Of a stretch of DNA of 56,534 nt, positions 1-56,534 are shown piece by piece (position 1 is the stretch's first letter; every line of letters starts with the position of its first letter). Under the pieces are notes generated by a model. It worked only from the letters and a program-made list of their open reading frames with translations. It did no database searches and was not told the origin of the DNA. Source of the stretch: Chthoniobacterales bacterium (lineage in GTDB: Bacteria; Verrucomicrobiota; Verrucomicrobiia; Chthoniobacterales; Terrimicrobiaceae); the NCBI GenBank assembly GCA_014879575.1, contig JACSRU010000154.1:1-56534 (forward strand), given 5' to 3'. A program made the position numbers and the translations under genes.

Positions 1-59
1 GTATTAGATTTTCTAATTTCTTGATATAATCAATAATATTCCAAAATTTTTCTAATATT
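1..59 (+). promoter_or_regulatory. AT-rich promoter region with palindromes
   Basis: This segment is far more AT-rich than the rest of the window. It holds a consensus extended -10 element, TGATATAAT at 22-30, predicting transcription from about position 37 toward rlmN. No good -35 is visible, as expected for an extended -10 promoter. The -10 lies inside a perfect inverted repeat (TTGAT, ATA, ATCAA; 21-33). A second inverted repeat (ATTAGA at 3-8, TCTAAT at 12-17) lies just upstream, and TTTTCTAAT occurs twice (9-17 and 48-56). These could be operator sites, which is inference. The window edge cuts off anything further upstream. Confidence 0.5.
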
Positions 60-191
60 TTGCCTATCCGTTCCTGCGCGGATGTGCGGATTTTCCTGTG
101 TCAAAATATCTGGTCGAGGGTGCCGGATATCCTATTCTGCGGGGATGAGAGTCCAACCAGTCATCGTCTTTACGCTCAACCGCTCATCCGC

Positions 192-1262
192 GTGGAAGTT
201 TATTCCCTGACAAAGGCGGACTGGGAAGGGCATCTCGCGCAAATGGGCGAGCCGCAGTTTCGTGCCGGGCAAATCCTGGAATGGCTTTTCCGGAAGCGGG
301 CCGAACGTTGGGAGGACATGACCAACCTCCCTGCGAAACTCCGAAAATCCCTGGGCGAAAAATTCCCGATTTACCCGCTCGAAACCGTCCGGGAAAGCGG
401 CGCGGGGGACACCACCCGGAAATTTTTATTTCGTTTGAAAGACGGGCAGTTGATCGAGACGGTGTTGATCCCGGCCTCTCCCGCGCTTTATGGTGAGGCC
501 TCCGACCGCCGCACCATCTGCATTTCGAGTCAGGTGGGGTGCGCGTATGGCTGCAAATTCTGCGCCAGCGGATTGGACGGCTGGAAGAGGAACCTTTCTG
601 CGGGGGAAATTGTCGGCCAGTTTCTTCGGGTCGAGGCACTCGGTGGAGAGAAGGTCCACAACATCGTTTTCATGGGCATGGGAGAGCCGATGGCCAACTA
701 CGACAATCTTCTCCGTGCGATCGAAATTCTGAACGCCCCTTGGGGGGTTGGACTTGGGGCAAGGCACATGACGATTTCCACCTCCGGTCTTGTCCCGGGA
801 ATCCGTGCGCTGGCCCGGCAGCCCCTTCAGGTCCGTCTGGCAATTTCCCTTCACGGAGCCACGGATGAGGTCCGCAGCCGGATCATGCCGGTCAATCGCA
901 AGCATCCCCTGCACGATCTCCTTTCCGCCTGCGCGGATTACACACGGCTCAAAAAACAGAAGATCACTTTTGAATACATCCTGATCAAGGATCTCAATGA
1001 TGCCCCCGAACAAGCCTGTCTGCTGGCCGGCCACGCCCGGAAACTCGGCGCAAAAATCAATCTCATCCCCTACAACACCGTGGAGGGTCTCGATTGGCAA
1101 CGCCCGGATCAGGACCGCCAGGATGCGTTCCTGGCCATCGTCCGCCGGGAGGGTGCCGATGTCACGCTCCGCCGTGAGAAAGGTCACGACATCGCCGCCG
1201 CCTGCGGCCAGCTCCGCTTGCAGGTGGAAAAATCCTTTGCACCAGCCCCGCCGCTGAATTAA
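192..1262 (+). CDS. rlmN: 23S rRNA (adenine2503-C2)-methyltransferase RlmN
   Basis: Radical-SAM enzyme that methylates C2 of A2503 in 23S rRNA, and in many bacteria A37 of some tRNAs. The 4Fe-4S motif CAYGCKFC is preceded by RRTICISSQVG, whose Cys matches the mechanistic Cys118 of E. coli RlmN. The C-terminal IAAACGQL supplies the second Cys, the one that becomes methylated. MGMGEPMANYDN is the SAM-binding GEP segment. The frame is open from a TTG at 60, but the family N-terminus (a helix leading to GEPQFRAGQILEWLF) begins right after the GTG at 192, giving 356 residues, the usual length. There is no clear Shine-Dalgarno at either start. An extended -10 lies at 22-30. The next gene starts 10 bases downstream. 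Confidence 0.95.
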   Translation: MEVYSLTKADWEGHLAQMGEPQFRAGQILEWLFRKRAERWEDMTNLPAKLRKSLGEKFPIYPLETVRESGAGDTTRKFLFRLKDGQLIETVLIPASPALYGEASDRRTICISSQVGCAYGCKFCASGLDGWKRNLSAGEIVGQFLRVEALGGEKVHNIVFMGMGEPMANYDNLLRAIEILNAPWGVGLGARHMTISTSGLVPGIRALARQPLQVRLAISLHGATDEVRSRIMPVNRKHPLHDLLSACADYTRLKKQKITFEYILIKDLNDAPEQACLLAGHARKLGAKINLIPYNTVEGLDWQRPDQDRQDAFLAIVRREGADVTLRREKGHDIAAACGQLRLQVEKSFAPAPPLN

Positions 1263-1272
1263 CGATCTTTCG

Positions 1273-1920
1273 ATGTCGGACAACGATTTTTTCGGGGAAA
1301 CATGGGACGAATACCAGTGGGAACGCTTCCTGCAGGAACAGGACCGAAATACCGAGAAGTATTTTCGCCTGCTCGAAAAATTTGTGGACCATCCGGAGCG
1401 TGACAAGCTCATCGCCCGGGAAATGGGCTGGGATTCGTGTGGGGATGACGCCGAGATCGGGGAAATGGCCGACCTCTTGTGTGGCCAGGAAATGGAATGC
1501 TCCGGGGAGAGTTCGGCGGACGACGAGCAATTCGACGGGTTTATGAAGTCTCCCGTCTATAAGGAAACCCTTCACCTCCACCGCTGGATCAACAACTGGA
1601 TTGATTCCAGTGACCGTGCAAAGGATCACCCGGAAGCCATCCGGCTCGCCACCCGTTCGGCGGCCTGCTCCGCCAAACTGGCGGCGGCACTTTGTGGGGA
1701 CGACCTCGCCGAGTTGGGAATGACGATCGCCTATCTGAAACGCGCACTCAAAGCCTCGAATGACACACTCGATGCCGTTGCAAAACTCGTGGAGGCCGGG
1801 GTTCTGGACAAAAGGCGCGCGGCGGTCGCCCGACGACATGTCTTCAAAATCCGAAACCACATTGTGGATTACATGAGCGGGTTCCGCGCGGAATGGCGCA
1901 AACGACACGGGAACACCTGA
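1273..1920 (+). CDS. Conserved-looking hypothetical protein, 215 aa
   Basis: I do not recognise this protein. It is acidic at the N-terminus (a DNDFFGETWDEYQWERFLQEQD-type start, rich in Trp, Asp and Glu) and becomes helical and basic toward the C-terminus (AAVARRHVFKIRNHIVDYMSGF). There is no signal peptide or membrane segment. Several Cys occur (near residues 56, 70, 76, 136 and 145) but they do not form a recognisable zinc motif. It starts 10 bases after rlmN and is probably co-transcribed with it. It converges on lpxA, whose stop is 43 bases away. It looks like a lineage-specific cytoplasmic protein, possibly a helical adaptor; that is a guess. Coding status is supported by its length, codon use and packing. 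Confidence 0.75.
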   Translation: MSDNDFFGETWDEYQWERFLQEQDRNTEKYFRLLEKFVDHPERDKLIAREMGWDSCGDDAEIGEMADLLCGQEMECSGESSADDEQFDGFMKSPVYKETLHLHRWINNWIDSSDRAKDHPEAIRLATRSAACSAKLAAALCGDDLAELGMTIAYLKRALKASNDTLDAVAKLVEAGVLDKRRAAVARRHVFKIRNHIVDYMSGFRAEWRKRHGNT

Positions 1921-1963
1921 TATTTTCAGGCAACCCTGCAATCGGCCAAGGCCTGGTCTGGAG

Positions 1964-2737
1964 TCAGCGCACGATGCCTCGCTGGGATTTTTCGATGAAG
2001 TCCAGCAGGTGGTCCCGAACCTCTGCGGTGGCAATTTCCGAGGCGATTTGCCCACAGGCCTGTTTGACATTCAGATTCGAACGGTAGAGGAGCCGGTAGC
2101 ATTCCCGCAGGACACGCACATCCCCGGCGGAAAATCCCCGGCGTTCTAACCCCACCTGATTCACTCCCCGGATCTCGGCGGGGTTGCCATCCGCAATCAT
2201 ATACGGAGGCACATCCTGCACGATCTTGGTGCAGCCACCGATGATCGCGTGCCGGCCAATGCGGCAGAATTGATGAACCCCGGACAGCCCGCCAATCACC
2301 GCATAATCCTCGACAAGGACATGTCCGGCGAGCGTGCCATTGTTTGAAAAAATCACGTGGTCACCAACCGTGCAATCGTGCGCGATGTGCGAGTAGGCCA
2401 GAAAGTTGCCGTGATTCCCGATGACTGTCCGGGTATCCGGAAGGGTGCCGCGATTGACCGTGCAAAATTCGCGGAACGAATTTCCGGCACCGATTTCCAA
2501 ATGGGTCGGCTCCCCGGCGTATTTGAGGTCCTGCGAGCGCTGCCCGATCGAGGTATAGGGGTAAAATGTGTTGCCGGGTCCGATTTTTGTCGGCCCCGCA
2601 ATCGTCACGTGTCCGAGCAGCCGGCATTCGGAACCGATCTCCACGTGTGCTCCAATGTGACAAAAGGGGCCGATTTCCGTTCCCTCACCGATCACGGCGG
2701 AAGCGTCCACAACCGCGCTGGGATGGATGAGCGTCAT
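1964..2737 (-). CDS. lpxA: UDP-N-acetylglucosamine O-acyltransferase LpxA
   Basis: First enzyme of lipid A synthesis: it transfers a 3-hydroxyacyl chain from acyl-ACP to the 3-OH of UDP-GlcNAc in the cytoplasm. Its 257 residues show left-handed beta-helix hexapeptide repeats through about residue 190 (IHPSAVVDASAVIGEG, IGPFCHIGAHVEIGSEC and so on). AYSHIAHDC contains the catalytic His equivalent to E. coli His125, and GVHQFCRIGRHAIIGG follows as in the family. A helical C-terminal domain follows (RRGFSAGDVRVLRECYRLLY). The ATG overlaps the stop of lpxC/fabZ by 4 bases, so the two are translationally coupled. The presence of lpxA and lpxC shows an organism that makes lipid A. Confidence 0.97.
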   Translation of the reverse strand: MTLIHPSAVVDASAVIGEGTEIGPFCHIGAHVEIGSECRLLGHVTIAGPTKIGPGNTFYPYTSIGQRSQDLKYAGEPTHLEIGAGNSFREFCTVNRGTLPDTRTVIGNHGNFLAYSHIAHDCTVGDHVIFSNNGTLAGHVLVEDYAVIGGLSGVHQFCRIGRHAIIGGCTKIVQDVPPYMIADGNPAEIRGVNQVGLERRGFSAGDVRVLRECYRLLYRSNLNVKQACGQIASEIATAEVRDHLLDFIEKSQRGIVR

Positions 2738-4035
2738 TTGTCAACCAGCCCAAAAAGCAGGTGTCCCTCCGAGACCACCTCGCCATTCACGAGGCAACGG
2801 CAGGAGGCCTTGCCGAGACGCTTCTTGGCACTCGTCAATTCACACTCGATAAAGAGCGTATCACCCGGCATCACCGGCTTGCGGAACTTCACTTCGTCGG
2901 CGCTCATGAAGTAGCCGATCTTCCCGGCGTTCTCGGTCTTGCGCATCATGACAATGCTGGCCACTTGCGCCATGGCTTCGAGTTGAAGCACGCCGGGCAT
3001 CACCGGATGTCCCGGAAAGTGCCCTTGAAAATACGGCTCATTGATCGAGACCGCCTTGACGCCGACCGCCCGCACATCCCCTTGAAATTCGATGATGCGA
3101 TCCACCATGAGGAACGGATACCGGTGGGGCAGCGTGCGCATGACCTCATTCACATCCAGGGCGCCGGTGGTGGCCGCCACGGGGCGGACGGCGACGGCGG
3201 ACATCTCGGCCTGGCGGTCGGCGAGCCGCTTGGCAGCCTGCGTATTGATCCCGTGACCGGGCTTCACGGCAACGACATGACCGAGAATCCGTCGCCCACA
3301 AAGTGCCAGATCCCCGATGATATCCAGAATTTTGTGGCGGACAAACTCCTCCGGGAACCGGAGCGGTTCCTTACTCAGGACGCTTTCCCCCCGGGCGACA
3401 ATCGCGTTCTCCAGGCTGCCCCCCTTGATCAGCCCCTTGTCCATGAGCGGCTTGACGTCCTCATAAAAAACAAACGTGCGCGCGGGCGCAATTTCCTTCT
3501 CGTAAAATTCCGGAGTGATCTCCGCGCTCAGAAACTGGGTGAAGCGCCCCTGCGGACCGACCTGGGTGCAGGAAATCCGGAATTTTGTGTCGGGCAGGAT
3601 CACCAGAACCGATTCGCCGGATTCGATGGTGAGCGGCTCACGGATTTCCAGGTAGCTGCGCAGGGCATCCTGTTCGACAATCCCGGCCTTGAGAATCATC
3701 GCGACAAAAGCCGCTCCGCTCCCGTCGCCGATCGGCGGCTCGTTGGCATTCATCTGGATGAGGGCGTTATCCACCCCCAAACCCGTCAGGGCGGAGAGCA
3801 CGTGCTCGACCGTATGGATTTTCACCATGCCCTGCACGAGGGTCGTGGCGCGTTCGACGGTTTTGACATGGGCGGCCGCCGCCTCAACGATCGGCTCGTC
3901 GGGCAAATCCACCCGCTGGAACTTGAATCCGTGTCCGGCGGGCGCGGGAAGAATCGTGATCGTAACGTCCTCACCCGTGTGAAGGGCGCTTCCGGTCAGG
4001 GTGGCTGGGGATGCGAGTGTGCGTTGTTTATCCAC
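2734..4035 (-). CDS. lpxC/fabZ: Bifunctional UDP-3-O-acyl-GlcNAc deacetylase / 3-hydroxyacyl-ACP dehydratase (LpxC-FabZ fusion)
   Basis: Fusion of two enzymes that compete for 3-hydroxyacyl chains. The first ~290 residues are LpxC, the zinc deacetylase committing to lipid A: KIHTVEHVLSALTGLGVDN gives the first zinc His, HKILDIIGD gives the second His and the Asp, and GHVVAVKPGHG gives the general-acid His. The last ~140 residues are FabZ: LPHRYPFLMVD, then the active-site stretch YFQGHFPGHPVMPGVLQLEA with catalytic His and Glu. The start is GTG. The stop overlaps the lpxA ATG. An upstream minus-strand TATAAA about 12 bases before the start may be a -10. This fusion is known from Bacteroidetes and related or PVC lineages. 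The opposite-strand rluA-type gene begins 235 bases away. Confidence 0.96.
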   Translation of the reverse strand: MDKQRTLASPATLTGSALHTGEDVTITILPAPAGHGFKFQRVDLPDEPIVEAAAAHVKTVERATTLVQGMVKIHTVEHVLSALTGLGVDNALIQMNANEPPIGDGSGAAFVAMILKAGIVEQDALRSYLEIREPLTIESGESVLVILPDTKFRISCTQVGPQGRFTQFLSAEITPEFYEKEIAPARTFVFYEDVKPLMDKGLIKGGSLENAIVARGESVLSKEPLRFPEEFVRHKILDIIGDLALCGRRILGHVVAVKPGHGINTQAAKRLADRQAEMSAVAVRPVAATTGALDVNEVMRTLPHRYPFLMVDRIIEFQGDVRAVGVKAVSINEPYFQGHFPGHPVMPGVLQLEAMAQVASIVMMRKTENAGKIGYFMSADEVKFRKPVMPGDTLFIECELTSAKKRLGKASCRCLVNGEVVSEGHLLFGLVDK

Positions 4036-4270
4036 GTGGCTTTATATGAAAATGCTTACGCCTGTTCGCCTGTGCGGAGCAGGATGTCGAGATACTTCTG
4101 ATTGCTGTGCGTCACAATAATCAACACGGCAATTTTTTGGGAAGCAATCTTTGAGAGGGTTTTGCAAACATTTGCGGTATTCGCCGAGTCCAAGTTCCCC
4201 GGCTGGCCTGTCGAGCGAAACGCCAGCCCGCGCACGCAACACCGCTCCCCGAAGAATACGTTCGCGCGAC

Positions 4271-5176
4271 ATGGCGCAAATGGATCATATTGCCGTCCAC
4301 CATTGCCACGATGTGAATCCTGATCAAGAAGACTTCGAGATCCTCGGGGAAACTCCGGCTCTCCTTGCGGTGAACAAGCCGGCGGGCCTCCTCGTTCACC
4401 CGACCAAGCCGGGTGGCCCCCGCACCCTCTGGGATGGACTCCGCGACCTCCTCCGCTACGAACTTGCCAACGGGGGCCAGATTTCCCTGATCAACCGACT
4501 CGACCGGGAAACCAGCGGAATCGTCCTTGTGGCAAAATCCGCCGGAGCCGCAAGGACCGCCGCAATGGCCATGCAGGAGGGCAAAATCAAAAAAGGTTAC
4601 CTTGCGATCGTGACGGACTGGCCGACGGAGGACGCCTTCGAGTCCCGGGAACCCATCCTTCGGCTTGGCGAGGTGGCCGAATCTCCGATTTATCTCCAGC
4701 GCGCGGCGCATCCCAAGGGAGTGGCCGCACACACCCGCTTCCAGGTTCTGTCGCGTTTCGAACGCAGGGAAGGTCGCTTCGCGCTGGTTTCCGCCGAACC
4801 TCTCACCGGACGCACACATCAGATCCGGGTGCATCTCTCACACTTGGGATTCCCCGTCGTCGGGGATAAAATCTACGGCCCCTCGCCAGATTGCTACCTG
4901 GGGTTCCTCCGCACGGGTTGGACACCCGAACTGGCGCGGCGACTCCACCTGCCCCGCCACGCCCTCCATTCCGCCGAAATGGAAATCCCCTGGGATGGCA
5001 CGCCCGAAAAATGGTCAAGCGGCCTGCCGACGGACCTTGCGGAGTTTTATTCGGCGGGCGATGAGTTCCAAGGCACGAGTTCCGGTTCATTCCTGAGGAG
5101 TGTCGCAATCTGCCCGGGTGCCGGATCGGAAGAATCCGGGCTTCCAAAGTCGAATGCCCACGCTACGATCCGCTGA
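4271..5176 (+). CDS. RluA-family pseudouridine synthase
   Basis: Converts uridine to pseudouridine in rRNA or tRNA. INRLDRETSGIVLVAKS contains the catalytic Asp of the RluA family, and LTGRTHQIRVHLSHLGFPVVGD is the second signature. There is no N-terminal S4 domain, so it resembles short RluA/RluC-type enzymes rather than RluD; the substrate cannot be assigned. The frame is open from a TTG at 4151, but homology begins only around residue 60 of that version. I chose the ATG at 4271; another ATG at 4280 is equally possible. The ~35 C-terminal residues after LPTDLAEFYSAG are low in conservation character. The kinase gene begins 21 bases downstream. Confidence 0.88.
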   Translation: MAQMDHIAVHHCHDVNPDQEDFEILGETPALLAVNKPAGLLVHPTKPGGPRTLWDGLRDLLRYELANGGQISLINRLDRETSGIVLVAKSAGAARTAAMAMQEGKIKKGYLAIVTDWPTEDAFESREPILRLGEVAESPIYLQRAAHPKGVAAHTRFQVLSRFERREGRFALVSAEPLTGRTHQIRVHLSHLGFPVVGDKIYGPSPDCYLGFLRTGWTPELARRLHLPRHALHSAEMEIPWDGTPEKWSSGLPTDLAEFYSAGDEFQGTSSGSFLRSVAICPGAGSEESGLPKSNAHATIR

Positions 5177-5196
5177 CTTCGGATATCAGTTGGGCA

Positions 5197-6198
5197 ATGG
5201 AGAACAGGCAAATCGAACACTGGCTGCGTGAGGATGGGCAATTAACGTCTGCCCCGGCAACGCTCACCCCACTGGGGGGCGGGGTCTCCTGCGAAATCCA
5301 CGTCGTCACCCAGGAGGACCGCGCATTTGTCGTCAAACGCGCCCTGGAACGCTTGCGCGTGGCCGCAGACTGGCGAGCGGATGTCTCCCGCAATACGGTG
5401 GAATACGATTTTTACAAATCCCTGGCGGAGCCCCTTTCCGGCGGCCTCCCCGAGGCGTATTTCCACAATCCCGTGCGGGGATACTTCACGATGGAATATC
5501 TCGGAGGGGAATGGTCCAACTGGAAGGAGTCCCTTTTGCAGGGGCGCTTTGATCCGCTGCATGGGGAACGGGCGGGTGCGCTCCTCGCCAAACTCCACTC
5601 CGCCACATGGCGGGACGACCGGCTGCTTCTCCGCTTCGATACCACGGAGAATTTTCGCCAATTGCGAACCGACCCTTATTTGCGCACGACGGCGGAGAAA
5701 CACCCCGCAGTGAGGGAAATGCTCATGGCGGAGGCCGACCGGCTTGAAAGCAGCCGCATCTGTCTGGTTCACGGAGACTTTAGCCCCAAGAACCTGATGA
5801 TTCGGGATCATCGCATGGTGTTGCTCGACGCGGAGGTGGCCTGGTTCGGAGATCCGGCCTTCGATGCGGCCTTTCTTCAGGCCCACTTTTTCCTGAAGGG
5901 AATCTTCCACGCGCCGCACGATACACTGTGGGAAATTGTCGCAGAATCCGCCTGGGAGGCTTATTGTGCGGGGCTGGGGACGCTCAGGGATCAGAATTTG
6001 GAGTTCCGTTGCGTCCGCCTGTTGGCCATTCTCCTGCTGGCGCGGGTGGATGGGAAATCTCCCGTCGAATACCTGTCACCTTCCCGGCAGGAAGTCGTGC
6101 GCGCTTTTGCCCTGGACGCCCTGAAAAACCTGCCCGGCAGTTTTCACGCCATGCGGACATCCTGGCGGAACCACCTTGCCCAACAGACTACCCTATGA
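5197..6198 (+). CDS. APH/choline-kinase-fold small-molecule phosphotransferase
   Basis: Protein-kinase-like fold enzyme, 333 residues, expected to phosphorylate a small hydroxylated substrate with ATP. The N-lobe Lys is probably in FVVKRALERL. ICLVHGDFSPKNLMI is the catalytic loop (HGDxxxxN), and MVLLDAEVAWFGDPAFDAAF carries the metal-binding Asp of the DxE/DFG position. It is related to aminoglycoside and methylthioribose kinases, but there is nothing to suggest antibiotic resistance. Its TGA overlaps the ATG of the enolase paralogue (6195-6198), so the two are co-translated. The kinase may make the phosphorylated substrate used by that enzyme; this is inference. The substrate is unknown. 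Confidence 0.85.
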   Translation: MENRQIEHWLREDGQLTSAPATLTPLGGGVSCEIHVVTQEDRAFVVKRALERLRVAADWRADVSRNTVEYDFYKSLAEPLSGGLPEAYFHNPVRGYFTMEYLGGEWSNWKESLLQGRFDPLHGERAGALLAKLHSATWRDDRLLLRFDTTENFRQLRTDPYLRTTAEKHPAVREMLMAEADRLESSRICLVHGDFSPKNLMIRDHRMVLLDAEVAWFGDPAFDAAFLQAHFFLKGIFHAPHDTLWEIVAESAWEAYCAGLGTLRDQNLEFRCVRLLAILLLARVDGKSPVEYLSPSRQEVVRAFALDALKNLPGSFHAMRTSWRNHLAQQTTL

Positions 6199-7457
6199 AA
6201 ATTCGCTCGCTGGACGCTTATCAAATCTACGACTCACGGGGAAATCCCACCATTGAGGCGGAAGTGACTCTGGAAAACGGGATGACCGGACGGGGGCTGG
6301 TGCCCTCCGGCGCCTCCACCGGCCAATTCGAGGCCAAAGAGCTGCGGGATGGAGAGGCCTCCCGCTTTCGCGGCAAGTCGGTCTTTCGCGCCATCGCCAA
6401 CGTTCACCAGAAAATTGCCGCCGTCGTGCGCGGATGCGATGTGCTGGACCAACGGGCCATTGACGATTCCCTGATCGCCCTGGACGGAACACCCGACAAA
6501 AGCCACCTCGGCGCAAATGCCATCCTGGCCGTATCCCTGGCCGTTGCGAATGCCGCCGCTGTTGCCAAAGGTGTGCCGCTTTTTCAATCCCTCGGGGAAG
6601 GAACCCTCCTGCCTCTTCCGGAAATCCAGATTTTTGGTGGCGGAGCGCATGCCAACTGGCGCACGGATGTGCAGGATTTTCTTCTCATCGCCACCGGCGC
6701 CAAAACGTATGAAGAATCCCTGCGCATCACCTTCGACGTCTATCACGCCGCCGGGGATCTCATGAAGGAACGCGGCACTTGTTATGGCGTGGCCGATGAA
6801 GGCGGCTACTGGCCGGAATTCCGCACCAACGAAGAGGTCTTCGAAACCTTTCTCCGGGCCATTGAGCGGGCGGGTTACACGCCGGGAGTCGAAGCGTCCC
6901 TGTCGCTCGACATCGCCGCCAGTGATCTTTTTGACGAAGCCAGCGGCCTTTACCACTTCCGCCTCGAAGACAGATCCTTCGACTCCGACGCCTTTGCCGA
7001 ACTCCTCACGCACTGGTGCGAAAAATATCCCGTCGTTTCGCTGGAAGATCCGATGGCGGACACCGATTTTGACGGTTGGAAAAAAATCCATTCCGCGCTC
7101 GGCTCCAAATTGCAACTGATCGGCGACGACCTTTTTACGACCAATATTGCGCGAATCCGGCAGGGCATGGAATCCGGTCTGGCCAACGCGGTGTTGATCA
7201 AGCTCAACCAGATTGGAACCGTAAGCGAGACGATGGATGCGATCCGTCTCACGCAGGAAGCGGGATGGAACCCGGTGGTCAGCGCGCGATCCGGGGAAAC
7301 CGAGGACGCCTTTATTTCCCACCTTGCCGTTGCCACCGATGCCGGGCAATTGAAAGTGGGCTCCTTTTCACGAAGCGAGCGGATGGCGAAATGGAACGAA
7401 GTCCTGCGCATCAGCCGCTCCCTCGGAGCAAGGGCACGCTTTTCACCAATATGTTGA
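6195..7457 (+). CDS. Enolase paralogue (divergent phosphopyruvate hydratase)
   Basis: Clearly of the enolase family, 420 residues from the ATG overlapping the kinase stop. The mobile loop PSGASTG (38-43), the metal ligands D239, E284 and D311/312, E202 in ADEGGY, K336 in LIKLNQIGT and K387 in GQLKVGS are all present. Two positions nearly invariant in true enolases differ: the catalytic-site Glu of the usual QEFM segment is Asp161 (VQDFL), and the His of SHRSGETED is Ala364 (SARSGETED). The NGGAHA region is also altered (IFGGGAHANW). It may therefore act on a modified 2-phosphoglycerate-like substrate, or be a slow enolase. Start and stop overlap the neighbouring kinase and cstA genes, making a three-gene unit. 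If no other enolase exists in the genome this would have to be eno itself. Confidence 0.85.
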   Translation: MKIRSLDAYQIYDSRGNPTIEAEVTLENGMTGRGLVPSGASTGQFEAKELRDGEASRFRGKSVFRAIANVHQKIAAVVRGCDVLDQRAIDDSLIALDGTPDKSHLGANAILAVSLAVANAAAVAKGVPLFQSLGEGTLLPLPEIQIFGGGAHANWRTDVQDFLLIATGAKTYEESLRITFDVYHAAGDLMKERGTCYGVADEGGYWPEFRTNEEVFETFLRAIERAGYTPGVEASLSLDIAASDLFDEASGLYHFRLEDRSFDSDAFAELLTHWCEKYPVVSLEDPMADTDFDGWKKIHSALGSKLQLIGDDLFTTNIARIRQGMESGLANAVLIKLNQIGTVSETMDAIRLTQEAGWNPVVSARSGETEDAFISHLAVATDAGQLKVGSFSRSERMAKWNEVLRISRSLGARARFSPIC

Positions 7458-9529
7458 GCAAGCCCACTCCCCTTTCAATTCCGAAGATTCTGCTCTGGTC
7501 ACTGGTCGTTCTTCTCGGTGCCGGATCCGTGGGCATCCTGGCCTTCAGTCGCGGGGAGCCGGTCAACGCGCTCTGGATGGTGATTGCCTCGCTTTGCGTT
7601 TTTGCGATTGCGTGGAGGTTCCATTCCGCCTGGCTGATGGCAAAGGTTTTGACATTGAACGACGAGCGCGCGACGCCCGCCGTCGTGCAGAACGACGGGA
7701 AGGATTATGTGCCGACAAACAAGTGGGTGGTCTTCGGACATCACTTTGCGGCCATCGCGGGGCCGGGGCCCCTTGTCGGTCCGGTGCTGGCGGCGCAGTT
7801 CGGATTTTTGCCCGGCATGCTCTGGATCCTGATTGGCGCCACGCTGGGCGGAGCGGTGCATGATTGCATCGCGATGTTTTGTTCCATCCGGCGCGGAGGG
7901 AAGTCCCTGGCCCAGATGGTTCGGGAGGAAGTGGGACCGTTCGCGGGCCTCATTGCCTTGCTGAGCATTCTGGCAATCATGGTGATTCTCCTCGCCGTGC
8001 TGGCACTCGTCGTGGTGAAGGCGCTCGCGGAAAGTTCCTGGGGACTCTTCACCATCGCGGCCACAATTCCCCTGGCGCTCCTCATGGGGGTCGGCATGAA
8101 AAACCGTTGGGCCGGCATGAAGACGATCAGTATCTTCGGCGTGGTCGGCCTCCTCCTCGCGGTGCTTGGCGGACGCTGGATTCAGGGCACCTTCCTCGAA
8201 CAGTGCTTCCACCTGCGGGAAATCACCCTGGCTTTTTCTGTGATGGGCTATGGACTGCTGGCCTCCGTGCTTCCGGTGTGGTTGTTGCTGGCTCCGCGGG
8301 ACTACCTGAGTTCGTTCCTGAAAATCGGCGCCGTGGGATTCCTGGCGGTGGCCATCATCGTCATCGCTCCGGTCCTGCAAATGCCGGCTCTCACCACATT
8401 TCTCGACGGCACGGGCCCGGTTTTTGCAGGGGCTGTGTTTCCGTTTTGTTTCATCACGATCGCCTGCGGAGCGGTCTCGGGATTTCACGCGATCATTTCC
8501 TCGGGCACCACGCCCAAATTACTCGCCCGCGAAAAGGACATCCGGGTGGTGGGCTACGGCGCCATGATCACGGAGATGCTGGTCGGCATCATGGCGCTCA
8601 TTGCCGCCTGCACGATGCCGCCGGGGGAATATTTTGCGATCAACATGAAGGGCGAACCCGCCGCCGTGACCCGGAAAATCACCGACATGGGATTCCCCGT
8701 GACCGAGCAGGACATGAGTTCGCTGGCTTCAAGGGTGGGCGAACACAGCATGGTGGGCCGCACCGGGGGAGCTCCGACATTTGCCGTGGGAATGGCGAAC
8801 ATGTTTTCCCGCCTGGTGGACAATCCGACCGCCATCGCGATCTGGTATCACTTTGCCATCATGTTTGAGGCGCTCTTTATCCTCACAACGATTGACGCCG
8901 GCACGCGCGTGGGACGCTTTTTGGTCCAGGATCTTCTCGGCTATATCTGGAAGCCCCTGGGCAATACGAACTCCACGGCGGGAAACTGGCTGGCGAGCCT
9001 GGGTTTCGTGGCGGCCTGGGGGTATTTCCTGTATCAGGGCGTTGTGGATCCGCTCGGCGGCATCAATTCCTTCTGGCCCATCTTTGGCGTCGCCAACCAG
9101 CTCCTCGCCGTCATTGCGCTCTCCCTCGGCACCACCGTCCTGTTGAAAATGGGACGCCTCCGTTACCTCTGGGTTCCCTTGCTCCCGCTGGTGTGGTTGA
9201 CGATCATCACCATGAGTGCCGGATGGCAGAAAATCTTTGCTGCCGATCCCCGTCTCGGCTTTCTCAGCGCGGCGCGCGCCCTCGAAGCCCGGATTGCCAC
9301 AGGCGGCGATCCGGCTCAACTGGCCGCCTGGCATCACCAGATCTTCAACAATCACGTCAACTCGGTGGTGACCGGATCTTTCCTCGTTCTTGTCATCCTG
9401 ATCGTGGCGGCCAATGCCCGGCTCTGGTGCCGGATCCTTCTCGGAAGGACGACCCCCGCCCCCAGGGAGGAACCGTTTTTTTCCGTCATGGATTTTGAGA
9501 GCCCGAACAAGCCGGCCAAAAACCATTGA
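7451..9529 (+). CDS. cstA: CstA/BtsT-family carbon starvation protein (pyruvate or peptide transporter)
   Basis: Inner-membrane protein with about 16-18 hydrophobic segments across 692 residues, the usual length of the CstA family. Family stretches include the NDG/VPTNKWVVFGHHFAAIAG segment near residue 75 and GPVLAAQFGFLPGMLWILIG. E. coli CstA and BtsT import pyruvate, and CstA was first linked to peptide uptake during carbon starvation. The ATG at 7451 overlaps the end of the enolase paralogue by 7 bases; the long in-frame extension upstream of it is only the other frame of that gene. Co-translation with a kinase and an enolase-like enzyme suggests a role in handling a three-carbon acid. 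Confidence 0.92.
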   Translation: MLSKPTPLSIPKILLWSLVVLLGAGSVGILAFSRGEPVNALWMVIASLCVFAIAWRFHSAWLMAKVLTLNDERATPAVVQNDGKDYVPTNKWVVFGHHFAAIAGPGPLVGPVLAAQFGFLPGMLWILIGATLGGAVHDCIAMFCSIRRGGKSLAQMVREEVGPFAGLIALLSILAIMVILLAVLALVVVKALAESSWGLFTIAATIPLALLMGVGMKNRWAGMKTISIFGVVGLLLAVLGGRWIQGTFLEQCFHLREITLAFSVMGYGLLASVLPVWLLLAPRDYLSSFLKIGAVGFLAVAIIVIAPVLQMPALTTFLDGTGPVFAGAVFPFCFITIACGAVSGFHAIISSGTTPKLLAREKDIRVVGYGAMITEMLVGIMALIAACTMPPGEYFAINMKGEPAAVTRKITDMGFPVTEQDMSSLASRVGEHSMVGRTGGAPTFAVGMANMFSRLVDNPTAIAIWYHFAIMFEALFILTTIDAGTRVGRFLVQDLLGYIWKPLGNTNSTAGNWLASLGFVAAWGYFLYQGVVDPLGGINSFWPIFGVANQLLAVIALSLGTTVLLKMGRLRYLWVPLLPLVWLTIITMSAGWQKIFAADPRLGFLSAARALEARIATGGDPAQLAAWHHQIFNNHVNSVVTGSFLVLVILIVAANARLWCRILLGRTTPAPREEPFFSVMDFESPNKPAKNH

Positions 9530-9660
9530 GCCGAACCCACCCTGGCAACGGATCAAACATCGCCGCGCATTCCGTGAAACCCCTCCCGAATGCGGCCAGT
9601 TCCTGAGACGCAACACATTGTGTCTTGAAAGACCTCCGCCCTCCTGACAGAGATGTGCGG

Positions 9661-10902
9661 GTGAAAACCACGGAAGGCAAACATCATTTTTTTCGCGGGC
9701 TTTTCGGCGCGCGATCTGACGGGAAACCCGGCTATTGGCAGTTGGTCGCCGCGGGGGAACCGTTTCGGATGCTTTTTCCGCTGGGTGCCATCATCGGAAT
9801 CGTCGGTGTTGCGATGTGGCCGCTCTTTGTCTGGCATATCACCGCCGCCCACCCGGGCATCGCCCATGCACGAATCATGGTGGAGGGATTCCTCGCGTGC
9901 TTCGTGACGGGATTTCTCGGGACCGCGTTGCCGCGACTTCTCGGGGTGCCAAAAATCACGATCTACGAAACGGTGGGGTTCGGTGTGGCTCTGGTGGCCA
10001 CGGTCTGTCTGCACCATTGCGGGTTCACCCTGTGGGGGGATTTGCTGTTTTTTTGCACCCTCCTTTCGTTCGTGCTTCTGCTTGGTGTGCGCATCAAGCA
10101 CCGCCAGGACACCCCCCCGCCGGCCTTTATCCTGGTCGCGATGGGGTTGCTATCCGCATTGACCGGATCTCTCGGGCTCGTGATCTCCCAGGCGATACCC
10201 ACTCTGGCACCCCCCTGGTTGCTGCCTGTTGCCAAGCTGCTGCTGTATCAGGGATTCATTCTCCTTCCGATCATGGGAATTGGGGCCTTCCTGCTCCCAC
10301 GATTTTTCGGACTTCCGAACCGGCAGAGTTTTCCGGAATCCCTTGCCTTGCCGCCGGGCTGGAAACGTCGGGCCACCTTCGCGGCGACATGCGGGCTGGT
10401 GGTGATTGCCAGTTTCGCGATGGAAGCGCTCGGAATTGGCCGCTGGGCCTACGCCCTGCGGGCCGGTGCCCTGCTGGTATATTTTTTCCGGGAGGTGCCC
10501 GTTCACCAGGCGGGGTTCGGCGGGGGGTCGCTGGCCTTTGGCTTGCGGATTGCGCTGTTCGCCATTCCGACCGGCTACATCCTTCTTGCGATCATGCCCG
10601 AACGTTCGACCACCCTGCTGCACGTCGTCTTCATCACAGGCTTCAGTCTGCTCACCTTTATTGTGGCGAGTCGCGTGGTGTTCGGACACAGCGGACAGAC
10701 GGAAAAATTCCGGGCCTCCCTTTGGCCGATCCTCGTTCTCTGTGCGTTGTTCTTCCTTGCGATGCTCACCCGCGTGTCAGCGGACTGGTTGCCAAAGGTG
10801 CAAATGAACCACTACGCCTACGCCGCCGTCGCCTGGGCAACCGGCGTCATCCTCTGGGCGATTTGCATTCTTCCCGGCGTACGGAAGGCCGACGCCGAGT
10901 AA
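9661..10902 (+). CDS. nnrS: NnrS family membrane protein
   Basis: Polytopic membrane protein of the NnrS family, linked in other bacteria to nitric oxide or nitrosative stress and denitrification; NnrS proteins bind heme and copper. Diagnostic features are EPFRMLFPLGAIIGIVG at the N-terminus, PGIAHARIMVEGFLACFVTG, GTALPRLLG and the late VPVHQAG/YAAVAW regions, with about 12 hydrophobic segments. The frame opens at a TTG at 9625. I prefer GTG at 9661 (413 residues), with GTG 9655 as a near alternative, because the family begins about 25 residues before the first membrane segment. No nitrite or NO reductase genes are nearby, so its physiological partner is not visible. It converges with hisA. 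Confidence 0.87.
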   Translation: MKTTEGKHHFFRGLFGARSDGKPGYWQLVAAGEPFRMLFPLGAIIGIVGVAMWPLFVWHITAAHPGIAHARIMVEGFLACFVTGFLGTALPRLLGVPKITIYETVGFGVALVATVCLHHCGFTLWGDLLFFCTLLSFVLLLGVRIKHRQDTPPPAFILVAMGLLSALTGSLGLVISQAIPTLAPPWLLPVAKLLLYQGFILLPIMGIGAFLLPRFFGLPNRQSFPESLALPPGWKRRATFAATCGLVVIASFAMEALGIGRWAYALRAGALLVYFFREVPVHQAGFGGGSLAFGLRIALFAIPTGYILLAIMPERSTTLLHVVFITGFSLLTFIVASRVVFGHSGQTEKFRASLWPILVLCALFFLAMLTRVSADWLPKVQMNHYAYAAVAWATGVILWAICILPGVRKADAE

Positions 10903-10922
10903 GTCGGCCGGACATCTGTCCG
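10887..10922. terminator. Paired hairpins between convergent nnrS and hisA
   Basis: Two inverted repeats fill the short gap between the convergent genes. GGCCGAC (10887-10893) pairs with GTCGGCC (10903-10909) across a 9-base loop containing the nnrS stop. CGGACA (10909-10914) pairs with TGTCCG (10917-10922). Neither is followed by a clear T-run, so a bidirectional terminator is likely but not certain. Confidence 0.4.
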
Positions 10923-11639
10923 TCAGGAAATCAACTTGCGAAGGTCGCCAGTGATGCGCCCATCGTAAAGAGCCTTGCCAATGATCGCCCCATGAAGACG
11001 GGGCATTTTCGAGAGCTTCCGGAGATCCTCCGCGCTTGAGACTCCTCCACTGGCGATCAAATCGCACTCGAGGATCTTCAACAGATTTTCCAATTCGGCA
11101 TAGTTCGGGCCTGCGAGCATGCCATCGGTCGCGATATCGGTGTAGATGATTGTTCCGACGCCGGCCACCTGGGCAATCAGAGCCAGATCGGACGCAGTGG
11201 TCGAGGTGGTCTCCGTCCAGCCTTTGACAGCGACTTTTCCCTGGTTGGCATCAATGCCGACAGCGATCCGCTCTCCTCCGAATTCCGCACACATTTCCGC
11301 GATATAATCCGGCGATTCGCAGGCCTTTGTGCCGAGGATGACCCGGCTGACCCCACAACTGAAGGCGGCACTGACATTCTCGAAATTCCGCATCCCCCCA
11401 CCCAGTTCGCACGGGATGTTGACCGAGGCGCAGATCTTTTCGATGGCCGCCAGATTTTTTGGCTCGCCGGAAAACGCCGCATCCAAATCCACCAGATGCA
11501 ACCAGTCCGCCCCGGAGTCCTCCCACTTTTTGGCAAAGGCAACCGGGTCCGGGGAATAAACGGTTTTTTCGGAGGCGAGTCCGCGCTTGAGGCGCACGAC
11601 TTCCCCTCCCATCAGGTCAATGGCTGGCAACAGGATCAT
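10923..11639 (-). CDS. hisA: Phosphoribosylformimino-5-aminoimidazole carboxamide ribotide isomerase HisA
   Basis: Fourth step of histidine synthesis: Amadori rearrangement of ProFAR to PRFAR in the cytoplasm. It is a TIM barrel of 238 residues. LPAIDLMGGEVVRLKRG begins the protein with the catalytic Asp of strand 1. ELGGGMRN and ASGGVSS are the two phosphate-binding loops, and TDIATDGMLAGPN contains the second catalytic Asp. The ATG overlaps the stop of hisH by 4 bases. The gene order hisB-hisH-hisA is that of a standard his operon, but hisF does not follow; a convergent nnrS does. Confidence 0.97.
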   Translation of the reverse strand: MILLPAIDLMGGEVVRLKRGLASEKTVYSPDPVAFAKKWEDSGADWLHLVDLDAAFSGEPKNLAAIEKICASVNIPCELGGGMRNFENVSAAFSCGVSRVILGTKACESPDYIAEMCAEFGGERIAVGIDANQGKVAVKGWTETTSTTASDLALIAQVAGVGTIIYTDIATDGMLAGPNYAELENLLKILECDLIASGGVSSAEDLRKLSKMPRLHGAIIGKALYDGRITGDLRKLIS

Positions 11640-12250
11640 AGGGTGGTAAGAAAATTTCGGAGAACCGCCAGACCGGCCGCCTGGCTCTTCTCCGGGTGGA
11701 ATTGCGTGGCATGGAGGCTGCCCTTCGAAACACTGGCTGCAAAGGGACCTCCATAGTCACAGAGGGAACTCGCCAGCAAGGGATCGGCGGGTGCCGGATA
11801 AAACGAATGCACAAAGTAAAACGCGGTTTCCTCCGGCAGTCCGCAAAAGAGCGGGCCCTTCAAACCCGACACGGTATTCCAGCCCATGTGCGGCACCTTG
11901 AGGCGCGAGGAGGAGAACCGGACAACCGTCCCCGGGAGGATCCCCAGCCCCTTCACGCCGGGCGATTCTTCGCTGGCTTCGAAGAGGAGTTGGTAGCCGA
12001 GGCAGATTCCCAAATACGGACGTCCGGCCTCGATCCATTCCCGCAGGGGTTCCCACAATCCGGTGGCCTGTAGGTTGGCGGCGCAATCCCCGAAAGATCC
12101 GACTCCTGGCACGACAACGGCATCCACAGCCGCGAGCTGTCCGACATCCGAGATCAGAACCGTCGTGGCGCCCGATGCCTCCAACGCCTTGCGCACACTG
12201 CGCAGGTTGCCGCTGCCGTAATCCACGACTCCGAGGGATTTCGAACTCAC
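11636..12250 (-). CDS. hisH: Imidazole glycerol phosphate synthase, glutamine amidotransferase subunit HisH
   Basis: Class I glutamine amidotransferase that supplies ammonia to HisF for formation of IGP and AICAR. GICLGYQLLF contains the nucleophilic Cys, and TQFHPEKSQ contains the His and Glu of the triad. GVVDYGSGNLRSV is the normal N-terminal segment. The frame runs upstream without a stop into hisB, but the family start corresponds to the GTG at 12250, giving 204 residues. It begins 5 bases after the hisB stop and overlaps hisA by 4 bases, so all three are one transcript. HisF, the obligate partner, is not in the window. Confidence 0.95.
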   Translation of the reverse strand: MSSKSLGVVDYGSGNLRSVRKALEASGATTVLISDVGQLAAVDAVVVPGVGSFGDCAANLQATGLWEPLREWIEAGRPYLGICLGYQLLFEASEESPGVKGLGILPGTVVRFSSSRLKVPHMGWNTVSGLKGPLFCGLPEETAFYFVHSFYPAPADPLLASSLCDYGGPFAASVSKGSLHATQFHPEKSQAAGLAVLRNFLTTL

Positions 12251-12254
12251 GTCC

Positions 12255-12845
12255 CTACAGGCTTCCCTTCGTGCTCGGGACGCCCTCCACCCGGGCGTCA
12301 ATCTGTGTGGCCTGATCGAGTGCCCGCGCGAGGGCCTTGAAAACCCCCTCCGCCATGTGATGCGCATCCCGTCCGGCCAGAATGTCCACATGCAGGTTCA
12401 TCGCTCCGTGAACGGAAAGGGCCCGCAGAAATTCCTCCACCAACTGGAACGAAAAATTCCCGCCGATCGCCTCCACACTTTTCGGGGCGTTGAACGCCAG
12501 GTAGGGCCGCCCGCTCAAGTCCACAACCACCCGCACGAGGGCCTCGTCCATCGGCACATAGGCGAATCCATAGCGGCGGATGCCGGCCTTGTCATTGAGT
12601 GCCTTGTGGAGCGCCTGACCGAGCGTGATGCCCGTATCCTCCACCGTGTGGTGAAAATCCACCGCGAGATCCCCCTGCGCATCGAGATCCAGATCGAAGA
12701 GCCCATGCCGGGCAAAAAGCGTGAGCATGTGATCGAAGAACGGCACGCCGGTCGTGAGCTTCGCGACCCCTTTGCCGTCAAGATTCAAGCGAAGCTTGAT
12801 GCTGGTTTCTGAAGTTTTTCTTTCGATGGAAGCGTCTCGGGCCAT
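12255..12845 (-). CDS. hisB: Imidazoleglycerol-phosphate dehydratase HisB
   Basis: Manganese enzyme of histidine synthesis that dehydrates IGP to imidazole acetol phosphate. This is the monofunctional form of 196 residues, with no fused phosphatase. [25 protein letters not shown] and [16 protein letters not shown] carry the conserved metal-binding His/Glu pattern, and [16 protein letters not shown] is the usual start. It is the first his gene here. A minus-strand hairpin at 12876-12895 separates it from the upstream antiporter gene, so it probably has its own promoter in the 60-base gap. Confidence 0.96.
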
Positions 12846-12875
12846 GGCGTGAGGAAATCAGAGAATCAGCATCTT

Positions 12876-12895
12876 GAAAAGGGTGGATCGCCACC
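12876..12895 (-). terminator. Probable intrinsic terminator after antiporter gene
   Basis: Read on the minus strand, GGTGG, CGAT, CCACC forms a perfect 5-base-pair hairpin (12895-12882) followed by CTTTTC. It sits just after the antiporter stop and before hisB. Confidence 0.5.
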
Positions 12896-12906
12896 TCCCC
12901 CTTGCC

Positions 12907-14430
12907 TCAGGGAAGGAAAAGGAAGGCGAGGATAAAAATGGCCGTCGGGCCCAGGGCGGCGAGAAGCAACTTCACGGCATCAACTCCGTTTTCTCCGAAG
13001 TAGGATTGCAGAAGCGACTGGCCGGCCGGATTGGGGGCGTTGGCAATCACCGTAAGCCCGCCGCCCGCCACGGCACCTGCCATGACCGACAATTTTGCCT
13101 GGTCGGTAAATCCGGGGACGAGCGACGCCAGGTAGGTAATGGCGGCGTTGTCGTTGAAGGCGGTCAAAGCAGCCGAACCAAGCAGGAGCTGAACAGGATT
13201 GAGGCTCGTCAATACGGGCTCGATCCACCATTGCTGGCATCCGCCATGGATCACGAGACCGGCAAGGAAAAAGCCGACGAGCACCGGGGAGCGGAGGTTG
13301 ATGAGATCCTGATTTCTCTCGGTGGCCATCACGAAAGCCTGAAAGAGCATGAACATCAAAAGCACAATCGCGGCATAGTGGGAGAAGCCCACCACAAGCC
13401 CGATGAACAGGAGATGGAACCCCACGATCCAGCCCGGTACACGGGCTTCGTTTCGGTCGGTGTCCGCCACCGGATCGCGCAGGGAGAGGAGTTCCCGGCG
13501 AAAGATCCCAAAGACCATGACATTGCACACGACGATTCCCAGGGCGGCCTTCCATCCGAAATTGCCCAGCATGAACGCCAGGTTCCAATCCCATTTCGAA
13601 GCCACCATCACAACCGGCGGCGCCGCAAAGTGGGTCAGGGTGCCTCCGACGGACACATTCACAAACAAAAGTGCCAGCGTCGCGTAGCGCAGGGCCATCG
13701 AGGGCTTGAGCCGGTAGAACTTCGCCGCAAGCAGCATGGCGCAAATCGTCATTGCCGCCGGCTCGGTGATAAAGGATCCCAGCAACGGGCCCAGAGTAAG
13801 AAGCGAAAACCACCACGCGGCGGGAGTCGCCCCCCCCAGATCCGCCACCCGCCGCAAACAGCTCTCCGCCAAATGCAGAACCGGACGCGAACTGGCAATG
13901 GCCATGATCACAACGACAAAGATCGGCTCCGTGAAGTTGACCCCGTTGATGTATTCGCTCATGGTTCCCGGTCCTTCCAGGATCGTCATCGCCACCGCGA
14001 GCGGAATCACCCAGATCCCGAAAATCGCCTCCACCTCCCCCAGAAAGTGGAACAAAACCGCAAGGAACTTTTCCCGGTCCCCCTCGCGGTCGAGAATCTG
14101 TCGGCGATCCGGATCCTCTTCCAGCCTGCTCAGAATCTCGTCATGCCTGCGCTCATGCTGATGGGAAATATTCCGGAATTTCGCGGCGAGGAACGTGTGG
14201 GCAATCGCCCCGAAAAAGAGAAGCGTGGCAACGGCATTAAAGGGATTCTTCCGCACCCTCCCGGACAGCTTGATCCAGAGGTTGGTCTCCCTGGCATCCT
14301 CATAACATTCCAAGGGCATGGGAAATTCCTTCTGTGGAGGAGCCGCCGCGCGCACGAGGCCGCATCCCAACAAACAGACCAGGAACACAGCCAGTGCCGG
14401 CAGATTTTTGAAACCAGGAACCCAACTCAT
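12907..14430 (-). CDS. Putative Na+/H+ antiporter (PF07399-like)
   Basis: Large inner-membrane protein, 507 residues from the ATG at 14430. The N-terminal hydrophobic segment (PALAVFLVCLLGCGLVRAAA) is either a signal peptide or the first membrane helix. A hydrophilic stretch rich in His, Arg and Glu (ISHQHERRHDEILSRLEEDP, about residues 88-108) is followed by about 10-11 membrane segments. FTEPIFVVVIMAIASSRPVL, GSFITEPAAMTICAML and TAFNDNAAITYLASLVPG resemble the paired discontinuous-helix motifs of NhaD/ArsB-type ion carriers. The closest family I recall is the putative Na+/H+ antiporter group shared by Chlamydiae and Verrucomicrobia; transport direction and ion are not proven. It is divergent from ribE. 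Confidence 0.78.
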   Translation of the reverse strand: MSWVPGFKNLPALAVFLVCLLGCGLVRAAAPPQKEFPMPLECYEDARETNLWIKLSGRVRKNPFNAVATLLFFGAIAHTFLAAKFRNISHQHERRHDEILSRLEEDPDRRQILDREGDREKFLAVLFHFLGEVEAIFGIWVIPLAVAMTILEGPGTMSEYINGVNFTEPIFVVVIMAIASSRPVLHLAESCLRRVADLGGATPAAWWFSLLTLGPLLGSFITEPAAMTICAMLLAAKFYRLKPSMALRYATLALLFVNVSVGGTLTHFAAPPVVMVASKWDWNLAFMLGNFGWKAALGIVVCNVMVFGIFRRELLSLRDPVADTDRNEARVPGWIVGFHLLFIGLVVGFSHYAAIVLLMFMLFQAFVMATERNQDLINLRSPVLVGFFLAGLVIHGGCQQWWIEPVLTSLNPVQLLLGSAALTAFNDNAAITYLASLVPGFTDQAKLSVMAGAVAGGGLTVIANAPNPAGQSLLQSYFGENGVDAVKLLLAALGPTAIFILAFLFLP

Positions 14431-14527
14431 GAAAAGGGGCTTAGCACAGATTTGCGGGATCGCAAGATATGGCGGATGCAGGAAAACCATTGCGCGACGG
14501 CCTCCCGCAGGAAATGATCCCTCCCCG

Positions 14528-15118
14528 ATGTTTACAGGACTCGTTGAAGAAATGGGCGAATGCCAGTGGCTTCGCCGAACCGCGCAATCCACGCAGCTCA
14601 CCGTCACGGCGCCCCATATCGAGAAGCGCATCCGGACGGGCGACAGCGTGGCAGTCAACGGGTGTTGTCTCACGGTGACGGCCCACCACAAGGGCAACAT
14701 TTCCTTTGATCTTCTGGAGGAGACCCTCAAATGCACGAACCTGAAGTCCCTGCGCCCGGGAGCCCCGGTCAATCTGGAGCGCGCACTGGCGGCGGATGGA
14801 CGACTGGGCGGTCACTTCGTGCAGGGGCATGTGGACGCCACAACCCTCCTCCGCGAAGCCACGCCGAAGCAGGGGGATCTCCGCCTCGATTTTGAGATGC
14901 CTGCGGACTCCGCGCGCTACATCGCCTACAAGGGGTCGGTTGCCATCAACGGAGTAAGCCTCACGGTCGCCGAGGTCGGCAGCGAGACGTTTACGATTTG
15001 GATCATCCCGCACACGCGCAAGGCCACCAACCTAGGAGAACTCACGCCCGGCGACGCGGTGAACCTCGAGTGCGACATCCTTGCCAAATACACCGAGCGG
15101 ATCCTGGCCACCAAATAG
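14528..15118 (+). CDS. ribE: Riboflavin synthase, alpha subunit
   Basis: Dismutates two molecules of 6,7-dimethyl-8-ribityllumazine to riboflavin. Its 196 residues contain two lumazine-binding repeats: MFTGLVEEMG with SVAVNGCCLTV, and FVQGHVDAT with SVAINGVSLTV. The N-terminal MFTG is invariant in the family and fixes the ATG at 14528; the frame runs further upstream without homology. The start is preceded by CCCTCCCC rather than a Shine-Dalgarno. No other riboflavin gene is adjacent and no FMN riboswitch is visible in the 97-base gap to the divergent antiporter gene. An intrinsic terminator follows at 15121-15145. Confidence 0.96.
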   Translation: MFTGLVEEMGECQWLRRTAQSTQLTVTAPHIEKRIRTGDSVAVNGCCLTVTAHHKGNISFDLLEETLKCTNLKSLRPGAPVNLERALAADGRLGGHFVQGHVDATTLLREATPKQGDLRLDFEMPADSARYIAYKGSVAINGVSLTVAEVGSETFTIWIIPHTRKATNLGELTPGDAVNLECDILAKYTERILATK

Positions 15119-15120
15119 CC

Positions 15121-15145
15121 GAGCCCGGACGGCTCAGGGCTTTTT
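15121..15145 (+). terminator. Intrinsic terminator of ribE
   Basis: AGCCC (15122-15126) pairs with GGGCT (15137-15141) and runs straight into a T-run (15141-15145). An alternative hairpin, GAGCC (15121-15125) with GGCTC (15131-15135), overlaps it. The structure lies over the 3' end of the convergent glgB. Confidence 0.6.
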
Positions 15146-17332
15146 GTATTTGAAGGCAATCACCGAGAGCGGCGGAAGATCGAGGAGGATCGAGTGCGGC
15201 CGTCCCTGCCAGGCCCGATTTTCCTCCGAGTAACGCCCGCCGTAATTTCCCACATTGCTGCCGCCGTAGGTTTCGGCGTCGGTATTGAGCACCTCCTCGT
15301 AGTATCCCTGGGCCGGAACTCCGACGCGATAGGCCGAACGCACAACCGGCGTGGCATTGATGACAAAAAGGATGTCTGCCCCGCTGCGGGACTTCCGCAA
15401 AAACGACCAGACGGTGTTATCGGCATCGTGAAAGTCCACCCATTCAAATCCGTCGTAGCTGTCGTCGAGTTCATGGAAGGACGGTTCCTTTTGGTAGAGC
15501 CAGTTGAGATGCTGGACCAGTCGGCGGAGTCCGTCGTGCATCGAGAACTGGGTCAGGTGCCAGTCGAGGCTTTTTGCGTGGTTCCACTCCTGCCATTGCC
15601 CGAACTCCATGCCCTGGAAGATGAGTTTCTTGCCGGGGTGAGCCCACATCCAGGCCAAAAACATCCGGCAATTCGCAAACTTCTGCCACATGTCGCCGGG
15701 CATTTTGTCGAGGAGCGATCCCTTGCCATGCACGACTTCATCATGGCTGAGCACCAACACAAAATGTTCCTGGAACGCATAGAGCATTGAGAACGTGATG
15801 TCGCCCTGGTGGTAGCGCCGGTGGATGGGATCCTTGCTGATGTAGCGCAGGCTGTCGTTCATCCAGCCCATGTTCCACTTGAACCCGAATCCCAGCCCGC
15901 CCGCATACGTCGGACGGGAGACCCCCGGCCACGCGGTGGATTCCTCGGCCATCATCCGGATGCCGGGAAACCGATCATAGCAGACCTCGTTGCACCGCTT
16001 GAGAAACTCGATCGCATCGAGATTCTCGCGTCCGCCAAAACAATTGGGAATCCACTCGCCGGGCTTGCGCGAGTAGTCGAGATACAACATCGACGCGACG
16101 GCATCCACCCGCAGTCCGTCAATGTGGTATTCATCCATCCAGAAAAGCGCATTGCCGATCAGGAAATTTTTCACCTCATTGCGTCCGTAGTTAAAAATCA
16201 GCGTCCCCCAATCCATGTGCTCACCCAGACGCGGATCTTCGTGCTCGTAGAGGCAGGTGCCGTCGTAACGGGCCAACCCATGCGCGTCCTTGGGAAAATG
16301 GCCGGGCACCCAGTCCAGAATCACGCCAATCCCCGCGCGGTGGCATCTGTCCACGAAATGCCGGAATTCATCGGGATTTCCGAACCGGCTCGAAGGGGCG
16401 TAGTAGTTCACAACCTGATATCCCCACGAACCGTCGAAGGGATGTTCCATCACCGGGAGCAGCTCGATGTGCGTGAAGCCCAGTTCCTTGACATACGGGA
16501 TGAGGCGATCGGCGAGTTCGAGATAACTCAGGAACCGATCCCCCTCCCCGGCGGCCCGCTGCCAGGAGCCGAGATGAACCTCGTAGATGCTCATCGGCGT
16601 GGCATACGGGTTCTGCCGCGCACGGCCTTCCATCCACTCGGAGTCCGACCAGCCAAAGCGGTTCAGATCAAAAACCATGCAGCCGGTCTCGAGGGTGTGC
16701 TGGGCAAAAAAGGCATAGGGATCGGTCTTCAGGAAAACCTCACCCTGCGGACCCCGGATCTCAAATTTGTAGTGCGCCCCTTCGTGGACGCCCGGCACAA
16801 AAATTTCCCAGATCCCCGAGGGCACCAGCTTCCTCATGGAATGCGTGCGCCCGTCCCATCCATTGAAATCCCCCGCCACGCTCACACGCTGGGCGTTCGG
16901 CGCCCAGACGGAAAAGTGGACCCCGGGCACTCCGCCGATTTCCATCACGTGGGCGCCAAGTTTTTTGTAAATGTCGTAATGCGTCCCCTCGTTGAACAGA
17001 TAGATGTCCATCTCCCCGAGAACCGGTCCGAAGGAATACGGATCGTGCGCGCGCCATCTCGCATTGTCGTGTCCGGTGAATTCCAGCGTGTAGGCGAAGT
17101 CCCCGGTCACTCCGGGAAGGATCGCCTCGAAAAGCCCGCTCTCATGAATCCGTGACAACTCATGGGCCTTCCCTCCGGAGTCCACCATGCGGACCTTCGC
17201 GGCCTCCGGACGGAAGACCCGCCCGATCCACCGGCCCAGGGATTCCCGCAGACCGAGAATCCGAAAGGGATCACAATGCCGGGCTTCAATGAGGGGATAA
17301 AAATCGTCATCCGAAAGGAGCGAGGGATTCAT
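15134..17332 (-). CDS. glgB: 1,4-alpha-glucan branching enzyme GlgB
   Basis: Introduces alpha-1,6 branches into glycogen. The 732-residue length matches bacterial GH13 GlgB. The N-terminal CBM48-like region (GVHFSVWAPNAQRVSVAGDFNG) is followed by the catalytic barrel: GLRVDAVASMLYLDY carries the nucleophile Asp, MMAEESTAWPGVSRP the acid/base Glu, and VLVLSHDEVVHGKGS the third acidic residue. The C-terminal beta-domain ends in LPPLSVIAFKYKKP. ATG 17332 is chosen; ATG 17341 is three codons upstream and equally plausible. No other glycogen gene is adjacent, and it diverges from the MFS gene with 152 bases between the starts. Confidence 0.96.
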   Translation of the reverse strand: MNPSLLSDDDFYPLIEARHCDPFRILGLRESLGRWIGRVFRPEAAKVRMVDSGGKAHELSRIHESGLFEAILPGVTGDFAYTLEFTGHDNARWRAHDPYSFGPVLGEMDIYLFNEGTHYDIYKKLGAHVMEIGGVPGVHFSVWAPNAQRVSVAGDFNGWDGRTHSMRKLVPSGIWEIFVPGVHEGAHYKFEIRGPQGEVFLKTDPYAFFAQHTLETGCMVFDLNRFGWSDSEWMEGRARQNPYATPMSIYEVHLGSWQRAAGEGDRFLSYLELADRLIPYVKELGFTHIELLPVMEHPFDGSWGYQVVNYYAPSSRFGNPDEFRHFVDRCHRAGIGVILDWVPGHFPKDAHGLARYDGTCLYEHEDPRLGEHMDWGTLIFNYGRNEVKNFLIGNALFWMDEYHIDGLRVDAVASMLYLDYSRKPGEWIPNCFGGRENLDAIEFLKRCNEVCYDRFPGIRMMAEESTAWPGVSRPTYAGGLGFGFKWNMGWMNDSLRYISKDPIHRRYHQGDITFSMLYAFQEHFVLVLSHDEVVHGKGSLLDKMPGDMWQKFANCRMFLAWMWAHPGKKLIFQGMEFGQWQEWNHAKSLDWHLTQFSMHDGLRRLVQHLNWLYQKEPSFHELDDSYDGFEWVDFHDADNTVWSFLRKSRSGADILFVINATPVVRSAYRVGVPAQGYYEEVLNTDAETYGGSNVGNYGGRYSEENRAWQGRPHSILLDLPPLSVIAFKYKKP

Positions 17333-17484
17333 TGCGCCCATCCTACCGACTCCCCGGTGGAATGGATAGTTTTTCTTGGACATCCCTCGCGCGGCCTGAT
17401 GTCCGCAGGGAATTTCGTCGCGAGGAGGTTTTCCCGCAAGCGGTGCCTTGTCATGGCGGGGAACATCCGCCATACCACGCGAAG

Positions 17485-18738
17485 ATGAAATCCGCAGGGG
17501 ACCAGACATTGAAACCGCACGAGGTACGCCGGAATTTTCTTTGCCTGGTCTGGACGGGATCGGTCTTTGCGATGGGATGGGCGGAGGTGATGGCTGTGCT
17601 GCAGCCGTTGCTCGTCCACTACGGCGCGTCAAACGCCCAGATCGGGATCGTGCAGGGCGTCCTCATCGCCACTCTTCCGGGGATGTTTCTCTCGCCGTGG
17701 ATCACGAGGCGGTTCCGATACAAAAAATTCTACCTCTACGTCGTGGACACGCTCTACCTGCTCCCGATCGGCATCGTGGGAGCCGCCGTGTGGATCGGCA
17801 TCACGGACAATGGCGCCGCGATGGTCGGCTTGATTCTCGTGCTGATGGGCGCGGGCCAGATTGCGGCGGGATTTGGCGGGCTGCCCAATCAGGAATTCTT
17901 CGCGGCCTGCATTCCCATGCGCCTCCGGGGACGCCTCGCGGGACTCACCTCGGGCGTGGGCGGATTGCTGGGCATTGCGGGAGCCAGCTTTGCCGGATGG
18001 GTGCTCGTCGTCCTCCCCAAGCCCCAGGGATTCGGCGCGCTGCTCGTCCTGGCCTGGGTGATCTGCCAGATCGCCGACACGGCGATCCTTTTTGCCCGGG
18101 AACCCCCCACGCCGGTCGAACAATCCCCCAAACCCTGGGGAAAAACGATGTGGAGTGCCTTTCTTCGCGACTCGGATTTCCTGCGCCTCACGCTGACCGT
18201 CTGCCTCATCTCCGTGCTCGTCGGACAGCTTTCCCTCTTTGCCAGCGTCTTTGCCTTCCGGGAGTTGAAGTTCGAGGCCCAGATGGCCGCCGGACTTTGG
18301 ATGTGTACGTCCATTGCCCGCCTGACGCTGAGCCCGGCGGCCGGATGGCTCACCGACCGGTGGGGCGCCAAAAATTCCCTGCTGCTCTGGCCGGCCTTGT
18401 CGGCTCTCGCATTCTTCCCGCTCGCGATCTTTCCCGGAAAAATTTCCGTCTTTGCCGCAACGGCTCTGGCCGCCGTGGCCTGGAGTGGCTTCTCGGGCGC
18501 AATGAACGCCCTCACCTGCGGGATCCCCAAACCCGAGCATCGCGCCGGGCATTTCACCCTGCTCGGGTTTTGTTTCATCGCCGCAAATTCCGCCGGACCC
18601 GTCCTTGTCGGATGGATGTTCGACAGGATGCCCTACCGTTCGGGATTCCTGGTCCTTGGCGGCGTGGCCCTTGCGGTAACGGCACTCGGCTCCCTCCTCC
18701 TGCGGGGCCTCAGCTCCAAGGCGGAGGACTTTCACTGA
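17485..18738 (+). CDS. MFS transporter
   Basis: Major facilitator of 417 residues with about 12 hydrophobic segments. The loop between the first helices is short and basic (WITRRFRYKKF, about residue 75), and GWLTDRWGAKNSLLLW after helix 8 is the classical repeated MFS loop motif. The best start is the ATG at 17485; the longer open frame covers the glgB promoter region. The substrate cannot be told. The first half has features of sugar-type carriers in Verrucomicrobia and Planctomycetes (GFGGLPNQEFFAACIPMRLRGRLAG), but this is only resemblance. It is divergent from glgB, which could hint at a saccharide substrate. Confidence 0.85.
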   Translation: MKSAGDQTLKPHEVRRNFLCLVWTGSVFAMGWAEVMAVLQPLLVHYGASNAQIGIVQGVLIATLPGMFLSPWITRRFRYKKFYLYVVDTLYLLPIGIVGAAVWIGITDNGAAMVGLILVLMGAGQIAAGFGGLPNQEFFAACIPMRLRGRLAGLTSGVGGLLGIAGASFAGWVLVVLPKPQGFGALLVLAWVICQIADTAILFAREPPTPVEQSPKPWGKTMWSAFLRDSDFLRLTLTVCLISVLVGQLSLFASVFAFRELKFEAQMAAGLWMCTSIARLTLSPAAGWLTDRWGAKNSLLLWPALSALAFFPLAIFPGKISVFAATALAAVAWSGFSGAMNALTCGIPKPEHRAGHFTLLGFCFIAANSAGPVLVGWMFDRMPYRSGFLVLGGVALAVTALGSLLLRGLSSKAEDFH

Positions 18739-18820
18739 TTTTTTGCCCGGATGCCCCCGGATCCAAAACGCGGACGGCTTGTGATGGGTTTCCGCTTTCC
18801 AGAAGGCGCGGGGTTGGCGC

Positions 18821-19804
18821 ATGATGGAGGGCATGGATTATCTGGAACGGGCCCGACGGGTCTTCGATATCGAACTTCAGGAAACCGCCGCCGTTTGCTC
18901 CCGGCTGGATGAGAATTTTTCCAGGGCGGTCGAGGCGATCCGGGTCGCCATCGAGAATCGGGGGAAGGTCGTCATCCTTGGCGTGGGCAAATCCGGCCAC
19001 ATTGGGGAAAAAATTGCGGCCACCCTTACGAGCACGGGTTCTCCCGCCGTTGTGTTGAATTCCCTCAATGCCCTGCATGGCGACCTCGGCGTGGTGGCCG
19101 ACGGGGATGTGATTCTGGCGTTGAGCTACAGCGGAGAAACGGAGGAACTGCTTGCCGTGTTGCCGGCCTTTGTCCGCATGGGATTGCCGATTCTGGCGAT
19201 CACCGGCGACCCCGGCTCGACCCTGGCCCTGGCGTCCGCCGCCGTGCTGGACGTGAAGGTCTCGCAGGAGGCCTGCCCGCTCAATCTCGCCCCGACATCC
19301 AGTTCCACGGCCATGCTCGTGCTCGGAGATGCCCTGGCAATGACGCTTCTCGAAGCCCGCGGATTCCAAAAGGAAGACTTCGCGCGGTTCCATCCCGGTG
19401 GCAGTCTCGGCAGGGGGCTTCTGCTTCGTGTCCATCAAATCATGCGTCCGGTTTCCGAACTCGCGATCCTCTCGGCCACGGATACGGTTCTCGATGCCGT
19501 GAGAGCCATGACCACCCACCGGGCGGGGGCGGCGGTCATCGTCACCGCAGACGGAAAACTGGAGGGCATCTTCACCCACGGGGATTTTTCCCGGCATTTT
19601 CCCGAAACCCCCGACATCGGCCCCCGGAATGTCGGCGACTTTATGACGCGAAATCCGATTGCAATCCCCGGCGACAAACTCGCGGCGGAGGTGTTGCAAA
19701 TCCTCGAACAGCACCGCATTGATGACCTCGTCGTGATCAACGCCGCAAACGAACCCATCGGGCTGGTGGACTCGCAGGATCTGACCCGCCTGAAGATCCT
19801 GTAA
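18821..19804 (+). CDS. kdsD: D-arabinose-5-phosphate isomerase (KpsF/GutQ family)
   Basis: Interconverts ribulose-5-phosphate and arabinose-5-phosphate, the first step toward Kdo of the LPS core. Its 327 residues show a SIS domain (LGVGKSGHIGEKIAATL, residues 54-70; ALSYSGETEELLAVLP), the family motif FHPGGSLGRGLL with His191, and two C-terminal CBS domains (from about 206). Two starts are possible: the ATG at 18821 and an ATG four codons later (MDYLERARR). It fits with lpxA and lpxC/fabZ as part of LPS synthesis. The 119 bases after the stop lead to cbiM and hold a small hairpin (GAATGC...GCATTC) directly after the stop. Confidence 0.94.
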   Translation: MMEGMDYLERARRVFDIELQETAAVCSRLDENFSRAVEAIRVAIENRGKVVILGVGKSGHIGEKIAATLTSTGSPAVVLNSLNALHGDLGVVADGDVILALSYSGETEELLAVLPAFVRMGLPILAITGDPGSTLALASAAVLDVKVSQEACPLNLAPTSSSTAMLVLGDALAMTLLEARGFQKEDFARFHPGGSLGRGLLLRVHQIMRPVSELAILSATDTVLDAVRAMTTHRAGAAVIVTADGKLEGIFTHGDFSRHFPETPDIGPRNVGDFMTRNPIAIPGDKLAAEVLQILEQHRIDDLVVINAANEPIGLVDSQDLTRLKIL

Positions 19805-19923
19805 GAATGCTCCGGGCATTCCACAAGCCCTTCGGAGTGCTCTCGCCATTTGGCCGGAACGCCGGACTGGCACCAGCTTCCCCATCGACAACGCTCCCCC
19901 CAAACATTTAAATAAACCTCCTT

Positions 19924-20820
19924 ATGCACATCCCGTCTGAAATGATGAATGGTGCGGTCTGCCCCATGACCGCTTTTGTGGCTGCCACTGGAGTCGCCGG
20001 AGCCGCTTGGGTCGCTGCAAAAAGCGATGTCAAACCGGATGCAAAAAAGTTTGCCTCCGTCAGCGCCCTGATTTTTGCCGGGCAGATGATGAACTTTCCG
20101 ATCAGTGGGGGGACCTCCGGCCACCTGCTGGGGGGAGTGCTCGCTTCCGCCCTGCTCGGCACACCGTTCGGCATTCTTGCGCTCTCTTTGGTGTTGACGG
20201 TTCAGTGCCTGCTCTTTTCCGACGGGGGACTTTCGATGCTGGGAGCGAACATCCTGAACATGGCGCTTCTGGGTGCCGGCCTGGGAGGCCTCATTGCGGG
20301 ACAGATCCGGGATCGCTCCGCCCGCTCCCTCGCCCGCCTGGGATTTGCCGCCTGGCTCTCGGTTCCCCTCGCCGCCCTGGCCTGCTCGCTGGAGTTGGCG
20401 TTTTCCGGCACGGTGGCCTTCCCGGTTTCCGCTCCGACCATGCTCGGGACCCATGCCATCATCGGAATCGGGGAGGCCTTGCTGACAGTCCTTGGCTTTT
20501 CCCTGCTCCACACCCCGACGGCCGATCCATCGAAAAATGCGGCGGTTCCCGCCGTGGCCGCACTTGTGATCGCCCTCGTGCTCAGTCCGTTCGCCAGCGG
20601 ACTCCCGGATGGCTTGGAGTGGGTGGCGGAGTCGCTTGGCTTCCTGCACGCATCGGCTCCGACATTTGCGGCTCCGCTGGCAGACTACACGATTCCGGGC
20701 TCCCTGCCCGTCGCCGTCTCCACCAGCCTGGCCGGTCTGGCCGGTGTGCTGGCAGTTTTTGCCCTGGGGTGCGCAATGGCGTCCGCCTGGAATCTTTCCC
20801 GCGCCTCCCGCACGGCTTGA
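19924..20820 (+). CDS. cbiM: CbiM/NikM-type metal uptake membrane protein with fused PDGLE domain
   Basis: Energy-coupling-factor type substrate-binding membrane component for Co2+ or Ni2+. It begins MHIPSEMMNGAVCP; in this family the N-terminal Met-His-Ile is cleaved or packed so that His2 coordinates the metal. GGTSGHLLGGVLASALLG is the family's conserved His-containing helix. The C-terminal part, SGLPDGLEWVAESLG, is a PDGLE (CbiN/NikN-like) domain, so both membrane parts are in one 298-residue chain. No CbiQ (T component) or ATPase lies next to it. Eight bases before the ATG stands ACCTCCTT, the anti-Shine-Dalgarno sequence itself, not a ribosome-binding site. A cobalamin-riboswitch-like stretch occurs upstream on the wrong strand. 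Confidence 0.85.
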   Translation: MHIPSEMMNGAVCPMTAFVAATGVAGAAWVAAKSDVKPDAKKFASVSALIFAGQMMNFPISGGTSGHLLGGVLASALLGTPFGILALSLVLTVQCLLFSDGGLSMLGANILNMALLGAGLGGLIAGQIRDRSARSLARLGFAAWLSVPLAALACSLELAFSGTVAFPVSAPTMLGTHAIIGIGEALLTVLGFSLLHTPTADPSKNAAVPAVAALVIALVLSPFASGLPDGLEWVAESLGFLHASAPTFAAPLADYTIPGSLPVAVSTSLAGLAGVLAVFALGCAMASAWNLSRASRTA

Positions 20821-20850
20821 CATTTCAGCAGGATCAAAAAAAGTGCTGGA

Positions 20851-21828
20851 ATGAGTTCCGGACCCATTTCCCAATTTATTGACCACCACTTCCGCCACTT
20901 CAACGCCGCCGCGTTGAAGGACGCCGCCAACGCGTATTCCAAACACCTCGACGACGGGGGCATCATGCTGGTGACACTGGCCGGGGCGATGAGCACGGCG
21001 GAGCTGGGCCTCTCCCTGGCGGAAATGATCCGGCAGGATAAAATACACGGCATCGTCTGCACCGGCGCCAACCTCGAGGAAGATGTCTTCAACCTGGTCG
21101 CCCACGACTTCTACGAGCGGCTCCCAAACTATCGGGATCTCACCCCGGCGGATGAACAGGCGCTGCTTGACCGGCACATGAATCGCGTCACCGACACCTG
21201 CATCCCGGAAATGGAGGCGATGCGGCGCATCGAAAACGTGATCCTCAAGGAATGGATGGATGCCGATGCGCGCGGCGAACGTCTTTTCCCGCATGAGTTC
21301 TTTTGGCGAATCCTCGATACGAAAGAATTGCAGGCCACCTTCCAAATTGATCCGAAAAACAGCTGGCTCCTCGCCGCGAAGGAGAAAAACCTCCCGATGT
21401 TCGTCCCCGGCTGGGAGGACTCGACGCTCGGCAACATGTATTCCGCCCACTGCATCGAAGGGGATGTCAAAAATGTCCACACCGTGCGCACGGGGATCGA
21501 ATACATGATCTCCCTCGCGGAGTGGTATGCGCCCACCAGCAAAAAGTCTCCGATCGGGTTCTTCCAGATCGGCGGGGGGATCGCCGGCGATTTCCCGATT
21601 TGTGTCGTCCCGATGCTGCATCAGGACTTGCGTCGCGAGGACGTGCCGCTCTGGGGGTATTTCTGCCAGATCAGCGACTCGACGACCAGCTACGGAAGCT
21701 ACTCGGGCGCGGTGCCGAATGAAAAAATCACATGGGGAAAGCTTGGCGAGCACACGCCGAAGTTTGTGATCGAGTCCGACGCCACGATCGTCGCCCCCCT
21801 CCTCTTCGCCAAAGTCCTCGGCTGGTAA
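20851..21828 (+). CDS. Deoxyhypusine synthase-like protein
   Basis: NAD-dependent enzyme of the deoxyhypusine/homospermidine synthase family, 325 residues. EKITWGKLG contains Lys297, matching the Lys that forms the imine with the aminobutyl group (Lys329 in human DHS). VTLAGAMSTAELGLSLAEMIR, IVCTGANLEEDVFNL and GFFQIGGG are NAD-site segments. The eukaryotic GGGVVKHH is GGGIAGDF here, so the active-site His is missing, typical of the bacterial branch. Bacteria lack eIF5A, so a polyamine such as homospermidine or spermidine is the likely product; this is inference. metF follows after 4 bases and cbiM precedes by 30, so they may be co-transcribed. Confidence 0.88.
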   Translation: MSSGPISQFIDHHFRHFNAAALKDAANAYSKHLDDGGIMLVTLAGAMSTAELGLSLAEMIRQDKIHGIVCTGANLEEDVFNLVAHDFYERLPNYRDLTPADEQALLDRHMNRVTDTCIPEMEAMRRIENVILKEWMDADARGERLFPHEFFWRILDTKELQATFQIDPKNSWLLAAKEKNLPMFVPGWEDSTLGNMYSAHCIEGDVKNVHTVRTGIEYMISLAEWYAPTSKKSPIGFFQIGGGIAGDFPICVVPMLHQDLRREDVPLWGYFCQISDSTTSYGSYSGAVPNEKITWGKLGEHTPKFVIESDATIVAPLLFAKVLGW

Positions 21829-21832
21829 CCTC

Positions 21833-22723
21833 ATGCATATTTCCGACATTCTGAAAGCGGGCACCCCCACGTTTTCGTTCGAGTTTTTTCCGCCAAAAAC
21901 TCCCCCGGCACTCGATCAGCTCTTCGAAAACATCCGGCAACTTGAACCGCTCAAGCCGGCGTTCGTGAGTGTGACCTACGGGGCCGGCGGCACGACGCGC
22001 GAACTGACCCATGAACTCGTGGTCCGCATCAAGACGACCACCTCACTCGATCCCATCCCCCACCTCACTTGCGTGGGACACACCGAACAGGAAATCCAAC
22101 GCATTTTGGAACGCTACGCGGCTGCGGGCGTCAGCAACATCCTCGCCCTCCGGGGCGATCCCCCGCGCGACCGGACGGACTACGACCACTCGCAGGATGT
22201 CTTCCCGCAGGCGACCGATCTCGTCGGGTTCATCAAAAAATTTTCCGGGCACCGGGATCCCCGGGGCTTCGGCATCGGGGTCGCCGGCTTTCCGGAAGGC
22301 CACCCGGCCACCCCAAACCGCCTGGTGGAAATGGATCACCTCAAGGCCAAGGTGGATGCGGGGGCGGACTACATTTGCACCCAGCTCTTTTTTGACAACC
22401 GGGACTTTTTTGATTTCCGGGATCGCTGCGCGCTGGCGGGGATTTCCGTGCCGGTGATCGCGGGGATCATGCCGGTGACGAGCCTCGCCTCGATGAAGCG
22501 CATGGCGGAACTGGCCGGGGGGGCAAGATTTCCCGCCCGGCTGCTCAAGGCTCTCCAGCGGGGCGAAAGCTCGCCGGAAGCCATCCGCCAGATCGGTCTG
22601 CACCACGCCACCGAGCAATGCGCCGACCTCCTCGACCAGGGCGTCGCGGGCATCCATTTTTACACGCTCAACCAATCTCCCGCCACGCGTGAAATCTGTC
22701 AGCGCCTCGGGCGAACGCTCTAA
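21833..22723 (+). CDS. metF: 5,10-methylenetetrahydrofolate reductase MetF
   Basis: FAD enzyme reducing 5,10-methylene-THF to 5-methyl-THF for methionine synthesis. Its 296 residues form one TIM barrel, the normal bacterial length. FSFEFFPPKTPPALDQLF at the N-terminus has the catalytic Glu, FVSVTYGAGGTTREL the Asp/Tyr-region folate site, NILALRGDPP the FAD loop, and TQLFFDN the folate-binding stretch. It starts 4 bases after the deoxyhypusine-synthase-like gene and is followed after 69 bases by 5-formyl-THF cyclo-ligase, forming a one-carbon pair. Confidence 0.96.
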   Translation: MHISDILKAGTPTFSFEFFPPKTPPALDQLFENIRQLEPLKPAFVSVTYGAGGTTRELTHELVVRIKTTTSLDPIPHLTCVGHTEQEIQRILERYAAAGVSNILALRGDPPRDRTDYDHSQDVFPQATDLVGFIKKFSGHRDPRGFGIGVAGFPEGHPATPNRLVEMDHLKAKVDAGADYICTQLFFDNRDFFDFRDRCALAGISVPVIAGIMPVTSLASMKRMAELAGGARFPARLLKALQRGESSPEAIRQIGLHHATEQCADLLDQGVAGIHFYTLNQSPATREICQRLGRTL

Positions 22724-22773
22724 AAACACAATGCCTCCGCGTCGGAAACCGGTCGGGACTCGAATGGGTGATG

Positions 22774-22786
22774 CGGGGAAGCCCCG
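22774..22786 (+). other. Small GC hairpin before the cyclo-ligase start
   Basis: CGGGG, AAG, CCCCG forms a perfect 5-base-pair stem whose 3' edge lies 6 bases before the ATG at 22793. It occupies the Shine-Dalgarno position and may limit initiation. No T-run follows. Confidence 0.3.
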
Positions 22787-22792
22787 TTGGCC

Positions 22793-23335
22793 ATGAGCAA
22801 CGACAAGGCGGACCTCCGCGCCGCGATGCGTGAAGCCGCGCTGCGGCGCAGGGACTCCCCGGCCCTCTCACGCAAAATCGCCGCGCAACTCCACAACTGG
22901 CACCGTTGGATGGATGCCCGGACGATTGCCGGTTTTTCCGCCCTGCCTGGTGAACCCGATCCCCTGGATCCCTGGCCCTTGGGAAAGAGGATCGCTTTGC
23001 CCCGTGTGCAGGGCACGGATCTCACCTTTCACCCTGTCACCCACCGCGAAGAGTTGGTCACTGGAGATTTCGGGATTTTGGAACCCCCCGAAACCTCTCC
23101 CTGTGCGGGCAGGAATTTCGACATCATCCTTGTGCCCGGCCTGGCTTTTGACTTTGCCGGCGGACGATTGGGACGGGGAAAGGGATTCTATGATCGCTTC
23201 CTCGCCGACGCGCGGGGGCTTCGGGTCGGAGTCTGTTTCGAGGACCAGATCGTGGATCACGTTCCCGAAGAACCCCACGACGCACGAATGGATTTCGTGA
23301 TCACTTCCACCGCAATTTTTCCCTGCGGTTCGTAA
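22793..23335 (+). CDS. 5-formyltetrahydrofolate cyclo-ligase
   Basis: Converts 5-formyl-THF to 5,10-methenyl-THF with ATP, returning stored folate to the one-carbon pool. It has 180 residues from the ATG at 22793 (a TTG two codons upstream is less likely). The basic N-terminal helix (KADLRAAMREAALRRRD) is the ATP phosphate-binding region. The C-terminal LVPGLAFDFAGGRLGRGKGFYDRFL is the family signature for ATP and substrate. Its last 35 bases overlap the 3' end of the convergent exonuclease gene. Placement after metF suits its role. Confidence 0.93.
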   Translation: MSNDKADLRAAMREAALRRRDSPALSRKIAAQLHNWHRWMDARTIAGFSALPGEPDPLDPWPLGKRIALPRVQGTDLTFHPVTHREELVTGDFGILEPPETSPCAGRNFDIILVPGLAFDFAGGRLGRGKGFYDRFLADARGLRVGVCFEDQIVDHVPEEPHDARMDFVITSTAIFPCGS

Positions 23336-23915
23336 AATACATATCGAGTCCGGCTCTCCCCAGGACGTCCGGCTCGGTCTCTTCCAACCGACAAACCGCA
23401 ATCAACTTCCGAAGGAGCACGAGGGAGGCGATCGCATCGCAACGGGCATCGTGCCATCGAAAATTGGCGGTCTGGATTTCCTTCTCAGACTCCAGACCAA
23501 GCGACTTGATCACGGCCCCCAGCGAGTAAGAGGGAAGATCGGGATACACCGCCCGGGAAAGATGGAGCGTGTCCACCCAGGGGCCGAAGGCGTGAAACGG
23601 AAACGTCCGGAGAAAGCGCTTCTCCGTGGCGGCACCGTGCGCAACAATCCAGCAACCCTCCATCGCGGGCTTGATCTGCGGCCACAAGTCGCGAAATCGC
23701 GGGGCATCCTCGAGCATGGCATCGGTAATGCCATGCACCTTGCGCGCCGCCCATGTCACCTCGCTCTCCGGGCGCACGTAGCTGCACAGCCCGTCCGTGA
23801 TCACTGTTCCGGTCAGGTGGACAATCGCGATTTGAACCGGCTCATCGGCCCGGCTGGGTGCAGATCCCGCGCTCTCGAAATCAATCGCCGCAAATCGTGT
23901 CTGCCCGATTCTCAA
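23301..23915 (-). CDS. DnaQ-like 3'-5' exonuclease (DEDDh)
   Basis: Exonuclease of the DNA polymerase III epsilon family, 204 residues. Exo I FAAIDFESAG gives the D-x-E pair, the second motif is in WIVAHGAATEKRFL, and exo III is NFRWHDARCDAIASLVLL with catalytic His and Asp. HGITDAMLEDAPRF is the typical segment between exo I and II. It may be a stand-alone proofreading or repair exonuclease; there is no polymerase or helicase fusion. The start is a TTG at 23915 whose TTGA overlaps the stop of aroG. The longer open frame upstream is a shadow of aroG. The 3' end overlaps the cyclo-ligase gene by 35 bases. Confidence 0.85.
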   Translation of the reverse strand: MRIGQTRFAAIDFESAGSAPSRADEPVQIAIVHLTGTVITDGLCSYVRPESEVTWAARKVHGITDAMLEDAPRFRDLWPQIKPAMEGCWIVAHGAATEKRFLRTFPFHAFGPWVDTLHLSRAVYPDLPSYSLGAVIKSLGLESEKEIQTANFRWHDARCDAIASLVLLRKLIAVCRLEETEPDVLGRAGLDMYFTNRREKLRWK

Positions 23916-24976
23916 GCGCGTAGCAGGTTCTCCGTGGACTCCCAATCCAGACAGGCATCGGTAAGGGAAACTCCGTATTTCAATCCGGCACCCGAAGCCG
24001 ACAATGGCTGGTTCCCCCCATGGAGGTGGCTCTCCAGCATGGCGCCGATGATTTCCCGCCGCCCCTCCTGCCGCTGGGCGCGAATGCTCTTCCAGACATC
24101 CGCCTGGCGGAGCGGATCCTTTCCGGAATTTGCATGGCTGCAATCCACCATCAACGCGGGCTTGAGGCCCGCCTTGGAAAGCGTCCCGCAGGCTGCCGCG
24201 ACATGATGCGGATGGTAGTTCGCCCCCTCACGACCCCCGCGCAACACCACATGACTGTCCGGATTGCCCGCCGTTTTAATGATGCTCGTGGCGCCATCCT
24301 GGTCAATGCCGAGAAAGCTGTGCGGCGCCATCGCCGACTTCAGGGCATCCAGCGCGGTCTGAACGCTTCCATCGGTTCCATTTTTGAAACCCACCGGCAT
24401 CGAAAGCCCGCTGGCCATCTCCCGGTGTGTCTGGGACTCGGTCGTCCGGGCCCCGATCGCCGCCCAACTGATCAGTTCGGCGGTATATTGCGGGATGATC
24501 GGATCCAAAAACTCCGTGCCCGCAGGCAGACCAAGCTCCAAAATATCGAGCAACAATTTTCGCGCGAGCAGGATTCCATGCGCCAGATCGCACGAGTCGT
24601 CCAGATGGGGATCATTGATCATCCCCTTCCAGCCGATCGTTGTCCGCGGCTTTTCGAAATAGACGCGCATCACGAGGAAGAGACGGTCCGAAACCTCCCG
24701 GCTCAGTGCCGCCAGGCGGGTGGCGTATTCCATCGCGGACACGGGATCGTGAATGGAACACGGCCCCACAACAACCAACAGCCGATCATCCTCCCCGCTG
24801 AGGATCGCCCGGGCGGTCGCACGGGCCTCACTCACCAGCCGGAGGTGCCGGCTCCGGGCCGGGAGTTGTTCCTTGATCTGGGCCGGCGTAATCAGGCGGG
24901 TCACCCCCACAACGTGAACGTTATCCACCGGAACCCCGGGTCTCTTCTGTTCCTTCTTCAAAATGGTCATTGGCAT
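23912..24976 (-). CDS. aroG: 3-deoxy-7-phosphoheptulonate synthase (AroG type)
   Basis: Condenses PEP and erythrose-4-phosphate, the first step of the shikimate pathway. This is the class I (AroFGH) type: VVGPCSIHDPVSAMEYA, RVYFEKPRTTIGWKGMINDP, GARTTESQTHREMASGLSMP, GFKNGTDG and MVDCSHANSGKDP are all present, including the metal-binding Cys, His, Glu and Asp. ATG 24976 is chosen; ATG 24970 is the alternative. A putative promoter at 24986-25014 would give a very short leader. The stop overlaps the TTG start of the exonuclease gene. aroE lies elsewhere in the window (45.6 kb). Confidence 0.96.
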   Translation of the reverse strand: MPMTILKKEQKRPGVPVDNVHVVGVTRLITPAQIKEQLPARSRHLRLVSEARATARAILSGEDDRLLVVVGPCSIHDPVSAMEYATRLAALSREVSDRLFLVMRVYFEKPRTTIGWKGMINDPHLDDSCDLAHGILLARKLLLDILELGLPAGTEFLDPIIPQYTAELISWAAIGARTTESQTHREMASGLSMPVGFKNGTDGSVQTALDALKSAMAPHSFLGIDQDGATSIIKTAGNPDSHVVLRGGREGANYHPHHVAAACGTLSKAGLKPALMVDCSHANSGKDPLRQADVWKSIRAQRQEGRREIIGAMLESHLHGGNQPLSASGAGLKYGVSLTDACLDWESTENLLRA

Positions 24977-24985
24977 GAACCAGGC

Positions 24986-25014
24986 ACTATCCCCCAAATC
25001 ACGGATTCACGCAA
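24986..25014 (-). promoter_or_regulatory. Putative sigma-70 promoter of aroG
   Basis: Minus-strand -35 TTGCGT (25014-25009), a 17-base spacer and -10 GATAGT (24991-24986). Transcription would begin near 24979, only a few bases before either candidate ATG, so the mRNA would be nearly leaderless. Confidence 0.4.
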
Positions 25015-25069
25015 AATTTTTCGCCGGAAGGAGGGGAACCTTGCCGGTTTCCCCAATATCCCCTCACCA

Positions 25070-25093
25070 CTCACAAGGAATTTTCCTTGTGAG
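25070..25093 (-). terminator. Perfect 11-base-pair stem-loop after the glycan operon
   Basis: CTCACAAGGAA (25070-25080) and TTCCTTGTGAG (25083-25093) are perfect inverted repeats separated by TT. The structure stands 41 bases after the last gene of the 25-34 kb operon and before the aroG promoter, so it probably ends that transcript. No T-run follows on the minus strand, so it could instead protect the 3' end or be a protein-binding palindrome. Confidence 0.5.
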
Positions 25094-25133
25094 ATCGCAG
25101 CCTCGGCGGATTGCTCAACAATGCCCCTACAAA

Positions 25134-26162
25134 TTACTCCAACGCCTTCAGTTGATCGGGCGGAAATGGGACGGTGTTGTTATAAATCCAGTAAGAACCA
25201 ACGGTTTCGAGTGCCTTGCGGACGTTTGCACGCATCATACGGGGACTCAATGCCGTGGTATAGAATCCGGGCGACCAGACGGCCTTGGGGTTCAATTCGA
25301 GCACTCCCGCCCTTGCCTCCTGCGACCACCCCTTCAGGAATCCACTGTAGCTTCTTTCATCGCAAACCAAAACAGGATGCCCCAATCGAGCCAGCCCTTT
25401 TAGCAGTCCGCGATAATACCATGTGGGTTGGTAGATATAAAAATGTATCTCGAAATTCGGCGTAATGTCCTTGATCGCATCGACAAGTTTATCGACCTGC
25501 TTTTGTGCGCAAGTTTCGAGGTATTTCCAGTAATCCGCTTCCTTCCCCGCGGCTTCCAGCCAAGGCTTGCGCCCGGCGGCCACAGGCAGAGATTCCTTCG
25601 TTCCAATCTTTTTCAGGAATCCACCGAAGCAGGTATCACAAAAGCAATAGTGTTCATTGATCGCTCCACTGCGTTCCTTTCCGTAATACTGTTCGGTGTC
25701 CAGAATCACCCCTTTCAGTGCGGGATGATCCAGCGATTTCCTAGCGATGGTCATGACTGCCGGAATCAGGTAATCATCCCAAAATTCCTGGTTTAATGGA
25801 CAGGCGAGGAGAGGCTCTGTAAAGCCGGCGGCTGTCACCGTGCGCCGACCAATTTGTGTCCCGGGGCCCATCCCGAGCGGTATCTGAAAGTAGGCGCGCA
25901 TTTGAGTTCGAGCAGCCTCGGCCAAAACCGCATCGGTTGTCGCGAGACTCGCGGAATTAAGCCACCATCTTTCAGTCATCACCTTGCGGGGAATGGCTGT
26001 CACCAACGAATTGAAACCCGCCTTTTTGAAGGCTTCGCACCATTCCGGGTGGTCGTTCATCCCCCAGGTCCAGATGAGGGTGTATGATGCCGGTGCCGTT
26101 GCGAGTGAGCCGAAGAGAATGATGGTCGCCGCGCACAGGCTGATTCGATTCCGAAGATTCAT
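25134..26162 (-). CDS. Secreted putative glycoside hydrolase-like TIM-barrel protein
   Basis: I do not know a named family for this 342-residue protein. The N-terminus (ISLCAATIILFGSLATAPAS) is a signal peptide. The rest looks like a (beta/alpha)8 barrel: WTWGMNDHPEWCEAFKKAGFN, GVILDTEQYYG (D155, E157), VLVCDERSYSGF (E269) and GSYWIYNNTVPF. It aligns along its length with residues ~220-510 of the 741-residue protein of the same operon, where D328/E330 and E444 fall at the same places; these acids are my candidates for catalysis. HYCFCDTCFG near 171-180 has a CxCxxC pattern absent from the paralogue. It is the last gene of the operon and overlaps the one before by 4 bases. Confidence 0.7.
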   Translation of the reverse strand: MNLRNRISLCAATIILFGSLATAPASYTLIWTWGMNDHPEWCEAFKKAGFNSLVTAIPRKVMTERWWLNSASLATTDAVLAEAARTQMRAYFQIPLGMGPGTQIGRRTVTAAGFTEPLLACPLNQEFWDDYLIPAVMTIARKSLDHPALKGVILDTEQYYGKERSGAINEHYCFCDTCFGGFLKKIGTKESLPVAAGRKPWLEAAGKEADYWKYLETCAQKQVDKLVDAIKDITPNFEIHFYIYQPTWYYRGLLKGLARLGHPVLVCDERSYSGFLKGWSQEARAGVLELNPKAVWSPGFYTTALSPRMMRANVRKALETVGSYWIYNNTVPFPPDQLKALE

Positions 26163-26707
26163 TCCAAAGGCTCCAGCGAGATGCCGTCAAAATCCACATG
26201 CCCCATTGACCCGTAAGTAAAAAGAAAGACATAGGTGCTTGTGATACCATCCGGAAGTTCCAAGTCGCTCTCACTCAACACCCATTCTCCGGGAGAGACT
26301 CCCTGATCCAATGTCACCGATGCGGATCCTGCCTCCCCCGACTGACCAGCGAGTTGCCATCCAATGCTTACCCGGGGCATCGCGGCGGCGTAGTCGTCGC
26401 TGATTCTCATCCACGCCTTTAACTTATATCGCCCGGCGGGAGGCGGTTCCGCGAGTTTTTGCTGGAGAGAAAAAAAACGGGGGGCCGCCGAATTCAATGG
26501 GGCCAGGCGGGCAAATCCTGCCCCGGCAGGCGTGTCGTCCAATTCATAGGTCAGCGTTCCCAACTCGGGCTCGCGATAGGATAGTTCCCAGATTTTACCC
26601 GACTCACTAAAATTCCCGTTTGGGATGAGGTTGTTTTCAGAGTCAGCGAATGCATTGTAAAGTCCGCCGATGAGAACAGCGGTTACGAGGAGTTTTGATA
26701 GTTTCAT
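26159..26707 (-). CDS. Secreted carbohydrate-binding-like protein
   Basis: 182 residues from the ATG at 26707. MKLSKLLVTAVLIGGLYNAF is a clear signal peptide with cleavage near AFA-DS. The mature part (NLIPNGNFSE, then RYKLKAWMRISDD, and a VDFDGISLEPLE ending) follows the pattern of CBM4/9- or CBM16-type galactose-binding beta-sandwiches, in which NLxxNGxFE opens the domain and VxFDDVSL closes it. I infer binding of a glycan, with no visible catalytic residues. The start overlaps the end of the 689-residue gene and the end overlaps the start of the next gene, 4 bases each. Confidence 0.72.
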   Translation of the reverse strand: MKLSKLLVTAVLIGGLYNAFADSENNLIPNGNFSESGKIWELSYREPELGTLTYELDDTPAGAGFARLAPLNSAAPRFFSLQQKLAEPPPAGRYKLKAWMRISDDYAAAMPRVSIGWQLAGQSGEAGSASVTLDQGVSPGEWVLSESDLELPDGITSTYVFLFTYGSMGHVDFDGISLEPLE

Positions 26708-28773
26708 GATTTCATATCGTGTTGTAGGGAGGCATCTGCCACGTGGGCGTAAATACCGGGGAGGAACGAGTGGGTGCCGGCCACATGGAAATTTGTGGCA
26801 TTCATGGATTCGAGCATGCGGCGAATCGCCTCGACACAACGCCTGTCGTCAAGAAGACGTCCTGCATAAATGACCGATCCCAGGGCTGCCGCGCAGATCA
26901 GGGCATAAGGTTCGCCCTTTGACCCGTGGCTGAGCCAAATGCCATCCTCCGGTTGCGCCCGCAGCATCAGGGCCAACCACCGTTTCAATGAGTCGCGCAC
27001 CACGGGCAAAGCCCGTTCAGGATCGCGAATCGCCCATTCCACAATGGCAAGAGGGCTGAGCAACCCACAGGCGAATCCGATGTCTTCCTTTGCCTCCGTG
27101 CAGCTGGTTCCGGAATAGATCCCGACTCCGCCTTGGCCGGAAAAGCCTCCGTCGTCATTCTGCGTGGAAACAAGCCGCGTGATGGTCTGGCGCGCAAAAT
27201 CGAGATAAAGCTGATCCGCCGTGTAGTCCCACACGGTCAGGAGACTCACAACAGGATAGGCGTCGCGCCCAATGTAATGGCGCGGCTCATTTGCCCATTC
27301 CGCCGCCATATAGACTCCGATCACGGAACGGGTGATCTCCAGCAAATAGGGATCGCCGGTTTCCAGATAACCATGAAGAATACCTCCCACGCGGTATTTG
27401 GAAATCGGCGCGGTCAATTCGGCGGAACATTCCAAGCGTGGCATCCAAGATCCGTGATAAATGGACACATCTGCCGCATGGTAGGCGTGTTGCAGGGTTT
27501 GCTCCCAAACGTCAGCCGGGCATTCGCCCATTTGGAACGAGTATTTGAATAATCCGCTCGCAGCCGTTGCATCCCACTCCGGGCCGTCTTGATATGGACG
27601 GTTCTCCCGCTGATCTCTCCGCAGGTAGCGCCAGAGCCTCCCGGTGTCCATCCCGCCGAGGTGGGTATAATGACGCACCATTTCAACGGTGCGTCCGGCC
27701 ATCTTTGCGGCCGGACCGGATGTCGCACACTCGATCTCCCCGCAGTGCTCATACCACGCGGGAGGAATTTGATACCGTGCCACTTCGGGTGAAACTCCAC
27801 TCAGCCCAATTGTAAACCAGCACGAACGCGAGACGCCCGGCGGCAAGGTGTCCCGATCACCAGGTTCCAGATAGTGCCATCCATTGTCGGCATCCTTACT
27901 GGCCAAAATCCTCAAATCCTCCCATGGGGTGATCGTCGCCTCCTGGTCTCCGCATTCGAAAAGACCGGGATACGAGGCGGTGAATTGCGAGGCGCAGCCT
28001 GCGAAACTGATCTGATCATTCGTGCCGAAAACCAATCGCCTTTCTTCGATTTTTCCTCCTTGTTCCCTCCCCAAATCCAGTCCCCGCACGGTCAGAACCG
28101 GATGGGCGGGTATCGCCTTTGGCCAGTGGTGAAAGTAACCGCCATTAAAGTGGGCCGTTACTTGGATCACACCACATTTCCACACGATGACGAACAGGTC
28201 ACCGTGCAAGGAATTGCCGCAATGCTCGGCGATATTCTCGGCCACCTGCCGATGGCCCTTGTTTTCCCATCGGCCTTCTGCCTGCACCCCATAAGGAACG
28301 AGATGCCCGCCGATGCGCCATGCCTCGGCGACTTTGCCTTTCCAAAGAGATTCCGCCCGCACCCATTGCCACCACGACAGAGCCGTTCCGTCGCGCGGAC
28401 GCAATCCCATGCGCAAGCCGATGTGCCGATTGTTGCCGCAATGTAATATTGCCTCGCACTCGCGATAGACATAATTCTTCTTATCCGCTGATTCGCTAAG
28501 CACAGAAATTTCCACAGAAGAAAATTCCTCGGAAACAGAAGGATGAGATTTCCCGGAATCAACGACAAGTTCCTCCGCCAGCACATCTGACGATTCGGTC
28601 AAAAAAAGCCACCGCTTCAACCGGGTGCCCTTGTCCGTTCCAAAGAGTGGCACCGCCTGGGAAATTCCCGATGCAGCCACCGGCACAGTTTCGGAATCCG
28701 CTGGCCACGGCACCGATGTGAGGGCCACGCGGCTTTCGCGCCATTTTGCAGGCAGTTTCAGACGGATGTTCAA
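26704..28773 (-). CDS. Large protein with beta-sandwich and (alpha/alpha)-barrel features, putative polysaccharide lyase or hydrolase
   Basis: 689 residues without a signal peptide, unlike its neighbours, so probably cytoplasmic. The first ~350 residues are beta-rich (VALTSVPWPADSETVPVAA; YFHHWPKAIPAHPVLTVRG). From about 370 there are repeated helix pairs with aromatic and acidic clusters (MVRHYTHLGGMDTGRLWRYL, GILHGYLETGDPYLLEITR, RLVSTQNDDGGFSGQGGVG, WLALMLRAQPEDGIWLSHG), typical of (alpha/alpha)6 barrels. The layout resembles YetA/exo-rhamnogalacturonan lyase-like proteins, but I cannot confirm the family. The start overlaps the 741-residue gene by 4 bases. Its cytoplasmic location would suit processing of imported oligosaccharides. 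Confidence 0.68.
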   Translation of the reverse strand: MNIRLKLPAKWRESRVALTSVPWPADSETVPVAASGISQAVPLFGTDKGTRLKRWLFLTESSDVLAEELVVDSGKSHPSVSEEFSSVEISVLSESADKKNYVYRECEAILHCGNNRHIGLRMGLRPRDGTALSWWQWVRAESLWKGKVAEAWRIGGHLVPYGVQAEGRWENKGHRQVAENIAEHCGNSLHGDLFVIVWKCGVIQVTAHFNGGYFHHWPKAIPAHPVLTVRGLDLGREQGGKIEERRLVFGTNDQISFAGCASQFTASYPGLFECGDQEATITPWEDLRILASKDADNGWHYLEPGDRDTLPPGVSRSCWFTIGLSGVSPEVARYQIPPAWYEHCGEIECATSGPAAKMAGRTVEMVRHYTHLGGMDTGRLWRYLRRDQRENRPYQDGPEWDATAASGLFKYSFQMGECPADVWEQTLQHAYHAADVSIYHGSWMPRLECSAELTAPISKYRVGGILHGYLETGDPYLLEITRSVIGVYMAAEWANEPRHYIGRDAYPVVSLLTVWDYTADQLYLDFARQTITRLVSTQNDDGGFSGQGGVGIYSGTSCTEAKEDIGFACGLLSPLAIVEWAIRDPERALPVVRDSLKRWLALMLRAQPEDGIWLSHGSKGEPYALICAAALGSVIYAGRLLDDRRCVEAIRRMLESMNATNFHVAGTHSFLPGIYAHVADASLQHDMKS

Positions 28774-30995
28774 TGAGAGGCCTCCGGTTCAATGACCATT
28801 GCGATCACAGGCACGTCCTGCTGCGCTCCCCGACCCTCCAAAGCGAGGTGAATGAAGCCGTCCTTCGATTCAACTGACGCGGAAAAAATCCGATATTCGT
28901 CGGCGTTTGTTGTGATGTTATTCGCAAGAAGAACACCGTTTACGGTAGCGTTCTGATGGGTGCGGAACTCGTTTAGTCCCAGGTCGCCGAGAAGAAGGCT
29001 CACTTTGTAACGTCCGGGAGAAACCTTCGCGGTAAACGTGTTTTTTCCACTGCTGGTGATTCCGTCCGCCAGCAAAGCGAGTGCAGGATTGTCCTTCCCC
29101 AGCACTTTGCCTGCGTTTTCACTTCGATCAAAGCTCATGCGCGGGAACCGTTCCCATCCGAATGTTTTGTTCGAATTCCATTCGTCCAGACTTGTCACAC
29201 GGGTCCAACCCTCGGCGAGCGGAGAGCCGGGGAGACCGAAATCAAATTTTGCAACCGCATTCTGCCACTCTGGGAGTGGTTCACAATGGGTCGAATGTTT
29301 GTCGGCATCCACGGCATCCTTGGCGATGGCTTCCTCCTTGCTGCTGAAGGGAGACTTTAAGGAATGGTTCACCTCTCCCACAGCGGCAAATTTTCCGGTT
29401 TTCAAAAAATCAGCGAGTGCGGTGTTGGCACGTCGTAGTGCGCCATCCATTTCAGCCACCGGATCCGACTTCGCCAGGGGGTATCCGTAGCCATAAATCC
29501 AGAATCCAGCCGACTCCACGCCTGCCAGAAATGCATCTTTCCATAATCTTTCGGGATGGATCATCCGTGGCCACAAGCCCACGCAATACAGGGCATGGGC
29601 ATCCCGCGCGACAAGTGCAGCCTTCTCAAACGGGGCGTCGCCGTTGTAGCCGTAATACGTATTTTCTCCGAACGCGAGCACCGGCATCTCACGCGTGCCG
29701 AGTCCGCGGATCATGCCACGGAAAAACCAATTGTCGTAGTGCTGGAGATAACCAATGAGCAAGTCCGGTGCCTCTCGATGAATGGCCTTCTCGATCTCTC
29801 CGGTGATTCGCGCCAATTTCTTTTCGAGAAATTCATAATACTCCTGAAGTTTTCCGGCATTCAGCAAGGTTTCGAAGCGTTTCCCGGCGGCGACCTGCTC
29901 AGGACTGCCGAGGTCAGGGAAGTTTGCGCGACAAAATTCCACAAAGTTTGCTTCATCGAATGTGCAGGCGCTGCGATAGACCTCCATGTATTTCGCGCCA
30001 TACATTTCCAAATCAATCACGACTCCCGCAAGTGGGATGCCATCGGCCTTGGCGCGTCGCCACGCATCCAGCGCGGGGTTCAGGACCTGCTCCCGCCAAG
30101 CGTTCTCGTCGAGGGGGTTCGGACGGTCGTCCTCCTGCCCACTGGAAACAACGTTCTTTTGAAACTTGTCCCGTCGCAATGTATAGCGCTCGCCGCTGGC
30201 AAAATTCAGCACATGGAAAAATCGCATCCCGGCATCCTGAAAAAATCGTCCCATTCCTTCGCTATAGGGAGAGAGCACGCAATTCATGCCCGTCCCGGCG
30301 GCCCGCTTCCACAGGGCTTCCGTCGTATCCGTGAAATACCCCTTCTTTTCGTCGTATTGGTATTGCGAGGCCATGCCATAGATCGCACGAATACGTTCCG
30401 TGGCGATCCAACGAATGGCCGGTCGCCATTCCTCCGAAGAAAAAATCGCCGGTTGCCACCGCGAATCAGCAGCGGGTGTCACCCGCAAGGCCAGAAGGGC
30501 GCCGGTGGCTGGCGTCTCCCGCTCCACCCCGGCTCGCACGCGAAGTTTTCCACCGGGGTGTTCCACCCTCGCCCGCGACCACATCGGCATCCCGATAAAT
30601 CCATACACTGCGGAAATGACGCGTTTTCCATTGACTTCGACAAACATTCCCGGACGAAACGAATCGGATCGCTCTCCCAACAAAACACTCAAATCATACG
30701 CCCCGGCGGGCAGTTCCACTCCAAACTCCAGCGGTTTTTCATTGGTGAAGCGAACGCCGTCACGTCCCAAGGCATCCAGCGGATCCGCCTGTGGAACATC
30801 AACCGCCTCTGTGGGCGCAAGAATCCACTCAAAGGGAATTTTCCCCTCGATGCCACGCGGAGTTACCCGTGTCCATTCAGGTTCAAGCGGCGACTTTTCC
30901 GTGCCAAAATCCAGGCGCACTTCTTTTGCGTGAAGTGACAGACCAAGCATTAAAGTTGCCGCCAGAGTTAGCATGCGTATTTTCTGTGTTGTCAT
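28770..30995 (-). CDS. Secreted three-domain protein: two galactose-binding-like sandwiches around a glycosidase-like barrel
   Basis: 741 residues with a signal peptide (MLTLAATLMLGLSLHAKEV). Residues ~25-175 and ~582-738 are two related beta-sandwich modules: VRLDFGTEKSPLEPEWTRVT with AGAYDLSVLLGE and MFVEVNGKRV, and KFDFGLPGSPLAEGWTRVT with PGRYKVSLLLGD and ATVNGVLL. Such modules occur in plant-cell-wall esterases and lyases. Between them lies a barrel with GVVIDLEMYG (D328, E330), DNWFFRGMIRGLG and VLAFGENTYYGY (E444), matching the 342-residue protein of this operon. I infer a glycoside hydrolase of an unassigned family. The start overlaps the pseudopilin gene by 4 bases. Confidence 0.72.
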   Translation of the reverse strand: MTTQKIRMLTLAATLMLGLSLHAKEVRLDFGTEKSPLEPEWTRVTPRGIEGKIPFEWILAPTEAVDVPQADPLDALGRDGVRFTNEKPLEFGVELPAGAYDLSVLLGERSDSFRPGMFVEVNGKRVISAVYGFIGMPMWSRARVEHPGGKLRVRAGVERETPATGALLALRVTPAADSRWQPAIFSSEEWRPAIRWIATERIRAIYGMASQYQYDEKKGYFTDTTEALWKRAAGTGMNCVLSPYSEGMGRFFQDAGMRFFHVLNFASGERYTLRRDKFQKNVVSSGQEDDRPNPLDENAWREQVLNPALDAWRRAKADGIPLAGVVIDLEMYGAKYMEVYRSACTFDEANFVEFCRANFPDLGSPEQVAAGKRFETLLNAGKLQEYYEFLEKKLARITGEIEKAIHREAPDLLIGYLQHYDNWFFRGMIRGLGTREMPVLAFGENTYYGYNGDAPFEKAALVARDAHALYCVGLWPRMIHPERLWKDAFLAGVESAGFWIYGYGYPLAKSDPVAEMDGALRRANTALADFLKTGKFAAVGEVNHSLKSPFSSKEEAIAKDAVDADKHSTHCEPLPEWQNAVAKFDFGLPGSPLAEGWTRVTSLDEWNSNKTFGWERFPRMSFDRSENAGKVLGKDNPALALLADGITSSGKNTFTAKVSPGRYKVSLLLGDLGLNEFRTHQNATVNGVLLANNITTNADEYRIFSASVESKDGFIHLALEGRGAQQDVPVIAMVIEPEASH

Positions 30996-31600
30996 AATCC
31001 CCAGGCGTTCCGAATTTCCTCGCCTCCCTGCTTAAACGATTTCACCGCAGAGCCATCCATCATCACTGCGTTGCAAAAACCGCCGTGGCGAAACTCCGGA
31101 TTTTCATACCCCCCACCCCACCCCGGTCGTAAACTCGTGCGGCTCGCATCAATAAACAGGATGCTCTGGCTGCGACGGATGGCAGGATTAAAAATATTTG
31201 CCGAGGTGAATCCATTGCCCAAACACTGGTTGCAGGCATAGCTGGCCTTCCCCTCAAGGAAGGGTTTCTGATCAGCCGGACAACGATACAATTTTGGAAA
31301 ATCCCGCGTCTGAGTGTTTGAATCGTAGGGGCCGACGTATTCGTTAAGCAGACGATAAAAGACCCAGGAATCGGAAGGTGAAGCCTGGTAGTAGGCTGGA
31401 GGCAGATTCCCTTGGTGGTCATTGGCGTATTGCAGGGCGGCACCACCCATTTGGCGAAGGTTCGAAATGCAGCGGGTGGACTGTGCTCTCACAATAACCC
31501 CCTTTATGGGCACCATCAGGAGAACGACAAGAATGCTGATGATCGCCACCCCTGACAAAATCTCCATGAGAGAAAATCCCTTCTCTCCTGTTCGCTTCAT
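30992..31600 (-). CDS. Pseudopilin-like protein with prepilin leader and H-X9-DG motif
   Basis: 202 residues. GEKGFSLMEILSGVAIISIL is a type IV prepilin/GspG-like leader: cleavage after Gly8, Phe9 at +1 and Glu13 at +5, followed by the hydrophobic helix. The C-terminal HGGFCNAVMMDG is the H-X9-DG motif found in large families of such proteins in Planctomycetes, Lentisphaerae and Verrucomicrobia. CRCPADQKPF-like and CNQC cysteines may form disulfides. No secretion ATPase or other pilus genes are nearby. Function is unknown; the family is widespread as single genes placed in carbohydrate clusters. It overlaps the next gene by 4 bases and lies 21 bases after the PEP-CTERM gene. Confidence 0.85.
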   Translation of the reverse strand: MKRTGEKGFSLMEILSGVAIISILVVLLMVPIKGVIVRAQSTRCISNLRQMGGAALQYANDHQGNLPPAYYQASPSDSWVFYRLLNEYVGPYDSNTQTRDFPKLYRCPADQKPFLEGKASYACNQCLGNGFTSANIFNPAIRRSQSILFIDASRTSLRPGWGGGYENPEFRHGGFCNAVMMDGSAVKSFKQGGEEIRNAWGL

Positions 31601-31621
31601 CCCGATTGAAATTTGAACCTC

Positions 31622-32365
31622 TCAGTTCGTATTCTTTTTACGAAACCGAAGTCCGAGGGCCGCAAGTCCGCCGAGAACCAGAAGTGACACGGTTGGCTCG
31701 GGAATCATGGAAATACCGGAACCGCTCATGGAAAACGTGTCGAGGTGATAGTTCATGGCGAGCCCCGAAGTGCCGGCAGACCACGATGGCTGGAGCCGGA
31801 CAGTGCCGATATCCGCAAGATCCGAGTAAGTATAGCTACCTCCAAATGACCATCCACCTGCCAAGGTGTTTGGAGCGGAAAGCATGGCGGTTGAGACGGT
31901 GGCAAAGCTTCCCCCGGTATTCCCACTGTTTGATGTCGTGTAGTAACTCGCCACATGATTCACTAAATCACTATTCTTAAACAAACGAATGTAAATACTT
32001 GTGCCGGTCTGGCCGGTTGTATCATTCCGAATTTTGAAGCTGATGTTCGTGTCCGTGGAATTAAAATTCTGCACGGTTCCACTCGTGGACAGAAGCCCGA
32101 CATTCAACATTGTGTAGAAATATCCGAATTGGCTACCGGTCGTTCCAGTCATTTGAAATGAAGCCGGTGCGGACGAATAAACTGCCGTATCGAATCCGTA
32201 GGTGGGCCCGCTGGTGTTATTGGCACCATACGAGTCCAGAATTGTTTTCCCTTCGAGCGTCGCGGAGTCGAATCCATAGTTCAAGGTTGCGGCACTCATG
32301 ACGGGCAGCGCGGCAGCCGTGAGAATCGCGGCGGCCATCAGGCGGAGGGTGGATATTTTTTTCAT
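31622..32365 (-). CDS. PEP-CTERM sorting domain protein
   Basis: 247 residues, exported (MKKISTLRLMAAAILTAAAL, cleavage near MSA-AT). The mature part is rich in Ser, Thr, Gly, Asn and Tyr and is probably a beta-sandwich (NYGFDSATLEGKTILDSYGA, GWSFGGSYTYSDLADIGTVR). The C-terminus IPEPTVSLLVLGGLAALGLRF followed by RKKNTN is a textbook PEP-CTERM signal: Pro-Glu-Pro, hydrophobic helix and basic tail, cleaved by an exosortase. It is probably attached to the surface or exopolysaccharide. No exosortase is in the window. It begins 17 bases after the regulator stop, so both are on one transcript. Confidence 0.9.
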   Translation of the reverse strand: MKKISTLRLMAAAILTAAALPVMSAATLNYGFDSATLEGKTILDSYGANNTSGPTYGFDTAVYSSAPASFQMTGTTGSQFGYFYTMLNVGLLSTSGTVQNFNSTDTNISFKIRNDTTGQTGTSIYIRLFKNSDLVNHVASYYTTSNSGNTGGSFATVSTAMLSAPNTLAGGWSFGGSYTYSDLADIGTVRLQPSWSAGTSGLAMNYHLDTFSMSGSGISMIPEPTVSLLVLGGLAALGLRFRKKNTN

Positions 32366-32382
32366 GATGATTAGGGTGGGAT

Positions 32383-33906
32383 TTATAGTTTTTGGTTTGG
32401 GTGGAAATTATTTTCTCTGTCCAGGATTCCTGCGTCATATTGAGCCAGCAGGAGGTGTTTCAAGAGGGTTTCGGAACTCACGGGGCGGTCCTTTTGAAAT
32501 TCGTCCTGCAAAATCGGGATCAGTGCCCCGGCGACCAGATCGGAATCGGAGGCTTCCCATCGTCCGCATTCCTCCAGGTCGCGATAGGTTCTCTTCCAGT
32601 TCTCCGGCAACTTGTCGGAGTAGAAGCGATCCTTGTCTGGATCTTTAAAGAGGGAGTTCAGACTCGGGGCGACGCCCTGCCGACGCATGGTTGCGCCCCC
32701 TTCACCGTCATGAATCCAGCGTTCCCATTCAAAAATATACTGCCCCGCACAACGACGAGCCATCTCATCCGCATTTGCATTGACCACCCATCCGACGGTG
32801 TTCATGAGAGAAAAGGGACTGCTATTTGGCCCGATTGGGAGAGCTTTGAGAGTAAAGAGGGCGGTTTGATCGAGTTCCACGGCCGCTGAGAGCATGATCT
32901 CCTCCAATACCATCGGAACCTGTCCGGCAAGGAATGGCGAGATTTGCGCCAAACGGTTGGAGGAATTCACCAACCGAATCAGCTTTCGGTCAAAGAACAT
33001 CTCGAGAAGAAAGTCCATTCCGACGCGCGCGGATTTGCTTTGCCAGTCAATCAACGGCAAGCGCCCTCTCGCTGGCAACGCGGGGTCCGCCTGATAGACC
33101 CAATGCGTCAACAGCCAGAACAGGCCACGCCCGGAAACATGCAGCGGCTCCACCCCATGAATGGCTTTCAATCGCTCGCATTGATCGGCGAAATCGTCCC
33201 ATGATTGGAATTCCGCATCCGGATTCAACCCAGCCTGGCGAAAGATCTCGGCGTTGCAAACCAAATGCGAATAGCTACAGCCGAAAGGCAGGAAACGGCA
33301 TTTCCCATCAACAAAAGAATGTTCGAGATACTTGTCGTTCAGCAGATCAAGATACCGCCCCGCCTCACCCGAATCCAACACACCCGGAGCTTTGTAATCG
33401 TTCAAAAACTCGAGATAGGTCTGCGGAAACTCCGCAAGCGTGGGATGTTCGCCTTGAATAAAATTTTCGAGCTGGCGGGACAAAAAATCAGAAAACGGCA
33501 CATCAAATTTTTCATTGAAAAACCGCGCGGCCGGCGTGGTTTTTCCGAAATTTTTTTGAAACCGCCTCCTGACAATCGCCTGTTTCATCCTTCGCGTGCT
33601 TCTCTTGCAATTCGCCCAGAGATGGATTTCGCCCAAAGCGGAGTCTTTTCGCAACACGCTCAGGGATTCCCCGCCTGCCGATGGACTCAGAAACGTATAT
33701 GAGCCTTCCCGAGACTCGATGAGCCCGCGACTCTTTAATAAATCCATGGCCCTGCCGACTGTAAAGTGACTGACATTCAGTCCCCGGGCCCATTCCCGAC
33801 GACTCGGCAGGGGCTCGTCCCGACGATACCGACCACTTTCCAATTCTTCCAAAATCCTTTGGGTCGTTCGTTTAAGCAACGGGGAGTTGGGGGCGGAACA
33901 CTGCAT
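32383..33906 (-). CDS. GntR-type regulator fused to a solute-binding-protein-like sensor domain
   Basis: 507 residues from the ATG at 33906. Residues ~8-75 are a GntR winged helix (LLKRTTQRILEELESGRY, then EPLPSRREWARGLNVSHFTV and GRAMDLLKSRGLIESREGSY). From about residue 140 the chain resembles an extracellular solute-binding protein family 1 (sugar ABC) domain: FLPFGCSYSHLVCNAEIFRQ, GLNPDAEFQSWDDFADQCER, SPFLAGQVPMVLEE and TVGWVVNANADEMARR. There is no signal peptide, so the sugar-binding fold works inside the cell as the ligand sensor. It is the first gene of the operon and probably autoregulates it. The mRNA leader is very short and has no Shine-Dalgarno. Confidence 0.85.
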   Translation of the reverse strand: MQCSAPNSPLLKRTTQRILEELESGRYRRDEPLPSRREWARGLNVSHFTVGRAMDLLKSRGLIESREGSYTFLSPSAGGESLSVLRKDSALGEIHLWANCKRSTRRMKQAIVRRRFQKNFGKTTPAARFFNEKFDVPFSDFLSRQLENFIQGEHPTLAEFPQTYLEFLNDYKAPGVLDSGEAGRYLDLLNDKYLEHSFVDGKCRFLPFGCSYSHLVCNAEIFRQAGLNPDAEFQSWDDFADQCERLKAIHGVEPLHVSGRGLFWLLTHWVYQADPALPARGRLPLIDWQSKSARVGMDFLLEMFFDRKLIRLVNSSNRLAQISPFLAGQVPMVLEEIMLSAAVELDQTALFTLKALPIGPNSSPFSLMNTVGWVVNANADEMARRCAGQYIFEWERWIHDGEGGATMRRQGVAPSLNSLFKDPDKDRFYSDKLPENWKRTYRDLEECGRWEASDSDLVAGALIPILQDEFQKDRPVSSETLLKHLLLAQYDAGILDRENNFHPNQKL

Positions 33907-33912
33907 GTTTGT

Positions 33913-33964
33913 TTTTGAGGAAATACCAAATATTCCAAATATGTCAATATTTATTTTGAGGAAA
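33913..33964 (-). promoter_or_regulatory. Promoter and probable operator of the glycan operon
   Basis: On the minus strand, -35 TTGACA (33947-33942), a 16-base spacer and -10 TATTTC (33925-33920) precede the regulator ATG by 13 bases. The promoter is bracketed by a perfect 11-base direct repeat, TTTTGAGGAAA on the plus strand, at 33913-33923 and 33954-33964: 41 bases apart, close to four helical turns. The spacer holds TATTTGG twice, 9 bases apart, and AAATATT/AATATTT form an inverted repeat. The proximal repeat covers the -10 edge and start site, which suits repression by a dimeric regulator. Confidence 0.55.
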
Positions 33965-33980
33965 ATGGGACGCCCAGGGC

Positions 33981-34000
33981 GGACCAGACGGAGCTGGTCC
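33981..34000. repeat. GC-rich palindrome, possible REP-like element
   Basis: GGACCAG (33981-33987) and CTGGTCC (33994-34000) form a perfect 7-base-pair hairpin with loop ACGGAG, within a GC-rich island of the otherwise AT-rich 278-base gap between the regulator and the amidase. It resembles dispersed palindromic intergenic repeats. Only one copy is in this window. Confidence 0.35.
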
Positions 34001-34161
34001 CTCCAAGGTGCGATGCGCCACCTGAAAGACTGAAGGCACAGCGGATTCGTGCCCAGTGGTTGTTGGAAGCCTGACTTTGCTACCGTCCTCATTTTTTAGC
34101 TAATACATGGAACGGTGTCGCAAGCGGCAACTGTCTGCGGCTTTCGCGTAGAAGATTTTTG

Positions 34162-34195
34162 CCCTGCGCCCGAACCTGCCGGTTTCAGCGCAGGG
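34162..34195 (-). terminator. Stem-loop over the amidase stop codon
   Basis: CCCTGCGC (34162-34169) and GCGCAGGG (34188-34195) are perfect 8-base inverted repeats enclosing the amidase stop (34185-34187). No T-run follows on the minus strand. It is a likely 3'-end structure. Confidence 0.4.
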
Positions 34196-34856
34196 TGTTG
34201 CGATATTCCACGATGCCGGTGCAGAGGGCCTTGGCGAGTTTTTGGCGGTAGGAGGCCTTCCTGACCATGTCGGCATCGGTTCGGTTGGTGAGAAAGCCGC
34301 ATTCCGCCAACACGGCGCGGCTGCGGGTTTTTCTCAGCACGCAAAATCTGGCGCGTTTGATTCCGCGATTGGTTCCATCCGTGGTTTTTGCGAGGTGGCG
34401 CAGGATGGTGGCGGCGAGGGGGGCTTCTCCGGGCGTGGCGTAGTGGACATCCACCCCGCGGGGGGTCCGTTTTGGGGAGGAATCAAAATGAATGCTGACA
34501 AAAACAGCACCGGGATGCGAGTTGGCGATTGCGGCGCGCGAGTCGAGGGGGATGAAGACATCCTTCCTGCGGGTCAGCACGGTTTTGAAACCGGCCTTTT
34601 TGAGTTCCTTGTCCAACCGGAGCGCGACATCGAGGGTCGCCTGTTTTTCCGAGAGGAGATTTTGCGGGATGCCGCCGTCATCCCGTCCCCCGTGCCCGGC
34701 ATCAACCACCACGGTGGAAAAGGGCGTGTTCGAATAGTTTTTCTGGATGGCGGGAGGAGAGGGCGTCCGGGATTTTTTGGCGGAACGCCTCGACTTGGCC
34801 TCCGCCGATAGAACGGAAACCAACAACGCCAGTAAAATGAAAAAGCCCCTTTTCAA
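34185..34856 (-). CDS. N-acetylmuramoyl-L-alanine amidase (Amidase_3)
   Basis: Zinc amidase that cleaves the bond between MurNAc and the stem peptide in the periplasm. VVVDAGHGGRDDGG gives the first zinc His, LLSEKQATLDVALRL the Glu ligand, VFVSIHFDSS the second His and AVLAECGFLTN the catalytic Glu. The N-terminus is a signal peptide (KRGFFILLALLVSVLSAEA). No ATG fits; I chose the TTG at 34856 (223 residues), which has GAAGGG 7 bases upstream. TTG 34862 is the alternative. There is no AMIN or SPOR targeting domain. It follows manC on the same strand after 96 bases. Confidence 0.88.
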   Translation of the reverse strand: MKRGFFILLALLVSVLSAEAKSRRSAKKSRTPSPPAIQKNYSNTPFSTVVVDAGHGGRDDGGIPQNLLSEKQATLDVALRLDKELKKAGFKTVLTRRKDVFIPLDSRAAIANSHPGAVFVSIHFDSSPKRTPRGVDVHYATPGEAPLAATILRHLAKTTDGTNRGIKRARFCVLRKTRSRAVLAECGFLTNRTDADMVRKASYRQKLAKALCTGIVEYRNTLR

Positions 34857-34952
34857 AATCAAATCCCTTCGACGGTAGCACGCATTCGGAAAGTCGCAAA
34901 AACGAGGAGAAAAAATCCGGGGTGCCACGCCGGATCCGGCTCCCGGTCCTTC

Positions 34953-36047
34953 TCAGAGGAGATCCTGTCCGTGGGCCTCGCCGACAAGTTTGTGCAATTC
35001 CTTGATATTTTCCGCCTGGTCGGCGCGACAGACGAGGGTGGCATCCGGCGTGTGAATGATCAACAGATTCTCGCACCCGATCGTGGTGATCACGTGGCGG
35101 GGATCGCTGGACGCCACCAGGGTGTTCCGGGTGTCGAGGAGGGTGGCCCGTCCGCCACCGAGAGCGTTGCCGGCGGCATCGCGGGGACAGGTCTCCGCAA
35201 ACATCGGCCAGGAACCGACATCCAGCCACCGGAGCGGCATGGGAACGGCCGCAACCCGGATGAGCGGGTCACGCGAAGCCGGTTCCATGACCGCAAAATC
35301 CACGCTGATTTTTTTCAGATCCGGAAATGTCTCCGCAAGCACGGCGGCCCGTCGGACGGTATTCCATGCGGCGCCGATCTTCTCCAGGCCGGCAAAATTT
35401 TCCGGTTCGTAGCGCCGGATGCAATCCAGGAGCGTCGAAGCCCGCCAAACAAACATCCCGCTATTCCAAAGGTAGCGTTCCGGCCCGGCGGAGACATAGT
35501 CGGCGGCGGTTTGCGCATCCGGCTTTTCCCGGAACTGCCGGACGATGCGGGCCGACTCATCAATGGGATCTCCGAGTTCGAGATACCCGTATCCCGTGGC
35601 GGCGGCCGTCGGGGTGATCCCGAAGGTGACCAGGGTTCGGGAATCCTCCTCGGCCAGCCGGAAACCGTGCTCGACAATCTGCAAAAAGTCCTCCACCGGC
35701 TCGATGATGTGATCCGCGGTAAAAACCGCGATGACCGCATCCGGATCGCGCGAGGCAATGGCCGCCGCGCTGAAACCGACGGCGTTCAACGTATCGCGAC
35801 CGACAGGCTCGCCGAGAAATTGCTCGCGGGAGAAACCCGTCAGAGCACCGGCGATTGCCTCCTCGTGGCCCTGGCCGGCACAGATGTGGCGATTGGAGGG
35901 CGCCACAAGCCCGTCCAGTCTGTCAAAGGCGAGTTGCAGCAGACTTTTCCCCCCGATGAAGGGGAGGAGTTGCTTGGGCTGTTTGGTCCGGCTCATGGGC
36001 CAGAGGCGCGTGCCCGAACCCCCGGCGATAATCAGGGCGTGCCTCAT
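34953..36047 (-). CDS. manC: Mannose-1-phosphate guanylyltransferase
   Basis: Makes GDP-mannose from mannose-1-phosphate and GTP for polysaccharide and glycolipid synthesis. Its 364 residues contain IIAGGSGTRLWPMSRTKQPKQ as the nucleotidyltransferase signature, FTADHIIEP as the metal/sugar loop, GYGYLELG, FREKPD and YLWNSGMFVWRAS, all standard. There is no C-terminal phosphomannose isomerase domain, so it is the short monofunctional type. The start overlaps the stop of the parA-like gene by 4 bases. Its place among amidases suggests an envelope-polysaccharide role. Confidence 0.93.
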   Translation of the reverse strand: MRHALIIAGGSGTRLWPMSRTKQPKQLLPFIGGKSLLQLAFDRLDGLVAPSNRHICAGQGHEEAIAGALTGFSREQFLGEPVGRDTLNAVGFSAAAIASRDPDAVIAVFTADHIIEPVEDFLQIVEHGFRLAEEDSRTLVTFGITPTAAATGYGYLELGDPIDESARIVRQFREKPDAQTAADYVSAGPERYLWNSGMFVWRASTLLDCIRRYEPENFAGLEKIGAAWNTVRRAAVLAETFPDLKKISVDFAVMEPASRDPLIRVAAVPMPLRWLDVGSWPMFAETCPRDAAGNALGGGRATLLDTRNTLVASSDPRHVITTIGCENLLIIHTPDATLVCRADQAENIKELHKLVGEAHGQDLL

Positions 36048-36850
36048 GGGTTCGTTTGCGGCGCGCTGGTGAATGCCACCCCGCTTTTCTGGCGCTCAAG
36101 AAACTCCTGGGCAAGCGCCGCGTAGGCAGCCGCCCCGGTGCCGGCCGGATCGTGCTCGAAAATCGTCCGGCCATGACTCGGCGCCTCGGCAAATCGGACG
36201 GTTCGCGGGATGAGCGTCGTATAAACGACTTCCTGAAAATGCTCCCGCACCTCGGCGACCACGGCGGGATTCAAGTTGGTGCGCCCGTCGAACATCGTCA
36301 TAAGAAGTCCGGAAATCGTGAGGTGGGGGTTCGCTCCGCTGGCACGAATCCGCTCGGTGACTTCCATCAGGAGCCCGAGCCCCTCGAGCGCATAATACTC
36401 GCACTGGATCGGCACGAGAATCTCATCGGCAGCCGCCAGCGCGTTCGACATCAGGATTCCCAGCGACGGCGGGCAATCCAACAACGCAAAATCAAAAAGG
36501 TTCTGACTCCGGATGTCTTCAAGCACCTTCCGGAGCTGGAGAAGGTGGTCCTCCATCCTTGCCACCTCGATCTCCGCGCCCGCCATGTCGAGATCGGCGG
36601 GAATGGCGGAGAGATTCGGGATGCGCGTGGGCACGACCAATTCCCGGGCAGGCCGGCTCCCAATGAGTGCCTGGTAGATGCTCTCCGAGGAGTCCTCCTT
36701 CAAACCCAGCACGCTGGTCGCGCTGGCCTGGGGATCAAGGTCCACCAGGAGGATTCTCGACCCCGCAGCCGCAAGAGCCGCCGAGAGATTGACCGAAGTG
36801 GTGGTCTTGCCGACCCCGCCTTTTTGATTCGTGATGGCAATAATTTTCAT
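36044..36850 (-). CDS. ParA/Soj-family ATPase
   Basis: 268 residues. IAITNQKGGVGKTTTSVNLS is the deviant Walker A with the signature Lys; LLVDLDPQASATSVLG is Walker A' and FALLDCPPSLGILMSNAL is Walker B, with YYALEGLGLLMEVTERIR following as in Soj. It would be a chromosome-partition-type ATPase, but no parB follows. It is translationally coupled to an amidase upstream and manC downstream (4-base overlaps on both sides). It may therefore be a chromosomal Soj away from parB, or a positioning ATPase for envelope enzymes. The sequence does not decide. Confidence 0.9.
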   Translation of the reverse strand: MKIIAITNQKGGVGKTTTSVNLSAALAAAGSRILLVDLDPQASATSVLGLKEDSSESIYQALIGSRPARELVVPTRIPNLSAIPADLDMAGAEIEVARMEDHLLQLRKVLEDIRSQNLFDFALLDCPPSLGILMSNALAAADEILVPIQCEYYALEGLGLLMEVTERIRASGANPHLTISGLLMTMFDGRTNLNPAVVAEVREHFQEVVYTTLIPRTVRFAEAPSHGRTIFEHDPAGTGAAAYAALAQEFLERQKSGVAFTSAPQTNP

Positions 36851-38061
36851 GGTGATCGCTGGGAGTAATAGTTGACGAGGCCCGCCGTGACGGCATCCGC
36901 ATATTCGCGGTAGATGCTTTTTCTTTCCGAACCTCCGAGGGATTTGAGTCCTTCGTAGTCGCCGGCCTGAATCCGCGCAAAGGCCGGACGGCTATTCATG
37001 ACATAAGGCTCGAAATAAACAACCGGGCAGTGAAAAAGTCGGTTGGCGAGAAGATTTCGTCCCCAGACATACGGGCTGTCGCCGACCCGGATGACACTTC
37101 CGCCATGGTATGTGTAGGGGGGGAGACCGGTGGCCTTGGCCATGACCCCGGCCATTGTGTGGGCAAGGGAGATTTCCTCGCCATGCGAACGGTTGAGCAA
37201 CTTGACCAACATGTCCAGTCGCTGGTCCTCGTAGGAGAGTTCGTCACCGGACCATGCCCCTGTGACCAAAAAATGCAGGTGGTTTTCCTCAACGAGCCGG
37301 GGCTTCCGCTCGTCCCCCCAATCCTCCGCATTGAAGTGCAGGCAGAGAACGAGATCCGGCTGGATGGCTTCGTTGACAAGCCGCGCCCGCCGCCGGATTT
37401 CGCTCACCCGGTAAAAAAGGCGTTCGCTTTCCTTGGTCACCGCCTGCTTGGTGACCGGTTCCTTCTTTTGTTGCAGGGAGCCCACCGCCGCGCCTCGAAG
37501 TTGGGCGGGCCGCGCACTGGTCACAGGCCCGGGCTTGGAGCGCGTCAGGAAGACCTCGGCCCCGAGAGCTTTCAGCCTCGCCGACAAAAGTTTTGCGACC
37601 TTCAGGGTCATGTCCCCTTCGGTGACCGGCCTGGTTTTTCCGATCTGGAACCAACGCTCTTCCATCTTTGCCCAGCTTCCACCCAGGTGTCCGGGATCAA
37701 TGGCAATCTTGAGCCCGGCAAGCGGCTTGCTCGGATCGGTGGCCGACAGGGCACTTCGCGGACGCCAGGAAATCGGCAGAGGACGCGCCGTGACACCGTC
37801 GGCGGCAAATTTCAAGACATACGGAGGCCTGCCGGGGGCCGTCTCGATCACGGCCGAGTCGTCGGTGAGGGAGATCGTCCCCTTCCAGGCACCCCCTGGT
37901 GCATAAATTTTTTCCAGAGCGCTCAAAAAATCCCCCTTCGTGATCGTCTGCTGGAATTTGTCCAGGCTCGACCAATCCGGCTTCGGCGCCAGCGGGCTCA
38001 ACCGGGCTTCGGCGGACAGGGCAAGGAAAAAGGCGAAAAAAATGGGAAAGAGTTTTTTCAA
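36847..38061 (-). CDS. N-acetylmuramoyl-L-alanine amidase-like exported protein
   Basis: 404 residues starting at TTG 38061; signal peptide KLFPIFFAFFLALSAEARL. Residues ~20-110 are a unique N-terminal domain (WSSLDKFQQTITKGDFLSAL). The amidase_3 core begins at LKIAIDPGHLGGSW (zinc His). A long insertion rich in Lys, Gln and Arg (~200-230) precedes DLVLCLHFNAEDWGD (second His). The usual first-Glu segment is TRPVTEGDMTLKVAKLL, and VYFEPYVMN is the probable catalytic Glu region. It starts the amidase-parA-manC chain and diverges from the YmdB-type gene 49 bases away. Amidase activity is likely but the fold has extra parts. Confidence 0.8.
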   Translation of the reverse strand: MKKLFPIFFAFFLALSAEARLSPLAPKPDWSSLDKFQQTITKGDFLSALEKIYAPGGAWKGTISLTDDSAVIETAPGRPPYVLKFAADGVTARPLPISWRPRSALSATDPSKPLAGLKIAIDPGHLGGSWAKMEERWFQIGKTRPVTEGDMTLKVAKLLSARLKALGAEVFLTRSKPGPVTSARPAQLRGAAVGSLQQKKEPVTKQAVTKESERLFYRVSEIRRRARLVNEAIQPDLVLCLHFNAEDWGDERKPRLVEENHLHFLVTGAWSGDELSYEDQRLDMLVKLLNRSHGEEISLAHTMAGVMAKATGLPPYTYHGGSVIRVGDSPYVWGRNLLANRLFHCPVVYFEPYVMNSRPAFARIQAGDYEGLKSLGGSERKSIYREYADAVTAGLVNYYSQRSP

Positions 38062-38110
38062 GGGGATCTTTTTTTAAATGCGTTCGGGCGTTCTTACGAT
38101 AAAAGGATGA

Positions 38111-38908
38111 ATGATCCGACTACTTTTTCTAGGGGACATCGTGGGGGAACCCGGACGCAAAGCCGTGCTGCATGCCGTGCCGGTGTTTTTGAAGGAAAGG
38201 GGCGTGGATTTCGTCGTGGTCAACGGCGAGAACGCCGCCGGCGGCCGGGGAATCACACGAAAAATTGCCATCGATCTGCTTCGGGCGGGGGTCGCGGTCA
38301 TCACAACCGGGGATCATGTCTGGGACCAGAAGGAAACCGCCAGCTATATCCCCACGGAACCCAGGCTCCTGCGCCCGCTGAACTATCCGGCAACCGCTCC
38401 CGGGCACGGGAGCATCGTTCTGGACACCGCCAAGGGGAAAATCGCGGTCATGAATCTCCAGTGCCGGACGTTCATGAATCCGCCTCTCGACAATCCGTTT
38501 CATTGCGCGGAGGCCGAGGTCGAACGCCTCCGAAAGGAAACCCCCGTGATTTTTGTTGATGTCCACGGAGAAACCACGAGTGAGAAAGTGGCCATCGGCC
38601 GCTTCCTCGATGGAAAAGTCTCGGCGGTGGTCGGGACTCACACCCATGTGCAAACCGCCGATGAATGCCTCCTCCCCGGAGGCACCGCCTTTTTGTGCGA
38701 TGCCGGCATGTGCGGTCCGACGGACTCGATTCTTGGCCGCGATCCGGAGGCGATCATCCGGCGCTTCACCCACCTCCTGCCGGTTTCCTTTCCGGTGGCC
38801 CAGGGTCCGGTTCATATTTGCGGAGCCCTCATTGAGATTGATGAAGCCACCGGGCGGGCGACATCCATTCAAAGAATCCGGGAGTCAGCGGCACTCCCGG
38901 TCGCTTGA
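38111..38908 (+). CDS. YmdB-family metallophosphoesterase (TIGR00282 type)
   Basis: 265 residues. LLFLGDIVGEPGRKAV, VNGENAAGGRGITRKIA, TTGDHVWDQKE, FVDVHGETTSEK and VVGTHTHVQTADE supply the di-metal ligands in the family order. The B. subtilis member YmdB hydrolyses 2',3'-cyclic nucleotides and affects biofilm and late gene expression. AAAGGA 4-9 bases before the ATG is one of the few good Shine-Dalgarno sequences in this window. It is divergent from the amidase gene across a T-rich 49-base gap. Confidence 0.92.
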   Translation: MIRLLFLGDIVGEPGRKAVLHAVPVFLKERGVDFVVVNGENAAGGRGITRKIAIDLLRAGVAVITTGDHVWDQKETASYIPTEPRLLRPLNYPATAPGHGSIVLDTAKGKIAVMNLQCRTFMNPPLDNPFHCAEAEVERLRKETPVIFVDVHGETTSEKVAIGRFLDGKVSAVVGTHTHVQTADECLLPGGTAFLCDAGMCGPTDSILGRDPEAIIRRFTHLLPVSFPVAQGPVHICGALIEIDEATGRATSIQRIRESAALPVA

Positions 38909-38999
38909 ATTTCCCCGAGAGGCCGTCGCCCCTCCCGTCGTTGGCTGATGAAAAGATTTGAACGCGGCGACGGCCCCGGATGTCAAAGCAGGCAACGAC

Positions 39000-39191
39000 A
39001 TGAAAAACCATTACCGCAAAATCAACCGCACGCGTTACTCATTGGGCGATCTTGTTTCCATCGTGGCCTCCTGCGCCCGCGACAGCAAGGAAACCCTGGC
39101 CGCCTTGGTGGACCTCTTTGAAAGTGGACGTGTCCAAATCAAAAATCACGGACAACTCAAACGGGTAAAGGTGGCCGCCACCAAAACATAA
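39000..39191 (+). CDS. Small basic hypothetical protein, 63 aa
   Basis: MKNHYRKINRTRYSLGDLVS begins a 63-residue basic protein (NHYRKINRTRYS N-terminus; QLKRVKVAATKT end). The central part, LVSIVASCARDSKETLAALV, is helical, and DLFESGRVQIKNHGQLKRVKV could form a small wing. It could be a nucleic-acid-binding protein, which is only an impression. The ATG at 39000 is chosen over a TTG at 38958; GCAGG stands about 10 bases upstream. It lies 91 bases after the phosphoesterase gene and is followed by a stem-loop at 39215-39236. Confidence 0.6.
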   Translation: MKNHYRKINRTRYSLGDLVSIVASCARDSKETLAALVDLFESGRVQIKNHGQLKRVKVAATKT

Positions 39192-39214
39192 GACGTCCGC
39201 TTGGCAAAGTGAGG

Positions 39215-39236
39215 GAATTTGCGGATCGGCAAATTC
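39215..39236 (+). terminator. 8-base-pair stem-loop after the 63-aa gene
   Basis: GAATTTGC (39215-39222) and GCAAATTC (39229-39236) are perfect inverted repeats with loop GGATCG. It stands 24 bases after the small gene and is followed by TGTTACTGCATTTG, a weak T-rich tail. It is a probable terminator or 3'-end structure. The rest of the gap to 39354 shows nothing else I can name. Confidence 0.4.
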
Positions 39237-39354
39237 TGTTACTGCATTTGTCGGGGAAAGGCTTAGAAAACGGTGGTGCCAAGGGCTCGCGCCCACACCG
39301 TCCGATTCCATCGGGATTCGGATCGCAGGTCGTCTGCTCCACCATTTTTATTTC

Positions 39355-40605
39355 GTGATTTCCAAGCCGATTCTCTCTGAAAAGTCGCTGCTTGTGCTAC
39401 TGGCGATGGTCCAGTTCACACACATCATGGATTTCATGATCATGATGCCGCTGGGCCCGCAGTTGATGCGCGAACTCTCGATCTCTGCCTCGCAATTCAG
39501 CCTGCTGATTGCCGCCTATACGATGACGGCCGGCACCGTCGGGTTTCTGGCGGCACCGTTTATTGACCGTTTTGACCGGCGGCAGGTCCTCCTGGTCTGC
39601 TATGCGGGATTTATTGCCGGGACCTATGCCTGCGCCGCATCGGAATCCGTCGGACAGCTTTTGCTGGCCCGGGCGATCTGTGGTGCCTTCGGAGGGGTTT
39701 CCAATGCGACGATTTTGGCGATCGTGGGGGACATTGTGCCCTCCGAGCGGCGCGGAGCGGCGATGGGGATCATCATGACCTCGTTCTCAACCGCCGCCGC
39801 TCTCGGGGTTCCGTTTGGCTTGTTTCTTGCCCAACGGTTCCGATGGGAAACCCCCTTTTACCTTCTCGTGGGAATCGCCCTGGCCATCGAATTTCTTTTG
39901 ATGTTCTGCCTGCCGCACATTCGGGGCCACCTCATGGAGGGGCCTCCCCCCTCGCTGAAAAACTTTGCCAACCTCCTCTCGAACCCGAATGCCTGGAGGG
40001 GAATCCTGTTGATGGTTTCCCTGATCTTCGGGCACTTCACAATCATTCCGTTCCTCTCTCCCCATCTGGTCTTCAATTTGAAGTATCCGGAGGTTCGCCT
40101 CCCGTTGGTCTATATTGTCGGGGGAGTGCTGACGATGGTCACCGCTCCGCTGATTGGAAAACTTTCCGACCGCTTTGGAAGAGTGCGAGTTTTTACCATT
40201 CTTGTCTCGGTGGCCGTGGGGGTCATCCTGTTTCTCACCCAGGCAGGCCCGATGCCGCTTTTTGCCGTGCTGACCACCACCGGACTCTTTTTTATTTTTG
40301 CAAGCGGTCGCTACGTTCCCGCGCAGGCCATCCTGACTTCAGCGGTCCCTTCGACAAGCCGGGGAGCCTTCATGAGCCTGACCGCCTGCACCCGCGATAT
40401 TTGTAGCGGGCTGGCTGCGATACTGGCGGGACGGGTGGTCGTGCAGAGCCCGGCCGGACTCCTGCATGTCGGATGGCTGGGCGGATTGGCCGCCGCCACC
40501 AGCCTGCTGAGCCTCTGGCTGATTCGGAGGGTGCGGGTCGTCGCGGACAATGTTCCCCCGGCAAACCAGTCCGCTGTCCCCCTCGGCGTGGCGGCGGAGG
40601 GATAG
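39355..40605 (+). CDS. MFS transporter (AraJ/drug-efflux-like)
   Basis: 416 residues from a GTG at 39355, with 12 hydrophobic segments. HIMDFMIMMPLGPQLMREL in helix 1, APFIDRFDRRQVLLVCYAGF as the loop 2-3 MFS motif, ARAICGAFGGVSNATILAIVGD in helix 4 and GKLSDRFGRVRVFTILVS as the loop 8-9 repeat place it among DHA1-like or AraJ-like exporters. The substrate is unknown. It converges on typA with 27 bases between stops. Confidence 0.88.
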   Translation: MISKPILSEKSLLVLLAMVQFTHIMDFMIMMPLGPQLMRELSISASQFSLLIAAYTMTAGTVGFLAAPFIDRFDRRQVLLVCYAGFIAGTYACAASESVGQLLLARAICGAFGGVSNATILAIVGDIVPSERRGAAMGIIMTSFSTAAALGVPFGLFLAQRFRWETPFYLLVGIALAIEFLLMFCLPHIRGHLMEGPPPSLKNFANLLSNPNAWRGILLMVSLIFGHFTIIPFLSPHLVFNLKYPEVRLPLVYIVGGVLTMVTAPLIGKLSDRFGRVRVFTILVSVAVGVILFLTQAGPMPLFAVLTTTGLFFIFASGRYVPAQAILTSAVPSTSRGAFMSLTACTRDICSGLAAILAGRVVVQSPAGLLHVGWLGGLAAATSLLSLWLIRRVRVVADNVPPANQSAVPLGVAAEG

Positions 40606-40632
40606 CTGGGATCGTCCTGCGAAGACCGGCAA

Positions 40633-42438
40633 TCAGCTCTTCCCCGCGCGCTTTCGAGCGGTGGCATCGAGGAGCTTTTTTCGAAGCCGAAGCGATTTCG
40701 GCGTCACCTCGACGTATTCATCGGGAGCAATGTATTCCAGGGCCCGCTCGAGCGTCATGACGAGCGGAGGCTGGAGGGAAATCCCCTTCCCGTCGCCCTG
40801 GCTGCGCATGTTGGTGAGTTTTTTTGCCTTGCACGGATTGACCGGCATGTCATCGGGACGGGCGTTTTCTCCAACGATCATTCCCTCATAAATTTCCTCC
40901 TGGGGTCCGATGAAGAGGCGTCCGCGTTCCTGGATGGTATCCAGGGCATACGCCATGCTGGTGCCGCCCTCCATGGAAACGAGAACGCCGTTGTTGCGGC
41001 TGGGAATCTCCCCCTTGTGGGGACCGTATTCCTTGAAAAGGTGGCTCGCGATGCCGTGGCCTCGGGTGACGTTGACAAGATCGGTTTCGAAGCCGATCAG
41101 CCCGCGCGTCGGAATCGTGCATTCCACAAGCACGCTGTGGGATTTGTGCTCCATCTTCGTGATATCCGCCTTGCGGGAGGCGAGGGACTGCAGGATGTCC
41201 CCCAGGCTGTCATTCGGGACATCCACGAACAGGGTTTCCATCGGTTCGAGAAGCGAACCATCCGCCTCCCGCTTGAAGATCACCTCGGGCCGCGAGACCA
41301 GGATCTCAAACCCTTCGCGACGCATCTGCTCGACCAAAATCGCGATCTGCATTTCGCCACGGGCCTTCACGTCAAAATGCCCCGCAACATCGGTGTCGCT
41401 GACCACGATGGAAACATTCGTCCGGGTTTCCTTGATGAGCCGGTCGCGAATCTGGCGGGCCGTGAGGAGCTTGCCTTCCCGACCGGCGAGCGGAGAATCG
41501 TTCACGCAAATTTTCATTGCAATCGTCGGCGGGTCGATATCCACAAAGTGGAGCGCCTCGCGGTCCTCGGTATCAGTGAGTGTCTCGCCGATGAAAACCT
41601 CCTCGAACCCGGTCAGGCCGATGATGTCGCCCGAGAATGCCTCCTCGATCTGCACCTTTTCGAGTCCCTCGTGCCCGAAAAGCGCGGTCACCTTGCCGCG
41701 TTCCTTGCGTCCGCCCGCATGGATGCAGACGATACTCTGCCCGACTTTGACCGAGCCACTGATGATCCGCCCATAGGCGATCCGCCCGAGGTAGTCACTG
41801 TAGTCGAGATTTGAGACGAGCATTTGGAAAAATCCGGCATCCGAGGCCTTGGGAGCCGGGATGTGCCAGGCGATCGCCTCGTAGAGCGGAACCATAGTCT
41901 CGCTCGGATCCACGAGCTCGCGCTTGGCATATCCGTCCCGCGCACTCGCGTAGATATGCGGGAAATCGAGTTGTTCGTCACTGGCATTGAGTTCGAGGAA
42001 AAGCTCGAAGACCATGTCGAGCACCTTGTGGGGACGGGCGTTCTCGCGATCAATCTTGTTGATGACCACGATGGGCTTGAGGCCGTTTTCCATCGCCTTG
42101 CGGAGCACGAACTTCGTCTGCGCCTGCGGTCCGTCATGCGCATCCACCACCAGCAAAACACCATCCACCATTTTCATAATGCGCTCGACCTCGCCGCCGA
42201 AGTCCGCGTGACCCGGCGTGTCCACGATGTTGACATGGTAGCCATTCCACCGGAAAGCCGCGTTCTTGGCGCGGATGGTGATGCCCTTTTCCTTTTCCAA
42301 ATCCATGGAATCCATCATGCGGATTTCCGTTTTTTGGTTGGCCCGGAATGTTCCCGCCTGCTTGAGAAGCTGGTCAACGAGAGTCGTCTTGCCGTGGTCA
42401 ACGTGGGCGATGATTGCGATGTTGCGAATTTTATCCAT
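40633..42438 (-). CDS. typA: Translational GTPase TypA/BipA
   Basis: Ribosome-associated GTPase involved in 50S assembly and stress or cold adaptation. At 601 residues it is the usual length. G1 is [16 protein letters not shown]2 ITIRAKN, G3 [13 protein letters not shown]4 [10 protein letters not shown]. The C-terminal domain has [20 protein letters not shown] and [20 protein letters not shown], which are diagnostic for TypA. A good promoter precedes it at 42468-42496. It is the last core gene before the small accessory island. Confidence 0.97.
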
Positions 42439-42467
42439 CTGAGTGTTCCGTTTTTGAGCGGGGACGG

Positions 42468-42496
42468 ACTATGCTGGGCTCCCCGCCTCGTGTCAA
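42468..42496 (-). promoter_or_regulatory. Sigma-70-type promoter of typA
   Basis: Minus-strand -35 TTGACA (42496-42491), a 17-base spacer and -10 CATAGT (42473-42468). Expected start near 42461, a leader of about 22 bases before the typA ATG. The methylase remnant begins 17 bases upstream of the -35. Confidence 0.5.
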
Positions 42497-42512
42497 CAGA
42501 GCGTCACATCCT

Positions 42513-42656
42513 TTTTTGCGCTACGACAACACGCAGGAGATTGCCAAGCTTGCCGAAGACCACGGATTCCAATCTCGGGCGATTGCCATGAAAAATACGC
42601 ATCACGCGAAAATGACCGAGCTGCTCATTGGAAGAGATTTGAGTTGGATTGACTGA
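42513..42656 (+). pseudogene. 3' remnant of a D12-class DNA adenine methylase
   Basis: Only the last ~47 residues remain: FLRYDNTQEIAKLAEDHGF, then AIAMKNTHHAKMTELLIGRD and LSWID before the stop. This matches the C-terminus of Dam/M.DpnII-like adenine methylases, where a Y-D segment is followed by a KxTHH...ELLIG ending. The SAM-binding and DPPY motifs are absent, and upstream lies the typA promoter, so no functional gene exists. The sharp end of homology at about 42513 marks a deletion or recombination point. The adjacent toxin-antitoxin genes suggest this was a spot of accessory DNA. Confidence 0.65.
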
Positions 42657-42683
42657 GGTGGCCCGAAGCACTGTCGCCTGATT

Positions 42684-43685
42684 TTACTCGATTCTCAACG
42701 CGCTTGCGCGGTCGGCGAGAGTCTTCAGATACCGGTCCTTGGCGACGGCCGAAAGGAATGAGCGTTCCACCAACGATCCCATGGCAGGGAGGCCCAGCTG
42801 AGACTCCGTGAAGACTTCCTCGACAGTCTTGGCGGGAAGCTTGAAGCGCTTTCCCAATTCTCGGAAGTCCGAAAGAGTATAAAAGCCATTCGCTGCAAAT
42901 TGAGGAGTCTCGAAATCTCGAAACAACTCCAAAGCGGTCCGGGTTTCATTCGGAAAATGCACGCTGGTGCTGAGGAGATCGTAGGCGGGAGAAAGCAGCA
43001 GGTCGCCATCACGACTCTCCAGGAGGGAAAAATTTTTCAGGTGAGCGTCGCCATTTCCGATCAAATAATTGAAAATGATCTGTCGGAAAAGTTTCAGTGC
43101 CTCAATCGGTGCGGCTGGACAAAATTGATAGAGCCGTTCACCGACCTCCTCGTAGCTGGCGTCATATTTGTCGTTTGCTCCGTTCGTGTCGGATGAGCGC
43201 CCCGAAAGCTGACAGAAGTCTTCCTGATGCAACTTTTCGCCTGTCTCGGAACTGCGATCAAACCTCCGAACAATATACGCGCACTGGCCATCACTGAAAA
43301 ACACCAGCCCGTTCGCTGCCGTCGGCAGTCGAAATACCTGCGCAGCAATTTGCATGGAGACATGTTCATTGGCCGGAATGTCTTCAAGAAGATCAATGCC
43401 TTCGAGACCCGGCACTGGCTTTAGAATGTATTCGCCGTTCTCGACGGCCGGAACCAAACGATTCTTCTCAAGACGCAACGAAATTTTGTCTTGGATTCCC
43501 GAAATCGAAAGTCGGCCGGCATTTTCACGGCGGATCACACCAAAATGAGTCCGATCAAATTCAAGCACAGGTGACACCTTTTTTCCTCGAAATAGCTTCT
43601 TTCTCGCTCCAACGGAAAAATAAACTCCGGGTTTGGTATCGGCCAGGGTTGAGAAACACCTGTTTTGAGGAAGGAAATCCCTCAC
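42684..43685 (-). CDS. hipT: HipT-like Ser/Thr kinase toxin (HipA C-terminal family)
   Basis: 333 residues, HipA kinase fold without the N-terminal subdomain 1. RLSISGIQDKISL carries a Ser-Ile-Ser (60-62) in the Gly-rich loop, the autophosphorylation site of HipT-type kinases. YILKP (Lys89) is the ATP Lys, NYLIGNGDAHLKNFS (Asp213) the catalytic loop and LSPAYDLLS (Asp236) the metal Asp. HipA/HipT enzymes inactivate aminoacyl-tRNA synthetases (GltX for HipA, TrpS for HipT of E. coli O127); the target here is unknown. The start overlaps the hipS-like gene by 4 bases. GC content is lower than in the flanking genes. A fully fused HipA would be ~440 residues. Confidence 0.85.
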   Translation of the reverse strand: MRDFLPQNRCFSTLADTKPGVYFSVGARKKLFRGKKVSPVLEFDRTHFGVIRRENAGRLSISGIQDKISLRLEKNRLVPAVENGEYILKPVPGLEGIDLLEDIPANEHVSMQIAAQVFRLPTAANGLVFFSDGQCAYIVRRFDRSSETGEKLHQEDFCQLSGRSSDTNGANDKYDASYEEVGERLYQFCPAAPIEALKLFRQIIFNYLIGNGDAHLKNFSLLESRDGDLLLSPAYDLLSTSVHFPNETRTALELFRDFETPQFAANGFYTLSDFRELGKRFKLPAKTVEEVFTESQLGLPAMGSLVERSFLSAVAKDRYLKTLADRASALRIE

Positions 43686-44014
43686 GCGACCTCCTCCTGT
43701 CTCACAGTCACATCTCCTATCGTTTCGCTTCCGGCTGTTTTAAGCAGACGGCCAAATGCGTCGGATTCGTCAATTTTGAGATCCTGGCATTGAAGCTCCT
43801 TCAGCACGCCCTCCGCCAAGAGTCCGGAAAAAAACGAAAAGAGCCGGTTTGCCGTGTATGGTTTGGCTCGCAAGGGCAGAGTCAAGCTGACTGACCGAGC
43901 GGATGGATTTGCGAGATAGGCGGGATCGTATGTGAAAATAAAGTCCCTCTGCTCCGTTTCCTCCAGTTCACCGGCAAAAATTCCTTTGCAGAACACCAAG
44001 CCTCTGCGCTTCAT
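43682..44014 (-). CDS. hipS: HipS-like small protein (HipA N-terminal subdomain 1)
   Basis: 110 residues resembling the first subdomain of HipA. LVFCKGIFAGELEETEQRDF is the first hairpin. FTYDPAYLANPSARSVSLTL and PLRAKPYTANRLFSFFSGLL correspond to the HipA segment with ALSLSLPL and a phi-xxFxxGLLPE-type helix, here ending GLLAEGVLKEL. In the HipBST systems the separate HipS is the antitoxin that blocks HipT, while HipB binds DNA. Overlaps of 4 bases join it to hipB upstream and hipT downstream. An alternative reading is a hipA split by mutation, but both ATGA junctions argue for real separate genes. Confidence 0.8.
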   Translation of the reverse strand: MKRRGLVFCKGIFAGELEETEQRDFIFTYDPAYLANPSARSVSLTLPLRAKPYTANRLFSFFSGLLAEGVLKELQCQDLKIDESDAFGRLLKTAGSETIGDVTVRQEEVA

Positions 44015-44253
44015 GGACGAACCTCATTTCTTCTTGTCGAGGGTTCGGCAATCTCAATGACAAGTTTCAGCCCCAACGGAACCAGCAGTTTTCTGACAAC
44101 CTCAATGGTTGGATTGCCCTTTCCACTTTCGATGTCAGTGATAGTATGCCGAGCCACCCCGGAAATGTCGGCGAGCAGGGACTGGGTGATCTTCAACGCC
44201 TGTCTGCGTTTACGGATCATCATTCCAAAATGAGATTCCTCAAAATTGTTCAT
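44011..44253 (-). CDS. hipB: HipB-like HTH regulator
   Basis: 80 residues from the ATG at 44253 (a TTG at 44265 is possible). A Cro/CI-type helix-turn-helix (IRKRRQALKITQSLLADISG, VARHTITDIESGKGNPTIEV) is followed by LRKLLVPLGLKLVIEI-type C-terminal strand residues, as in HipB, where this strand dimerises. It should bind and repress its own promoter and complex with the HipS/T proteins. The 186-base divergent gap to the M42 peptidase is AT-rich near the start, with TATATA about 25 bases upstream as a possible -10, but no operator palindrome is convincing. Confidence 0.85.
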   Translation of the reverse strand: MNNFEESHFGMMIRKRRQALKITQSLLADISGVARHTITDIESGKGNPTIEVVRKLLVPLGLKLVIEIAEPSTRRNEVRP

Positions 44254-44439
44254 TTCGACGAACAAATGCCATTACTTCTCGATATATACAAGGTGAAATC
44301 GCGCAAAAGTTCATTAAAACGAATATTTTGAGCAATAAAATCGAGCTTTCCCCCAGTGATACGCTCAATCCAAAAGCGGACCTAGGCAGGCGCAGCGGAT
44401 TCGAGTTGAATGGGGCCGGGCGTCTGCAAGACTGTGGGC

Positions 44440-45501
44440 ATGAACACACACACCCTTCTGGACATCCTGGCGACCCCCTCCCCCTCGGGTTGGGAGAAGG
44501 CCGGGCAGGCAAAATGGATGGACATGGCCCGAAGCGTCTCCGACCGGGTGGAGACGGACGCCTATGGCAATGCCTGGGCCGAGTTGGACGGTGCCTCCAA
44601 GACCGCGCCCCGGGTCATGCTCGAGGCCCATTCCGACGAGATCGGATTCATCGTGCGGCATGTGGATGACAAGGGCTTCCTCTCGATCAGCCCGATTGGC
44701 GGCTCAGACAAAACCCTTGCGCCCGCCCGACGGATCACGATCTTTGGTTCGAAGGGTCCGGTGGCAGGCGTCATCGGCAACACGGCCATCCATCTCAGAA
44801 ACACAGACAAGGTTCTGGATTGGAAGGATCACTACGCCGACATCGGCGCCCGTTCCGCACCGGAAGTCGCGAAGATGGGGGTCCGGGTCGGAAATCCGGC
44901 GATCTTTGATGCGCCCTCCACCGAATTTCACGGCAACCACATCGTCGGACGCGCACTGGACAATCGGATTGGGGGATTCATCCTGGGGCTCGCGCTTGCG
45001 AAACTTCACGGAATGAAAAAACGTCCGCGTGCGACGGCGCTGGCCGTGAACTGCGTCCAGGAGGAAATCGGCTGCCAGGGGGCCAGGATGGTGGCGCACC
45101 GCCTGGCACCCAGTGCCGCGCTGGTTTTTGACGTCACACATGCCACCGACACCCCGGGCATCAATCCCAAGGAACACGGGCTTGTGGAACTGGGCAAGGG
45201 CCCGACCATCGCCCACGGCGCGGCCAACCATCCGCTGATCGTGGAACGTCTGCTCGCCGTGGCCACCCGGGAAAAAATTCCGATCCAGCACGAGGCAATC
45301 TCCCGCTCCACAAGGACCGATGCGGATGTCATTTATACCTCGTTGGAGGGAATCCCCTGCGCGTTGATTTCGATTCCGCTGCGATACATGCACTCCCCGG
45401 TGGAGGTCGTTTCCCGGAAGGATGTCGAATCGGCGGCAAAGCTGGCCGCCGGATTCCTCGCCGACCTGACGGAAAAGGACACCTTCCGCATCCACGGATG
45501 A
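44440..45501 (+). CDS. M42 family glutamyl/leucyl aminopeptidase
   Basis: Di-metal aminopeptidase of the FrvX/PepA-like M42 family, 353 residues from the ATG at 44440. The metal and catalytic residues are visible: MLEAHSDEIGFIVRH (His, Asp), VGRALDNRIGG (bridging Asp), NCVQEEIGCQGARM (catalytic Glu and ligand Glu), VFDVTHATDTPG (Asp) and LRYMHSPVEV (final His). M42 enzymes form large cytoplasmic tetrahedral assemblies that trim peptides; some members act on cellulose or sugar-linked substrates. It is divergent from hipB and followed by aroE after 70 bases. Confidence 0.92.
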   Translation: MNTHTLLDILATPSPSGWEKAGQAKWMDMARSVSDRVETDAYGNAWAELDGASKTAPRVMLEAHSDEIGFIVRHVDDKGFLSISPIGGSDKTLAPARRITIFGSKGPVAGVIGNTAIHLRNTDKVLDWKDHYADIGARSAPEVAKMGVRVGNPAIFDAPSTEFHGNHIVGRALDNRIGGFILGLALAKLHGMKKRPRATALAVNCVQEEIGCQGARMVAHRLAPSAALVFDVTHATDTPGINPKEHGLVELGKGPTIAHGAANHPLIVERLLAVATREKIPIQHEAISRSTRTDADVIYTSLEGIPCALISIPLRYMHSPVEVVSRKDVESAAKLAAGFLADLTEKDTFRIHG

Positions 45502-45571
45502 ACTCCGCCCCACTAGCCGTCGAAACCCGGGCGGGAAATCTTGCGGGGGACTTTCCGGCCTGCTTGTCTGG

Positions 45572-46510
45572 ATGGCATCCATGAGCGACGAGTATTCTAC
45601 GGAGGATCTGATCGGCGGGGGCAGGATTTTTTCCGAACGGACACCTCCCGCGCGACTGAGTGTCTTCGGAGATCCGGTGGCGCATTCCAAGTCCCCGGCC
45701 TTCCACAACGCCGCTCTTCGGGCCGCCGGCCTCAACATGAGCTATGTCCGCATTCATGTGCCCGCAGAAAAGGCGCCGGCCGCATTCCGCGCACTTCCCC
45801 GGGCGGGATTTTTGGGAACAAATGTCACGATCCCCCACAAGGCCGCCGCCCTGGCTGCGGTGGACGAGGCGGATGACTACGCCCGCCGGTCTGGCAGCGT
45901 CAACACGGTGCTCGTCGAGGGAGAGCGGCTCCTGGGCTTCAATACCGATGGACCGGGACTGGTCCGCGCGATCCATGAGGAATTTTCCGTGGACCTTCGC
46001 GACCTTCGGGTCGTGTTGCTCGGTGCGGGAGGCGGTGCTGGACGCGCCATCGCGGTCCAGTGTGCGATGGAATCCTGTGAACGCCTTGTCCTCGTGAACC
46101 GGACGCTTGAAAAAGCCCGGGCACTCGCTGCGGAACTGGCCGGATCCTTCCGCTCCGATCGCCTCGTGGGCCCGGTGGACCGCATCCAGGCCATCCCTTT
46201 TGAAGAGTCCGCTCTCCGTTTGCAGCTCGCCCACGCGGATCTGGTCATCAACGCCACTTCGATCGGGATGCGGCGCACGGATCCCTCGTTGATTCCTCCC
46301 GCGCTTCTCACTCCGAACCTCATGGTTTACGATACGGTGTATGCCTCCGGAAGATCCCGGCTGTTGGAAGAGGCCGCCAGCGTGGGGGCGCGTTGCGCCA
46401 ATGGCCTGAGCATGCTCCTCCACCAGGGGGCACTTTCCTTCGAGATTTGGTTCAACCGACCGGCCCCGCTGGAGGTCATGCGGCAGGCTCTCCTCTCCTC
46501 CGAGCCATGA
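45572..46510 (+). CDS. aroE: Shikimate dehydrogenase AroE
   Basis: NADP-dependent reduction of 3-dehydroshikimate to shikimate. 312 residues, slightly long because of a ~25-residue N-terminal extension. SVFGDPVAHSKSPAFHN is the shikimate-binding start, GTNVTIPHKAAAL carries the catalytic Lys, GFNTDGPGLVRAI the Asp, VVLLGAGGGAGRAIAVQ the nucleotide fold with NRT, and NATSIGM and GLSMLLHQGALSFEIW the C-terminal signatures. ATG 45572 is chosen; ATG 45581 is an alternative. The stop overlaps the ATG of the small membrane gene. Confidence 0.95.
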   Translation: MASMSDEYSTEDLIGGGRIFSERTPPARLSVFGDPVAHSKSPAFHNAALRAAGLNMSYVRIHVPAEKAPAAFRALPRAGFLGTNVTIPHKAAALAAVDEADDYARRSGSVNTVLVEGERLLGFNTDGPGLVRAIHEEFSVDLRDLRVVLLGAGGGAGRAIAVQCAMESCERLVLVNRTLEKARALAAELAGSFRSDRLVGPVDRIQAIPFEESALRLQLAHADLVINATSIGMRRTDPSLIPPALLTPNLMVYDTVYASGRSRLLEEAASVGARCANGLSMLLHQGALSFEIWFNRPAPLEVMRQALLSSEP

Positions 46511-46812
46511 TCCTTTCCATCGCCAGCACACAATTTGTTTTCCTTGCGCTCGGTCTGCTTGCCTTGAACGTCCTTCTCAAGGCGGGCGGCTACGCTCCGA
46601 ATGTGGCCGGTTCCTTTTCTCCCCTGGCCCTGACGCTCGCCCATCAAGGCCTGTGGCTCTTCTGTGTGCCCCTCGTCTGGATGGGTTTTGCCATGTTCTG
46701 TCTCCACGTCCGGAATGCCATCTTCAACGAAAAGCTCGCCCGGGGGACAGGGGTCGCCATCACCACCGCGATCTTCGTGGTTTATGTTTACGCGGGATCG
46801 CGATTTTTCTGA
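46507..46812 (+). CDS. Small integral membrane protein, 101 aa
   Basis: I do not recognise this family. 101 residues with about three hydrophobic segments: ASTQFVFLALGLLALNVLLK, GLWLFCVPLVWMGFAMFCL and VAITTAIFVVYVYAGSRFF. The ATG overlaps the aroE stop (46507-46510), so it is expressed with aroE. The last 25 bases overlap the 3' end of the convergent peptide-binding-protein gene. An in-frame extension upstream is aroE in another frame. Confidence 0.65.
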   Translation: MILSIASTQFVFLALGLLALNVLLKAGGYAPNVAGSFSPLALTLAHQGLWLFCVPLVWMGFAMFCLHVRNAIFNEKLARGTGVAITTAIFVVYVYAGSRFF

Positions 46813-48893
46813 ACGGCCTGCTCCCGCGCGCCTGCCGGGAGACGGTCCTTAAACTCCGGGCGGAAAAACCAGTCCGACCAATAGCTCCACCCCGCCTTCG
46901 TCATTTCCACCGGCGACAGGATCCAGCCGCCTTTTCCATCCGGACGGCAAATCCGGTAGGAATCCTTCCACATGACGGCCGTGCCCTGCGGAACGTAGAG
47001 GAACAGATACGGCTGGTCGCGGTAAATGATGGTCTGCAATCGGCCCGCCATGTCCTTGATCTTGTCGCGATTGTATTCCTGGCGGATCGCCTGGAGCAGG
47101 CGGTCCACTTCCGGGTTCTTGTAACCAACCACGTTCAGTTGCTCGGGATTGGTCTGCGAAGAGTGCCAGATTTGAAACTGATCGAAATCATTCCCCAGCA
47201 TCCACCCCAGCACGATGGCGTCAAACTCCCCCTTGTTGACATGATTCTTGAGGAAGACCGCCCACTCGTAGAGTTCGACCTTCACCTCGATGCCGATCTT
47301 TTTGAATCCGTCCTGGGCAAGAGTGGCAATGTCACGACGGATTTCATTCCCGTTGTTTGTCATGAGGGTGAACGAAAACCGGCGACCATCCTTGACGCGG
47401 ATTCCATCCGGTCCGGGCACCCAGCCTGCCTCATCCAAAAGGGCCCGGGCCTTGTCCGGGTCATACTTGAAGGGTGTCACCTCCGGGTTGAAAAACCACA
47501 TTTGCGGTGTAAAGAGGCCGGTGCTCTGAAGTCCATACCCGTAGAGAATGTATTTCACCATCGCGGGGATATCCACCGCGTGGGCCAGGGCCCGGCGCAC
47601 CCGTTCATCCTGGAAAAGCGGACGCTTCAAATTCCATCCGATGTAAGTGTAGGAAGTCGATGGCGAGGAAAACACATCGAAGCGGGGATCATTTTGAAAG
47701 GTGGAAACCGTCCAGGGCTCGGCGGTCCAGAAATCCACCTGACGGGTCTCAAAAGCCAGGCGCAGAGACAACTGGTCGGGAAGCGAGCGGAAGACGATTC
47801 CGTCCAGCCAGGGGCCGGGCGCATCGAAAAAATCCGGATTCCGCACCACCCGGATGAATTCATTTGTCTTCCACTCTCCAAATTTGAAAGGCCCGGTGCC
47901 GACGGGCGAGCGGTTGAAATTTTCCACCCACCACTCCGGGGATTTTCCCTCCAGGATGTGTGCCGGGAGGATTGACATCATCCAACTGTTGAGCGCCGGG
48001 GAAAACGGCTTTCGGTAGGTGACTCTCACGGTCCGCAGACCGGGAGTCTCGACGCTCTGGATCAGATCAAAATCCGGTTTGCGGGGTGAAGCGAATGCCT
48101 CATTCATGATGGCCTCGTAGGTAAAAGCCACATCCCGGGAGGTAAATGGCTTGCCATCGTGCCAGCGCACGCGATCGCGAAGTGTGAAGACGACCAACGG
48201 CTCCGCCAGGAAGGGCACGGGGTCGCCCAAAGAAACCTCCCCGCCACCGTTGCCCGCAAGCCAACCCTCCACCTCGCCCTTCACTTCCGGGGCGGCGGTC
48301 AGTTCGAAGGTGCTTCCCGACTCCACCCAGTCGCGCACAATGCGGGACGCGGGGTTTGCCTTTCGGAAGGCCTGCAGGACTTCTTTTGCGTCCGACTTGA
48401 CCCGAACCCGGATCGTTGTGAGCGGCTGGAGGGAATCCTGCGGCAAACGGGAAAAGATCGACTCCGAGGCGGCCATTCCGGGCTCACTGAAGGACAGGAG
48501 AAGGAAATTCCCCTCGAGGCGGGCGGCTTCCAGCTTCCAGGCTTCCCATTCCGAGCGCCACGACTCCAGCATTTTCAAGGCGGCGGCGGATGAGGCGGAA
48601 TCCTTGAAGACAACGGTCGTGGTCTGGCTGAGCGTCCAGGATTTTGCAAGGTCCCCGACGATTTCGAGATTTTCATTATACTTCAGAAGCCCATTGAACA
48701 TCGTCGAAAAGACCTGCGAGGCCGCCCCATCGGCCTGCTGGATCGGATTGAGCGTGGAAGGCTCGCCCAGGACACCGAGCGACATCTCGTTTTTCTTGCC
48801 CGTCGCAAGGAACGCGGAGTTCAAAAAACTGGCCGCAATGAGCCCCACCAGGAAAACCGGCAGCCCAAAGAGAACATAGCGGACAATTCTCAT
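46788..48893 (-). CDS. ABC-type peptide/nickel substrate-binding protein (SBP family 5) with an insertion
   Basis: 701 residues, well above the usual 500-600. An N-terminal membrane anchor or signal (VRYVLFGLPVFLVGLIAASF) is followed by MSLGVLGEPSTLNPIQQADG and ENLEIVGDLAKSWTLSQ as in OppA/DppA. Residues ~93-232 are an inserted segment, partly helical (WRSEWEAWKLEAARLEG), after which the family resumes at VVFTLRDRVRWHDGKPFTSRDV and continues with VGTGPFKFGEW, IGWNLKRPLFQDERVRRAL and QIWHSSQTNPEQLNVVGYKN. No permease or ATPase genes are nearby. The ATG is preceded by CCTCCC, not a Shine-Dalgarno. Confidence 0.88.
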   Translation of the reverse strand: MRIVRYVLFGLPVFLVGLIAASFLNSAFLATGKKNEMSLGVLGEPSTLNPIQQADGAASQVFSTMFNGLLKYNENLEIVGDLAKSWTLSQTTTVVFKDSASSAAALKMLESWRSEWEAWKLEAARLEGNFLLLSFSEPGMAASESIFSRLPQDSLQPLTTIRVRVKSDAKEVLQAFRKANPASRIVRDWVESGSTFELTAAPEVKGEVEGWLAGNGGGEVSLGDPVPFLAEPLVVFTLRDRVRWHDGKPFTSRDVAFTYEAIMNEAFASPRKPDFDLIQSVETPGLRTVRVTYRKPFSPALNSWMMSILPAHILEGKSPEWWVENFNRSPVGTGPFKFGEWKTNEFIRVVRNPDFFDAPGPWLDGIVFRSLPDQLSLRLAFETRQVDFWTAEPWTVSTFQNDPRFDVFSSPSTSYTYIGWNLKRPLFQDERVRRALAHAVDIPAMVKYILYGYGLQSTGLFTPQMWFFNPEVTPFKYDPDKARALLDEAGWVPGPDGIRVKDGRRFSFTLMTNNGNEIRRDIATLAQDGFKKIGIEVKVELYEWAVFLKNHVNKGEFDAIVLGWMLGNDFDQFQIWHSSQTNPEQLNVVGYKNPEVDRLLQAIRQEYNRDKIKDMAGRLQTIIYRDQPYLFLYVPQGTAVMWKDSYRICRPDGKGGWILSPVEMTKAGWSYWSDWFFRPEFKDRLPAGAREQAVQKNRDPA

Positions 48894-49058
48894 GGGAGGA
48901 TCTGGCGTCCGGGATTTCCCTCCCCCTGTACACCAACGGCCAATGAAAAATCATCCGTCCCACGCACGAGACGGGCACCGCCCGGTTTGCCCGGGAGGGG
49001 TTTTCCTGCCATGAGCGGGACAACCACAGCCCCTGGGATTGCGGGGCGCATGGCGGGA

Positions 49059-49979
49059 TCAGGCGAATTCAAACTGGCTCATGAGCCGGAGCAATCGGGA
49101 GCGATCCTCGATCTGGGCGGCATCCACCGTCTTCAGACGCTCCAGGCTGAAGGCCTCGACGTTGAAGCTTGCGAGAACGGTTCCGAAGACAACCGCGCGC
49201 CGGAGCGCATCGAAGTCAATCGTCTCCGAATCGCTTTCCCGTGCCAGGATGCCTGCGAGTCCCCCCGCAAACGTATCCCCCGCGCCGGTGGGATCGTGGA
49301 TGTCTTCCAGGGGGTAGGCCGGACAACTGAAGAATTCCCCGCCCGCGCCGAAGAGCAGGCACCCGTGCTCGCCCTTCTTGATGGCGACGTATTTTGGGCC
49401 AAGCGCCAGAATGGATTTGGCCGCCTTGACCAGGTTGGTCTGGTTCGTGAGTTGACGGGCCTCGCCATCGTTGAGGATCAGCAAGTCAATACGACTCAGG
49501 AGGCGGATCAGGGACTCCTTCGCGATGTTGATCCAGAGATCCATCGTATCCGCGATGACAAAGCGGGGCTTCACCACCTGGTCAAGGACGTGGTGCTGGA
49601 GGTCGGGCGCGATATTCGCCAGCAACACAAATGGCGTGGACTTGTAATTCGAGGGAAGCGTCGGGGTGAAATGCTCGAAAACATTCAGAGCCACCGAACG
49701 CGTCTCGCGCGTGTTCATGTCCCACATGTATTCCCCGGACCACCGAAAGGTTTTCCCGGGGACAATCTGCAGCCCCTCCAAATCAATGCGCCGACTGCGC
49801 AGGAGTTCGATGTGTTCTTTGGGAAAATCCTCGCCCACGATGCCGACAAAATTGACAGGACTGAAATACGCCGCCGCGACGGCCGCGTAGGAGGCAGACC
49901 CTCCGAGGAGGTTGGGATGCTCCTCCACGGGCGTCTTGATGTCATCCAGCGCGATGGAACCGACGATAAGGACAGACAT
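49059..49979 (-). CDS. PfkB/ribokinase-family sugar kinase
   Basis: 306 residues from the ATG at 49979. SVLIVGSIALDDIKTP opens the protein; NLLGGSASYAAVAAAYFSPV is the first PfkB signature and IHDPTGAGDTFAGGLAGIL the second, with the catalytic Asp and anion hole. The lid region (WSGEYMWDMNTRETRSVALN) and DTMDLWINIAKESLIRLL are not specific enough to name the sugar; adenosine- or fructose-kinase-like activity is possible. It lies 4 bases after aspC on the same strand, at the end of an ndk-aspC-pfkB unit. Confidence 0.9.
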   Translation of the reverse strand: MSVLIVGSIALDDIKTPVEEHPNLLGGSASYAAVAAAYFSPVNFVGIVGEDFPKEHIELLRSRRIDLEGLQIVPGKTFRWSGEYMWDMNTRETRSVALNVFEHFTPTLPSNYKSTPFVLLANIAPDLQHHVLDQVVKPRFVIADTMDLWINIAKESLIRLLSRIDLLILNDGEARQLTNQTNLVKAAKSILALGPKYVAIKKGEHGCLLFGAGGEFFSCPAYPLEDIHDPTGAGDTFAGGLAGILARESDSETIDFDALRRAVVFGTVLASFNVEAFSLERLKTVDAAQIEDRSRLLRLMSQFEFA

Positions 49980-49983
49980 CGGC

Positions 49984-51147
49984 TTAGATGGTTTTGCAGA
50001 ATTCCTCGATGCGGTCGAGACCCGTCTTGATGACATCCAGGCTGGTCGCGTAGCTCAGGCGAACCGTCCGATCATCCCCAAACGCGACCCCGGGCACAAG
50101 TGCCACATTCACCTTGCTGAGCAGGCGATCCGCGAAATTCTGCGACTTCAGCCCGAACGAGCTGACATTGGCCAGCACGTAAAAGGCACCCAGCGGACGC
50201 ACGGCCTTGATGCCGGGGATCGCATTGAGACGCTCAAACATATACTGGCGCCGGATGTCGAATTCCTCACGCATGTCCGTGACACACTGCTGGTCGCCGG
50301 TCAGCGCGGCCAGCCCGCCGTGTTGGGCGAAGGAGCAGGGATTCGACGTCATGTGACTCTGCATGGAGTCAATGGCCTTCGCGATCGGCGCCGGTGCCCC
50401 GAGATACCCCAGACGCCAGCCGGTCATGGCATAGGCCTTGCTGAATCCGTTGACCGTGATCGTGAGGTCGTAGGCCTCGGGGGTCAGCGAGGCGATGCTC
50501 ACATGCTCCGCCCCATCGTAAGTCAGCTTTTCATAGATTTCGTCGGAAAGGATGTAGATGTCCTCTTCTGCGGCCACCTCGGAAATCGCCCGCAGCTCGT
50601 CGCGCGTGTAAACCGAACCCGTCGGATTGCCCGGCGAGTTGATGATCACCATTTTTGTGCAGGGAGTCATCGCCTCCTCAAATTCCTTCGGCGTCATTTT
50701 CCAATCGTTTTCCTCGCGTGTGGAAACGATCACCGGAACGCCGCCGGCCAGACGAACCATCTCCGGATAGCTCAGCCAGAAGGGAGCCGGGATAATGACC
50801 TCATCCCCGGGGTTCACCACGGCGGCGATGGCATTGAAGCAGGACTGCTTGGCCCCGTTGCTGACGATGACCTGGCTGGGCTTGTAATCGAGCTTGTTCT
50901 CCGCGGCGAATTTTTTGGAAATTGCCTGACGCAGTTCCGGTATGCCGGAACTGGGCGTGTATTTTGTCAGTCCGCCCTGAAGGGCCGCGATGGCGGCCGC
51001 CTTGATATGTTCCGGCGTATCCATGTCGGGCTCTCCGGCGCCGAATCCACAGACATCAACGCCTTCCGCCTTCAGGGCTTTGGCTTTGCTGTCAATGGCA
51101 AGGGTGAGTGATGGGGTGAGTTCAGTGAGTCGGGACGCAATTTCCAT
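49984..51147 (-). CDS. aspC: Aspartate aminotransferase (class I, Ib-like)
   Basis: PLP enzyme moving the amino group between aspartate and 2-oxoglutarate. 387 residues, type typical of Bacillus, Thermus and many non-gamma bacteria. SLTLAIDSKAKALKAEG start, YTPSSGIPELRQAISKKF, SPGNPTGSVYTRDEL, SDEIYEKLTYD and VNGFSKAYAMTGWRLGY with the PLP Lys, then LSYATSLDVIKTGLDRI. Some members also act on prephenate (arogenate route), which cannot be excluded. It is 24 bases downstream of the ndk-like gene and 4 bases before pfkB. Confidence 0.95.
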   Translation of the reverse strand: MEIASRLTELTPSLTLAIDSKAKALKAEGVDVCGFGAGEPDMDTPEHIKAAAIAALQGGLTKYTPSSGIPELRQAISKKFAAENKLDYKPSQVIVSNGAKQSCFNAIAAVVNPGDEVIIPAPFWLSYPEMVRLAGGVPVIVSTREENDWKMTPKEFEEAMTPCTKMVIINSPGNPTGSVYTRDELRAISEVAAEEDIYILSDEIYEKLTYDGAEHVSIASLTPEAYDLTITVNGFSKAYAMTGWRLGYLGAPAPIAKAIDSMQSHMTSNPCSFAQHGGLAALTGDQQCVTDMREEFDIRRQYMFERLNAIPGIKAVRPLGAFYVLANVSSFGLKSQNFADRLLSKVNVALVPGVAFGDDRTVRLSYATSLDVIKTGLDRIEEFCKTI

Positions 51148-51171
51148 AGTGATGTTTTGAGCAGGGTTTAA

Positions 51172-52338
51172 TTAGACGCACATGCCGTGCGCTTCAAGCA
51201 ACGGTTTCAAATTGTTTTCGTCCAGGCGGAGGATCTTCATCTCGCGGCGGGCGTTCTCCGGGGAGTCCGACGCGTGCGCGGCGTTGATCATGACCGTCTG
51301 GCCGAATTCTTTTCTGATGGATCCGGGGGGAGCCTTCGAGGGATCGGTGGGGCCGAGCACCTCGCGAATTTTTGCCACGGCGTCCACCCCGCGATAAACC
51401 AGGGCCACGCATTTTTCCGTGCCGGGAAGCGCGCGCTTCTCCGGCGGACATTGGGCGGGACGGATGCCCGCCATGAATTGAATGATCGATTCCCAGTGGG
51501 CGCGCCCGGCGATGGGACACAGCAACTCCCCCAGCGCGGTTTCCGTCGGGTCATCCAGCGGCACCCCAAGCTCCTCCTCGACCGCCAATCTCGCCCGCTT
51601 CCCGATCGGCTCCCGCATCTTGTCCAGCAGGACATCCAGAACCGGACCGTAAAATTCCATCGCCTCGGCCACACTCATGTGATGGACCTTGAACCCGATG
51701 AGCGAAAGCCCGGTGCGTGAGAACGTCTCGATGACGCCCCCGGGCCGCGCGTTTGGAAACCGGAAATTGTCGGGCTTGATCAGAACAAGCGTCGTCTCGA
51801 CATTTTCCCCGGCGGGAAAAATCACGCTCTCGGGCAGAACTCCGCCGTCACTGTCGGAAAATTTCGCCCACAGCGCCAGGTGGGAACGCGCGCTGGCGAC
51901 ATCCGGAGCCGCCAGCACGGCGGGCTCGAAATAGACGACCTTCCCGTCCTCCACGACATAGTCGCCATAAGTATCGCGGAGGGTCTCCCCCCGCGGACGG
52001 GCGGCAACGATGTGGCCCGTGATGGTCCGCGTTTTTGCCACGGCATTTTCGCCGCGCAACACCAACAGCAAAACCCTCGCCGGCGTCCCATCCGCCGCCG
52101 GAACAAATTTTTTGCGGACATATTCCCGGATCGCCTCCTGGATGGCCTGGTGTTTGGGATCCGGTTCCCCGGCCACCACATCCGCGTAGGCACTTGCAAG
52201 TTCCGGGCCTGGCGCAAACATCCGCCCTCCCACGAGTTCCAGCCCCGTCCTCGCCAACAACCGGGAAATGATCCCGCCCGTTCGCGACTTCACCAGCGAG
52301 TAGGGAGTGAGTAGGACGTAGGAAAGCTCTTCAGCCAT
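51172..52338 (-). CDS. Tandem nucleoside diphosphate kinase-like protein
   Basis: 388 residues containing two NDK folds. The second (about 180-375) is complete: TTLVLIKPDNFRFPNARPGG, LVYRGVDAVAKIREVLGPTD, PPGSIRKEFG and INAAHASDSPENARREMK with catalytic His355. The first (about 1-160) keeps the frame of the fold (YVLLTPYSLVKSRTGGIISR; LVLRGENAVAKTRTITGH; LRDTYGDYVV), but the catalytic His position is replaced by a VVYFEPAVLAAPDVASAR segment. So one half is probably inactive, serving structure or regulation. Normal NDK has ~140 residues. It is the first gene of the ndk-aspC-pfkB unit. Confidence 0.88.
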   Translation of the reverse strand: MAEELSYVLLTPYSLVKSRTGGIISRLLARTGLELVGGRMFAPGPELASAYADVVAGEPDPKHQAIQEAIREYVRKKFVPAADGTPARVLLLVLRGENAVAKTRTITGHIVAARPRGETLRDTYGDYVVEDGKVVYFEPAVLAAPDVASARSHLALWAKFSDSDGGVLPESVIFPAGENVETTLVLIKPDNFRFPNARPGGVIETFSRTGLSLIGFKVHHMSVAEAMEFYGPVLDVLLDKMREPIGKRARLAVEEELGVPLDDPTETALGELLCPIAGRAHWESIIQFMAGIRPAQCPPEKRALPGTEKCVALVYRGVDAVAKIREVLGPTDPSKAPPGSIRKEFGQTVMINAAHASDSPENARREMKILRLDENNLKPLLEAHGMCV

Positions 52339-52476
52339 GGGTGTTTTCTAAACCTGCCCGCGACGGGCGGACTGGTCGTTGGCAGGCGCGCACCCTATCC
52401 ACCTCGCCCACAACCCGTCAACTGGAAAGAGTGCCCTTGCATGCGCGCCGGGGTCCACTATGGTGAAGGCTTTCGT

Positions 52477-53256
52477 ATGCACCTGAATCCCGGAGAAAGC
52501 CCGCGCCCCGTCCTGAAAAAACACCCCATTGGCGTTTCCCTTGTGGCGGGGTTTTCCACTCTGCTGGCCTCACAAGCGGTCATGGCCCAGGGGGTCGTGG
52601 AGTTTCCGAACAAGACCAATCTCATGGAGGTCGCGAAATCCGGGGGGTTTGTCATGATCCCGCTGGCACTGCTCTCGGTGATCGCCGTGATGCTGGTTCT
52701 TGTGTATCTGGTGACCCTGCGGCGGGGTGCTGTGGCCACGGCGCGCTACATGCAAACTGCGGAAGCCCTCCTCCGGAAAAAGGATTATCTGGGACTCCTG
52801 GCGGTTTCGAATCGTCACAATGAAGCGGTGGCCAGAATCGTCCAGCGCACGCTGGATTTTCTCACAAAAAATCCCCGCGCCACGCTGGAGGAGGCCCGCG
52901 AAATTGCCCAGGCCGAAGGCACCCGCCTGGCGGGCGCCATGAATCAGCAAATCACCTACCTGGCCGACATCGGCACGCTTGCGCCGATGCTCGGACTCTT
53001 TGGAACGGTCCTTGGTCTCATCAAGTCGTTTGCCGCTGTGGCAAGTGACATTGCCGCTTCGAGACCGATGTTGCTTGCGCAGGGAGTCTCGGAGGCCCTG
53101 GTTGCGACGGCGGCCGGACTTCTGGTTGGCATTCCGGCCATGGCGGCCTATTCGTTTTTCCGGGGACGCGTTCAGGCGCGGATCTCGGATTTGGAGGCAG
53201 CCACCACCCAGCTCATCGCCCTGCTGGGGGTGGACCTGTCGAACCGCAGGGGATGA
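52477..53256 (+). CDS. exbB: MotA/TolQ/ExbB-type proton channel protein
   Basis: 259 residues from ATG 52477, which has GAAGG 10 bases upstream; ATG 52441 is an alternative. A hydrophobic N-terminal segment that may be a signal peptide (GVSLVAGFSTLLASQAVMAQ) precedes the family part: GGFVMIPLALLSVIAVMLVL, a cytoplasmic helical loop (NPRATLEEAREIAQAEGTRL), then TYLADIGTLAPMLGLFGTVL GL and EALVATAAGLLVGIPAMAAY. No ExbD/TolR partner follows; instead a TPR gene starts on the overlapping ATGA. It could energise a TonB- or Tol-like envelope function or a verrucomicrobial variant. Confidence 0.88.
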   Translation: MHLNPGESPRPVLKKHPIGVSLVAGFSTLLASQAVMAQGVVEFPNKTNLMEVAKSGGFVMIPLALLSVIAVMLVLVYLVTLRRGAVATARYMQTAEALLRKKDYLGLLAVSNRHNEAVARIVQRTLDFLTKNPRATLEEAREIAQAEGTRLAGAMNQQITYLADIGTLAPMLGLFGTVLGLIKSFAAVASDIAASRPMLLAQGVSEALVATAAGLLVGIPAMAAYSFFRGRVQARISDLEAATTQLIALLGVDLSNRRG

Positions 53257-55919
53257 GGCACGCGCGCACGAAGCCATCGCCCCCAGTCCCGGGCCCTCGC
53301 CTGTCGGATTCCGCTGGTTGTGGGCGCGGGCTTCCGCTCCGCACCGTTTACGGGATCCTTGTCCTGCTGGCCGGTGTGCTGACGGCATCCGCACAGCCGG
53401 TGGGCGGGGAGCCGGAGATCCGGCGCGCCCTCCCGATCAACACCCCGGCTCCCACGGAAAATCCGGATTGGATGGAGCGCATTCCCCAGGCAACGCCCAT
53501 CCGCCGTCCCTTGCCGGTTGAGCGGGCCGTTCCGGTTGCCACTCCGATTCCGATGGCCACCCCGGAGCCAGCCCGTCCAACCTCCCCGCCTCTGGAACAA
53601 CCCTTTCGTCCGGAAACGCCTCCCTCCCCCCCGTCGGCTCCTCCAACGGATGAGAGCGGGAGCATCCGCATCGGCCCCACCTCCACCACCCAGGGGAGCG
53701 ACCACGCCCGCGAGGCACTGGAGCGGGCAAACACGTTTTACTCGCGAAAGATGTATGACCTTGCCGTCCCGGAATACGAGTTGTTCCTGATTTCCTCGAC
53801 TCCTGCCGGTGGCCGGGATCAGGCTCTCTTCCGCCTCGCCGAATGCCACCGCATGCTCGGCAACACCCCCGCCGCACGCGCGAGCTATGAAAAGCTTGCC
53901 ATGGATTTCCAAAAGGGGGAATTCGCGGGCGCGGGGGCCTACCGGTTGGGAGAGTTCCTCTTTGGCGAGAACAACTACGAGGCCGCAAACACCCAATTCC
54001 AGACCGCGGCCCGGGAGGCCAAGGACAACGAGGTGCGCCTGACCGCCCTCTACTTTTCCGCACGGAGCCTCGATTACCTCCATCGGGACAAGGATGCCCT
54101 CGCCGCCTACAAGGCCGTGCTGGCGGTTGAGGGAAAAAATCCGTATCGCGAACACGCCCTGCTGGCCACCGCAAACATCGAATCCCGCAACGGAAGAAAG
54201 GAACCCGCCCTCGCCGCCTACGAGCAACTTGCGAACTCCGGAAAAACCGCCCAGTCCGCCGAAGCCGCCGTCAAGGGCGCCACACTCGCCAGCGAACTGG
54301 GACAAAAGGAAAAGGCCCTTTCGCTTTTTGAAAAGGTTCTGAACAATCCGGAAGGGAAGGATTGGAAAGCGGCTTCCATCCTCGGTGCCCTGAAGCTCCG
54401 CTACCAGGCCTCCTCCTACAAGAACGTCATTGAAATGGCTCCTCTGGTTGATCAACTCGGACCGGAGGAGCGGCCCGAGGCGCTTCAAATCCTTGCCGCC
54501 TCGTTTCGGCAAACCGGAAACAATCTGGACGCCCGGCGCACCTATGACCGCATCCTCAAGGAATTCCCGGAAGCGGCAACTTCCGATGAGGCAAGATACC
54601 AGCGCCTGCTCAGCCTTTATGCCCTGAAGGATAAAAATCTTGTCGCGGAAGCGGATTCCTTTCTTGAGAAAACCACGAATCCCAAAGAGCGCACCCAGGC
54701 CATGCTGCTCAAGGCGGAGGTCCTCTTCAAGCAGGGCGACTATGCCGCTGCGGGCAAGGTTTATGATGCCCTGCTGACCCGGGAACTCGTCGGGGAGAAT
54801 CGCGCCGAAGTTCTCTACAAGCTCGCCTGGTGCCTGGCCTCCACCGGCAACCACTCCGCCGCGATCCCGGTTTACTCGGAGTTCCTCGAAAAATTTCCCG
54901 ATCACAAACTGGCGCCCGATGTCCTCGCGCGCCGGGCACTGTCGAAACAGGAAATCAAATCGTTTGATTCGGCGATCGCGGATTTCGATGCCATCGCCGC
55001 CAAGTATCCCTCCTCGAAAGAACACGAACTTTCCCTCCAGCAAAAGGCCCTCATTTTCGGACAGCTCAAAAAATATCCCGAAATGACGGCAACCTTTGAA
55101 AAATTGCTGGCGGAGTTCCCCCAAACCGCCGCCGCCGCGCAGGCAAATTTCTGGCTCGGATGGGCGGCCTTCGAACAGAAGGATTACAAGGCGGCGATTC
55201 CCAAATTGGAAGAGGCGCGCAAGCGCGATGCCGCGGGCTATGGCGAACGGGCTTCCCTGCGGATCATCCTCTCCCATTACTATCTGGAGGATCGCGCATC
55301 GGTTGCCCGGGAGGCTCTGGCCTACAAGGGGGGGAATCTCCCGGTGGAAATCACCCTCTGGCTGGCCTCCCAGCTCATGGACGAGGGGGACTACGCCAAG
55401 GCGGAGACTCTTCTCCTGCCGCTGACCAGCAATCCGTCCGCCCTGACGCCGGACGCCTGGCTCAACCTTGGCGAGGCGGAAATTCGTCTGGGAAAATTCC
55501 AACAGGCCCGGGCTCCGGTGGACAAATTTCTTGAGACCGCCCGCGATGCGGGAACCCGTGCGCGCGGGCTCATGGCCAGTGCCCAGATCTACCTCGGTCT
55601 CAAGAATCCCACGCTCGCCATCCCGGTGATCGAAGAGGCTTTGCTGCTCCAGCCCGAGGGCAGGTTAAATGCGGAGGCCCGCCTGCTCCAGGGGGACATC
55701 TTTCTTGCGCAGGGCAACGCGGATGCCGCCGCGAGAGCCTACATGACGGTCGCCGTGCTTCTGGAGGATCCGGTCATCACCCCCACGGCCCTTCAAAAAG
55801 CCGCCGATGCCTACCAACGGGCCAACAATCGCTTCGAAGCGGAAAAAGCCCTTGCGCTCCTGCGGGAAAAATATCCAGATTCCGTAAAGAAACCAAAAGC
55901 CTCGAAGCCCCAATCATGA
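53253..55919 (+). CDS. Exported TPR-repeat protein with Pro-rich N-terminus
   Basis: 888 residues. After a basic N-terminal stretch and a hydrophobic signal/anchor (TVYGILVLLAGVLTASAQPV, near residue 32-50) comes ~100 residues rich in Pro and Thr (PVATPIPMATPEPARPTSPP), a likely periplasm-spanning linker. From about 150 to the end there are many tetratricopeptide-like repeats (DLAVPEYELFLISS, GRDQALFRLAECHRMLGNTP, AARASYEKLAMDFQKGEF and so on), as in YbgF/CpoB or BamD scaffolds. The start overlaps exbB and the end overlaps the next gene, 4 bases each. A Tol-Pal-like role is suggested by the exbB coupling. Confidence 0.85.
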   Translation: MRHARTKPSPPVPGPRLSDSAGCGRGLPLRTVYGILVLLAGVLTASAQPVGGEPEIRRALPINTPAPTENPDWMERIPQATPIRRPLPVERAVPVATPIPMATPEPARPTSPPLEQPFRPETPPSPPSAPPTDESGSIRIGPTSTTQGSDHAREALERANTFYSRKMYDLAVPEYELFLISSTPAGGRDQALFRLAECHRMLGNTPAARASYEKLAMDFQKGEFAGAGAYRLGEFLFGENNYEAANTQFQTAAREAKDNEVRLTALYFSARSLDYLHRDKDALAAYKAVLAVEGKNPYREHALLATANIESRNGRKEPALAAYEQLANSGKTAQSAEAAVKGATLASELGQKEKALSLFEKVLNNPEGKDWKAASILGALKLRYQASSYKNVIEMAPLVDQLGPEERPEALQILAASFRQTGNNLDARRTYDRILKEFPEAATSDEARYQRLLSLYALKDKNLVAEADSFLEKTTNPKERTQAMLLKAEVLFKQGDYAAAGKVYDALLTRELVGENRAEVLYKLAWCLASTGNHSAAIPVYSEFLEKFPDHKLAPDVLARRALSKQEIKSFDSAIADFDAIAAKYPSSKEHELSLQQKALIFGQLKKYPEMTATFEKLLAEFPQTAAAAQANFWLGWAAFEQKDYKAAIPKLEEARKRDAAGYGERASLRIILSHYYLEDRASVAREALAYKGGNLPVEITLWLASQLMDEGDYAKAETLLLPLTSNPSALTPDAWLNLGEAEIRLGKFQQARAPVDKFLETARDAGTRARGLMASAQIYLGLKNPTLAIPVIEEALLLQPEGRLNAEARLLQGDIFLAQGNADAAARAYMTVAVLLEDPVITPTALQKAADAYQRANNRFEAEKALALLREKYPDSVKKPKASKPQS

Positions 55920-56446
55920 GAACCGCCTTCTTCATTCTTCTCCTTTCCACGACCTGCGCATGGGCTGGAGAAATCGCCTTTCACGAGCAGCCACTCCAGG
56001 AGGCCCGCGCCACGATCCAACTCCCCGAAGGCTGGACCTCGGTCCTTGAAAGCGAAGAGGGCGTCTTCGTTTATCACCTGCAAAAAGGCGGGAAGCCCGG
56101 TGAGCCGGATCCCCTCGCCATCACACTGAGCGTCACCACAAAAGTCCCGGAGCGAACCACCCAATCCCCCTCCGAATACGCCACGGCATTGATTGACATG
56201 TCACAGGATGAGGGCCTGAATTCCCCCATCCAAAAAGGCGAGATCGACAAACTCCCCTCCCTGCGGGCGGAATACGACTTCGAGAGCGACGCGGGAAAAA
56301 TGCGCGCCGTGAACATCGCGATCCCCAATGACAAAACCGGAACGCTTTATTTCTTTGCCTGGCAGGCACCGCTCAACGAGCCCGCCGAAGGGGAGGCCCT
56401 CCGGGACAAGATCGTGACTTCCATGAAATTCGATCCGGCATTCTAG
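55916..56446 (+). CDS. Small secreted protein of unknown function, 176 aa
   Basis: MRTAFFILLLSTTCAWAGEI is a signal peptide, cleaved near AWA-GE. The mature ~160 residues look like a PsbP/DUF1795-type fold: PEGWTSVLESEEGVFVYHLQ, LAITLSVTTKVPERTT, ATALIDMSQDEG, LRAEYDFESDAGKMRAVNIA and LRDKIVTSMKFDPAF, similar to proteins where a short beta-sheet domain ends with a xxIxxSxxF helix. That match is an impression only. It shares a 4-base overlap with the TPR gene and is followed by a strong stem-loop, closing the exbB operon. Confidence 0.72.
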   Translation: MRTAFFILLLSTTCAWAGEIAFHEQPLQEARATIQLPEGWTSVLESEEGVFVYHLQKGGKPGEPDPLAITLSVTTKVPERTTQSPSEYATALIDMSQDEGLNSPIQKGEIDKLPSLRAEYDFESDAGKMRAVNIAIPNDKTGTLYFFAWQAPLNEPAEGEALRDKIVTSMKFDPAF

Positions 56447-56484
56447 CCGGATTGAAAGGGGCGCATCTCCGTTTTGTGCAACCA

Positions 56485-56513
56485 AAGGAGCGTGGGCATC
56501 CTGCCCGCTCCTT
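56485..56513 (+). terminator. Stem-loop closing the exbB operon
   Basis: AAGGAGC (56485-56491) with GCTCCTT (56507-56513), continued inside by GGGCA/TGCCC (56494-56498, 56502-56506) past a 2-base bulge: a 12-base-pair hairpin with a 3-base loop, 39 bases after the last stop. The tail CTGTTCA has few T, so this may be a terminator or a 3'-end stabiliser. A second small hairpin, CGGGC, GAAT, GCCCG, occupies 56521-56534 at the very end of the window. Confidence 0.5.
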
Positions 56514-56534
56514 CTGTTCACGGGCGAATGCCCG

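Follow-up and report, generated by a model that had tools for sequence, protein, structure and literature searches.

The locus considered here raises the question of what a regulator, a surface protein, a pilin-like protein and putative sugar enzymes do side by side in one uninterrupted run of genes. The window, i.e., the whole stretch of 56,534 nucleotides that was analysed, is contig C109 of a Chthoniobacterales genome of 3.6 Mb assembled in 178 contigs.

Organization of the operon

The seven minus-strand genes announced in the preliminary description were all found as open frames between positions 25134 and 33906. The junctions are also as it gave them, i.e., gaps of 17 and 21 bases first, then four overlaps of 4 bases. 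The features are the following, in the order of reading:

33914..33955, minus strand: promoter/operator-like conserved element AAAATAAATATTGACATATTTGGAATA, directly before the regulator start on its upstream side
32383..33906, minus strand: one-component regulator, GntR winged helix-turn-helix plus extracellular-solute-binding-protein domain (507 aa from ATG)
31622..32365, minus strand: secreted surface protein whose C-terminus is PEP-CTERM-like (247 aa; signal peptide and tail read in the sequence)
30992..31600, minus strand: prepilin-type pseudopilin with an H-X9-DG motif (202 aa)
28770..30995, minus strand: exported protein of 741 aa, galactose-binding-like domain, TIM barrel (about 200-535) and galactose-binding-like domain
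26704..28773, minus strand: cytosolic protein of 689 aa, N-terminal beta part and (alpha/alpha)6 barrel (351-689), TTG start
26159..26707, minus strand: exported carbohydrate-binding-like protein of 182 aa, assigned from the appearance of its sequence only
25134..26162, minus strand: exported TIM-barrel protein of 342 aa, paralogous to the barrel in the middle of the 741-aa protein

The regulator frame at its longest begins at 34092. The flanking genes are of housekeeping type, judging by their sequences: DAHP synthase-like on one side and amidase-like on the other.

As in SusCD-type polysaccharide utilization loci, a regulator and putative glycan enzymes stand in one unit. Unlike these loci, the operon has no transporter among its seven genes, and the SusC/SusD pair in particular is absent (Pfam); the mismatch with a classical SusCD locus that had been pointed out is thus real. 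Since no transporter is encoded in the operon, uptake would have to depend on transporters encoded elsewhere.

The explanation that we favour, and that we consider probable, is a self-regulated cassette for glycan processing, with a dedicated surface protein and a dedicated pseudopilin. Within this explanation we infer the substrate class and the role of the pseudopilin.

Conservation of the cassette in relatives

A member of another genus of Terrimicrobiaceae (G005) has all seven genes in unchanged order. They are distributed over two contigs: the regulator, surface protein and prepilin genes lie at the end of the first one (L113), and the 741-, 689-, 182- and 342-aa genes, with matching 4-base overlaps, on the second one (L008). 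As the copy is split in this way, its continuity is presumed. The identities with the window are 53-73% over the seven genes, and 57-73% for the part of the copy in which the three enzyme junctions are again 4-base overlaps. The neighbour of the G005 cassette is a SufS-like gene, different from the neighbours in the window; thus the unit is conserved and its chromosomal site is not.

In L020, a groundwater verrucomicrobium, six of these seven genes are present in another order, and the regulator and the pseudopilin share one frame of 709 aa. The succession there is regulator-prepilin fusion, 182, 342, 741, a segment of about 1 kb that shows no homology, then 689. The search for the same gene set in other Verrucomicrobiota, suggested by the preliminary description, therefore shows that homologues do occur together elsewhere, in G005 and in L020. 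The cassette is rare among the 117 relatives searched: the 741-aa protein has three matches, i.e., the source genome itself, G005 and a weak partial match in G093 that spans the galactose-binding-like domain only.

Purifying selection acts on each of the seven genes (pN/pS 0.24-0.44 against the G005 copy). That they are chance neighbours, or belong to several transcripts, is very improbable, since the order, the 4-base overlaps and the purifying selection are kept in another genus. The seven genes thus form a coherent unit that is inherited together.

The 689-aa family extends beyond the cassette, as distant relatives (about 25% identity) occur without the other cassette genes. Three more copies (L018, L019 and L021) have 45-56% identity and partly different neighbours; the one from Phycisphaerae (L019, 45%) is found without any other cassette gene. 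The wider family comprises 36 loci and includes Lentisphaerae, Planctomycetota, Armatimonadetes and Actinobacteria. Calling the module «verrucomicrobial» is consequently too narrow for this family.

The regulator and its upstream element

At its N-terminus the regulator carries a GntR winged helix-turn-helix (38.3 bits, Pfam cut-off 27), as in other one-component regulators of the GntR family. Effector domains in this family are usually of the UTRA, FCD or aminotransferase type. The effector of the window regulator differs from them, being a probable solute-binding domain of the sugar-ABC type. On the window protein this domain scores below the cut-offs (SBP_bac_1: 23.3 vs. 26; SBP_bac_8: 21 vs. 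27), and it is above cut-off in the orthologues of G005 (L113, 30.5) and L020 (49.1 and 51.4). The PDB matches of the regulator are GntR regulators and binding proteins of sugar ABC systems. By inspection the protein has no signal peptide, thus both domains should be cytosolic. With a DNA-binding domain and a sugar-binding-protein domain, it fits the cytoplasmic sensor proposed earlier.

An AT-rich element with TTGACA lies upstream of the regulator and aligns with the upstream region of G005 with a local score of 37 (highest score in 300 shuffles: 27), at about equal distance from the regulator start in both genomes. A strict scan for sigma-70 promoters did not list this conserved element. The regulator would sense a cytosolic sugar through its binding-protein domain and would control the promoter of its own operon (putative autoregulation).

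The surface protein and the pseudopilin

The C-terminus of the 247-aa protein is made of IPEP, a hydrophobic transmembrane stretch and RKK. Its former assignment as a PEP-CTERM protein agrees with this tail and with the signal peptide; the curated models are slightly under their cut-offs (TIGR02595: 15.2 vs. 16; PF07589: 17.1 vs. 20.7). The copy of G005 has PES in place of PEP.

The H-X9-DG pseudopilin is recognized both by its prepilin signature (TIGR02532, 19.5 bits, cut-off 16.3) and by the motif itself, HGGFCNAVMMDG, read in the 202-aa sequence. The model of the H-X9-DG C-terminal domain (TIGR04294) was not reported for this pilin in the NCBIfam search. The protein shares its prepilin start and its motif with the known H-X9-DG prepilins (TIGR04294/TIGR02532). 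It differs from them by its place in an enzyme operon led by a regulator, and by having relatives that are fused to a regulator.

The genome encodes three exosortases and one prepilin peptidase, thus the means to process either type of surface protein are present. The 247-aa protein would probably be sorted by an exosortase, and the pseudopilin, as a dedicated minor one, would be matured by the prepilin peptidase. It would most likely help a machine of type II/IV to export the enzymes of the locus or to hold them at the surface.

The enzyme-like proteins

The 741-aa protein contains an AGA-YXIM_GBD domain above the Pfam cut-off. Its structure model is of moderate confidence (pLDDT 68.6, pTM 0.56) and has a TIM barrel between galactose-binding-like domains. 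The known folds closest to this barrel are GH42 (Z 18.3) and PgaB (Z 18.0); beta-amylases are also close. Foldseek matches of the model are agarases and other glycosidases. PgaB is a deacetylase-hydrolase of exopolysaccharide export.

The 342-aa protein matches the 741-aa protein (E=4.7e-16) and has 28% identity with its central barrel, of which it is a paralogue; the first reading, in which it was simply another barrel, is corrected on this point. A D-x-E motif (VIDLE, ILDTE or MFDME), which the two barrels share, is kept in all the alignment rows that cover it. The 182-aa protein belongs to no family above cut-off in Pfam and NCBIfam. Its orthologue stands in the equivalent place with 57-61% identity in G005 and 36% in L020. 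The N-termini of the 741-, 342- and 182-aa proteins resemble those of exported proteins. The two related TIM-barrel proteins and the binding protein would have the glycan as their target, outside the cytoplasm.

The model of the 689-aa protein is also of moderate confidence (pLDDT 61.8, pTM 0.72). It shows an (alpha/alpha)6 barrel in the C-terminal half, in line with the alpha/alpha-barrel-like appearance noticed before. The nearest fold is that of N-acylglucosamine 2-epimerase (AGE; Z 18.5 over 299 residues, 4.2 A), followed by GH88, GH105 and GH76 (Z 15-17). The likeness to these barrels (Z 15-18.5) is at the level of the fold: the 689-aa protein has no sequence family match with them and has an additional N-terminal beta part. 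By inspection it has no signal peptide, and none of the three close copies looked at begins with one; it is thus probably cytosolic and may work on the imported product.

The comparison with the folds of carbohydrate-active enzymes, proposed as a check for the large proteins, hence gives sugar-enzyme folds for both the 741- and the 689-aa proteins. The assignment is at fold level and derives from the models, and both proteins are putative catalysts. In Pfam and NCBIfam, no GH/PL family model matches the 741-, 342- or 689-aa proteins up to E=1, and a PDB sequence search that started from the 741- and 689-aa proteins had no usable result. The operon thereby adds three enzyme-like proteins that current sequence models for carbohydrate-active enzymes do not cover.

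A different substrate must be considered at this point, i.e., that the operon remodels the exopolysaccharide or envelope glycan of the cell itself and not an external glycan. This explanation is serious because PgaB is among the nearest folds, about as near to the 741-aa barrel as GH42, and because the operon has no transporter. Moreover, PEP-CTERM proteins are associated with exopolysaccharide (PMC1569441). On the other side, the cytosolic sugar-binding regulator and the cytosolic fold of epimerase/hydrolase type point to the catabolism of an imported sugar, and sister loci of like layout hold GH2, DUF4838 and rhamnogalacturonan-lyase-like genes. We hold such a remodelling to be rather unlikely, and prefer the cassette that processes a glycan outside the cytoplasm and then its imported product.

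Among published loci, the closest parallel is a cluster for alginate in Verruconatronum alginivorum (pgaptmp_000046-60; PMC13274419), which is upregulated on alginate. It contains a PulG-like pseudopilin, of which that genome has 67 homologues, and the authors suggest a type II secretion of the lyases. Both loci are verrucomicrobial, associate glycan genes with a pseudopilin and lack a canonical polysaccharide utilization locus. The cluster of V. alginivorum differs by its named lyases and by the presence of a transporter, and the text consulted mentions no regulator-pseudopilin pair or fusion.

Linkage of sensor regulators and prepilins

The source genome contains 56 prepilin signatures, and 11 GntR and 15 LacI regulators above cut-off. 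Ten of these 26 regulator genes are at 3.5 kb or less from a prepilin, for 2.2 expected (p=3e-5), since 8.5% of the genome is within 3.5 kb of a prepilin. When the window locus and the fusion are left out, 8 of 24 regulators are near a prepilin (p=6e-4). None of the 18 response-regulator genes is within this distance. The value of 3.5 kb is one of four distances tried; for GntR and LacI together p does not exceed 5e-4 at any of them, and for LacI alone the linkage is weak (p from 0.02 to 0.26). Sensor regulators and prepilins are thus linked non-randomly in the source genome.

Several other loci of this genome repeat the succession regulator, PEP-CTERM protein, prepilin and enzyme, in whole or in part:

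L161: GntR, PEP-CTERM, prepilin, DUF4838
L151: divergent GntR, PEP-CTERM, prepilin, 824-aa protein
L148: LacI upstream, PEP-CTERM, prepilin
L152: GntR, prepilin, GH2

Regulator-prepilin adjacency was rejected as a rule valid throughout the order, as most of the best-matching prepilins in other genomes follow secreted proteins.

Eight fusions of a sensor regulator and a prepilin in a single frame were found in four genomes, with two classes of regulator:

L020: GntR-SBP-prepilin fusion, 709 aa
G000:C57 (L157): LacI-prepilin fusion, 578 aa
G517:C209, C225, C345 and C349: LacI-prepilin fusions
G507:C89 and C27: LacI-prepilin fusions

An assembly error is unlikely with eight cases and two regulator classes. 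Both halves are recognized by Pfam or NCBIfam in L157, L020, L204 and L207, and TIGR04294 is above cut-off in L020 and L207. The pilin half is recognized by motif only in L203, and likewise in C345, C349 and C27. In all eight, an intact prepilin start ([A/G]-F-T-x-x-E) comes after a short linker from the regulator. No paper describing such fusions was found in the literature searched, which is not a proof of absence.

These fusions lead to a second interpretation of the pseudopilin, as part of a sensing device that acts with the regulator at the inner membrane. Where the two are fused, the helix of the prepilin would tether the transcription factor until the prepilin peptidase cuts at [A/G]-F and sets it free; in the window, the two proteins would be separate partners that are co-translated. 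The number and diversity of the fusions with an intact prepilin start speak for it, and the topology fits, with the DNA-binding part in the cytosol and the pilin domain outside. However, a fusion may reflect mere co-expression or a stop codon lost between adjacent genes, and the pilin could come from an internal start. Moreover, a PEP-CTERM-like gene separates the regulator from the pseudopilin in the window, and most GntR/LacI genes have no prepilin nearby. The trace observed would be compatible with co-expression, with read-through in frame combined with an internal start, and with true membrane tethering.

A sensing role of the pseudopilin is rather unlikely. Its general form, in which glycan-sensing transcription factors of Verrucomicrobiota are physically coupled to type IV prepilin-like proteins, the fusions are lodged in the inner membrane until the prepilin peptidase releases them, and the processing or assembly of pilins feeds back on transcription of the glycan operon, is likewise rather unlikely; the operon of the window would then represent the unfused form. 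For the favoured glycan-processing cassette, the recurrent set and the fused forms suggest that glycan sensing is linked to the surface display of the glycan machinery.

The coupling and the fusion of regulators with prepilins are probably what a specialist would find surprising here. Verrucomicrobiota have dozens of prepilins per genome, and the reproducible link with regulators, fusions included, gives a concrete hypothesis for their role. It can also guide the search for glycan loci in bacteria without SusCD.

Several long frames over prepilins, e.g., in G000:C43, were rejected as fusions, being open by chance in G+C-rich DNA. GH36, alginate lyase/heparinase-like and CBM9 genes are among the neighbours of the fusions that were inspected. 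The L203 fusion itself continues into a domain of GH20 type.

Upstream region and adjoining genes

The TTGACA element, a conserved promoter/operator-like stretch at window positions 33914..33955 (-), is flanked on either side by the 11-base direct repeat TTTCCTCAAAA, within 100 bases upstream of the regulator start at 33906 (-). This repeat is seen in the window and is not reported for the relative G005 (Terrimicrobiaceae, another genus). A densely packed gene group adjoins the operon; it and two further loci of the window are described here from sequence only.

Window features

34185-38061 (-): ParA-like ATPase and sugar-phosphate guanylyltransferase-like gene, between two amidase-like genes
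2734-4035 (-): LpxC-FabZ fusion by appearance, a single polypeptide that would unite a lipid A enzyme with a fatty acid enzyme
51172-52338 (-): 388-aa protein, apparently two tandem nucleoside-diphosphate-kinase-like halves

Regulator-prepilin fusions and distant homologues

Two of the eight regulator-prepilin fusions, L157 (own genome, contig C57) and L203 (G517, contig C225), are as follows.

L157 2401-4134: LacI-family regulator and H-X9-DG prepilin in a single 578-aa frame
L203 2719-5574: LacI regulator, prepilin helix and GH20-type domain in one 951-aa chain

The 951-aa frame could be a true three-part fusion or else a decayed gene. It is adjoined by a GH36 melibiase gene, and a PEP-CTERM-type protein gene comes next after the L157 frame. 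Three distant homologues of the operon's 689-aa protein lie in tandem in an Oscillospiraceae genome (L030 5058-12232).
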